This document shows, piece by piece, positions 1-35,953 of a DNA stretch of 35,953 nt. Position 1 is the stretch's first letter, and every line of letters starts with the position of its first letter. Made by a program: the position numbers and the translations under genes. The notes under the pieces are model-generated. The model ran no database searches and was not told where the DNA came from. It saw only the letters and a program-made list of their open reading frames with translations. The stretch covers positions 1 to 35,953 of the forward strand of contig CAIWCL010000206.1 of NCBI GenBank assembly GCA_903911205.1, written 5' to 3'. The stretch comes from an uncultured bacterium. Its GTDB lineage: Bacteria > Planctomycetota > Phycisphaerae > Phycisphaerales > SM1A02.

Positions 1-1
1 C

Positions 2-3000
2 CGCACGGCCGTCCAGGCGGTCGTGAATGGCGCGAACGCGGGCAACATCACGGCTGCCGACTTCTCGTCGGGTCGTATGGTCGCGGTCTACAACGCGATG
101 GTTGCGCTTGGCTCGGCCACCCTCAACGGTGAGTCGATCAATGCGCCTAGCGCAGCAGCGTCCATCGCGGCGTTCAACGCACTCGGCGCAAGCGGTAAGG
201 CTGTGATCCTCGGCGCAATCAACGCTGGTGGCTTCACGAGCTTCACCGAGCTCGCGACCGCTGCGGCTGGTGCGTATGACCGTGCGGTTGGTCGCGATCT
301 CATCGCGGCTGGCCTCACGAAGGAAAACTCGATTGCGCAAATCCAACAGGCCTTCACCTACGCGGAAGACGGCGAAGTGCTCGTCAACGCGCTCGGCATG
401 AGCGATACCCAACTCGACGCCATCGACGCGGGCATCGTCAAGGTCAATGTCATCTCGAACCTCACGCTCACCGTGGCTGAAGCTGCAGATCAGATCGGTC
501 GCCTCGCTGGTAAGGCAGGCGACGGAACTGTGACGGTCAATGCCGCTTCGATGATCACCGCGCAGCGCGCGGCGGTCGCCGGACGCATCGCGAAGGTAAC
601 GACGGGTGCGATCTCGAGCCTGGCGCTCGATTCGACCGACCTCGCAGCGACCATCACGGCACTGCTTGGGAAGTCGACGAACGCAGTCGCGGTTGGCTCC
701 TCGATGGACAGCACCAAGCTCTCAGCGCTCGCTGGTGGGGCTGCTGGCCTCGCGGCCGACGGCGTCTCGGGCACGCTCGCCATCGATGTTGCAGTCAGCA
801 ACCTCGACGCTCTCCTCGGCAAGACCTCAGTGGACGCGACGGTTAACGTCGATGCCACGGAGTTCAGCACGGCATCGAAGGGTGTCCTCTCGACCCGCAT
901 CTCGAAGGTCGACTCGATCGCGGACCTCGCGCTCGATTCGAACGAGGATGCGACTGAGATCGGCAACCTCCTCTCGAAGGCCACCGGCGCAACCGCGGTT
1001 GCGACCGACATGATCGACGTGCAACTCAGCGCTCTCGGCGCGACGGCTTCGGCCCTCGCCACCGATGGCGTCACGGGTACGCTCGCGATCACGAAGGACG
1101 TCGCGAACCTCGACGCTCTCCTCGGCAAGACGGCCGTGGCAGCGACGGCGAACGTGAACGCCCTCGGCATGTCGGACGCTTACCTCACGGTGGTGTCGAG
1201 CAAGATTGCGAAGGTCGACGAGATCACCAACCTCTCGCTCACCAACGTTCAGTCGGCAGATGAGATTGAGAACCTCCTCACCGAGGCCGTGGCTGCGGTC
1301 GCGAACGCGACGGGCATGGATTCGGCGAAGCTCTCGAAGCTCGGCGCTGGCGCTAGCGCGATCGCAGCGGACGGCATCGCCGGTACGCTCGCGATCGACA
1401 TCAACGTCTCGTCTCTCGACGCGCTCCTCGGCAAGACCAAGGTCGCTGCGACGGTCAACGTCGACGCGACGGGCTTCGACGCGGTCGCGAAGGGTGTCCT
1501 CTCCGGCAAGATCTCGAAGGTCGATGCGATCGCGAACCTCGCGCTTGCTTCGTCGGAAGATCCGACCGAAATCACCAACCTCCTCTCGGTGGCCACTGCC
1601 GCAGTCGTGAATGCGACGGGCATGGATTACACCCAGTTCAACGCCCTCGGCGCGTCGGCCGCAATCGTGAACGTCGCTGCTGATGGCATCTCGGGAACCT
1701 TCACGATCACCAAGGATGTCACCGTCATCGGTGCGATCCTCGGGAAGACGAAGATCGCGGCCACCGTCACGGTGAACGCGAACGGCATGTCGCAACCGCA
1801 ACTTGCCGAAGTCAGCGCCAACATCACGAAGGTCGACACCCTCAGCGACGTCAGCGTCACCAGTGCGCTGACGGTCGAAGAGCTCTCGACCCTCATGAGC
1901 AACCCATCGACGACGAACGTCTTCGCCGACGCGACGGGCATGGGTGCTGACAAGCTCAATGTGCTCGCGCAGTTCTCGTCGAAGCTCGCTGCGAATGGCG
2001 TCACGGGTTCCGTGATGATCACCAGCAGCGTGACCGACACGAACCTCGCAGCCTTCCTCGCGAAGGTTGACGCGGCGGCCTCGGTCGAGGTCAACGCGTC
2101 GGGTATGACGGCCACGGGTCTGAGCGCGGTCGCAGCGCAGTCGACGAAGGTCGACAGCGTCTACAACCTCACGCTCACGAAGGATCAGTCGTCGTCTGAG
2201 ATCACCACGCTCCTCGGCCTCTCGGTGGCTTCGGCCTCGGAAGGCAAGGCGATGGCTCTTGCGACGGCGACCGACATGGATGCTGCGAAGCTCAGCGCGC
2301 TCGGTGGTTCGTACACCAAGCTCGCCGCCGACGGTATCACCGGCGACGTCCTCCTGGTCACGGGTATCACGGATGCGAACATCACGAACCTCTTCTCGCG
2401 CATCGCGCTCGCGGCCAATGTCCGCGTGAACGGCTCGGGTATGGGTTCAACGACGCTCGCCATCCTCCTCACCAACGCCGCGAAGGTCGACTCGGCCTTC
2501 AACCTCGCGCTCACCAACGCCCAAACCGCTGCTGAACTCGCAACACTCCTCGGCAAGTCCGATGTGTCGAGCGCCTCGGCAGTGGCAACCGGTATGGATT
2601 CGAACGTGGGTGGCAAGCTGGCGACCCTCGCCGACAACTACACCAAGTTCGTCAGCGCGGGTATCAGCGGCTCGATCTCCATCAACTCGAACCTGACCCC
2701 GACGCAGATCACAAACCTGCTCTCGAAGGTCAGCTATGCGGTCGCCTTCACCGGCGGTACGACGGTGGCGATCGATGCGCAGGGTATGTCGGCTGGCCAG
2801 CTGGCTGCGATCGCCTCGGCGGTGTCGGCCTCGGGTGGCACGCCGGCCGACCAGGCTTCGATCTTCGACGTCAGCAACCTCACGCTGACGGCGGGTCAGA
2901 GCTCGACCCAGATTGCAACGCTCCTCAATGTGACTCTCCCGAACGAGGCCTCGATCGTGGCCACTGGCATGTCGCAGCAGATGCTCGCGGAAGTCGGCAG

Positions 3001-4531
3001 CTACGGTGCCGCGGTCGACGCGATCACGGGTACGTTCTCGATCACCGCGTCGCTCACGGCTGCTCAGATCCAAGCGATCATGGGTAACGCATCGACCGCG
3101 GCGAACGTGACCATCGACCCGAACGGCTTCAACGCCGCCCAGCAGGCCGCGCTCTACTCGAACGCGCTCCTCTTGGCGACCACGGCAGCAACCCCGGGCG
3201 AGGAATTGACTGGTGAGACGATCGTCAAGCAGGGCGATGAGTTCGTCGTGGTGGTGAACGCCTCCGGCCTCACGACTGCGGCGGTCGGTGTCCAGGCGCG
3301 TCTCAACTTTGATTCGTCGCGCGTCCAGTTCGTGGCGGTCGAAGGCACCACGGCGATGCCGACGGTGATCTACGGCACGCAGGGCTCGTCGGGTAGCCAG
3401 TCGTACGTCACCTTCGCCACGGGTATCGATGTCTTCGACGACTCGTCGACCGGCATCACCAGCGGCGATGTGGCGCGCATCCGGTTCGTGGCGACGGCAG
3501 CGTTCTGCAACGCGACCGACATCGTCAGCCTCGCAACCTCGGGCTTCGCGAACAAGTTCGTGGCAAGCAGCACCAACCCGGCGCCAATCCCGGCGGTCGG
3601 AACCAACCTGATCGACGTCAGCTCGCTGAACAACCTCGCGTTCGCCAGCAACTGGTCGTCGAACCAGGCTCTCCCAGCCGATGCAGGCACGACCGCGGGC
3701 GCCTATGTGGCCAACCCTGGCGTGACGGCTTCGAACAACTGCTACTCAAGCGTCCCGGTGACTTTCGCCGTGACCTATCCGGATCTGTCGACGGGCACCA
3801 CGTGGCCGGCGCGCTTCCCGGTGGGCATCTCGACGGTCGTGTGGACTTCGGAAGACCTTGGCGGCAACATCATCACGTTGACCCGCACGGTTGAAGTCTT
3901 CAACTATCAGCTCATGACCATGGCTCCGCGGTACTTCATCGCGGCTGGTGCCTACGCCGCTGGCAACCGCACCATCACGGTGCGCCTGTCGGAAGACGGC
4001 CTCGCATCGAGCGAGCAAGCACAGGTCTTCGCGTTCAACGCGAGCGGCCAAGCGACCTCGGTCGACGTCCAAGTGCCGGTCAAGGCTTCGTACTCGTGCG
4101 TCAGCGTGAAGGACGATGATCGCTCGCTCGCGCGTGCAGCATCGGCCATCTCGGTGGTCGGAACGAAGTACGACGTGGCGTTCGCCACCGGTGGTGACGG
4201 TGCGATGAAGCTCGGTGATTCGAACGCAGACAACCTCGTCGACATCCTCGACTTCGGTGTCTACATCGCCAACCGGTTCCCAGCGAACGGCACGCGTTCG
4301 GACTACAACAACAACGGCATCGTCAACAACGTGGACTTCGCGATCTTTGCGACGAACTTCCTCCAGACGGGCGACACCTGTGCTGGCGGCTTCCTCGCTG
4401 GTCAGATGCCACGCGATCGCGTGTCGGTGCGTGAACTCCGTCGTCGCGGCATGGGCGAACTCATCGCCGCTGACATCAACGGCGATGGCTGGGTCGATTT
4501 GACGGACATCCAGCTCGCGATGCAGAACTGA
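2..4531 (+). CDS. Giant secreted repeat protein with cohesin-like, HYR-like and dockerin modules (5' end outside window)
   Basis: The reading frame is open to the left edge, so the start and any signal peptide are missing; about 1,509 residues are present. From about nt 440 to 3180 it is built from imperfect tandem repeats. The landmark 'KVD-x-I-x-N-L-x-L' recurs at nt 440, 593, 905, 1211, 1517, 1829, 2147 and 2483, giving a unit of 102-112 residues made of two ~51-residue halves. Each half pairs a strand-like VNAxGM segment with a short helix-like segment. After the repeats come a cohesin-like beta-sandwich (nt ~3230-3570; 'VQARLNFDSSRVQFVAVEG'), an HYR-like module (nt ~3615-3910), a further beta region, dockerin calcium loops (nt ~4210-4380; DSNADNLVDILDF and DYNNNGIVNNVDF), and a tail with VSVRELRRRG and DINGDGWVDLTD. 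The last third parallels the gene at 8659-11007. Probably an extracellular structural or adhesive protein; that role is inferred. Confidence 0.85.
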   Translation, partial: RTAVQAVVNGANAGNITAADFSSGRMVAVYNAMVALGSATLNGESINAPSAAASIAAFNALGASGKAVILGAINAGGFTSFTELATAAAGAYDRAVGRDLIAAGLTKENSIAQIQQAFTYAEDGEVLVNALGMSDTQLDAIDAGIVKVNVISNLTLTVAEAADQIGRLAGKAGDGTVTVNAASMITAQRAAVAGRIAKVTTGAISSLALDSTDLAATITALLGKSTNAVAVGSSMDSTKLSALAGGAAGLAADGVSGTLAIDVAVSNLDALLGKTSVDATVNVDATEFSTASKGVLSTRISKVDSIADLALDSNEDATEIGNLLSKATGATAVATDMIDVQLSALGATASALATDGVTGTLAITKDVANLDALLGKTAVAATANVNALGMSDAYLTVVSSKIAKVDEITNLSLTNVQSADEIENLLTEAVAAVANATGMDSAKLSKLGAGASAIAADGIAGTLAIDINVSSLDALLGKTKVAATVNVDATGFDAVAKGVLSGKISKVDAIANLALASSEDPTEITNLLSVATAAVVNATGMDYTQFNALGASAAIVNVAADGISGTFTITKDVTVIGAILGKTKIAATVTVNANGMSQPQLAEVSANITKVDTLSDVSVTSALTVEELSTLMSNPSTTNVFADATGMGADKLNVLAQFSSKLAANGVTGSVMITSSVTDTNLAAFLAKVDAAASVEVNASGMTATGLSAVAAQSTKVDSVYNLTLTKDQSSSEITTLLGLSVASASEGKAMALATATDMDAAKLSALGGSYTKLAADGITGDVLLVTGITDANITNLFSRIALAANVRVNGSGMGSTTLAILLTNAAKVDSAFNLALTNAQTAAELATLLGKSDVSSASAVATGMDSNVGGKLATLADNYTKFVSAGISGSISINSNLTPTQITNLLSKVSYAVAFTGGTTVAIDAQGMSAGQLAAIASAVSASGGTPADQASIFDVSNLTLTAGQSSTQIATLLNVTLPNEASIVATGMSQQMLAEVGSYGAAVDAITGTFSITASLTAAQIQAIMGNASTAANVTIDPNGFNAAQQAALYSNALLLATTAATPGEELTGETIVKQGDEFVVVVNASGLTTAAVGVQARLNFDSSRVQFVAVEGTTAMPTVIYGTQGSSGSQSYVTFATGIDVFDDSSTGITSGDVARIRFVATAAFCNATDIVSLATSGFANKFVASSTNPAPIPAVGTNLIDVSSLNNLAFASNWSSNQALPADAGTTAGAYVANPGVTASNNCYSSVPVTFAVTYPDLSTGTTWPARFPVGISTVVWTSEDLGGNIITLTRTVEVFNYQLMTMAPRYFIAAGAYAAGNRTITVRLSEDGLASSEQAQVFAFNASGQATSVDVQVPVKASYSCVSVKDDDRSLARAASAISVVGTKYDVAFATGGDGAMKLGDSNADNLVDILDFGVYIANRFPANGTRSDYNNNGIVNNVDFAIFATNFLQTGDTCAGGFLAGQMPRDRVSVRELRRRGMGELIAADINGDGWVDLTDIQLAMQN
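440..3180 (+). repeat. In-frame ~306-336 bp coding repeats (two ~51-aa halves each)
   Basis: The landmark aaggtc codons fall at 440, 593, 905, 1211, 1517, 1829, 2147 and 2483. The spacings are 153, 312, 306, 306, 312, 318 and 336 bp, so the unit is about 102 codons with a half-unit of 51 codons. Spacing is tightest in the middle (306 bp) and drifts toward the C-terminal end, as expected for an array whose central copies are youngest. Consensus features are a [N/D]A-x-GM turn, a leucine-rich stretch, KVD-x-I-x-NL-x-L, and E-I-x-x-LL. I do not recognise a named repeat family. Confidence 0.8.
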
Positions 4532-4570
4532 TCTGCAACGCGCGTAGGACAAGTGAGATTCAAAACCAAT

Positions 4571-4604
4571 CGGGCCCGCGGCGCATGCCGCGGGCCCGTT
4601 TCTT
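4571..4604 (+). terminator. Rho-independent terminator of the giant repeat gene
   Basis: A perfect 12-bp GC-rich stem (4571-4582 with 4587-4598) closes a 4-nt loop and is followed by TTTCTTT. It sits 40 bp after the stop codon at 4529-4531. Confidence 0.85.
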
Positions 4605-4633
4605 TGGAGAGATCGCGCGAAGCATGAACCCCC

Positions 4634-4714
4634 GTGAGCGTAAACCCCGTGAGCGTAAACCCCGTGAGCGTAAACCCCGAGATCGGAACCCCCGAGATCG
4701 GAACCCCCGAGATC
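4634..4714. repeat. Six-copy 15-bp tandem repeat in two homogeneous blocks
   Basis: Copies start at 4634, 4649, 4664, 4679, 4694 and 4709, an exact 15-bp period. The first three are gtgagcgtaaacccc. The next three are gagatcggaaccccc, with the last cut short. Only the 3' half of the unit (aaNcccc) is shared between the blocks. The array lies between the terminator of the upstream gene and a TTGACA box at 4722. No gene is evident in 4532-4925, which otherwise holds the terminator, this array and a leader with a palindrome. Confidence 0.9.
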
Positions 4715-4721
4715 ATCCGCC

Positions 4722-4727
4722 TTGACA
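4722..4727 (+). promoter_or_regulatory. Possible -35 box (TTGACA) for the gene at 4926
   Basis: A perfect TTGACA lies 8 bp after the end of the 15-bp repeat array. No good -10 hexamer is seen at the expected distance (4745-4750 reads tgtgag), so the promoter call is weak. If it is real, the transcript would have a leader of roughly 170 nt. Confidence 0.25.
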
Positions 4728-4859
4728 GAGTCCGTCCACGCGGTTGTGAGATGTGTGTGATGCGTATCAACTCGTCCGGAAATTGTGTTGTTCAGCGCAG
4801 CAACGCGCGTTCGTTATCCGGAGCACGCAATCTTGAAGTTGGAGTCGCTCGGCCGAATT

Positions 4860-4875
4860 CCCTTGCATGCAAGGG
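4860..4875. promoter_or_regulatory. Perfect 16-bp palindrome in the leader of the 4926 gene
   Basis: CCCTTGCATGCAAGGG is a perfect inverted repeat with no loop. It lies 50 bp before the GTG start at 4926 and is followed by a second short inverted repeat (4880-4892, agagt/actct). It could be a dimeric regulator site; no regulator is identified. Confidence 0.35.
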
Positions 4876-4925
4876 TTTGAGAGTCACACTCTGCGCACGG
4901 TTGTGATGGCGAGAGGAGAGGATTT

Positions 4926-5735
4926 GTGGGACCCATGTCTCAATTGATTTCGTCATGTCCAGCCTCCGCACGCGATGCACTGCACGCGAGGTGGCCGCAC
5001 GCAGCACGCGTACTCTGCGCGAGCGTCGCTGCAGCCATTGCGGGTCTGGCGCATGCCGACTCGCAAATCAACCTCAAGCTTGTAGGGCCGTCTGCGCCCG
5101 TCGCGGTGAAGCAAACAATCGATGTGAAACTTCGCGCCATAGGCGAGCCAAACTCGAGCCTCATCGGCGAGGGCTTTGTCGCCATCGATTGCATTCTCCG
5201 CTGGAACCCGAAGGATCTTCGACTCGTCGGGCTCTCAAGCGCGGGCTCGGTTCCGCTCTTCGGCTCGTACTTTCCGTCGCCAGCCAACGACTACACCGGC
5301 ATCAACGAGTCTTCGCCGCCGCAGGATGGTGATGCGCTCTACTACGCGCTCGCGCCACTTGGGAACCCTGTGCAGGTGTCGACCAGCGGCGTACAAGTGA
5401 CGACCTTCCGGTTTCGCGTGCTACGTCCGTTCGCGTCGACCACGGTCGAACTCGTGCCGACGCTGACCCGCACCGCGACCGCCGACACCGTCGTCTATGA
5501 CGGCACGGTGCCGGGGCTTGATGTGACCGGAACTCTGACCAATGCGGTTGTCGTGCAGGTTGTTCCTTGCCCGGCAGATCTTGACGGGAACGGCTCAGTG
5601 GACGCCAGTGACCTTGCGCTTTTGCTTGGGCAGTGGGGGACGATGGGCTCAGCTGATATCGATGGCTCCGGCGTCGTTGATGCCGGTGACCTTGCGCAGG
5701 TGCTCTCATCCTGGGGTAGTTGTCAGGGAACCTGA
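4926..5735 (+). CDS. Secreted cohesin-like protein with C-terminal dockerin
   Basis: 269 residues. The GTG start is chosen because AGGAG (4914-4918) lies 7 nt upstream; the in-frame ATG at 4935 would be too far from it. An N-terminal hydrophobic segment ends in GLAHADS (residues ~30-46), which looks like a signal peptide. Residues ~47-205 form a beta-rich domain of cohesin type ('VDVKLRAIGE', 'ILRWNPKDLRLVGL'). Residues ~214-265 form a dockerin with two canonical calcium loops, DLDGNGSVDASDL and DIDGSGVVDAGDL, each followed by a 'LxxWG' helix end. Only 15 bp separate it from the next gene, which has the same architecture, so the two are probably co-transcribed. Exported location is inferred from the signal peptide. 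The binding partner is unknown. Confidence 0.85.
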   Translation: MGPMSQLISSCPASARDALHARWPHAARVLCASVAAAIAGLAHADSQINLKLVGPSAPVAVKQTIDVKLRAIGEPNSSLIGEGFVAIDCILRWNPKDLRLVGLSSAGSVPLFGSYFPSPANDYTGINESSPPQDGDALYYALAPLGNPVQVSTSGVQVTTFRFRVLRPFASTTVELVPTLTRTATADTVVYDGTVPGLDVTGTLTNAVVVQVVPCPADLDGNGSVDASDLALLLGQWGTMGSADIDGSGVVDAGDLAQVLSSWGSCQGT

Positions 5736-5750
5736 AGAAAGCACAAGACC

Positions 5751-6698
5751 ATGAAGTCCTACGGAACCAAGATTCGAAATCTCTCGACCTCGATTGCGCT
5801 CGCAGGTTTGTCCGCCTCATCGGCGCTCGCGCAAACGAGTGCACTCGAATTGAGTACGCCTCGTTGTGCCCTTGTTGGTGACCAGATCGTGGTCGATGTG
5901 CGCATCGCGCCCGACGCTCCGGCGTGTGTCGGTATGCAGGCGGCGTTGAAGTACAACGCGTCTGTGCTGACCTTCCTCGGCGAAGAGCCGGGCGATCTGC
6001 CCTTTGACTTGCCGATTTACTTCCGGCACACGACGCTCGGAGGCAAGATCGATATGGCTGTCGGTATCACGCCGACCAACGCTCCAAGCTTTGGCAACGT
6101 CGTCGTCAAGCGCTTGCGATTCCAAGTCGCGGCGCCAGCGGAGACCTGCGTGGTCGACGGCCTCGTCGAGTTTCGCCGCGACAAACTCGTGCGGAATCTC
6201 ATCACGAACGAAGAAGGGGACCCAATCGTTCCCGCGCTCGTGTCGCTCAACGAGATGAACCTCGGCCCCACGCCCACGATTTCGATTCCTGCGTCGGTCT
6301 CTCTGCCGCCGGTCATCGGAACCATGTCGCTCCAAACTTCGGTTGGAAACGTGCTCGCCTCGGGGTGCGGCGAAGGGCTTCAGATCAGTTTCGTCCGCAG
6401 CGACGGGAAACTGACCACGACGGAACCATTCGACCGGATCGATAGCCCCGTCACGATCACGTGGACGGTGACCGATGAATGCGGCCGCTCGATGAGCGGC
6501 AACCAAACCGTCTCGGTCCAAGTGGGATACGGCGACCTTGACCAGAATGGCATCATCAACGCCGAGGATCTGGTCATTGTGCTCTCGAACTACAACGATG
6601 CGACCGCTGTTGGTGATGTCAATTCGGACGGCATCGTGAATGCCGAAGACATGGCGGTCATCTTGAGCGCGTGGGGACTCCCGAGCGGGATTCCTTGA
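5751..6698 (+). CDS. Secreted cohesin-like/HYR-like protein with C-terminal dockerin
   Basis: 315 residues. The start is ATG 5751 with a weak AGAAAG site upstream. The signal peptide ends near 'SASSALAQTS' (residue ~28). Residues ~30-165 are a cohesin-like sandwich ('VGDQIVVDVRIAPDAP', 'AALKYNASVLTFLGEE'). Residues ~175-260 resemble an HYR module ('PVTITWTVTDECGRS'). Residues ~262-312 are a dockerin with loops DLDQNGIINAEDL and DVNSDGIVNAEDM. It follows the previous cohesin/dockerin gene by 15 bp. Carrying both a cohesin-like and a dockerin module could allow head-to-tail chaining, but this is inference: the cohesin match is by pattern, not by a search. Confidence 0.82.
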   Translation: MKSYGTKIRNLSTSIALAGLSASSALAQTSALELSTPRCALVGDQIVVDVRIAPDAPACVGMQAALKYNASVLTFLGEEPGDLPFDLPIYFRHTTLGGKIDMAVGITPTNAPSFGNVVVKRLRFQVAAPAETCVVDGLVEFRRDKLVRNLITNEEGDPIVPALVSLNEMNLGPTPTISIPASVSLPPVIGTMSLQTSVGNVLASGCGEGLQISFVRSDGKLTTTEPFDRIDSPVTITWTVTDECGRSMSGNQTVSVQVGYGDLDQNGIINAEDLVIVLSNYNDATAVGDVNSDGIVNAEDMAVILSAWGLPSGIP

Positions 6699-6797
6699 GG
6701 CACTCGCTGCGTTGAGGCGGTGCAACGGGTCTGGGAGAGGGCACATCTCGTTTCGCGGTGAATGCTCTCCCGTTGATCTGCCGATAGCGAGGCCTGT

Positions 6798-8447
6798 ATG
6801 CAAGGCCCTTTTTCTCTCCGTCCCCATCTCTCGATCACGCGAAACGTCGTCCTGGGCTCACTTCTGGGTGTCTGTCTCAATGTTGGGGCGCTCGCAGCGT
6901 CCTCTCAAGACGGTCCGAGGGTCCCGGGTCGCATCGAAATCGTCGCCGCCGGCAAAGGTGTTGGCGGGGGTGCCAGCGGCGAGATCGGGGTCTGTGACCT
7001 CCGTGGAACTCCCCTTGACGAGGTCCAAGCGCGCCCCCGCGACGGGGGCTTCGATGATGACCCGGCCAAGCGCGCGTTGCGCCAGTACTCAACCCACGCG
7101 ATCGGCACCGGTGATTTTCGCGTCGAGGCGACGGTCATCCTTGAAGCGCTCGACGGGAAGGGTGCCGGCATCGTTTTCGATGGCGGCGTGGTCGAGTTCG
7201 ATGAGCCGACCGCTGCAGCGGTGCTCACCGGTTCACTCTTCGGCGGCGGTCGGCTTGCGCTCGATGAAGCGCGTCCAACATCGTTTCGGCTCGGTGCTCC
7301 TCTCGATATCTCGATCGTTCGGCAAGGTCGCGAGGTTGTGGTTTCCATCAATGAAGAGCCCGTTGGCTCGATCGGCATGGAAGGCTTCGCATTTGGCCGC
7401 ATCGGCTTCGACCTCGGCGGCGGACGCATGAAAGTCGTCGCCTGCTCCGTCGAGGGAGCGACGGAAACCGTACCGATGCCCCGCGCGGCATTCACCGGAG
7501 CTGATGGCGACGTCGACGAGTATCGCGACCCAACCGCGGCGAGCGACGGGAACACACTGCTTCTCGCGGCAATAGGTGTGGGCGTGCATCCCGACGGCAG
7601 CGATCGGACCTTTATCGCCTTGCGGTCCGCGGCGAAAGACGGTGCGCTCGGCGAGGCTCGATCGATCGAACAAGCAAATCCTGCGTTGGCGCAGTTGAAG
7701 CCTGATCTCGTCGTGCTTGGTCACGATGGGCAAGCGTGGCGGTTGTTGGTGCAAGAGGTCGCGCCACGACGGCTGACCAATTCAATCCGGCAGTTCCGCT
7801 CGCAGGATGGTGTTCGATTCGAGGAACTCGCGCCCATCACCGTGGATGCGCCAATGCAGCTTGTTCCGGCACCGATGCGTCGCGAGAGCGGTGCGGACGG
7901 AAAGCCGGTGCTGCGTGTTGGAGTCACGCGGGTTGTGGAGAAGGATGTACGCGCAGCCGTTCTCGCCTCCACCAGTGAGGCTCCATGGCAACTCACCGCC
8001 CTTGGTGAGCTTGCGAGTTGCAATCCGATGCTCCTCGACGGTGGTCGCGCGATTGTCCGAGATCCAAAGTCGCTCAAGCGGACGGTGGTCGGTGGCGACG
8101 CGGCGATCGAGGCGGTGCGGTTTGAGGGTGCTCCGCAGGCTGGTGCGCTGGTGGTCGCAGACGGCAATCGATTGGTCTTGGCGCAGTCGGACCCTGTGCA
8201 TCCGAACATGTTGCGTCGCATGGTCTCGTGTGATGGTGGCGCAACGTGGCGACGCGATACTCCCGTATGGGGAAGTCCGGCCGCGACCGCGAATGCGGTC
8301 CGAGTCGGGGAGGATGTTGTGGTCGTGTTCGAAGGCGGCGATACCGCACGGCGTCAACATGTTCTTCTGGTACGCGTCCCGTTGACGAATGAAGTCGCAC
8401 GATGTGTGCCAGTTCCTGCGACTTCGCCTGAAAAAGCCCCCGGTTGA
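6798..8447 (+). CDS. Secreted sialidase-like (Asp-box) protein with N-terminal lectin-like domain
   Basis: 549 residues with a signal-like N-terminus (hydrophobic 'VVLGSLLGVCLNVGALA'). Residues ~100-215 look like a LamG/concanavalin-type sandwich ('TGDFRVEATVILEAL', 'LDISIVRQGREVVVSINEE'). The rest resembles a sialidase/BNR propeller. One clear Asp-box, SCDGGATW, sits at residues 477-484; other blades are not obvious, so the catalytic status is unclear. The start has no Shine-Dalgarno site. A TAGCGA hexamer lies 7 nt before the ATG, at the same distance as the -10-like boxes of other genes here, but its last base is a poor match. It follows the cohesin/dockerin pair by 99 bp and could act on glycans or be a non-enzymatic propeller. 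Confidence 0.6.
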   Translation: MQGPFSLRPHLSITRNVVLGSLLGVCLNVGALAASSQDGPRVPGRIEIVAAGKGVGGGASGEIGVCDLRGTPLDEVQARPRDGGFDDDPAKRALRQYSTHAIGTGDFRVEATVILEALDGKGAGIVFDGGVVEFDEPTAAAVLTGSLFGGGRLALDEARPTSFRLGAPLDISIVRQGREVVVSINEEPVGSIGMEGFAFGRIGFDLGGGRMKVVACSVEGATETVPMPRAAFTGADGDVDEYRDPTAASDGNTLLLAAIGVGVHPDGSDRTFIALRSAAKDGALGEARSIEQANPALAQLKPDLVVLGHDGQAWRLLVQEVAPRRLTNSIRQFRSQDGVRFEELAPITVDAPMQLVPAPMRRESGADGKPVLRVGVTRVVEKDVRAAVLASTSEAPWQLTALGELASCNPMLLDGGRAIVRDPKSLKRTVVGGDAAIEAVRFEGAPQAGALVVADGNRLVLAQSDPVHPNMLRRMVSCDGGATWRRDTPVWGSPAATANAVRVGEDVVVVFEGGDTARRQHVLLVRVPLTNEVARCVPVPATSPEKAPG

Positions 8448-8560
8448 ATGGGAGAACGGTGCTGCCGAGTGCGCAGCGTCCGATAGAGCGCGCGTTACGG
8501 GCGATTTCGGGGTGCCTCGCCGCGCAAATAGAGCATCTTTTCCAATCGGGATCTCGCGAG

Positions 8561-8588
8561 TTGCTCACAAGTCGCCCGGGGTTATGGT
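8561..8588 (+). promoter_or_regulatory. Candidate promoter for the 8659 gene
   Basis: TTGCTC (8561-8566), a 16-bp spacer and TATGGT (8583-8588) predict a start near 8595 and a leader of about 65 nt that includes the GGAG site at 8647-8650. Confidence 0.4.
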
Positions 8589-8658
8589 CGAGGAGTCTTT
8601 CCGTCGTGCGCGTTTTGCGCGGAAGGTGCGGATCGTCACCGCCATTGGAGTTCCTGAA

Positions 8659-11007
8659 ATGACACTGCGGATCTTGACTCTTTCAGTCGTCGCTGCCGTT
8701 GCGAGTGCTTCGCACGCCGACTCCACGTACACCACCGGCTTCGAGAATTTCTCTGCTGGCGCTTTCGTTTCCGGTAGTCCGGCGACGCAAGGTGGGTGGG
8801 GTTGGCTCGCGAACTACAACATGGTTCCGACGGTGGTCGGCGCGCCCGCTGCGTCGGGCTCGCAAGCGCTCTCGATTCGGACGTATCCCGATGATGCCAC
8901 ACAGACCGCAAACTATGGCGTGATTGGTGGAACTCCGTCGGTTGCAGTCTCTGCGATCGGCGAAGTGGGGATGACGAGTTACTCAGGTACGCCAGTCATT
9001 GGCAATCGGTTGTCCTGCTCGTTCCTGCTTCGAACGCCCGCTGCCGGCACGCAACCAAACAGCGTGTACGCCACCTCTGACTACGGATGGCGGTTGGAGA
9101 TCCAGCCCGCGCGTCGCGAAGGCGATGTCGCCAATCGCAACGGACGTATCAACGTCGGCGACGGCGCCGTGCAGATGGCGGGTGTTCCGAATGGCGCGTA
9201 TGACATTCAGTACGACGGTTCGCTCGCTGGAGCGCCTGTCACGTCCCGTTCCGCGGCGGACAAGGTCTATCTTCAAATTGATTGGCCGTTCATCATTGGT
9301 CCTGAGACCGATGCTACGGATGCCGCTTGGAAGGTCGCTTTCATCAACGGCCTCGATTACGCAACGTGGTATCGCGTCGAGTACGACGTGCAGTACGTGA
9401 ACGGCACTGGCACCGCGATGTTTGACGGGGTCTCCCGATCCTGCGCGAACGACGTTGTCATCGTGCGCGTCTATGACATGGCTGGCACCCTGGTCGGCTC
9501 GATGACGGGTTCGACATGGGAAGCAGGCTTCCGTGCCGGTTCGTGGGGTTCGCCCACGTTCGCGATGGATTGCATGGGCGTGAAGGCGGCAAAGCCAGCG
9601 GGCGCGGGCCAAGAAATTGGCGTCATCGATCAATTCTCGATGACTGCGTACGAGGGCTTCTCTTCGCTTTCGCTCGTTGCGAGTGACACCATCATCCAAC
9701 CGACTGATCAGCTCGTCGTTGACGTGCAGTTGGAAGGGCAGGTTGAACCTGCCGTCGGCTCGCAGATCTTCTTGGACTTCGATACGTCGCGCCTGCAGGT
9801 CGATTCGATCACGGTCGCGCCCGGCAGCCCGTTCTCGCGCGAGATCTTCTCAAGTGTGAACAACACGACCGGAAAGATCATTTACGCGAGCGGTATCCCC
9901 GATTCGGCGAATGGATCGACCTCGGAACTCTCGGTTGCACGCGTGGTCTTCAACGTGGTGCCCGGGACAGAGGATTGCGACGCTTCAGGCCTCGTGAGCT
10001 TCACGCAAGGGCTCTCGGTTGGCACGCGTGTCGCTGCGTCGGGTGGCGTCAATCTCGTGCCTTCACTGACCGCGCTCGGCGACATCAAGATTGATGCCAC
10101 GGCTCCAGTCTTCGCTGGCTTGCCGACGGATGTTTCCATCGCGTCGGACGCGGGCACCATCGCGGGCGCGTACGTCGCTGCTCCGACGGTCACCGCGAGT
10201 GATGTCTGTGATGGCGCGACGACCGTGTCGCTCCTCGTGACCTACCCCGACAACACAACGACGACCACTTGGCCTGCGAACGGCGTCTTCCCGCAAGGAA
10301 TGACGACGCTCGCGTACTCGACGGTCGACGCGGCGGGAAACAGTGCCAGCGCGTCACGCACGATTACCGTGGCGAATCACCAATTGCTCGATGCCACGCT
10401 GACCCTGAACGGTGTCATTGCCGGCAATTCGACCCGTGCAACCCGCGTCAAGGCCGGGGCATCGACCCAAGTTGTCTCCGTCGCCATGACAGGTGCGAGC
10501 GGAGCGATCACCGGGCTCGCCGTGCCAGTCGCAGCGTCCTATCCGTGCGTCAGCGCGAAGGGCACGACGCACACGGTCACGGACACTGCGGCGACGAGTG
10601 TTGTTGGAACACGCTATTCGGCCAACTTCTCGCTCCGCCAAGGCGACTCGAACGATGACGATCTGATCGACATCCTCGACTTCGCGATTTACATCGGCGA
10701 CTTCGGTCCGGCCGGCGCGAGCGACGTTTCGAACTTCAACGCGGATAGCGTCGTGGGCACCGTCGACTTCACCTTTATCTCCATCGGCTTCCTCCAGACG
10801 GGTGAAGCGTGCGGTGGCGCGTTTACGGGCGGCGTGCCTCGCAAGGGGATCACCGTGCGTGAACTTCGTCGGATGGGTCTCGGCCACCTTGCTGCAGCCG
10901 ACCTCGATCGAAACGGCATCGTCAACCAGACCGACATGATGCGTCACCTTGCTGGGCAAGGCGTCGCAGAGCCGACCGCGTCGGACGAGCCCTCGGGACG
11001 TCGCTAA
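8659..11007 (+). CDS. Large secreted lectin-like/cohesin-like/HYR/dockerin protein
   Basis: 782 residues from ATG 8659. This start is preferred to upstream in-frame codons because GGAG (8647-8650) lies 8 nt before it and it opens directly into a signal peptide ending 'SASHADS' (~residue 21). Residues ~25-330 are a beta-rich N-terminal region ('TTGFENFSAGAFVSGS') that may be a jelly-roll. Residues ~336-477 are cohesin-like ('DTIIQPTDQLVVDVQLEG', 'IFLDFDTSRLQVDSI'). Residues ~480-574 are an HYR module ('FPQGMTTLAYSTVDAAGNS'). After another beta region come dockerin loops (~660-714; DSNDDDLIDILDF) and a tail with ITVRELRRMGLG and DLDRNGIVNQTD. The last ~400 residues parallel the giant gene at the left edge, so the two are paralogues with different N-terminal parts. 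Confidence 0.83.
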   Translation: MTLRILTLSVVAAVASASHADSTYTTGFENFSAGAFVSGSPATQGGWGWLANYNMVPTVVGAPAASGSQALSIRTYPDDATQTANYGVIGGTPSVAVSAIGEVGMTSYSGTPVIGNRLSCSFLLRTPAAGTQPNSVYATSDYGWRLEIQPARREGDVANRNGRINVGDGAVQMAGVPNGAYDIQYDGSLAGAPVTSRSAADKVYLQIDWPFIIGPETDATDAAWKVAFINGLDYATWYRVEYDVQYVNGTGTAMFDGVSRSCANDVVIVRVYDMAGTLVGSMTGSTWEAGFRAGSWGSPTFAMDCMGVKAAKPAGAGQEIGVIDQFSMTAYEGFSSLSLVASDTIIQPTDQLVVDVQLEGQVEPAVGSQIFLDFDTSRLQVDSITVAPGSPFSREIFSSVNNTTGKIIYASGIPDSANGSTSELSVARVVFNVVPGTEDCDASGLVSFTQGLSVGTRVAASGGVNLVPSLTALGDIKIDATAPVFAGLPTDVSIASDAGTIAGAYVAAPTVTASDVCDGATTVSLLVTYPDNTTTTTWPANGVFPQGMTTLAYSTVDAAGNSASASRTITVANHQLLDATLTLNGVIAGNSTRATRVKAGASTQVVSVAMTGASGAITGLAVPVAASYPCVSAKGTTHTVTDTAATSVVGTRYSANFSLRQGDSNDDDLIDILDFAIYIGDFGPAGASDVSNFNADSVVGTVDFTFISIGFLQTGEACGGAFTGGVPRKGITVRELRRMGLGHLAAADLDRNGIVNQTDMMRHLAGQGVAEPTASDEPSGRR

Positions 11008-11052
11008 GCGAATCGCGGAGCGCGGAAGCGCGAGCCTTCTTGAATACTTCAC

Positions 11053-11090
11053 ACAAGCGCGGATGACTCGTCATCCGCGTTTGTCTTTTT
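11053..11090 (+). terminator. Rho-independent terminator
   Basis: A 14-bp stem (11053-11066 with 11071-11084, one G-T pair) with loop ctcg is followed by CTTTTT. It ends the 8659 gene and isolates it from the serine-pathway gene. Confidence 0.85.
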
Positions 11091-11170
11091 GCCCCGCGCC
11101 CCGGAGCCACGGGCGGTCCGCGGCTGAATCCCTGATGCATCGCCCCCGGAGTGTCGATATCTACCGTCCC

Positions 11171-13084
11171 ATGAAGCCTGTTGCGTCGGCATCTTCCGGC
11201 CCCGTTCAACTCATCCTTGATTTTGATTCGACGATCGTCGCTGCCGAAGGCCTCGACGAAATCGCGCGCCTCGCGTTGGCCGAAGACCCGGACCGCGAAG
11301 CCAAGGTCCTCGCGATTGAAGGCATCACGCGCGATGGCATGGAAGGCCGCATCGGTATCGATGAGTCGTTGCGTCGACGCTTTGCGATGCTCGCGATCAC
11401 GAAGGCGCATGTTGCCGAAGTCGTCAAACTGCTGAAGAAGCGCATCGCGCCGAGTTTCCGTCGCCATCGCGCGGAAGTGAAGAAGAACGCGGCGCGCATC
11501 TGGGTCGTCAGTTCTGGCTTCCGCGACTACGTCGTTCCTGTCTGTGCGGAACTCGGTATCGCTGCCGACCACGTCGTCGCGAATGAACTCCGCTGGTCGA
11601 AGGACGGTGTCTGCACTGGCTATGACACTTCGTCGCCGCTCGCGCAGCCGAAGGGCAAGCCCGCCGCGGTACGCGCGCTGAAGCTCGGCGGACTTGTCGT
11701 CGCCGTCGGCGATGGCGCGACTGACTGTGAGATTCGTGACGAAGGTGCGGCGCGCGAATTCGTCGCGTACTGCGAGAATATCGAGCGCGAAAATGTCGTG
11801 GCGCGCGCGGACCGTGTGGTGCGAAGCGTCGATGAACTCCTCTGGATCTACGGCCTCCCCGGCGCGCCGAGTTACCCAAAGTCGCGGATGGTCGCTCTCC
11901 TGCTCGAGAACATCCACGCCGATGCCGCGCAACGGCTTGCGGACGAGGGCTACAAGGTCGAGGCGCTCTCCGATGCGCTGCCAGAAGCGGAACTGATACG
12001 CGCACTGAAAGGCGTGTCACTCCTCGGCATTCGATCGAAGACGCGTGTGAGCGCAAACGCGCTCGCAGCGGCCGACCGCCTGCTCGCGATCGGTTGCTTC
12101 TGCATCGGTACTGAGCAGGTCGAGCTCGCTGCGGCCGGTGCGCGCGGCGTTGCCGTCTTCAATGCGCCGTACTCGAACACGCGCAGTGTGGTTGAACTCG
12201 CGATTGGCGAGATCGTCATGCTCTTCCGCCGAGCGATCGAGTCGGATCGGATCCTGCATGCCGGCGGTTGGCGGAAGAGCGCGCAGGGTTGCCGCGAGGT
12301 GCGCGGCAAGACGCTTGGCATCGTGGGCTATGGCCATATCGGTTCGCAACTCTCCGTGCTTGCCGAAGCGATGGGTATGAACGTGCTCTATCACGACATC
12401 GCGGAAGTGATGCCGCTTGGAAATGCGCGCCGTGCGAAAAGCTTTGCGGATCTCTTGGCGAAGTCCGACGTCGTGAGCCTGCATGTCGATGGGCGCCGCG
12501 AGAATACGAACCTCATCGGAGAGCGCGAGTTGCGCAAGATGCGCCCGGGCTCGGTGCTCGTCAATCTCTCGCGTGGACATATCGTCGACCTCGAGGCGCT
12601 CGCCGCGAGTTTGCGCGCGGGGCATCTTGCAGGTGCTGCGGTTGACGTCTTCCCAGCAGAGCCAAACTCGAACAAGGAGCCGTTCGACACGCCGCTTCGC
12701 GGCATTCCGAACGTGATGCTCACGGCGCATATTGGTGGTTCGACCGCGGAAGCGCAGCAGGGGATTGGTGTCTTCGTCGCGAATCGACTTGTCGATCACG
12801 TGAATACGGGCTCAACTGCGGGCTGCGTCAATTTGCCTGAAATCGCGCTGCCTCCGACACCGCGTGCGCATCGCTTCTTGCATCTCCATCGCAATCAGCC
12901 CGGCGTTTTGGCGGAGATCAACGGCATTCTCGCCCGCCGAAAGATCAACATCCTCGGTCAGTCGCTGCGAACGAGCGAAGATGTTGGCTATGTGGTCACC
13001 GACGTCAACAAGTCGTACGACGATGCGGTGGTACACGAGTTGCGCGCGGTCGGCGGAACGCTGCGATTCCGCGTGCTCTACTGA
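11171..13084 (+). CDS. serA: Fused phosphoserine phosphatase / D-3-phosphoglycerate dehydrogenase (SerB-SerA-ACT)
   Basis: 637 residues carrying the first and last enzymes of phosphorylated serine synthesis. Residues ~12-225 are a HAD phosphatase of SerB type: DFDST (D17, D19), VVSSGF (S115), PKGK (K161) and GDGATD (D181, D185). Residues ~240-555 are 3-phosphoglycerate dehydrogenase, close to the E. coli SerA type: IGCFCIGT, the NAD loop GYGHIG (386-391), catalytic R468 (NLSRG), E497 (FPAEP) and H520 (TAHIGGST). Residues ~566-637 are an ACT domain. H573, N575 and N593 match the positions that bind serine in E. coli SerA, so serine feedback is likely retained. ATG 11171 is chosen because it lies just before the phosphatase motif; an in-frame ATG at 11135 is possible. 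No Shine-Dalgarno site is seen; TATCTA lies 7 nt upstream. SerC is not in the window. Confidence 0.92.
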   Translation: MKPVASASSGPVQLILDFDSTIVAAEGLDEIARLALAEDPDREAKVLAIEGITRDGMEGRIGIDESLRRRFAMLAITKAHVAEVVKLLKKRIAPSFRRHRAEVKKNAARIWVVSSGFRDYVVPVCAELGIAADHVVANELRWSKDGVCTGYDTSSPLAQPKGKPAAVRALKLGGLVVAVGDGATDCEIRDEGAAREFVAYCENIERENVVARADRVVRSVDELLWIYGLPGAPSYPKSRMVALLLENIHADAAQRLADEGYKVEALSDALPEAELIRALKGVSLLGIRSKTRVSANALAAADRLLAIGCFCIGTEQVELAAAGARGVAVFNAPYSNTRSVVELAIGEIVMLFRRAIESDRILHAGGWRKSAQGCREVRGKTLGIVGYGHIGSQLSVLAEAMGMNVLYHDIAEVMPLGNARRAKSFADLLAKSDVVSLHVDGRRENTNLIGERELRKMRPGSVLVNLSRGHIVDLEALAASLRAGHLAGAAVDVFPAEPNSNKEPFDTPLRGIPNVMLTAHIGGSTAEAQQGIGVFVANRLVDHVNTGSTAGCVNLPEIALPPTPRAHRFLHLHRNQPGVLAEINGILARRKINILGQSLRTSEDVGYVVTDVNKSYDDAVVHELRAVGGTLRFRVLY

Positions 13085-13121
13085 ACGTCTGCGGGGTGCG
13101 CGTCAACGTGGAGTGAAAGAG

Positions 13122-13165
13122 AACACGACGCCGGCGGGACTCGCGCGGCGTCGTGTTTGATTTCA
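13122..13165. terminator. Bidirectional terminator between convergent genes
   Basis: A 12-bp stem (13122-13133 with 13146-13157) has A-rich sequence on the left and TTTGATTT on the right. It lies between the convergent stops at 13084 and 13177, so it can serve both strands. Confidence 0.75.
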
Positions 13166-13176
13166 GAAGAAATGAA

Positions 13177-13833
13177 TCAGCGGCGGCGGCGGGTCACGAG
13201 TCCGGCCAAGCCGAGGAGCGCGACCGCGCCTGGTGTTGGTACGGCTTGGAAATTCCAAACCACCGATGCGAAGCCCGCACTGTTGGCGACGATTCCGCGG
13301 TCGCTCATGATCGAGGTCACCGTGTAGGCACCTTCTGCGATGGTTGTTTCGAACGCGCCGTACACGCCGGCGCTTGTGACACCGACGGTCGTCACGACAC
13401 CGTTGTCGATTGCGACCGAGGCAACGACTTCACCGGTGCCGACGCGCTGTACGACCCACGTCGCGAATTCGTTGACGAGGTTGTTCCACGACCAGTTGAT
13501 GTTGAACTTCGCGGCGGTTTGGCTCGTGAACGAGGCTTGCGCAAGCGAACCGCCGTAGATGTCCGCGACCGGGAGGTTGAAAAGCGCGATGTGCGAGAAC
13601 CCGGAACCCGTGAAGAGTCCGCTCGTGTCGGCGATGCCATTCGTCGAGGGATTTGAGTAGGTGTAGTAGCCCGGCGCGCTGTACGAGGTGGTTGTGTAGT
13701 CGGCGGCACTGTCAGGGCGCTGGGCGCCCACGGCGCTTCCGAGGACGAAGGGGGTCAGGTCCGCAGCGGCGAAGCTCGCGACGGAGAAAACAGCGGCGAC
13801 GACAGGGAGCGTGAGGGCGGAACGGGAGAACAT
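13177..13833 (-). CDS. PEP-CTERM-like secreted protein
   Basis: 218 residues. The ATG at 13833 has GAGAGG about 6 nt upstream and opens into a signal peptide ('MFSRSALTLPVVAAVFSVA', cleavage near 'ASFAAADL'). The middle is a beta-rich domain ('FNINWSWNNLVNEFATWVV') with no catalytic motif that I recognise. The C-terminus reads VPTPGAVALLGLAGLVTRRRR: a VPTP motif, a hydrophobic helix and a basic tail. This is the PEP-CTERM-type sorting signal, in the variant common in planctomycetes. Such proteins are normally processed by an exosortase, which is not in this window. It is likely surface-anchored or released into the matrix. The frame stays open upstream through the 27-bp repeats, but that extension lacks a signal peptide and a ribosome site. 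Confidence 0.85.
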   Translation of the reverse strand: MFSRSALTLPVVAAVFSVASFAAADLTPFVLGSAVGAQRPDSAADYTTTSYSAPGYYTYSNPSTNGIADTSGLFTGSGFSHIALFNLPVADIYGGSLAQASFTSQTAAKFNINWSWNNLVNEFATWVVQRVGTGEVVASVAIDNGVVTTVGVTSAGVYGAFETTIAEGAYTVTSIMSDRGIVANSAGFASVVWNFQAVPTPGAVALLGLAGLVTRRRR

Positions 13834-14016
13834 ACAGGACCTCTCAGGTGCCTCGACGCGTGCGCGAGGGTGGGCAGCAGCTGGTACCGGAATCGGTATC
13901 GCAACAGGATTGGGAAATGCCGTTCGCCGAAACGAACAGCGCAAGGACAAGTGCGCCACCCTCAGAAGCGCAAACCGTGTCCCAACCCTGTCACGCAATC
14001 TCGAAATTTTCCCCAG

Positions 14017-14096
14017 AGTCGCTCCGCGACGCGATTCTTGAGGAGTCGCCCCGCGACGCGATTCTTGAGGAGTCGCCCCGCGACGTGCCAAACGCC
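14017..14096. repeat. Three-copy 27-bp tandem repeat
   Basis: Copies start at 14017, 14044 and 14071, an exact 27-bp period, and nearly every base matches. Each copy contains gtcgc-ccc-gcgac, which can form a 5-bp hairpin. The array sits in the 408-bp gap (13834-14241) between divergent genes. I see no other gene in that gap. Confidence 0.9.
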
Positions 14097-14113
14097 ATTC
14101 CTTCACGGCTTGT

Positions 14114-14160
14114 GTCCGATATGGTGTACCTCCCCGATTTCGACCCGCATATGGTCGGAC
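14114..14160. promoter_or_regulatory. Interrupted inverted repeat in a divergent intergenic region
   Basis: GTCCGATATGG (14114-14124) and CATATGGTCGGAC (14148-14160) form arms matching over GTCCGA/TCGGAC and TATG/CATA, with a 2-nt offset. The arms also share ATATGGT as a direct repeat. It lies between the divergent genes at 13833 (minus) and 14242 (plus), where a regulator site would be expected. The call is tentative. Confidence 0.3.
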
Positions 14161-14241
14161 CGAGGCGCGAGGTGCATCTCGTACGCTCTTCGGAGCGCTA
14201 CCGCGCCCGCGAAGGAACGAACCCCGACCGAAAGGACTGCT

Positions 14242-15741
14242 ATGACCTCCGCCCTCCGTGTTCTCACCATGCTCTCCGGCGCGTTCCTCCTTGCCTCACC
14301 CGCCGCCGCGTTGCAGGAGGGGAAGGTTGCAACTTCTGCAACTCCTGCAACCGCTGTGACTCCAACAGGGACTCCGCCAGCGATTGCGCCGTCGGGACAG
14401 GTCTCTGCACCCGCGATCGACGAAAAGGCCAAGGCGCTCTACGACGCGGCCGTCGCGAAGGCGCGTTCGATCAAGTCGATCGAATTGCGGGTACAGATGA
14501 AACTCGAAGGAGCGGACGGAGCGCCCGCGGACGGCGCGGCTGCCGAGGAGATGAAAGGCATGATGCCGGCGGGTCTCGGGAGCGTCTTCCGCGTGAAGAT
14601 CTCGTTCGCGGAGAAGATCGAGGCGGGCATGTCGGATGTCGGGAGCATGCGCATCGAGCGCATTGCAAAGGATGCGAGTGACGGCGCGGCTGCAGGCGAA
14701 GTTGCGGAGTGGTTCACGTCGAACGGTCAGTCCGCGCTGCTTGTCCAGCCGGCAAAGAAGACCTACTCCGAAGGCAGCGACTGGATGGAACTCGTGCAGC
14801 CGGTCTTCATGGGAATGCCTCAGTGGTTCATCGAGCAGCGGCTCGAAGCGGCAACGCCAGGGGCAATGCCGCGACCAACATTGATCAGCGCGTCGCTCGC
14901 GGGTTCGACGACGATCGATGAACTCGAATGCGATGTCGTACGCCTCGTGCGCGAGCTCGATATGAGCGCGATGGGCGGACTTCCGGAGGGTATGTCGCAG
15001 AAGTTGAAGCTGAAGGAAACCCTTGCGCTTGCAAAGTGCGATGGGTTGCCGCGACGGATACATGTTGAGCCCGAGTTGCCGAATATGCCGGAAGGCGTGA
15101 TCTTGGCCGGCGTGAGCCCCACGCTCTATTTCACCGCGTTGAAGATCGATCCTGCGATCGAAGACACGGCGTTCTCCGTGAAGGCCCCCGAAGGCTTCAC
15201 CAAGGTGAAGCCTGAGGATCGCCCGGACTTTCTGAGTGGCGGGAGCGTGATCATCAGCCGGGAGGGCGAACTTGAGGCAGAGGCGCCCGCCGGGGCTCTC
15301 GCGGCCGCAGTCAAGGTTGGCGACGCCGCCCCTGACTTCGCACTCAAGGACTTTGCTGGCAACGAAGTCACGATGGAGTCGCTGAAGGGCAAGGTCGTTT
15401 TGCTCGACTTCTGGGCGACTTGGTGCGGTCCGTGCAAGGCCGCGATGCCGACGATTCAGAAGCTCGCGGATGAGTACGCGAACAAGGACGTCGTGGTCCT
15501 CGGCGTGAACACCATGGAAAATGATCCTGAGACCGCAAAGAAGTACATGGCCTCGAAGAAGTACACCTATGGCTGCCTTGTGCGCGGAGACGGTCTCGCT
15601 CAGATGTACGGAGTGCGTGGGATCCCGACCCTCGTCATCATTGGCAAGGACGGCAAGGTGGTGAAGATTGAGGTAGGGCTCGCCGACCCGTCGGGGGACA
15701 GTCTGCGAAAAGAGATCGACAAAGCACTCGCGGGAGGTTGA
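14242..15741 (+). CDS. Periplasmic LolA/DUF2092-like protein fused to a TlpA-type thioredoxin
   Basis: 499 residues. The ATG is preceded by AAAGGA at a good distance and opens into a signal peptide ('LTMLSGAFLLASPAAAL'). Residues ~60-335 resemble LolA/DUF2092-type periplasmic domains ('TTIDELECDVVRLVREL', 'KCDGLPRRI', 'KAPEGFTKV'). Residues ~355-499 are a TlpA/ResA thioredoxin domain: VGDAAPDF, then WATWCGPCKAAMP with the redox pair C395/C398, and GVRGIPTLVIIG carrying the cis-proline. Thioredoxins of this type reduce or shuttle disulfides outside the cytoplasm. Fusion to a lipid-binding-like domain suggests a membrane-associated role, which is inference. The N-terminal domain is paralogous to the whole of the next gene, 44 bp downstream. 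Confidence 0.85.
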   Translation: MTSALRVLTMLSGAFLLASPAAALQEGKVATSATPATAVTPTGTPPAIAPSGQVSAPAIDEKAKALYDAAVAKARSIKSIELRVQMKLEGADGAPADGAAAEEMKGMMPAGLGSVFRVKISFAEKIEAGMSDVGSMRIERIAKDASDGAAAGEVAEWFTSNGQSALLVQPAKKTYSEGSDWMELVQPVFMGMPQWFIEQRLEAATPGAMPRPTLISASLAGSTTIDELECDVVRLVRELDMSAMGGLPEGMSQKLKLKETLALAKCDGLPRRIHVEPELPNMPEGVILAGVSPTLYFTALKIDPAIEDTAFSVKAPEGFTKVKPEDRPDFLSGGSVIISREGELEAEAPAGALAAAVKVGDAAPDFALKDFAGNEVTMESLKGKVVLLDFWATWCGPCKAAMPTIQKLADEYANKDVVVLGVNTMENDPETAKKYMASKKYTYGCLVRGDGLAQMYGVRGIPTLVIIGKDGKVVKIEVGLADPSGDSLRKEIDKALAGG

Positions 15742-15772
15742 ACACGGTAGAACCTGTGGGCAGGGTGCTCGG

Positions 15773-15778
15773 TATCCT
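15773..15778 (+). promoter_or_regulatory. -10-like box (TATCCT) 7 nt before the start codon
   Basis: TATCCT is followed by 7 nt and then ATG 15786. No Shine-Dalgarno site is present. This fits a leaderless transcript starting at or next to the ATG. No convincing -35 box is seen. Confidence 0.45.
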
Positions 15779-15785
15779 GACCACC

Positions 15786-16976
15786 ATGGTTGAACCATTT
15801 CACTCGCGCATCGCACGTGTTGCTTCCATCACAGCGCTCTTCCTCGGAAGTGCGCTTTTCGGCCCAATGAACCGATCGGCGACGGCATCGTGGGCGCCCC
15901 CCAAAAAGGCGCCGCCTGCATCGCCAACGCTCGCGCCGGAGCAGGCCGCACCCGTCGTTCCGCCGCCCGCACCTGCGGCGCCCGCGTCACCCGCGTCACC
16001 CGCGTCACCTGCGTCCCCCGCGACACCTCCCGTCGCCGCGCCGTCCCTTCCTGAGGGCCCGTTGATCGATCCCGCCATCGCCAATCACAAGGCGCGGCGT
16101 CTCACCGACGTCTTCGAACCGGAGGCGAAGAAAATCCTCGATCGTGCCGACGCAGCGGCGCTGGCCATCGTGACGCTCGACCTTGAAACCGAATACGTGT
16201 CGAAGCCGCTTGAGGGTGAAACCGCGACGTTCGCGGGCAATCGCGAGCCATGTCGAGTGGTGCTTGAGTACACGACGCGCGACGCGATCTCGATGCCACG
16301 TCTGCGATTTGAACCCGTGATCGGTGGAAAGCGCATCGCCGACTTTGTGTACGACGGCCGGAGTGGGATCTCACTCGATCTTGAGGCGAAGCGCGGCTAT
16401 GTCAATCCAAAGGGGTTCCCGCCGCAAGCACGCCCGTTTGTGGCGTCGATGCCCCGATGGGTCATGGAGCGTCGAACGCGCGCATTCGTGGCGCAGAATC
16501 CCCGCGGAGATGGTCGTGGTGTCGGCACCGATATCTTGGCCGCACGGGTCATCGGCACTGAAACCGTCGATGGCGAGATCTGTGATCTCGTGACGACTGC
16601 CGTCGCCTTTCCACAGTTTGCGGAAGGCCCCGGCGAAGACGGAAAGGCGCAGGAGCCAGAGTTCATCCGGATCTTTGAAACCTACGCGTTCGCGCGGAAA
16701 GATGGCCTGCCTCGACGCATCCAAATCTTGTCGGAAGTACCCGGGCAAGGGCCATTCGGCAAAGAAGAGCGCATGGTCTATTACCGCAACGTGAAGATGA
16801 ATGAGCCTCTCGCCGCTGGCGTTTTCAGCACGAAGTTGCCGGAAGGCTTCACGGAGGGTGAAGCTGGTACCGCAGGTGCGCCGGTGACGCCGCCTGCGTC
16901 CACGACGCCGCCAACGACGCCGCCAACGACACCCCCAACGAAGCCAACGGGCGCTGGCTCGTCCGGCAGCGTTTGA
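15786..16976 (+). CDS. Periplasmic LolA/DUF2092-like protein with proline-rich linkers
   Basis: 396 residues. ATG 15786 is preferred over a TTG at 15738 that overlaps the previous stop, because the GGGAGG there abuts the TTG with no spacing. A signal peptide (to ~residue 35) is followed by a low-complexity PAP/ASP segment with the tripeptide PAS repeated (nt ~15985-16030). The main domain (~residues 95-370) parallels the N-terminal part of the previous gene: 'ETVDGEICDLVTTA', 'ARKDGLPRRIQIL', 'FSTKLPEGFTEGE'. The C-terminus is another low-complexity TPPTTPP tail. It lacks the thioredoxin domain of its neighbour, so the two look like a tandem duplication with gain or loss of that domain. Periplasmic lipid or lipoprotein handling is possible but unproven. 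Confidence 0.75.
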   Translation: MVEPFHSRIARVASITALFLGSALFGPMNRSATASWAPPKKAPPASPTLAPEQAAPVVPPPAPAAPASPASPASPASPATPPVAAPSLPEGPLIDPAIANHKARRLTDVFEPEAKKILDRADAAALAIVTLDLETEYVSKPLEGETATFAGNREPCRVVLEYTTRDAISMPRLRFEPVIGGKRIADFVYDGRSGISLDLEAKRGYVNPKGFPPQARPFVASMPRWVMERRTRAFVAQNPRGDGRGVGTDILAARVIGTETVDGEICDLVTTAVAFPQFAEGPGEDGKAQEPEFIRIFETYAFARKDGLPRRIQILSEVPGQGPFGKEERMVYYRNVKMNEPLAAGVFSTKLPEGFTEGEAGTAGAPVTPPASTTPPTTPPTTPPTKPTGAGSSGSV

Positions 16977-17020
16977 GAGTCCGTCGCGAGGGCGTCGCGC
17001 GAACCTTCGCAGGTCGTCGA

Positions 17021-17026
17021 TACACT
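17021..17026 (+). promoter_or_regulatory. -10-like box (TACACT) 6 nt before the start codon
   Basis: TACACT, 6 nt, then ATG 17033, with no Shine-Dalgarno site. The same arrangement occurs at six other genes in this window. Confidence 0.45.
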
Positions 17027-17032
17027 CGCCTC

Positions 17033-19015
17033 ATGGTCACCAACGTCCTGAGTCACTTCCGCGTCGCCGCCGTGCGGCGCGGATTTCTTTTTCTCGCGAT
17101 GGGCGGAATCGCCGCCGTTGGAGCGCGATCCGAGGTCGCGTCAGCGGTTGTACCCTCAGCAACAACGCTCGCGGCTCCCACGAGCGCGCCGCTCAAACTG
17201 ACGCTCACGGAACTCGCCAAAGCGTCGGCGGATGCCGCGCAAACGAACGCGCTTGCCGCATACGCCGACCTGCTGGCCGCCGCGTTGAAAGACGAACTCG
17301 ACGGCAAAGCGCCGAAGGTGGTCGCGAAGTTCGCTGCAACTGATGCGGGTTCATTCGCGCTTGCGCAGTGGCGGCTTCTTTCGCGCGTGAAGCCGGAGGA
17401 GTGGGCCACGCTCACCGCGCAGCACGCGAATGCGGTGGCGTGGCTCCTTTCGAATCGGAGCGCGCTTGAGCTCTTCGGTACGTCCGGTGATGTGGAAGGA
17501 AACCGCTGGGGCGACGCGGTGAGGATCTTCGGAGAGATCGCGGCGGTCGACCCAGACGTGCTTGCCAAATACGACGATGCGAAGGCTCCGCCGCTTCCGC
17601 TTCGGCTCGCCGTCGCCACAGCGCTCGTCCACGCGACGCCCGTGACGTGGATGGCCGATGGCAGCGTGATCGATCCGGTGAAGCGCTACCAGTCGTATCG
17701 CACGTGGGACAAAGAAGGCGTGCTCTTTGCGAGTTTCCGCGAGCTTTCCGCATGGGAAATGCGCTACGTCGTCGGCAGTTGGTCGAGCGACGAGGATCTC
17801 GTCTGGGCGCGCGCGAACATCAAGCCCGAACTCAAAGTGCGCGAGAAGGTCGGCGACGGCGCGCACATGCTCGCGTACAACTTGTTCAACAAGAACGGCG
17901 TGAGCGTGCAAGAAGGCGGCAAGTTCTACGACAACAAGCCGATGACGCTCGCGATCATGCTTGAGTACGGCGGTGTCTGTGGCGCGATTTCACGCTTTGG
18001 GACGTCGATGTCGCAGGCGTTCGGTGTTCCAGCAATGCCCGTTGGGCAGCCGGGGCACTGCGCATTCATTTGGCAGATTCGGCCGCATGAATGGGCGATC
18101 AACAACGACATTTCGGGTTGGGCGGAGAGCGGCTGTCACGGCGGTATTCACATGACGTGGGGGCATCCCGCGTGGCTGATGCCGCTCATGCAGTCGGCGC
18201 AGGATGATCGCGCGGCCTTTGCGCGTTCGGAGTCGTTGCGCTTTGCCGCAGAGTTCCTCATTGGAAACAAGGCGGACGCGTCAGATCGCGCGGCGGTGTA
18301 TGCCGAAGCGTGCGACGCTCGAAGCACCAACTACGGCGCGTGGGTGGCTCGGCTTGAGGCGATGCGCGCTGCAGGGCGTGAGGTCAAAGCGGCACAGTGG
18401 CGCGATGCGATGAAGCGAGCAGCGTCCGCGTTTGTGCGGCAGCCATTGGCGTACGCGACGCTCATGTCCATCGCGGAGCCGTTCATACTTCCAGCGAAAC
18501 CAACGGAGAAGGCGCGTACGGAATACGCCCGCGACGTTGCGGCCACCGTCGCGGCGATGGCGAAATCTGGGGCGGACGCAACCCTCGTCGACGTTGCGGT
18601 GCGCGATGTCGTGGTGCGCCAAGCAGAAGCGATTGGCGACGATACGAGGCGTTCGGCCCGAGCGATCGTGCTGGGAGAAGATCCGCCGGGCGGAGAAAAG
18701 TTGAACGCTCCGCGAGCAGCGGATGTGGTCGATCTCGCGCTTGGTGCGGCAAATGCGCTCGACGTCGCGCCAGATGGGTCTGCGCACGCGGCGTGGCAGC
18801 GGCAGCTCGGGCGAATCGTGTCGGGGTTTGTGCGGCAACCCGCGTCGCGTGAGTACGGATTGAAACGTGTTGAAGTGATGATTGCTGCGTTGATGAAGGC
18901 GAAGCGTGAGGGCGACGCGCGGTGGATCGCCGATCGGGTCGTCGAGGCGGCGAAGGCCGTGCAAGACGCTGATCTTGAGCGGCAAGCGATTCAATTCCGA
19001 GCCAGTTTGGGTTGA
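17033..19015 (+). CDS. Secreted transglutaminase-like (cysteine-protease fold) protein
   Basis: 660 residues. The N-terminus has a basic-hydrophobic signal ('RRGFLFLAMGGIAAVGA'). The central part has the Cys-His-Asp pattern of the transglutaminase-like superfamily: GGVCGAIS (C316), GQPGHCAFIW (H342) and INNDISGW (D359). A conserved-looking WGHPAWLMPL follows. The C-terminal ~270 residues are alanine-rich and helical and may be a repeat (TPR-like) region; no clear repeat was traced. Transglutaminase-like enzymes of bacteria are usually peptidases or amide-handling enzymes; the substrate here is unknown. It follows the LolA-like pair by 56 bp but appears to have its own -10-like box. Confidence is good for the fold and low for the function. 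Confidence 0.6.
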   Translation: MVTNVLSHFRVAAVRRGFLFLAMGGIAAVGARSEVASAVVPSATTLAAPTSAPLKLTLTELAKASADAAQTNALAAYADLLAAALKDELDGKAPKVVAKFAATDAGSFALAQWRLLSRVKPEEWATLTAQHANAVAWLLSNRSALELFGTSGDVEGNRWGDAVRIFGEIAAVDPDVLAKYDDAKAPPLPLRLAVATALVHATPVTWMADGSVIDPVKRYQSYRTWDKEGVLFASFRELSAWEMRYVVGSWSSDEDLVWARANIKPELKVREKVGDGAHMLAYNLFNKNGVSVQEGGKFYDNKPMTLAIMLEYGGVCGAISRFGTSMSQAFGVPAMPVGQPGHCAFIWQIRPHEWAINNDISGWAESGCHGGIHMTWGHPAWLMPLMQSAQDDRAAFARSESLRFAAEFLIGNKADASDRAAVYAEACDARSTNYGAWVARLEAMRAAGREVKAAQWRDAMKRAASAFVRQPLAYATLMSIAEPFILPAKPTEKARTEYARDVAATVAAMAKSGADATLVDVAVRDVVVRQAEAIGDDTRRSARAIVLGEDPPGGEKLNAPRAADVVDLALGAANALDVAPDGSAHAAWQRQLGRIVSGFVRQPASREYGLKRVEVMIAALMKAKREGDARWIADRVVEAAKAVQDADLERQAIQFRASLG

Positions 19016-19133
19016 AATCACGGCGTGGTGCATTGCCTCGTTTACAGATCAAGGCCACGGATTTGTTGACGAGTCGGGGCGCGGCCAGCGCGCGATTTCC
19101 TCGCGAGAATCACCGGGGATTGTTGGGTTTGTG

Positions 19134-19162
19134 TTGACACGATTGGGGAGGCGGGGCATCCT
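19134..19162 (+). promoter_or_regulatory. Promoter for a leaderless pseudopilin transcript
   Basis: A perfect -35 TTGACA (19134-19139), a 17-bp spacer and CATCCT (19157-19162) are followed by 7 nt and ATG 19170. The predicted start site coincides with the start codon, and no Shine-Dalgarno site is present. This is the best-formed member of the leaderless set in the window. Confidence 0.65.
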
Positions 19163-19169
19163 TCCCAGT

Positions 19170-19970
19170 ATGCGTTCGCATCTCAGGACATACGCCCCGC
19201 GCCACCAACTATCTGTCGCTCTTCGAAGCGGCTTCACCCTTGTGGAACTCCTCGTGACCATCGCGATCATCGCGCTGATTGTCGCGTTGTTGCTGGTGGC
19301 CATCCCACAGATCCAACGCCAGTCGCGCAGTGCGGTGTGCCTCTCGAATCAACGGCAGTTGAATCAAGGCTTCGTTCTTTACTACAGCGACAACGCGGGC
19401 CGTTTCATGGGTGTCGATACCGGTTTGACCTCTTGGGACTGGGTGCAAGGACAGAGCAACCTCAACGGCAACGGCTACGAGACGGAGAACGCACTGAAGC
19501 AGGGTCGGATGTGGAGTTACATCAGCGAGAATCCTGCCGTCTACAAGAGTCCGTTTGATCCGTTCTCATCGTTCCAGCGACTTCGCACGTACTCGTTCAA
19601 CGCGTTCATCTCGACTGGTGAAGGCCCGATGTGGGGCGGACCACCGAACTGGCAAGTCAACACCATGGGCAAGATTCCGTTGCCCTCGGAAACGCTCGTG
19701 ACGGCGCTCGAGTACGACCACCGCGGCTACAACATCAATGGTTTCGGCATCAGTGTGACGGGCGACTCGATTTGGATCGACAAGATCGCCGCTTGGCACC
19801 CGGGCCACTTCAACGTCTCATTCGCGGATGGCTCAGTGCTCTCGTACCGACATGCGGCACGCCAAGACATCATCGATTACTACATGACGTTGCCGCAGAA
19901 CGGCGTCTATTGGCCCGGTCCCGACTACGAGTGGGTGCGCCGCAAAATGGCACCGGGGATGTTCCAGTGA
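19170..19970 (+). CDS. Type II secretion / type IV pilin-like pseudopilin (H-X9-DG)
   Basis: 266 residues. A short basic leader ends in SG|FTLVELLVTIAIIALIV, the prepilin peptidase cleavage and N-methylation motif followed by the assembly helix (residues ~21-45). The C-terminal half contains WHPGHFNVSFADG, the H-X9-DG motif of the pseudopilin-like families that are greatly expanded in planctomycetes. Such proteins are cleaved by PilD-type peptidase and inserted in the inner membrane or in a pseudopilus; no other secretion-system gene is in the window. The next gene starts at the stop codon or just after it, so the two are probably one operon. Confidence 0.88.
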   Translation: MRSHLRTYAPRHQLSVALRSGFTLVELLVTIAIIALIVALLLVAIPQIQRQSRSAVCLSNQRQLNQGFVLYYSDNAGRFMGVDTGLTSWDWVQGQSNLNGNGYETENALKQGRMWSYISENPAVYKSPFDPFSSFQRLRTYSFNAFISTGEGPMWGGPPNWQVNTMGKIPLPSETLVTALEYDHRGYNINGFGISVTGDSIWIDKIAAWHPGHFNVSFADGSVLSYRHAARQDIIDYYMTLPQNGVYWPGPDYEWVRRKMAPGMFQ

Positions 19971-19993
19971 GGTTGCGCGTGATCGGAGACTCG

Positions 19994-20647
19994 ATGCAGC
20001 AAATGCGAGTGAGTTCGTCGTCGGCGCGGGTGGCGTCCTTCTTTGTCGTTGGCGCCATGCTTTGTGTCGCATGCGAAGAAAAGCGCAACCTGCCGCAGGG
20101 GTTCCTTGCCGAGGCCGCCAAAGAAGGGCCCTCAGGGAACTCCGCGAACGCGTCGAGCGGCGCGGACGCAACGGCAGCGGCTGCGGCGCCGATGGGCCCA
20201 GGCGGCATGCGCGGAGGCTCTGGTGCTCCCGATTTGCCATCGGTGCCCGTCGCTGCGCCCAGTGCGGAGACTCCGGAAGCGGATGAAGCCGCCACAACGG
20301 CGATGGTTGAAACGCTCGCGGCGGAATTGAAGTTGCCCCCGATCGCAGAGGCTGCGGTGGCGCCCGGCGAGGAGCCGTTTCAGCAAGCGGCTCGAAGTTC
20401 GAAGTTCGATTCGTTCCGGAGCATGTCCGTGCGGTACATCCAACTGCGCGCGGAACTGTTGCCGTACGGCAAGAAGCTCGCCGATGGTGTTGCGACGCCG
20501 GAAGAGCGGCGCGTCCACAACCGCATCGAGGAAGCGATGGGAGCCGAGTTTCGACGACTGAATCGCTACATGTGGGACAACCGTTGGACAGACGAAGACC
20601 GTGCGGCGATGGGTTGGATTCTCTACGGTGCGCAGCAGCCGAAGTGA
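19994..20647 (+). CDS. Probable lipoprotein of unknown function
   Basis: 217 residues. ATG 19994 has GGAG (19984-19987) 6 nt upstream. An in-frame GTG at 19967 overlaps the previous stop and is an alternative. The N-terminus has a hydrophobic stretch ending 'VVGAMLCVAC-EEKRN', which resembles a lipobox with an unusual cysteine at -3. Residues ~45-100 are a low-complexity Ala/Pro/Gly linker. The C-terminal ~90 residues are charged and helical ('RVHNRIEEAMGAEFRRLNR'). I do not recognise the family. It follows the pseudopilin in the same transcription unit, so a link to the cell envelope is plausible. Confidence 0.6.
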   Translation: MQQMRVSSSSARVASFFVVGAMLCVACEEKRNLPQGFLAEAAKEGPSGNSANASSGADATAAAAAPMGPGGMRGGSGAPDLPSVPVAAPSAETPEADEAATTAMVETLAAELKLPPIAEAAVAPGEEPFQQAARSSKFDSFRSMSVRYIQLRAELLPYGKKLADGVATPEERRVHNRIEEAMGAEFRRLNRYMWDNRWTDEDRAAMGWILYGAQQPK

Positions 20648-20714
20648 GCATGACGACACGCGTGTGCCGAAAGAACCACCCGCGGCACGTTCTACAAATC
20701 GTGATGCTCCTCCA

Positions 20715-21659
20715 TCATCCAAGCCACTTCGCGCGAAGAGCTTCTCGCTGTGACGTGTTGTAGAAGACTTGTGCGCTTGGAAGCGCGAGCATCGCATCGA
20801 TGTACTTGGATGCTGCGCGCATCGCTTCTTTCAAGCGTTCATAAACGCCGGGCGCTGCTTGTTGATCATTCGCGTTTTCGCGCTCGACAGGTGCGACGTC
20901 GCAATCGAGCCACTCGGCGAGCGCGCTGCGCTTCTCGCGGTCATCGATATCCGCGCGGAGCACCATGCAATCGAATCGTCCGCGTTGGTAGCGCTGCCAC
21001 CCGCGCGGCGCGTCGAAGCCAGCTTGAAGCACATCGATGCCCGTCGTCGCGGCGAATTCGCGCGTCCACCAAAGACTCGACGACGCATGGGGGAAGGTCG
21101 ACAGGAAGTGCTCCAGGAGCGTCTGGGTCGGCATGAACGGCGCGCGGCGCCAGAAGTGGCGCATCCAATACGCGCGGCCGAAGTACGTGTAATTCGAAAG
21201 GTTGAATGCGATAGGGTCGCGCATGACCGCGACGACTTTGAGTGGTCGATCGCTGCCCTGGAGGAGGAGCTCGCGCGCCGCGCGTTGTTCGATCGCGCGA
21301 TGTCGCAGCATGCCGTCGGCGGCGACGGGGGAGGAAAGTGGCCCCGCCCAGAAGTGCTCGGGCTGGAGATGGTGCACCTTGACGGTTTCGAGTCTTGGCG
21401 TGCGATCGAGCGCGGCCGCGACGGCAGTTGAAGCGGTCTTGGTTGCGGAGTACACCAAGATTGGCGTTCCGCGCGCGAGTTGCTCGCGGATCCGGCGCCG
21501 CATGCGCGCTTCGCTGATCGGGAAGCGCAGAAGGTCTTGCACGTGCCGGAATGGCGTGTTGGCGGTCTCCAGCACATCGCGAAGCTGAACGCCAAGTGGC
21601 GGCTTCGTGCCTCCGCCCGCGATCGGTGCGGCGGAGTTGGGTGGAGTCGTGCGCGTCAC
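20715..21659 (-). CDS. Sulfotransferase-like / putative capsular polysaccharide synthesis protein
   Basis: 314 residues starting at GTG 21659. An N-proximal motif 'ILVYSATKTASTAVAAAL' (~residues 67-84) resembles the PAPS 5'-phosphosulfate loop. 'VVAVMRDPIAFNLSNY' resembles the 3'-phosphate motif (RDPxxxxxS). The overall layout matches putative capsule-synthesis/sulfotransferase families. The likely reaction is transfer of sulfate to a surface glycan, which is inferred. No signal peptide is seen, so it should be cytoplasmic. There is no Shine-Dalgarno site; TACACT lies 7 nt before the GTG. It converges with the lipoprotein gene at 20647. A sulfatase at 33083 would act in the opposite direction on sulfated glycans, but the two genes are not linked in an operon. 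Confidence 0.65.
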   Translation of the reverse strand: MTRTTPPNSAAPIAGGGTKPPLGVQLRDVLETANTPFRHVQDLLRFPISEARMRRRIREQLARGTPILVYSATKTASTAVAAALDRTPRLETVKVHHLQPEHFWAGPLSSPVAADGMLRHRAIEQRAARELLLQGSDRPLKVVAVMRDPIAFNLSNYTYFGRAYWMRHFWRRAPFMPTQTLLEHFLSTFPHASSSLWWTREFAATTGIDVLQAGFDAPRGWQRYQRGRFDCMVLRADIDDREKRSALAEWLDCDVAPVERENANDQQAAPGVYERLKEAMRAASKYIDAMLALPSAQVFYNTSQREALRAKWLG

Positions 21660-21666
21660 GGCCGAC

Positions 21667-21672
21667 AGTGTA
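21667..21672 (-). promoter_or_regulatory. -10-like box (TACACT) 7 nt before a GTG start
   Basis: On the minus strand TACACT is followed by 7 nt and then GTG at 21659. No Shine-Dalgarno site is present. It is identical to the box at 17021. Confidence 0.4.
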
Positions 21673-21701
21673 AGTCGTCGATGACGGCGGCTGCGCCAAG
21701 G

Positions 21702-21753
21702 AAAAAGACCGACGCCCCCTCTCCCAAGAAGAACTTGGGGCGAGGAGGCGTCG
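21702..21753 (-). terminator. Terminator of the PhoX-like gene
   Basis: Read on the minus strand, a long imperfect stem (cgacgcc...ggcgtcg outer pairs, ctcgccccaag/cttgggagag inner pairs) is followed by TCTTTTT. It lies 56 bp after the stop of the 21809-23467 gene. Confidence 0.75.
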
Positions 21754-21808
21754 ATGCGTGTCCAACGTCGGAATTCAACTCGCCGACGTCAGAAGTACAA
21801 GTTTGAAC

Positions 21809-23467
21809 TCAGTTTGCGTTCCACGCCGAGAGGAGCGCGCCGAGGTCGGCCGCGTCGGTCACGCCGTCGCGGTTGATGTCAGAGCGGCCCGTACCGCCCC
21901 AGTTGTTGAGAAGTTGAGCGAGGTCTTCCGCGCTGACGATGCCGTCGAGCGGGGTCGAGAGGTCTTCACGAACCGAGCCAACGCACTCTGGGCAGAAGTA
22001 GGCGTACAACTGGCCGCCTTCCACGAGTGGAGCAGCGAGCGAGTAGTGAGCTTGCATGTTCTGGATGAACCAACCGCGGCCGAAGACTTCGGTCGCTTCG
22101 AAGTTGCCCGAGTTCTCTTCGTCTTGGCTGAACGGTGCGGTTGCCGCTTGGCTCGTCCATCCGCCAGCACCGTTCGACGTGAAACCACCGAAGCGAGCGC
22201 GATCGGATTCCATGATCGTGGTCGCGGTGTCGGTCGCAACGTCGTACATCACGGTGCGTGCGCTGTGCGGGTTGTTGCCTGGATCTTCGGTGATGAAGAC
22301 GCGCGTGCCACCTTGGATCGTGTTGACGACGCACAGGTTGTCGCCCATCTCAATCGCCTTCGGGTAGGAACCCGTACCTTCGATGAGCGCTTCGATCGTG
22401 CCGCCGGCGAGGACGTTGTTGACGTCGCTGAAGCGGAGACGGTAGAGGCGGCTACCCGAGCTCTGAGCTGCACCCGCCGAGGTGATGCTCATGCGGTCGG
22501 TCGTGACGAAGTAGAAATCGGCTGGGTTCGCTGGATCCCACGCGCCGTCTTCTGGACGGAGGAAGGTCGTGCCAGCAGCGGTGCCGCCTGCAGCGAGGGT
22601 GAAGGTCCCCGAGTAGACGGCTGGCGCAGCGGCGCTGAGTGCGAAGTCGCGGCTTTCGGTCGTGAGCGCCGAGCCGTTCACATTGACCACGATGCCGTAT
22701 GACGTGCCGTTGAGGAGGCCTGCGCGTTCAGCTGGGTCGCCCTCCTCCTGCTTGGTACCGACGTAGAGGAAGACGCGGTTCGCGCCACCGTCCGAGAGAG
22801 CGATTGCGACAGTCGTATCGCTCTCGTATGGACGGCAGACGATGTTTTCCCACGAGCCTGCGGAGGCGTCGAGGGCGGTCATTTGGTAGCCGATGCCGGT
22901 CGAGATATCGGTTGCGATACCGCGACCCGGGGTGCCGCCCTCTTCACCGGTGAGGTAGAAGCGGTTCTGCGTGCCCTTACCCGTGTTCGCATTGAAGAGC
23001 GAGTTCGCCGCTGGGATTTCGCCCGAGCAGAAGCGCTGGAAGTTGTAGAGCGAGCCTCCGGTGCCGTTCGTGACGGTGGCGACCGAGGTGATCGTGTCCG
23101 AACCCGAGTTCACGCGGAAGTCAGACTTGTTGACGTTCCATCCGCTGATGAACGCGCCGCCCGTGAAGCCCTTTGGCTGGTGAGCGCGGCGAGCACCACC
23201 GACGGTCGCGGCGAATTCGTGATTCACGTAGAGGTCGAAGGTACCGGTCGAGCCTGCGAGTGCACCCATGCCGTCTGGGATGCCGTAGAACGTGTAGCCG
23301 CCGACGGAATCGCCGACGGTGATGATCGAGACGAGGTCGGTCACTGCGTTACCGACTGGAACAACGTACGGCGTGGCCGACGACGAAGGACCGGTGACGA
23401 TCGAGGTCTGCGCGAGCGCGCTGCTGGTGATGAGGGCAGCAGAGCAAAGGATGAAGGTGGGACGCAT
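21809..23467 (-). CDS. PhoX/DUF839-like secreted protein with dockerin
   Basis: 552 residues. ATG 23467 has AGGAG 10 nt upstream and opens into a signal peptide ending 'SSALAQTS'. The body matches the PhoX/DUF839 beta-propeller pattern: 'FDLYVNHEFAATVGG', 'YLTGEEGG', 'WENIVCRPYES' and 'LRPEDGAWDP'. Members are calcium/iron-dependent extracellular phosphatases, but several branches are uncharacterised, so the activity is inferred. Residues ~493-552 form a dockerin. The first calcium loop is altered (REDLSTPLDGIVSAEDL); the second is regular (DINRDGVTDAADL). The leader contains a terminator-like hairpin and a 14-bp palindrome. With the PhoD-like gene at 28220 this makes two different phosphatase types that both carry dockerins. 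Confidence 0.78.
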   Translation of the reverse strand: MRPTFILCSAALITSSALAQTSIVTGPSSSATPYVVPVGNAVTDLVSIITVGDSVGGYTFYGIPDGMGALAGSTGTFDLYVNHEFAATVGGARRAHQPKGFTGGAFISGWNVNKSDFRVNSGSDTITSVATVTNGTGGSLYNFQRFCSGEIPAANSLFNANTGKGTQNRFYLTGEEGGTPGRGIATDISTGIGYQMTALDASAGSWENIVCRPYESDTTVAIALSDGGANRVFLYVGTKQEEGDPAERAGLLNGTSYGIVVNVNGSALTTESRDFALSAAAPAVYSGTFTLAAGGTAAGTTFLRPEDGAWDPANPADFYFVTTDRMSITSAGAAQSSGSRLYRLRFSDVNNVLAGGTIEALIEGTGSYPKAIEMGDNLCVVNTIQGGTRVFITEDPGNNPHSARTVMYDVATDTATTIMESDRARFGGFTSNGAGGWTSQAATAPFSQDEENSGNFEATEVFGRGWFIQNMQAHYSLAAPLVEGGQLYAYFCPECVGSVREDLSTPLDGIVSAEDLAQLLNNWGGTGRSDINRDGVTDAADLGALLSAWNAN

Positions 23468-23485
23468 GAGAAACTTGACTCCTAG

Positions 23486-23499
23486 GAAAGTGCACTTTC
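23486..23499. promoter_or_regulatory. 14-bp perfect palindrome next to the ribosome site of the PhoX-like gene
   Basis: GAAAGTGCACTTTC lies just upstream of the AGGAG (23478-23483 on the minus strand) of the gene starting at 23467. It could be an operator, or an RNA hairpin adjoining the ribosome site. Confidence 0.35.
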
Positions 23500-23502
23500 T
23501 AC

Positions 23503-23538
23503 GGAACAAAACAAGGCTTCGGCCAATCGCCGAAGCCT
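23503..23538 (-). terminator. Terminator-like hairpin in the leader of the PhoX-like gene
   Basis: On the minus strand a perfect 10-bp stem (aggcttcggc/gccgaagcct, loop 5 nt) is followed by TGTTTTGTT. It ends 36 bp before the start codon at 23467. It either stops read-through from the HtrA-like gene or acts as an attenuator in the leader. Confidence 0.6.
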
Positions 23539-23845
23539 GAGCACGATCTCGAGCACGCGCTAAGCGTTGCTTTTCAAAGGATAAATCTCGTTTGTGAGCT
23601 CGGTAAGTGCCGCATCAAACGCGTATGTTTTTCGCGCCGCTGCAACATGTGGCGAAGGTTTGCATCGTGTGCGGTGTTGATGGGCAACGTGCAAACGAGC
23701 AGGGCGCGATGGAACGATCTGTCGTAACGGTCTGTCGCAACGATCTGTCGCAACGATCTGTCGCAACAGTTCTGGTGAACGTGGCGTGTACGACTGCGTG
23801 ATGCAACCTCTTCGCAAAGTCACACAAGCTCAAAGCGACATGCGA
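23539..23845. other. 307-bp intergenic stretch without a supported gene
   Basis: It lies between the leader of the PhoX-like gene and the stop of the HtrA-like gene. Short open frames exist on both strands, but none has a ribosome site or a recognisable protein. The only clear structure is a 13-bp tandem repeat at 23713-23777. It may also contain the promoter for the PhoX-like gene, which I could not place. Confidence 0.6.
23713..23777. repeat. 13-bp tandem repeat, four copies plus a partial fifth
   Basis: aacgatctgtcgc repeats at 23713, 23726, 23739, 23752 and 23765, an exact 13-bp period. The middle copies are near identical and the fifth decays. The period is not a multiple of three, so it is not a coding repeat. 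Confidence 0.88.
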
Positions 23846-25147
23846 TCAAGGGCGATTGGCTTCAATCGGGCGCTTTTCGATGGTGAGCATTGCTTGCAAC
23901 TCCCTGCCATCGCGAAAGTAACGCACAGGAACCGTCGCGCCGCTGAAGTAGTAGAGCGACTGTTGGAAATCGACGACACTCGCGATCTTGCGACCGTTGA
24001 TGTCGACGATGAAGTCGCCACGTCGGATGCCTGCCTTCGATGCGGGGCTTGGATCGTAGAGGTCATCGATGTAGATCCCGAGTTCAGGCTTCTGCATCGC
24101 GTTGAACTTCGCATCATCGCGCAGGCGCGTCTTCAACTCGGTTTGCGAGAGCACGGAGAAGCCGACCCACGGCGAGTGATTCGAGCGCTTCTCAATGAGC
24201 GCTTGTCCAACGCCGAGAGCAGTGTCGATTTGGAGTGCGTAGGAGACGTATGGGCTCGGGTCGGGTCGCGTGGCACCGTTTGCAGCGGGTGGTGGCACAA
24301 GAATGCCCACGACGTCGCCCTTGGCGTTCACCAACGCGCCGCCGATTGCGCCTGGCGCGATGGCCATACTCGAGTGGATGAAACTTCCTGTGAGGTCGGC
24401 TTGGTAGCACGAAGCTGTCGGCAGGGCCATGACGGTGCCTTGCGCGAACGTGCGCGAACTACCAAACGGGTCTGCGGCGGCGAACACGGTGTCGCCGAGT
24501 TGAACTGTTTCCGACTTGCCGATCGTTGCGGGAACGAGATCGCCGAGGGTCTGGCCTTCGGCCAATTTCACCCGCAAAATCCCGAGATTAATGGTTGGCT
24601 CGCTCGCAATCAGTTCGCACTCAAATCGCGCGCCGGTAGGTGTGTCGATTTCGTAGACCTCGGCGAGCACGTCGCCTTCGAGTGTCAGTGGATCACGGCA
24701 GCAAAGAATGGTGCCTTTGTCGTCGAGCAGAATGCCGCTCGCGACCTTTTCGCGGGCATAGCCCGGAAACGGCGACTCGTCGGCGACCTGCCAACGGCCC
24801 TCAAACGCAACTCCCTCAGGCACCTTGATGTAGGTGTTCACCGTCACGATCGACGGCGTGATGCGCTCTTGGAGTGCGCGGCGCGCCGCGTCGAAATCGG
24901 CGACGAGCGCTGCGAAATCAGCCCGCACGGCGCCTGGTGCGCTTGTGGTTGTTGCAGATGATTTGGTGCATGCAGCGGTCGCGCTTGGCGGGGTTGCGGC
25001 ACAGGGGGCAGATTGCGCGGATACGGCAGTCGCAACGACGAAGGCAAGAGGCAACATGGGCGCGAAGCGTCGTGTCCGATTGTTGGTGGTCTGTAAACGC
25101 CTCGTGCAGGCTCCGTTCGATCGCGCATGCGGAATGCGAAGTGCCAT
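23846..25147 (-). CDS. HtrA-like trypsin-fold/PDZ protein lacking the catalytic triad (pseudoprotease)
   Basis: 433 residues from ATG 25147, with TAGTCT 7 nt upstream and no Shine-Dalgarno site. The N-terminus is arginine-rich, then hydrophobic ('MLPLAFVVATAVSAQ'), so it is probably exported. Residues ~90-320 follow the HtrA/DegP protease domain, but each catalytic position is replaced. The 'TNNHV' histidine site reads LCCRDP (D152 in the aligned place), the 'TDIALL' aspartate is N187 (TINLGIL), and the 'GNSGG' serine is I268 (GAIGG). Residues ~325-425 are a PDZ domain ('LGIYIDDLYDPSPASKAGI', 'RRGDFIVDINGRKI'). Frame and length are intact, so this is not a decayed gene; a binding, chaperone or regulatory role is likely. 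Upstream of the ATG the frame stays open through a 15-bp repeat, which I exclude. Confidence 0.82.
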   Translation of the reverse strand: MALRIPHARSNGACTRRLQTTNNRTRRFAPMLPLAFVVATAVSAQSAPCAATPPSATAACTKSSATTTSAPGAVRADFAALVADFDAARRALQERITPSIVTVNTYIKVPEGVAFEGRWQVADESPFPGYAREKVASGILLDDKGTILCCRDPLTLEGDVLAEVYEIDTPTGARFECELIASEPTINLGILRVKLAEGQTLGDLVPATIGKSETVQLGDTVFAAADPFGSSRTFAQGTVMALPTASCYQADLTGSFIHSSMAIAPGAIGGALVNAKGDVVGILVPPPAANGATRPDPSPYVSYALQIDTALGVGQALIEKRSNHSPWVGFSVLSQTELKTRLRDDAKFNAMQKPELGIYIDDLYDPSPASKAGIRRGDFIVDINGRKIASVVDFQQSLYYFSGATVPVRYFRDGRELQAMLTIEKRPIEANRP

Positions 25148-25154
25148 GCACGAA

Positions 25155-25160
25155 AGACTA
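25155..25160 (-). promoter_or_regulatory. -10-like box (TAGTCT) 7 nt before the HtrA-like start
   Basis: Read on the minus strand: TAGTCT, 7 nt, ATG 25147. It supports this start codon and a leaderless transcript. Confidence 0.45.
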
Positions 25161-25208
25161 GAGTCTCGGCCTTGTCGGTTGGAGCGCGAGACGCGCAGTT
25201 TCGTGCTT

Positions 25209-25283
25209 TGAGTTTTAGGGGTTGGAGTTTTCGTCGTTGGAGTTTTAGGGGTTGGAGTTTTAGGGGTTGGAGTTCTTGTCTCA
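25209..25283. repeat. 15-bp tandem repeat, five copies, between divergent genes
   Basis: Copies start at 25209, 25224, 25239, 25254 and 25269 with unit ggagttttaggggtt. The second copy carries tcgtc in place of taggg, and the last decays. The array fills most of the 160-bp gap between the divergent HtrA-like (25147, minus) and imelysin (25308, plus) genes, so it lies where promoters should be. Confidence 0.9.
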
Positions 25284-25307
25284 GATCTGGTTCTTTCGGA
25301 GTTCGGT

Positions 25308-26513
25308 ATGTCGATCGAAGCCCTCGTTCTGATTTCGGGAGTGTTGACCTCTCCCCACTTCGTCAACGCCGGCAAGAACGCCTCGTCGTTGGTGCCTTCA
25401 TCGCGCGAGCGAGTCGCGGATGTCGCGCGCGAAACAGGTGACACTCCACAAACGCTCGAAGCCCAGTGCGTGCGAGCGTACGCCGCGATGGTGCACGATG
25501 AGTATCGCGCGTCGCTCGCTTCGGCTGAGGAGATGCGCGCCGCAATCCAAGCGTTTTGCGCGGCGCCAACGATGGAAGGTTTGACGCGCGCACGCGAAAC
25601 GTGGACCGCTGCACGCGAAATCTACGGACGCACGGAGGCCTTCCGGTTCGGCAACGGTCCGATCGACACAACGCGCGGCGGCACGGAGACATTCATCAAT
25701 GCGTGGCCAGTCGATGAGTCGTATATCGAGCCCGAGGCAGACAGCGCGACCACGAGCATCATTCGTGATCGCACGAAGTATCCAGCACTCGGTCGCGTGA
25801 TTCTGAAGTTGCACAACCAACGCGGTGGCGAAACGAACGTGTGCACGGGTTGGCACGCGATCGAGTTCATGTTGTGGGGGCGCGACCGATCAGATACTGG
25901 CCCCGGCAACCGCAGTTTCACCGACTTTCTCGATACGAACTCGCCGTACGCGGAGCGGCGTCGCGAGTATCTCCTCGAAATCACGGATCTTCTCTGTGAG
26001 GATCTCGCGCGGCTCGTGAAAGCATGGGCGCCCGACACTGACAACCACCGTCGACGCTTTGAGCAAGATCCGAAGGCGCTGCGCGCGATCATCGTGGGTC
26101 CAGGGCTTCTCGCGGGCTTCGAGATGTCGGGCGAGCGGCTCGCGGTTCCGCTCGAAACACGCGATCAAGAAGAAGAGCACAGCTGCTTCAGTGACACGAC
26201 GCATATCGACTTCCGAGCGAACATTCGCGGAATTGCGCTTGTTCTGCGCGGAAACGGCGCAGCTTCGATGATCGATGTCATTCGCGTGAAGGACGCTGCG
26301 GCGGCGGATGACTTGGAAGCCGCGCTTGAGAAAGCGCTTGTGGCAATCGATGCGATGCCTGTTCCATTCGATGCGGCGATTCGCAAGGAAGACGGTACTC
26401 CGGAGCGAAAGAAGCTCACGGCGGCGCTTGAAGCGATTGAAGCGCTGGGCGAGTCAATCGCTCGCGCGGCGAAATCGCTCGGTGTCACGGTTCCGACGGA
26501 GCCGCAGGGGTGA
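25308..26513 (+). CDS. Imelysin-family (M75/IrpA-like) iron-linked periplasmic protein
   Basis: 401 residues with GGAG 6 nt upstream of ATG 25308 and a weak signal-like N-terminus. The defining motif is TGWHAIEFMLWG with H183 and E186 (GxHxxE), followed by 'TGPGNRSFTDF'. The second family signature is EEEHSCFSDTTHIDF. Imelysins are mostly helical, are found in the periplasm or outer membrane, and are regulated by iron; most are thought to bind metal rather than cut peptides. The next gene overlaps or abuts the stop and encodes a di-haem oxidoreductase, the partner commonly found beside imelysins, so the pair probably works in iron (or copper) uptake. It is divergent from the HtrA-like gene. 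Confidence 0.9.
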   Translation: MSIEALVLISGVLTSPHFVNAGKNASSLVPSSRERVADVARETGDTPQTLEAQCVRAYAAMVHDEYRASLASAEEMRAAIQAFCAAPTMEGLTRARETWTAAREIYGRTEAFRFGNGPIDTTRGGTETFINAWPVDESYIEPEADSATTSIIRDRTKYPALGRVILKLHNQRGGETNVCTGWHAIEFMLWGRDRSDTGPGNRSFTDFLDTNSPYAERRREYLLEITDLLCEDLARLVKAWAPDTDNHRRRFEQDPKALRAIIVGPGLLAGFEMSGERLAVPLETRDQEEEHSCFSDTTHIDFRANIRGIALVLRGNGAASMIDVIRVKDAAAADDLEAALEKALVAIDAMPVPFDAAIRKEDGTPERKKLTAALEAIEALGESIARAAKSLGVTVPTEPQG

Positions 26514-28000
26514 TGCGCTTCGATCCGAGGCGAGATCGAATGTCATCGGCGTCACTCGTGTGTATCGCGGGTGTGCTTGTCACACAGACACTCACGCCGC
26601 AACACGAAGAAGTAGTAGCGAAGAAGGAAGTGGTAGCGAAGAAGGAAGTAGTGTCAAAGAAGGAAGTGGTGGCGAAGAAGGCCGCTCCAGCACAGGCGAT
26701 GCATGCGCCGAATCTCGGTGGCCAGACGAGTGTCGCGGCAGATGGTGGGCATGCGTTCAGCTTGCCCGTGCCGGGACTTTCTCGCGAAGATCGTCGCGCG
26801 TTCAGCGTGGGCAACTCGTTTTTTCGCGACAACTGGGTTGCCGCGCCTGCGAGTGCGGAGGGGCGCGACGGGCTCGGACCACACTTTTCAGCCAATTCCT
26901 GTAGCGCGTGTCACCAGGAAGATGGTCGCGGATTGCCGCCGCTTGCGGAAGTTGGGGTTGGTCGCGGCAGTGTGCTCTTTGTGAGTCCAACGAGCGCTGA
27001 CGGCGCACCGCATCCGGTGTACGGCGCGCAGTTGCAGGATCAAGCGATCGAAGGTGTGCGACCTGAAGGCCGCATCGAATTGCAGTCGCAGCGTTCGTTC
27101 GTCGCGTTCATCGATGGTTCGCGTGCCGAACTCGAACGCTGGGATCTTCGCGTGCAAGACGCCGCGTACGGCCCACTCGGTGAAGTTCGTATGTCGCTGC
27201 GCGTCGGGCCGCAAGTCATCGGCCTCGGGCTGCTTGAACATGTGCCTGATGCGGTGATTCGTGAACTCGCCGATCCCAGCGATCGCGATGGCGATGGAAT
27301 CTCCGGTCGAGTGCACGAGGTTGGTCGTGCCGATGGGCGCACGAGTGTCGGACGATTCGGTTGGAAAGCATCGCAGCCAACGCTCGATGCGCAGGTGATG
27401 GCGGCGCTCCATGGCGACATGGGGCTCACAAATCCAACACATCGCGCAGAGAATCACACGTCTTCGCAATCTGACGCGGTTCAGGCAGCTTCGGGCGGCG
27501 ACCCTGAAGTCGATGCGCACAAAGTTGCTCGACTCGCGCACTATTGCCGCGTGCTCGCGGTGCCGATGCAGCGCGTACCGACGAACTCGGACGACCTCGC
27601 GCGCATTCAGCGCGGCGTCCAGATCTTTCAGGCGATCGACTGCGCGAAGTGCCATGTCACGACGTTGAAGACTGACGGATCGAGTCCGATCGAGCAGCTT
27701 CGCAACGTTGAGTTTCATCCGTTCACCGATCTCCTGTTGCACGACATGGGTGAGGACCTCGCCGACGATCGACGCGATGGTGATGCGACGGGCCGCGAAT
27801 GGCGGACGCCGCCATTGTGGGGCATCGGGCTGATTGAGACAGTCAACGGCCACACGCGGCTTTTGCACGATGGTCGCGCGCGCTCGATCGAAGAAGCGAT
27901 TCTCTGGCATGGTGGCGAAGGCCAGCGCTCGCGCGATGCGTATCTTGCGTTGCCAAAGGCCGATCGCGATGCGTTGCTTGCGTATCTCAAGAGTTTGTGA
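26513..28000 (+). CDS. Di-haem cytochrome c oxidoreductase (DHOR/'thiol oxidoreductase' type)
   Basis: 495 residues. ATG 26513 overlaps the imelysin stop by one base (TGATG). ATG 26540 with GAGG upstream is an alternative. A signal-like stretch 'LVCIAGVLVTQTL' is followed by four EVVAKK-type hexapeptides (nt 26611-26682). Two haem-binding CXXCH motifs are present: C130/C133/H134 (NSCSACHQED) and C377/C380/H381 (DCAKCHV). Family landmarks include 'GLGLLEHVPDAVI', 'DGDGISGRVHEVG', 'FGWKASQPTL' and 'LHDGRARSIEEAILWHGGE'. The protein should be periplasmic and transfer electrons. Pairing with imelysin suggests redox chemistry on iron during uptake, which is inferred from the conserved gene pair. 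Confidence 0.9.
   Translation: MRFDPRRDRMSSASLVCIAGVLVTQTLTPQHEEVVAKKEVVAKKEVVSKKEVVAKKAAPAQAMHAPNLGGQTSVAADGGHAFSLPVPGLSREDRRAFSVGNSFFRDNWVAAPASAEGRDGLGPHFSANSCSACHQEDGRGLPPLAEVGVGRGSVLFVSPTSADGAPHPVYGAQLQDQAIEGVRPEGRIELQSQRSFVAFIDGSRAELERWDLRVQDAAYGPLGEVRMSLRVGPQVIGLGLLEHVPDAVIRELADPSDRDGDGISGRVHEVGRADGRTSVGRFGWKASQPTLDAQVMAALHGDMGLTNPTHRAENHTSSQSDAVQAASGGDPEVDAHKVARLAHYCRVLAVPMQRVPTNSDDLARIQRGVQIFQAIDCAKCHVTTLKTDGSSPIEQLRNVEFHPFTDLLLHDMGEDLADDRRDGDATGREWRTPPLWGIGLIETVNGHTRLLHDGRARSIEEAILWHGGEGQRSRDAYLALPKADRDALLAYLKSL
26611..26682 (+). repeat. 18-bp in-frame repeat coding EVV(A/S)KK x4
   Basis: Four 18-bp units encode EVVAKK, EVVAKK, EVVSKK and EVVAKK, between the signal sequence and the catalytic part of the di-haem protein. 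The segment is lysine-rich and probably an extended linker. Confidence 0.85.
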
Positions 28001-28002
28001 AG

Positions 28003-28074
28003 AAAGCGCGAGGTCGTGGGCGAAGCCGCAAATCGTTGCGAAGCGCAAATTGTGGGCGAAACTGCAGGTGTGGC
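28003..28074. repeat. Decayed 18-bp tandem repeat, about four copies
   Basis: Units beginning cgaa fall at 28021, 28039 and 28057, with a weaker copy at 28003; gcgcaaat and gtggg recur within them. The copies differ at many positions, so this looks like an old array. It starts directly after the stop codon of the di-haem gene. Confidence 0.55.
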
Positions 28075-28152
28075 ATGCATTGCAGCGCGTGTGTCATGCG
28101 ACGCGCACGCACCGAGCACCGCGAAGATCTCTCGCAGAACTTCGAGACTTGC

Positions 28153-28206
28153 AAAATGAAACGCGGCCTTGGATTGCTCCAAGGCCGCGTGGATTTCGCT
28201 TTCTCT
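28153..28206. terminator. Bidirectional terminator between convergent genes
   Basis: A perfect 12-bp stem (28162-28173 with 28178-28189, loop ttgc) has TTTCATTTT on the minus-strand side and GGATTTCGCTTTCT on the plus-strand side. It serves the PhoD-like gene and probably the imelysin/di-haem unit. Confidence 0.8.
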
Positions 28207-28219
28207 GTGTTGCGGTCGA

Positions 28220-30064
28220 TCAGCAGTCGCCCCATGCGCCGAGCATCACGGTGAGATCGTCGCCATCCACGGTGCCGTTGCTGTCGATGTCTGCTGCGCA
28301 GCCACCACTGCACGGGCCCCATGCGGCGAAGAGGATCGCGAGGTCCGCGCCGTTCACAGTGCCGTCCGCGTTCAGGTCGCTCGCGCAGAAGCCACCGACT
28401 GGATCGAGCACGATTTGCTGACGGACGGTGATCGGTCGCGCGATGATTGCTGCTGGATCGGCCGCTGCTTCCGCGGGCGAATACCAATCCACGCCGTAGG
28501 TCGTGATCGTGAGCGCCTTCGATTGCGCATCGACGTCGAACTCCGTCCAACCGTAGTGGTGCGCGGCCACAGGTCCACCCACAACAAACTGTGCGTTGAT
28601 CGCTGGATCCTGGATACCCGTCGGCGAGTAACCGTAGCCCGAGATCACGCCGTCGAGCACTTGCGCGATGAACGCATCTTTGCCCGAGTTCGGAAGTGAC
28701 TGGTAGAACGCGTACTGCGCTGCAGAGATCGCGCCGGTCGCAAGACCGAGTTGCGCGAACGTCGGGCCTGCTGGCGCGGAGTACGCGACCGAGCCCGTGA
28801 TGATTTCAAACATGCCCGTGAAGAGTTGCTGCGTTGGATTCGCGGGATTCGGAACAGTGATGTCGTTCACGATCGTGCCGTGGAAATCGGCGGTCACGAA
28901 GATGACGTTGCGAATACCGAGCGCAACGATTTGCGAGAGAAGATACGCACGCTCAGCGGCGTAGCCTTCCCAGCGATCTTCACCGGCGAGCGGGCCGAAA
29001 TTCTGCATCGGCACCGAGGTCATCACAAACTTCCAAGTGACGCCCGCAGCTTCCGCGCGCTGGAGATCTTGCAGCAGGAGCCCAAGTTGTGGGTAGCCGA
29101 GCATCGTGCGCGTCGGATTGAAAGACGCTTGGATGAACGCGCCGACTTGTGCGGGGTCGAATGGATTTGCAACCGGTGGAAGGCTCGCGTCGCGGAAGCT
29201 GCGCGCGTCGACCATAAACGTCGCAGCATCGCGGCCCCACTGGAACGAACGGTAGAGATTCGGACGGCCATCAACGCGTGGGTCGCCGAGCGTTGGCCAC
29301 GTCGACGGCACGATCGCGTTGTGCTCGACAAACGCTTGGAGGCCGTTCACATAGAGCGAGCCTTGGTTGTACCAGCCGGTGACGGCGTCGAACGCACCGC
29401 CATCGAAGTCGTTGGTGACTTCGTGATCGTCGATCATCGAGAACGTCGCCGTGCTCGCTGCGAGTTCACCCCACGGATCGATGCCGTGCGTGGGTTGGTA
29501 GTACTCCACGTGCTTTGCGCGATATTCATCAAGCGTCGTTGCTTGTGGAACCGGAACAGCTGGGCTCGCAACGTCGGCGTAGATGGTGTCGCCAAGCTTC
29601 ACGAAGTAATCGAGCGCACGCTCATCGGCGTTGAGGATCGCGTTGTAGATGCCGACATCGCCGCGCCAGTCGCCGGTCACGCCGAATCGGAGGCCTGCAG
29701 GCGCTGCATTCATACCGATCATCGCGGCGCCCGTGATGAAGGTCGCGGTGCGAACCTTCTTGCCATCGGTGACGCGCACGAAGTGTGGAACGCCGAGGTC
29801 AAGTCCGCTGAGGAAGATCTTGCCCGGAAGCAGCGCGTTGTCGACGACGATCGACTGCTGCGAGATGATGTTGGTGAACGCGGCATCGCGTGCAACTTCG
29901 ATCAGCACGGTGCCGGTGCCGGCCGCAGGGCGCACAAGAACAGCGGCGTTTCCGCCGATGACGTCACCAACGGCAACGCGGGGAAGCGCTTCGGATGGGA
30001 AACCCGCGTGGGCAGACGCGGTGAGCACGAGCGAGGCAAAGACAGTCGAGGTACGGAAACGCAT
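28220..30064 (-). CDS. PhoD-like secreted phosphatase with dockerin
   Basis: 614 residues from ATG 30064, which has GGAG 5 nt upstream. The signal peptide ends 'LTASAHAGF' (~residue 20). An N-terminal beta domain (~25-115, 'VLIEVARDAAFTNII') precedes the metallophosphatase core. Metal-ligand motifs are GVTGDWRG (D132), KLGDTIYAD (D159), SMIDDHEVTNDF (D212/D213/H214) and FVTADFHG. PhoD enzymes use calcium and iron and hydrolyse phosphodiesters and monoesters outside the cytoplasm. Residues ~560-614 are a dockerin with two regular loops, DLNADGTVNGADL and DIDSNGTVDGDDL. The 298-bp gap to the divergent gene at 30363 has no gene; it should hold the promoter, but I find no clear hexamers for this strand. 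Confidence 0.9.
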   Translation of the reverse strand: MRFRTSTVFASLVLTASAHAGFPSEALPRVAVGDVIGGNAAVLVRPAAGTGTVLIEVARDAAFTNIISQQSIVVDNALLPGKIFLSGLDLGVPHFVRVTDGKKVRTATFITGAAMIGMNAAPAGLRFGVTGDWRGDVGIYNAILNADERALDYFVKLGDTIYADVASPAVPVPQATTLDEYRAKHVEYYQPTHGIDPWGELAASTATFSMIDDHEVTNDFDGGAFDAVTGWYNQGSLYVNGLQAFVEHNAIVPSTWPTLGDPRVDGRPNLYRSFQWGRDAATFMVDARSFRDASLPPVANPFDPAQVGAFIQASFNPTRTMLGYPQLGLLLQDLQRAEAAGVTWKFVMTSVPMQNFGPLAGEDRWEGYAAERAYLLSQIVALGIRNVIFVTADFHGTIVNDITVPNPANPTQQLFTGMFEIITGSVAYSAPAGPTFAQLGLATGAISAAQYAFYQSLPNSGKDAFIAQVLDGVISGYGYSPTGIQDPAINAQFVVGGPVAAHHYGWTEFDVDAQSKALTITTYGVDWYSPAEAAADPAAIIARPITVRQQIVLDPVGGFCASDLNADGTVNGADLAILFAAWGPCSGGCAADIDSNGTVDGDDLTVMLGAWGDC

Positions 30065-30350
30065 ACGTTCTCCTTCAGTCGGATTGGATAGATCGAGCGG
30101 GCGGGAATAACGAAATGAAACGTGGCGCGTGCGTTCATTGCGTCGGCATTTCGTTGCGAAGCCGAGTGTCTTTGATCGGATTCGTGTGAAGAGATCCGAT
30201 GTTGCGCGTTGGTTGATGGCGCATCTGAGTGCGGCGCAGGGCCTTTGTTTCGTGGACGCGAACGCCACAAGTCGCCTCGCAAGCGAGTGTTGTGCAGCGC
30301 GATCGAAAGAAGTGCGAATAGGAATCAGCCTCTTCTCGTCACGCGCGCAG

Positions 30351-30356
30351 TAGACT
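30351..30356 (+). promoter_or_regulatory. -10-like box (TAGACT) 6 nt before the S9 peptidase start
   Basis: TAGACT, then cgcggt, then ATG 30363, with no Shine-Dalgarno site. The surrounding agtagactcgcggta recurs with one change before the next gene (33059-33072). Confidence 0.45.
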
Positions 30357-30362
30357 CGCGGT

Positions 30363-33062
30363 ATGAACGTCCGCGCTGCGACTGCTTACAGATCCTTCAT
30401 CATCTTTTTGCGTTGCGTCGGCAGCCCCGACACGCGATGCGTGTGGCTCGCGTGCGCCGTGCTTGCAAGCGTGTGCGCGCAGGTATTCGCGGCCGATTCG
30501 ATCCATCCGGCGACCGAGTCACGAGCGACCTTTGGAAACGTGCGCGATGAAATCGACGCTGCGCGTGCGCGAATCGCAGCGCAAGTGGCGCAGTACCACG
30601 ATCCGGTTGGGCCGCGCACGTGGATCGACGGCGCGCGCCTTTGGTACGTCGAATCATCGCGCGACGGCGCGCGGCGCTGGTGGCTCTGTGACGCGACGAA
30701 GACTGGTGCTGAAGCGCGCGTACCGCTCTTCGATCACGGGGCCGTGGCTGCGCTCGTCGCGGCGGTCGGTGATGCTGCTCCCGATCGACTTCATGATCGA
30801 CTTCCCGTGCGTGGTCTGAGCGTTTCGAACGATCGTGTGGCCATCGCACTGGAAGGGCGCGAACAACCCGTTGTTTGCGCGCTTGGTGGAGCGATCGTGG
30901 CTGTAAGTGATCCGACGGCGCGGGCGCTTCTCGAAACTTCACTGAAACCAGGAAAGCGACGGAGTCGTGGCCAAGGTGCGTCGGTGCATCTCACCTTCGA
31001 AAATCGCCTCGACGAAGCGGTCGAGATTTTCTGGATCGATCGCGCCAACGCCGAGCGTTCGTACGGTCGCATTGAAGCGGGAGATTCGAGGCGCCAGCAG
31101 ACCTTTGGCGGTCACGCGTGGTTTGTGCGCACGGTCATGGGTCGTGAACTCGGTCACACGGTCGCGAACGATCTCGACCGCGTGATCGTCATTGGCGACG
31201 CGCCGCCTGCGGAGCCGGAGCCCATCGATACACAGGATGGCCAACGCGAGACACAGTCCGAGGCTGAACTTCGTGTGCCTCGCGCGGAGAAGGCAGAAAG
31301 CGACGCGCCCACCAACGTGATTCCCCCGTACGAAGTTCGTGCGGAACGCGGCTCTTTGCAGTTCGTCGATGGTGCAGGACGTACGTTCTTTCAAGCGGAA
31401 GGCCCCGACGCCTCGCGTCGCGAAGCGAATGGTTTTACGGGAGGATTTTGGGTTTCGCCAACGCGCGATGCAGTCTTTGCGATGCGCGTCGATCGGCCCG
31501 AACAGCGACGCGTGACGATTATCGAGTCGACACCGAAAGATCAGTTGCAACCTCGGGTTCGATCGTTCGACTATGTCAAGCCAGGGGACCCGATCGATAC
31601 GTCGATCCCGCATCTCTTCCGCGTGGAACTCGACGCAAGCAGCGCGCTTGTTGCACGCGAAGTTCCGCTCGACCGCACGCTCTTCGCAACTCCGTGGTCG
31701 ATCGATCGCGTGCGCATGCTGCCGAATGGTCGCGAGGTTGCGTTCCTCTACAACCAACGTGGGCATCAAGTGGTGCGCCTTGTTGCGATCGATCTTGCAA
31801 CTGGCGCCGCCCGCAGGATCGCGGAGGAGTCGTCTGCGACGTTCGTCGATTGGACGAACAAGGTTTGGATGCACTGGCTCGACGAAACAGGCGAGTTGCT
31901 TTGGATGACTGAGAAAAGTGGCTGGAATCACATTGAACTCATCGATGTCGCTACGGGTTCGGTGAAGCGCCGCGTCACGGAAGGCGCGTGGAATGTGCGA
32001 CGCGTTGCACATGTGGACGAAGCGGCACGCACGATCGAGTTTGCGTTGATGGGGCGCGACGTGTCGCAAGATCCGTATCACGTGCATCACGCACGCGTTT
32101 CGATCGACTCCGGTGATCGTGTCATGCTGACGTCGGGAGATGGCACATGTCGCGTGGATTTCTCACCCGACCGCAGCGCGCTTGTGTGTGTACGCGCACG
32201 TGCCGATATGCCGCCGATCTACGAACTTCGCAGCGCGAAGGATGGCGCGTTGGTTGTTGAACTCGGACGCGCCGACGACAGTGCCATGCGCGCGGCGGGT
32301 TGGATCGCGCCTGAACCGTTCGTCGCGAAAGGTCGTGATGGCGTGACCGACATTTGGGGCGTCGTCTATCGCCCGACTGGCTACGACCCATCGCGAAAGT
32401 ACCCGGTCATCGAGAACATCTACGCGGGCCCGCATGGGCACCATGTGCCGAAGTGGTTTGAACTCGGCGGGCGCTCGCGTGAGTACGCTGAACTGGGCGC
32501 GATCGTGGTGCAGATTGATGGCATGGGCACGAATTGGCGCGGCAAAGCCTTTCACGATGTCTGCTGGAAAAACTTGAAAGACGCGGGTTTCCCTGATCGA
32601 ATCGCATGGATGCGCGCACTCGCCGCGCGTGATGCGTCGTTGGATCTTTCGCGTGTCGGAATCTTCGGCGGAAGCGCTGGCGGACAGAACGCGATGCGCG
32701 CGGTGCTCGATCATGCCGATTTCTACGACGTCGCCGTGGCCGATTGTGGATGCCACGACAATCGCATGGACAAGATTTGGTGGAACGAGCAGTGGATGGG
32801 TTGGCCCATCGACGAGAGTTACGCGAAGAGTTCCAACATGGAAGATGCTGCGAAACTCGGTGGAAAGTTGATGCTCGTTGTTGGGGCGCTCGATGACAAC
32901 GTCGATCCTGCGACCACGTTCCAGGTGGCGCAACGATTGATCGACGCGGGAAAGGACTTTGAGTTGCTCGTGATTCCCAACGCTGGCCACGGCGCAGCGG
33001 AAGGCGAATATGGCAACGAGCGTCGTGCGCAGTTTCTCTTCAGCGCTCTTCGCGAGAAGTAG
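30363..33062 (+). CDS. DPP-IV-family (S9B) peptidase with an inserted VHL beta-like domain
   Basis: 899 residues. A signal-like segment ends 'SVCAQVFAADS' (~residue 44). Residues ~60-740 form the DPP-IV-type beta-propeller, and residues ~640-899 contain the alpha/beta hydrolase with triad S771 (GIFGGSAGGQ), D844 (GALDDNVDP) and H876 (NAGHGAAE). Residues ~205-265 are a VHL beta domain: SVHLTFENR, then WIDRANAERSYGRI, then RRQQTFGGHAWFVR. Four residues that line the hydroxyproline pocket of human VHL (Y98, S111, H115, W117) have counterparts Y234, T247, H251 and W253. S9B enzymes remove dipeptides after proline, so a peptidase aimed at hydroxyproline-containing peptides is an attractive guess. 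That link is inference. The sulfatase gene follows 20 bp later. Confidence 0.88.
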   Translation: MNVRAATAYRSFIIFLRCVGSPDTRCVWLACAVLASVCAQVFAADSIHPATESRATFGNVRDEIDAARARIAAQVAQYHDPVGPRTWIDGARLWYVESSRDGARRWWLCDATKTGAEARVPLFDHGAVAALVAAVGDAAPDRLHDRLPVRGLSVSNDRVAIALEGREQPVVCALGGAIVAVSDPTARALLETSLKPGKRRSRGQGASVHLTFENRLDEAVEIFWIDRANAERSYGRIEAGDSRRQQTFGGHAWFVRTVMGRELGHTVANDLDRVIVIGDAPPAEPEPIDTQDGQRETQSEAELRVPRAEKAESDAPTNVIPPYEVRAERGSLQFVDGAGRTFFQAEGPDASRREANGFTGGFWVSPTRDAVFAMRVDRPEQRRVTIIESTPKDQLQPRVRSFDYVKPGDPIDTSIPHLFRVELDASSALVAREVPLDRTLFATPWSIDRVRMLPNGREVAFLYNQRGHQVVRLVAIDLATGAARRIAEESSATFVDWTNKVWMHWLDETGELLWMTEKSGWNHIELIDVATGSVKRRVTEGAWNVRRVAHVDEAARTIEFALMGRDVSQDPYHVHHARVSIDSGDRVMLTSGDGTCRVDFSPDRSALVCVRARADMPPIYELRSAKDGALVVELGRADDSAMRAAGWIAPEPFVAKGRDGVTDIWGVVYRPTGYDPSRKYPVIENIYAGPHGHHVPKWFELGGRSREYAELGAIVVQIDGMGTNWRGKAFHDVCWKNLKDAGFPDRIAWMRALAARDASLDLSRVGIFGGSAGGQNAMRAVLDHADFYDVAVADCGCHDNRMDKIWWNEQWMGWPIDESYAKSSNMEDAAKLGGKLMLVVGALDDNVDPATTFQVAQRLIDAGKDFELLVIPNAGHGAAEGEYGNERRAQFLFSALREK

Positions 33063-33070
33063 GCTCGCGG

Positions 33071-33076
33071 TACGCT
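33071..33076 (+). promoter_or_regulatory. -10-like box (TACGCT) 6 nt before the sulfatase start
   Basis: TACGCT, 6 nt, ATG 33083, no Shine-Dalgarno site. It lies only 9 bp after the previous stop, so the sulfatase may be both co-transcribed and separately initiated. Confidence 0.35.
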
Positions 33077-33082
33077 GCGCGC

Positions 33083-34810
33083 ATGCCGATTCAACGACTA
33101 CGCGCGACGCTCTTCGCGATCATCCGTTCGTTCGGGTTTCTGTGTGCGAGTTTCGGTGCGCTCGTGCTGATCGCAGTCAGCGAGACAGCGGTGCTTGCGC
33201 AGACTGCGCCTGACACGGCGTCGGCAGTATCGACATCTGTCTCGTCCACGCGTCGTCCCAACATTCTCTTCATCATGTCGGATGATCATGGGAAGCAGGC
33301 GATTTCGTGCTATGGCGCGACGGCCGCACCCGGCCTCGTGTCAACGCCGGGAATCGACCGTCTTGCGCGCGAAGGCATGCGCTTTGATCGCGCGAGTGTG
33401 ACGAATGCGATTTGCGGCCCATCTCGCGCGGTGATGCTGACGGGGAAGCACAGTCATCTCAACGGCTTCGCAACGAACGATCAGAATTTTGACGGCACGC
33501 AGCAGACATTTCCGAAGTTGTTGCAATCCGCGGGATATCGCACCGAAGTCATCGGGAAGTGGCATCTTGAAAGCGATCCGACGGGCTTCGATCACTGGGA
33601 TGTCCTCGTCGGGCAGGGCGACTACTGGAATCCGACGTTCATCGTTGATGGCGCACGCACCAAGCGCGAGGGACATGTCACCGACATCATCCATGCCAAC
33701 GCGCTCGAGCGATTGCGTGCGCTCGCGCCCGCGGCGAAGGATGGCAAGCCGTTCGCGATGCTTGTTCATCACAAAGCGCCGCACCGCAACTGGATGCCGA
33801 CGGCGCGACATCTCAATCTCTTCAAAGATGATGAGATTCCGCTTCCTGCGACATTCTTTGATCGTTACGAAGGTCGCAGTCGCGCGAGTTCGATGCAGAC
33901 GATGCAAGTCGACCGCGATCTCGCGTGGGAGTACGACCTGAAAGTGCCTGCGCGCGAGCTCTTTCCCGATCGCAAACTGGACGGACTTGATTCGTGGATG
34001 CAGCGCGAAATCGAGCGGATTCCAGGCGAAATCCAGCGCGCGATCGTGGAGGCATATCGCGATGAGAATCGAAAGCTCATGGAGCGCTACTCGCGCATGA
34101 AGCCGAAGTCGCTCGCAGAGTGGCGCTTCCAACGCTACGCGAAGGACTATCTCCGCACGGCGCAGGGCGTCGATGACTCGGTCGGCGGCATCCTCGAAGA
34201 ACTCGACCGACTCGGGCTCGCGGAGAACACGATCGTCGTCTACACGAGCGATCAAGGCTGGTTCCTCGGCGAGCACGGGTGGTTCGACAAGCGTTGGATG
34301 TACGAAGAGAGTTTCCGCATGCCGCTTGTCGTGCGTTGGCCTGCGCGCGTTCCGGCGGGAGCAACGTCGGGCGCGTTGGTGCAGAACCTTGATTTCGCGC
34401 CGACGTTCCTCGCGGCGGCGGGCGTTTCGGTTCCCGCCGACATGCAGGGGAAGAGCATGCTGCCGCTCCTCGCGGCAGGCAGCGCGACCGACAAGCCGTT
34501 CCGTGACGCGGTGTACTACCGCTTCGAAGAGTCGAAGGGTTCGCATACGGTGCCGCGCCACGAGGGCGTCGCAACCGATCGCTGGAAGCTGATTCGGTTC
34601 CTTGATCTGATCGATCCGACGACGGGCGAGCGTACCCTCGAACTTTACGACCTTGCCGCAGATCCCGACGAACTTCGAAGCCTTGTGGGCGACCCGAAGC
34701 ACGCGGAGTCCCTGCGAGCGATGACGCAGAAACTTGAGGCGATCCGAGCGCAGTACCACGTCGACGTCCCACCTGCGGGAAATTCAGCTTCAGCACCGGC
34801 GACCCCTTGA
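33083..34810 (+). CDS. Secreted type I sulfatase (formylglycine-dependent)
   Basis: 575 residues. The N-terminal hydrophobic segment is a signal peptide ('FGALVLIAVSETAVLAQT'). The alkaline-phosphatase-fold core starts RPNILFIMSDDHG with metal ligands D67 and D68. The sulfatase signature is ICGPSRAVMLTGK: C111-x-P-S-R, where the cysteine is converted to formylglycine by a maturase not in this window. GKWHLE and TSDQGWFLGEHG complete the active site. The C-terminus 'LYDLAADPDELRSL' is typical of glycan sulfatases. It removes sulfate esters from an extracellular substrate, probably a polysaccharide. It follows the VHL/S9B peptidase by 20 bp. A pair removing both peptide and sulfate would suit proteoglycan- or glycoprotein-like substrates, which is inference. 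Confidence 0.92.
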   Translation: MPIQRLRATLFAIIRSFGFLCASFGALVLIAVSETAVLAQTAPDTASAVSTSVSSTRRPNILFIMSDDHGKQAISCYGATAAPGLVSTPGIDRLAREGMRFDRASVTNAICGPSRAVMLTGKHSHLNGFATNDQNFDGTQQTFPKLLQSAGYRTEVIGKWHLESDPTGFDHWDVLVGQGDYWNPTFIVDGARTKREGHVTDIIHANALERLRALAPAAKDGKPFAMLVHHKAPHRNWMPTARHLNLFKDDEIPLPATFFDRYEGRSRASSMQTMQVDRDLAWEYDLKVPARELFPDRKLDGLDSWMQREIERIPGEIQRAIVEAYRDENRKLMERYSRMKPKSLAEWRFQRYAKDYLRTAQGVDDSVGGILEELDRLGLAENTIVVYTSDQGWFLGEHGWFDKRWMYEESFRMPLVVRWPARVPAGATSGALVQNLDFAPTFLAAAGVSVPADMQGKSMLPLLAAGSATDKPFRDAVYYRFEESKGSHTVPRHEGVATDRWKLIRFLDLIDPTTGERTLELYDLAADPDELRSLVGDPKHAESLRAMTQKLEAIRAQYHVDVPPAGNSASAPATP

Positions 34811-34834
34811 ACTCGCGTTCGGCGGCTCTACCCT
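34807..34834 (+). promoter_or_regulatory. Candidate promoter for the SIMPL-domain gene
   Basis: TTGAAC (34807-34812), a 16-bp spacer and TACCCT (34829-34834) predict a leader of about 100 nt before ATG 34943. The -10 resembles the TANNCT boxes of the leaderless genes. Confidence 0.45.
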
Positions 34835-34942
34835 CGCCGCCTCGTCGACAGAGAATCGAAACCTGAGCACTGCACGCGCACGGTCGCGCGTCTACTCGTG
34901 TTTCACGCGTGGTCCGCGCTGTCGGCGGCGCAGGGAGGCGTC

Positions 34943-35719
34943 ATGTCGGAGCAACGTCTGGGGATGGTTTCGCGGCTTGGTCGGTGGATCGCAACGCCTG
35001 GTGCAGGGATCTTCTTACTCGGCGCAACGCTCGCATTCGCGGTGCTTGGCGCGAGCGATCAAGTTGGTCGTGCGGTGCGCACGATGAAACAGGACAACGT
35101 GATTCGCGTGAAAGGCGTTTCGGAACTCGACATCACGAGTGACCGCGCGGTCTGGTGGGGTACGGTGCGTGCACGTGCAGCGACGCTTCCTGCGGCGTAC
35201 GACGAACTCGCGAAGGCGACCGACGCGCTCAAGGCATACGTTGTCTCGAAGGGGATTCCTGCTGACTCGATCACCGTTGCGAGTGTTGATATCTCGCGTG
35301 AAATGAAGCGCGATGAGAAGGGCAACCCGACGAACGAAGTGGAACGATTCGCGCTGCGGCAGCGACTTGGATTCTCATCGTCGAATGTGCAAGTTGTGCG
35401 CGAGATTGCGAACGGCGCAACGGCGCTCATCAAGCAAGGTGTTGAAGTCGAGAGCGATGCGCCGACGTACACCGTGAGCACGCTCGAAAAGACAAAACTT
35501 GAGTTGTTGGAGAAGGCGACCGCGAATGCCTACGAACGCGCGCAAGTCCTTGCGCGTGGCTCAGGAAGCGCCGTCGGTGGCCTCGTCAGCGCATCGCAAG
35601 GCGTCTATCAAATTGTGGCGCGCGGATCGACGGATTCGAGTGATTACGGCGAATACAACACGAGCCATATCGACAAGACCGCGCGTGTGGTGGTCACGCT
35701 TGAGTATGCAGTCAAGTGA
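34943..35719 (+). CDS. SIMPL-domain (DUF541) membrane-anchored protein
   Basis: 258 residues. ATG 34943 has GGGAGG 4 nt upstream. One transmembrane helix lies near the N-terminus (~residues 20-38, 'GAGIFLLGATLAFAVLG'), followed by the SIMPL/DUF541 domain (~55-258): 'VIRVKGVSELDITSDRAVW', 'LKAYVVSKGIPADSI' and 'RVVVTLEYAVK'. The domain should lie outside the cytoplasm. Members include oxidative-stress and adhesion-linked proteins, and no enzyme activity is established. The last codons overlap the start of a decayed 16-bp repeat that continues into the intergenic region. Confidence 0.85.
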   Translation: MSEQRLGMVSRLGRWIATPGAGIFLLGATLAFAVLGASDQVGRAVRTMKQDNVIRVKGVSELDITSDRAVWWGTVRARAATLPAAYDELAKATDALKAYVVSKGIPADSITVASVDISREMKRDEKGNPTNEVERFALRQRLGFSSSNVQVVREIANGATALIKQGVEVESDAPTYTVSTLEKTKLELLEKATANAYERAQVLARGSGSAVGGLVSASQGVYQIVARGSTDSSDYGEYNTSHIDKTARVVVTLEYAVK

Positions 35720-35768
35720 ATATGCCTTGCAGTGACTATGCCGCTATGCGCATATTCCATCAAGTGCA
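35704..35768. repeat. Decayed 16-bp repeat running from a gene end into intergenic DNA
   Basis: tatgc or a one-base variant recurs at 35705, 35721, 35737 and 35753, and atgc at about 35768, a 16-bp period. cAAGTGa-like segments also recur. The first copy is inside the last codons of the SIMPL gene. An 8-bp inverted repeat (gaatatgc/gcatattc, 35718-35725 and 35750-35757) is a product of the same repetition. Confidence 0.5.
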
Positions 35769-35795
35769 TGCGCCGTGAATGAGCGCGGGCGCGCG

Positions 35796-35900
35796 AAATC
35801 AAGGTGTGAACAATCATGGTGTGCACAATCATGGTGTGCGCAATCATGGAACGCGCAACCATGGAACGCGCAACCATGGAACGCGCAACCATGGAACGCG
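35796..35900. repeat. 15-bp tandem repeat, seven copies of two types with a hybrid junction copy
   Basis: Copies start at 35796, 35811, 35826, 35841, 35856, 35871 and 35886. Early copies are caatcatggtgtgca/g and late ones are caaccatggaacgcg. The copy at 35841 (caatcatggaacgcg) has the first half of one type and the second half of the other. The array fills the space between the convergent SIMPL gene and the dockerin gene that ends at 35905. Confidence 0.92.
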
Positions 35901-35904
35901 GGGA

Positions 35905-35953
35905 TCACTTGCCCCACGCGTCGAGAACGCGCGCGAGATCGGAGGCCCCGACG
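35905..35953 (-). CDS. C-terminal end of a dockerin protein (rest outside window)
   Basis: On the minus strand the frame reads VGASDLARVLDAWGK and then stops (TGA, 35905-35907). This is the second half of a dockerin calcium loop with its 'DLxxxLxxWG' helix, the same ending seen in the other dockerin proteins here. The gene continues beyond the right edge. Nothing can be said about its catalytic part. Confidence 0.75.
   Translation of the reverse strand, partial: VGASDLARVLDAWGK

Follow-up and report, generated by a model that had tools for sequence, protein, structure and literature searches.

A VHL-bearing, S9B-like peptidase encoded in the window (contig CAIWCL010000206.1, positions 1-35,953 of the forward strand) is likely to be a secreted or periplasmic enzyme of hydroxyproline-peptide utilisation, with its VHL beta domain acting as the substrate reader. 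This assignment draws on sequence comparison, on predicted structures and on the analogy to human VHL. The original prediction of a peptidase targeted to hydroxyproline (Hyp) peptides is favoured by the kept pocket and by the linkage to Hyp catabolism in relatives' genomes, the latter being new evidence, while its premise of a post-proline host is not supported.

VHL is regarded as a component of oxygen sensing in animals. If the assignment is correct, VHL-fold recognition of Hyp would be used outside HIF signalling, in a bacterial pocket, across phyla and tied to Hyp catabolism. It would also provide a function for a large branch of the S9 peptidases and place a peptidase in the route of Hyp utilisation. 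Possible applications would be Hyp-specific proteases or binding reagents directed at collagen and hydroxyproline-rich glycoproteins. The results suggest a role in helping bacteria to digest hydroxyproline-rich proteins.

The peptidase and its VHL domain

The gene (30363..33062, + strand, as are all features below) is an open reading frame with an ATG start, and its 899-residue product, whose numbering is used throughout, matches the Pfam families VHL, DPPIV_N and Peptidase_S9. A hydrophobic N-terminal stretch, residues 1-44 (30363..30494), reads as signal-peptide-like, with helices predicted at 2-18 and 22-45, and the protein is probably secreted or periplasmic. The VHL beta domain, with seven predicted strands between residues 207 and 277, covers about residues 195-279 (30945..31199) and is followed by a linker predicted to be disordered, residues 282-317 (31206..31313, pLDDT <50), and then by further predicted strands. 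The propeller part matched by DPPIV_N comprises residues 361-611 (31443..32195), and the alpha/beta-hydrolase catalytic domain matched by Peptidase_S9 residues 709-890 (32487..33032).

The AlphaFold2 model of the full peptidase has a pLDDT of 86.8 and a pTM of 0.80, and its best match in VIA-align is the bacterial DPP4 structure 5olj (Z 32.1, rmsd 6.8, 597 residues aligned); a comparison with a viral structure library gave nothing useful. The family matches, the predicted propeller plus hydrolase fold and the intact Ser/Asp/His triad agree with the S9B-like host originally proposed. The triad assigned there, S771, D844 and H876, is invariant in all 81 aligned rows of the S9 branch, and the VHL domain is indeed placed within the N-terminal propeller region. 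The next gene is, as had been stated, a sulfatase (33083..34810, PF00884 and PF16347); it is context only and is no evidence of function.

On the basis of profile and predicted fold, the domain is a real VHL beta domain, as had been proposed from an alignment by eye. In the PF01847 search named as a check at that time, residues 205-257 score 24.3 bits (Pfam scan, cut-off 21), and a six-frame profile search of the window genome gives a single match with 28 bits (E 6.8e-6). Of 201 relatives, 37 score above the cut-off for the VHL profile, as do 56 of 392 genomes of the phylum and none of 14 control genomes searched in six frames. For the structure prediction, which was the other check, a separate model of residues 186-287 was built from 57 sequences (pLDDT 91.7). 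Among the Foldseek matches listed for it, 50 of 50 are VHL entries (best E 8.6e-7), and VIA-align superimposes the model on VHL with Z 12.6 and an rmsd of 2.6 Å over 88 residues, at about 20% identity.

One can ask whether this is over-calling or a chance resemblance, since the window domain and human VHL, compared as single sequences, give no significant match (phmmer E 0.84-0.99), and a T-cell receptor chain outranks this match. The VHL case rests on profile, fold and family. Given the profile matches in relatives and phylum genomes with none in the controls, the independent fold match and the conservation of the pocket over several phyla, we regard over-calling as highly improbable.

The putative hydroxyproline pocket and its distribution

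According to the excerpt of PMC9528729 consulted, the Hyp site of human VHL consists of W88, Y98, H110, S111, H115 and W117. The four counterparts named in the original prediction, Y234, T247, H251 and W253, do align to Y98, S111, H115 and W117, and the same ungapped register adds a fifth that had been missed, W224, corresponding to W88. Conservation was assessed over 80 aligned domains, namely the window and 79 named relatives. W224 (31032..31034) is Trp in all 80, and Y234 (31062..31064), whose counterpart bonds the hydroxyproline carbonyl in VHL, is Tyr in 79 and Phe in one. For the pair Q246-T247 (31098..31103), corresponding to H110-S111, 66 of the 80 domains have His at position 246, where the window has Gln, and 247 is Thr in 77 and Ser in three. 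H251 is invariant (80/80), and W253 is Trp in 78 and Phe in two (31113..31121 for both). If Thr for Ser is counted as kept, the window thus retains five of the six positions. The six columns of lowest entropy in the VHL domain are N214, W224, H251, Y234, W253 and T247, and all five pocket side chains are among them.

A survey for the same insertion, which had also been suggested, found the VHL domain in 79 of the 80 nearest named S9 relatives; the domain is not peculiar to one protein but common in a widespread branch of S9. Some members of the branch lack VHL. In a tree of the S9 part with 85 rows, in which many forks are open and from which L167 was left out because it has no trimming motif, four VHL-less rows fall at four places among VHL-bearing ones. 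The simple reading of these sequences is repeated loss of the domain, but there may instead have been gains. L080 was left unscored because of Ns. Plasmid-borne relatives from Sinorhizobium, Sphingomonas and Granulicella have no VHL domain, and local profiles gave no Hyp genes within 12-14 kb of these three. Among the matches listed, the annotation of plasmid-borne relatives reads only "S9 family peptidase" or "DPP IV N-terminal domain-containing protein".

Bacterial VHL domains are also found on sulfatases, a SASA-type esterase, LRR proteins, a MORN-repeat kinase and an F5/8-type-C protein. This range of hosts would fit a general substrate- or surface-binding module, comparable to a carbohydrate-binding module, in which the conserved Trp, Tyr, Thr and His would hold some other ligand (proline-like, polar or a glycan) and the Hyp clusters described below would stem from a loose tie to protein scavenging. 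The sulfatase-borne domains point the same way, as none of 12 has the full pocket and position 251 is Ala in eight of them, and so does the lack of a racemase gene within 6 kb at 72 of 80 S9 loci, including all 46 from Planctomycetota. Against this, the full pocket is kept on 115 of 117 S9 hosts and on 11 of 15 HExxH hosts, which are the two peptidase types that occur in Hyp clusters. We consider such a general module unlikely.

The peptidase active site

The S1 pocket of the branch is recast. The aromatic S1 proline pocket consists, in DPP4 numbering, of Y631, V656, W659, Y662 and Y666. In place of this Tyr, Val, Trp, Tyr, Tyr set, the window has A772, C797, N800, D803 and W807 (32676..32783), and none of these varies over the 81 rows. 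Six S9 paralogues at the same positions have Tyr in five, Val in four, Trp in four, Tyr in five and Tyr in five. The double-Glu motif WVYGEE, which anchors the peptide N terminus and would lie just before the propeller part, is likewise absent from the window and from all 81 rows of the branch, and is present in five of the six aligned paralogues. In two rows, a shorter loop close to its place reads YSEEL (L195) or YYEEP (L151).

With neither the motif nor the aromatic pocket, post-proline dipeptidyl activity is not inferable from family membership, and the earlier argument that the host belongs to a family that cuts after proline is not supported. The polar Asn/Asp pocket could fit Hyp, or another polar residue, instead of Pro, although this is only weakly inferred.

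The recast S1 pocket might itself handle Hyp or Pro peptides, with the VHL domain being merely structural or regulatory, as a gate or an oligomer contact. The S1 change is indeed found also in the VHL-less rows L150, L084, L087 and L088, and several VHL-less members of the branch come from genomes with Pro_racemase. However, conservation in this otherwise variable domain is highest at the pocket residues (52 of 56 rows share 22-41% identity with the domain of the window), and a VHL-bearing enzyme of another fold stands in a Hyp cluster. A purely structural or regulatory domain is, in our judgement, quite improbable.

Linkage to hydroxyproline catabolism

Of the loci of 80 named relatives, eight have a racemase-family gene (4-hydroxyproline-epimerase homologue) no more than 6 kb from the peptidase gene; seven of these eight also have an FAD dehydrogenase (D-amino-acid-dehydrogenase homologue) and seven a DHDPS-family gene. 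The clusters belong to Verrucomicrobiota (7 of 26 loci) and Armatimonadota (1 of 3), with none at the 46 loci of Planctomycetota, the phylum of the window; phyla were assigned from the record titles. Nor was a racemase found near ten Planctomycetota VHL-S9 loci with flanks of up to about 8 kb, which are partly the same genes as the 46. In Verrucomicrobium sp. BvORR034, the order is DHDPS, an M24 aminopeptidase P homologue, the 4-Hyp epimerase homologue, VHL-S9, a POT peptide symporter and the D-amino-acid dehydrogenase homologue. In a planctomycete (L276), a VHL metallopeptidase of another fold adjoins DHDPS, epimerase and DAO genes. It is important to point out that all six epimerase homologues scored are below their equivalog cut-offs. 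The window's contig has no Hyp genes, and another contig of the same genome carries an epimerase homologue (254 against a cut-off of 450) with DHDPS and ALDH.

A second sample gave three further VHL-S9 clusters, each with VHL, racemase, DHDPS and FAD dehydrogenase; the racemase is within 6 kb in four of 22 genomes having both the S9 branch and Pro_racemase, that is, three besides the seed. For the 80 loci, the adjacency expected by chance is 0.22, if each 5 Mb genome has one racemase and the stretch considered is 14 kb long. A control of paralogue neighbourhoods has a racemase at none of 20 loci, three of which end at contig ends; being drawn from the window's own family, it is no matched control for the clusters of Verrucomicrobiota. 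In a second control, with paralogues from 40 of the 80 genomes of the cluster survey (12 of the 40 picked for having a hit), a single one of 18 S9 paralogues, itself part of the VHL-S9 cluster L161, has a racemase within 6 kb. Here, paralogues were told from VHL-S9 by frame length, and places were compared by hand.

We have also considered co-occurrence at the level of genomes. Among 201 relatives, Pro_racemase is present in 26 of 37 with VHL and in 33 of 164 without (Fisher 1e-8), and the difference persists when the window's genus is removed (15/24 against 31/161, p 2.8e-5); as the genomes are not independent, this is supportive only. For the 81 genomes with listed sizes, the racemase is found in 18 of 25 with the S9 branch and 11 of 56 without (p 1e-5), or 6/10 and 10/55 without the window's genus (p 0.011), and size differs little. 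The second sample of 188 genomes has it in 22 of 38 with the branch and 19 of 150 without (p 3e-8). Urease, taken as a control, is over its cut-off in 5 of 201 and is too rare to inform. Since VHL-less branch members also occur in racemase genomes, part of the Hyp link belongs to the S9 branch. In Planctomycetota, the link rests on the co-occurrence in the 201 relatives and on L276.

Proposed mechanism

In the mechanism that we favour, with the VHL domain as substrate reader, the domain would bind trans-4-hydroxyproline in peptides as human VHL does. By analogy, the Hyp hydroxyl would be held by T247 and H251 and the carbonyl by Y234, with the ring between W224 and W253. Binding would capture or select Hyp-rich chains for cleavage, and the peptides would then be trimmed, in some clusters by aminopeptidase P, and taken up. 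Collagen, extensin and algal walls are candidate sources of such chains. Finally, Hyp would be converted to 2-oxoglutarate via 4-Hyp epimerase, D-amino-acid dehydrogenase, the DHDPS-family deaminase and aldehyde dehydrogenase.

A more far-reaching proposal is that an old bacterial Hyp-reading VHL module on secreted peptidases was the source of metazoan VHL. It would be a mobile module in Planctomycetota, Verrucomicrobiota and Armatimonadota that works with Hyp-catabolic operons, on a peptidase dedicated to hydroxyproline with its S1 pocket recast for Hyp. Taken as a whole, we put this forward as a tentative and rather doubtful reading.

Comparison with known systems

Among the papers listed in literature searches on VHL together with bacterial phyla, prolyl oligopeptidases, dipeptidyl peptidases or prokaryotic homologues, there was no report of the VHL-peptidase architecture. 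In the same literature, PF01847 turned up in a single paper, which deals with Toxoplasma. A survey of VHL origins lists metazoans, a choanoflagellate and ascomycetes, and the portion consulted names no bacterial VHL (PMC9618697).

Metazoan pVHL, the substrate receptor of a Cullin-2 E3 ligase, shares with the window domain the beta-sandwich and the pocket of Trp, Tyr, Ser/Thr, His and Trp in one register. It differs in that no alpha domain with an elongin-binding box was found in the window protein, for which the Pfam scan (E 0.001) gives only VHL beta, DPPIV_N and Peptidase_S9, and in that the domain here sits on a peptidase that begins with a signal-peptide-like stretch. Thr and Gln replace S111 and H110, and the identity is about 20% in the structural alignment. 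The S9B dipeptidyl peptidases, such as 5olj and the prolyl tripeptidyl aminopeptidase 2d5l, have the same propeller plus alpha/beta-hydrolase fold and Ser/Asp/His triad; the window enzyme lacks their WVYGEE, has Ala/Cys/Asn/Asp/Trp in the S1 pocket and carries a VHL domain in its N-terminal propeller region.

The Colwellia collagen-utilisation cluster likewise joins peptidases to Hyp epimerase and D-Hyp dehydrogenase genes, with an M9 collagenase where VHL-S9 stands here and with no VHL domain named in the sections seen (PMC7883544). Neighbouring DAAO, DHDPS and ALDH genes are, in the excerpted text of PMC4113996, the published signature of 4-Hyp epimerases. The bacterial L-hydroxyproline clusters described in the extracts of PMC4113996 and PMC5144071, where VHL is not named, comprise 4-Hyp epimerase, DAAO-family dehydrogenase, DHDPS-family deaminase, ALDH and cis-3-Hyp dehydratase. 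To this set, the clusters found here add a VHL peptidase, and sometimes an aminopeptidase P, as a putative supply step.

Results and Discussion

The VHL-bearing peptidase (VHL-S9) is encoded by a reading frame of 899 residues at 30363–33062 (+), in which Pfam recognizes a VHL domain (residues 205–257; 24.3 bits, cut-off 21), DPPIV_N (residues 361–611) and Peptidase_S9 (residues 709–890). Compared by single-sequence phmmer, human VHL and the window domain give no significant match (E 0.84–0.99). At the family level, 37 of 201 relatives, counting the window genome, and 56 of 392 genomes sampled from Planctomycetota score above the PF01847 cut-off, while none of 14 control genomes gave a match. 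A domain model built from 57 bacterial sequences (pLDDT 91.7, pTM 0.83) has VHL entries as 50 of the 50 Foldseek matches listed, and its VIA alignment with human VHL has a Z of 12.6 and an rmsd of 2.6 Å over 88 residues (model 14–102, human 63–162). The profile score, the family distribution and the predicted fold thus bear out the original prediction, and the domain is, judged at family level from sequence and model, a true VHL beta domain with its pocket residues kept.

According to the accessible part of a published review, the hydroxyproline (Hyp) site of human VHL consists of W88, Y98, H110, S111, H115 and W117, with the Hyp hydroxyl contacting Ser111 and His115, the carbonyl Tyr98 and the amide the His110 backbone (PMC9528729). 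Because the phmmer alignment runs through the pocket without gaps, the residues can be equated one by one, the predicted counterparts being W224, Y234, Q246, T247, H251 and W253, respectively. This register, together with the conservation among 80 domains (79 relatives and the window), supports the earlier assignment of Y234, T247, H251 and W253 to the pocket. The lowest-entropy columns are N214, W224 and H251 (80 each), Y234 (79; one Phe), W253 (78; two Phe) and T247 (77; three Ser). Position 246 is His in 66 of the 80, and Gln in the window. The rest of the domain is far less conserved (22–41% identity to the window in 52 of 56 domain-alignment rows).

Relatives were sought in a genome set with one entry per species, using motifs derived from the S9 alignment. 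In the best 80 of at least 542 by similarity, the VHL domain was present in 79, a count biased toward VHL carriers by ranking against a VHL-bearing query. Hand-sorted by genome title, the 80 include 46 Planctomycetota, 26 Verrucomicrobiota, 3 Armatimonadota, one Abditibacteriaceae and one titled Klebsiella. The S9 sequence of the latter (L153, a Klebsiella pneumoniae MAG by title) clusters with Verrucomicrobiota in the tree, and the title therefore probably reflects a mislabelled bin. Of 30 loci fetched from a sample of Verrucomicrobiota, 26 match VHL. Branch members without VHL exist; in the tree, four of them branch apart from one another, each amid VHL-bearing rows, which, with many forks weak, is most simply read as repeated loss.

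In the full-length model (pLDDT 86.8, pTM 0.80) the VHL domain is preceded by early strands and followed by a disordered linker (282–317). The best structural matches are bacterial DPP4 and DPP8/9 (5olj: Z 32.1, rmsd 6.8, 597 aligned). S771, D844 and H876, invariant in 81/81 rows, hold up as the likely catalytic triad. The columns aligned with the DPP4 S1 pocket are A772, C797, N800, D803 and W807 in all 81 branch rows, and mostly Tyr, Val, Trp, Tyr and Tyr in six S9 paralogues. The WVYGEE segment occurs in five of these six and in 0/81 branch rows; paired Glu residues do occur close by in L195 (YSEEL) and L151 (YYEEP), where the loop is shorter. Since WVYGEE is missing and the S1 residues are replaced, the enzyme counts as S9B for its fold and not for the traits of a post-proline dipeptidyl peptidase, and the argument that the host family cuts after proline has to be dropped. 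The polar S1 pocket might be suited to Hyp.

Upstream of the gene lies a PhoD-like phosphatase (28220–30268, −; Pfam), which has a weak dockerin-like C-terminal stretch (21.0 bits, below the cut-off of 22.9), and downstream a sulfatase (Pfam). The window is one entire contig out of 393; the genome totals 3.87 Mb and has a single VHL match. Local profiles built from annotated relatives found no Hyp genes on this contig. An epimerase-family gene located on another contig (254 bits, below the cut-off of 450) adjoins DHDPS and ALDH genes, and Hyp catabolism in this organism is plausible from gene content.

By the same kind of profiles, eight of the 80 named loci (L151, L161, L188, L189, L195, L212, L219 and L222) have a racemase-family gene within 6 kb of VHL-S9, compared with about 0.2 expected by chance; seven of the eight have an FAD dehydrogenase and seven a DHDPS-family gene. 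In 5/80 loci there is an M24 aminopeptidase P homologue. The S9 frame meets that of the racemase in L188 (5785), the FAD dehydrogenase in L195 (5587), ALDH in L189 (5830) and M24 in L216 (3999). By NCBIfam the racemase-family proteins are closest to 4-hydroxyproline epimerase, with every one of the six scored below the equivalog cut-offs (254–439 vs 442–450 bits). L222 (Verrucomicrobium sp. BvORR034), which also has an oligopeptide:H+ symporter above its cut-off, holds a candidate Hyp-peptide utilisation cluster (2399–10988). In L161, a classical S9 with WVYGEE (8549–10633) lies between the VHL-S9 and Hyp-type genes, and the cluster may therefore hold two complementary S9 peptidases. HExxH proteins adjoining VHL-S9 in L219 (7758–11279) and L164 (9203–10927) have divergent VHL-like N-terminal domains (local profile E 2.5e-5 and 1.3e-4, respectively; no Pfam VHL match).

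It is important to note that the racemase loci are unevenly distributed (Verrucomicrobiota 7/26, Armatimonadota 1/3, Planctomycetota 0/46), which counts against a simple reading. No racemase was found in ten Planctomycetota VHL-S9 loci with flanks up to ca 8 kb, some being the same genes as named loci, nor in others of the phylum with shorter flanks. As controls, seven profiles, VHL among them, had no match in 20 S9-paralogue loci from the window's family. Pro_racemase is above cut-off in 25 of 40 genomes examined from the 80, mostly in one copy; of the 18 S9 paralogues in these genomes, hand comparison places one no more than 6 kb from the racemase, as part of the L161 VHL-S9 cluster. In a second sample, 188 genomes of one Verrucomicrobiota class, Pro_racemase occurs in 22 of the 38 with the S9 branch vs 19 of the 150 without (p 3e-8). 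It lies within 6 kb in 4 of the 22, that is, the seed and three others (L315, L316, L317), all three of which combine VHL, racemase, DHDPS and FAD dehydrogenase, one also ALDH.

VHL has further hosts in Planctomycetota. Among them are HExxH proteins of ca 400 residues, which weakly resemble M90/ATLF metallopeptidases by Pfam and have VHL near the C terminus. The domain also occurs on sulfatases, LRR proteins, a SASA-type esterase, an F5/8-type-C protein and a serine/threonine kinase with MORN repeats and C-terminal VHL (L140, 2433–4154). By rough motif sorting and de-duplication, the full pocket is kept in 115/117 S9, 11/15 HExxH, 0/12 sulfatase and 7/19 other hosts, some of the last being S9 fragments. 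Adjacent VHL-tailed gene pairs, LRR-VHL with SASA-esterase-VHL or sulfatase-VHL twice, occur in L131, L133, L139, L141, L142 and L143; their pocket often lacks the H115 counterpart, and another ligand may therefore be read. In one of ten HExxH loci examined (L276), the HExxH-VHL gene adjoins a GntR regulator, DHDPS, a 4-Hyp epimerase homologue and a DAO gene. This single case, from the window's phylum, gives the strongest hint that the link to hydroxyproline belongs to VHL itself and not just to the S9 branch.

Conclusion

Hydroxyproline is the best-supported ligand of the VHL domain, by pocket analogy and the gene neighbourhoods in relatives, and the enzyme is probably a peptide-cutting step in Hyp utilisation. 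The proposal of a peptidase targeting Hyp peptides may thus stand on the kept pocket and these neighbourhoods, without the post-proline argument.

The predicted fold and triad are common to the window enzyme and bacterial DPP4 (5olj), whereas WVYGEE and the DPP4-type S1 residues are absent from the former. The racemase loci of its relatives resemble the signature described, in the accessible part of the source, for 4-Hyp epimerases, namely DAAO, DHDPS and ALDH neighbours (PMC4113996); 3-Hyp enzymes are likewise described, in the part available, as clustering with 4-Hyp epimerase-type genes (PMC5144071).
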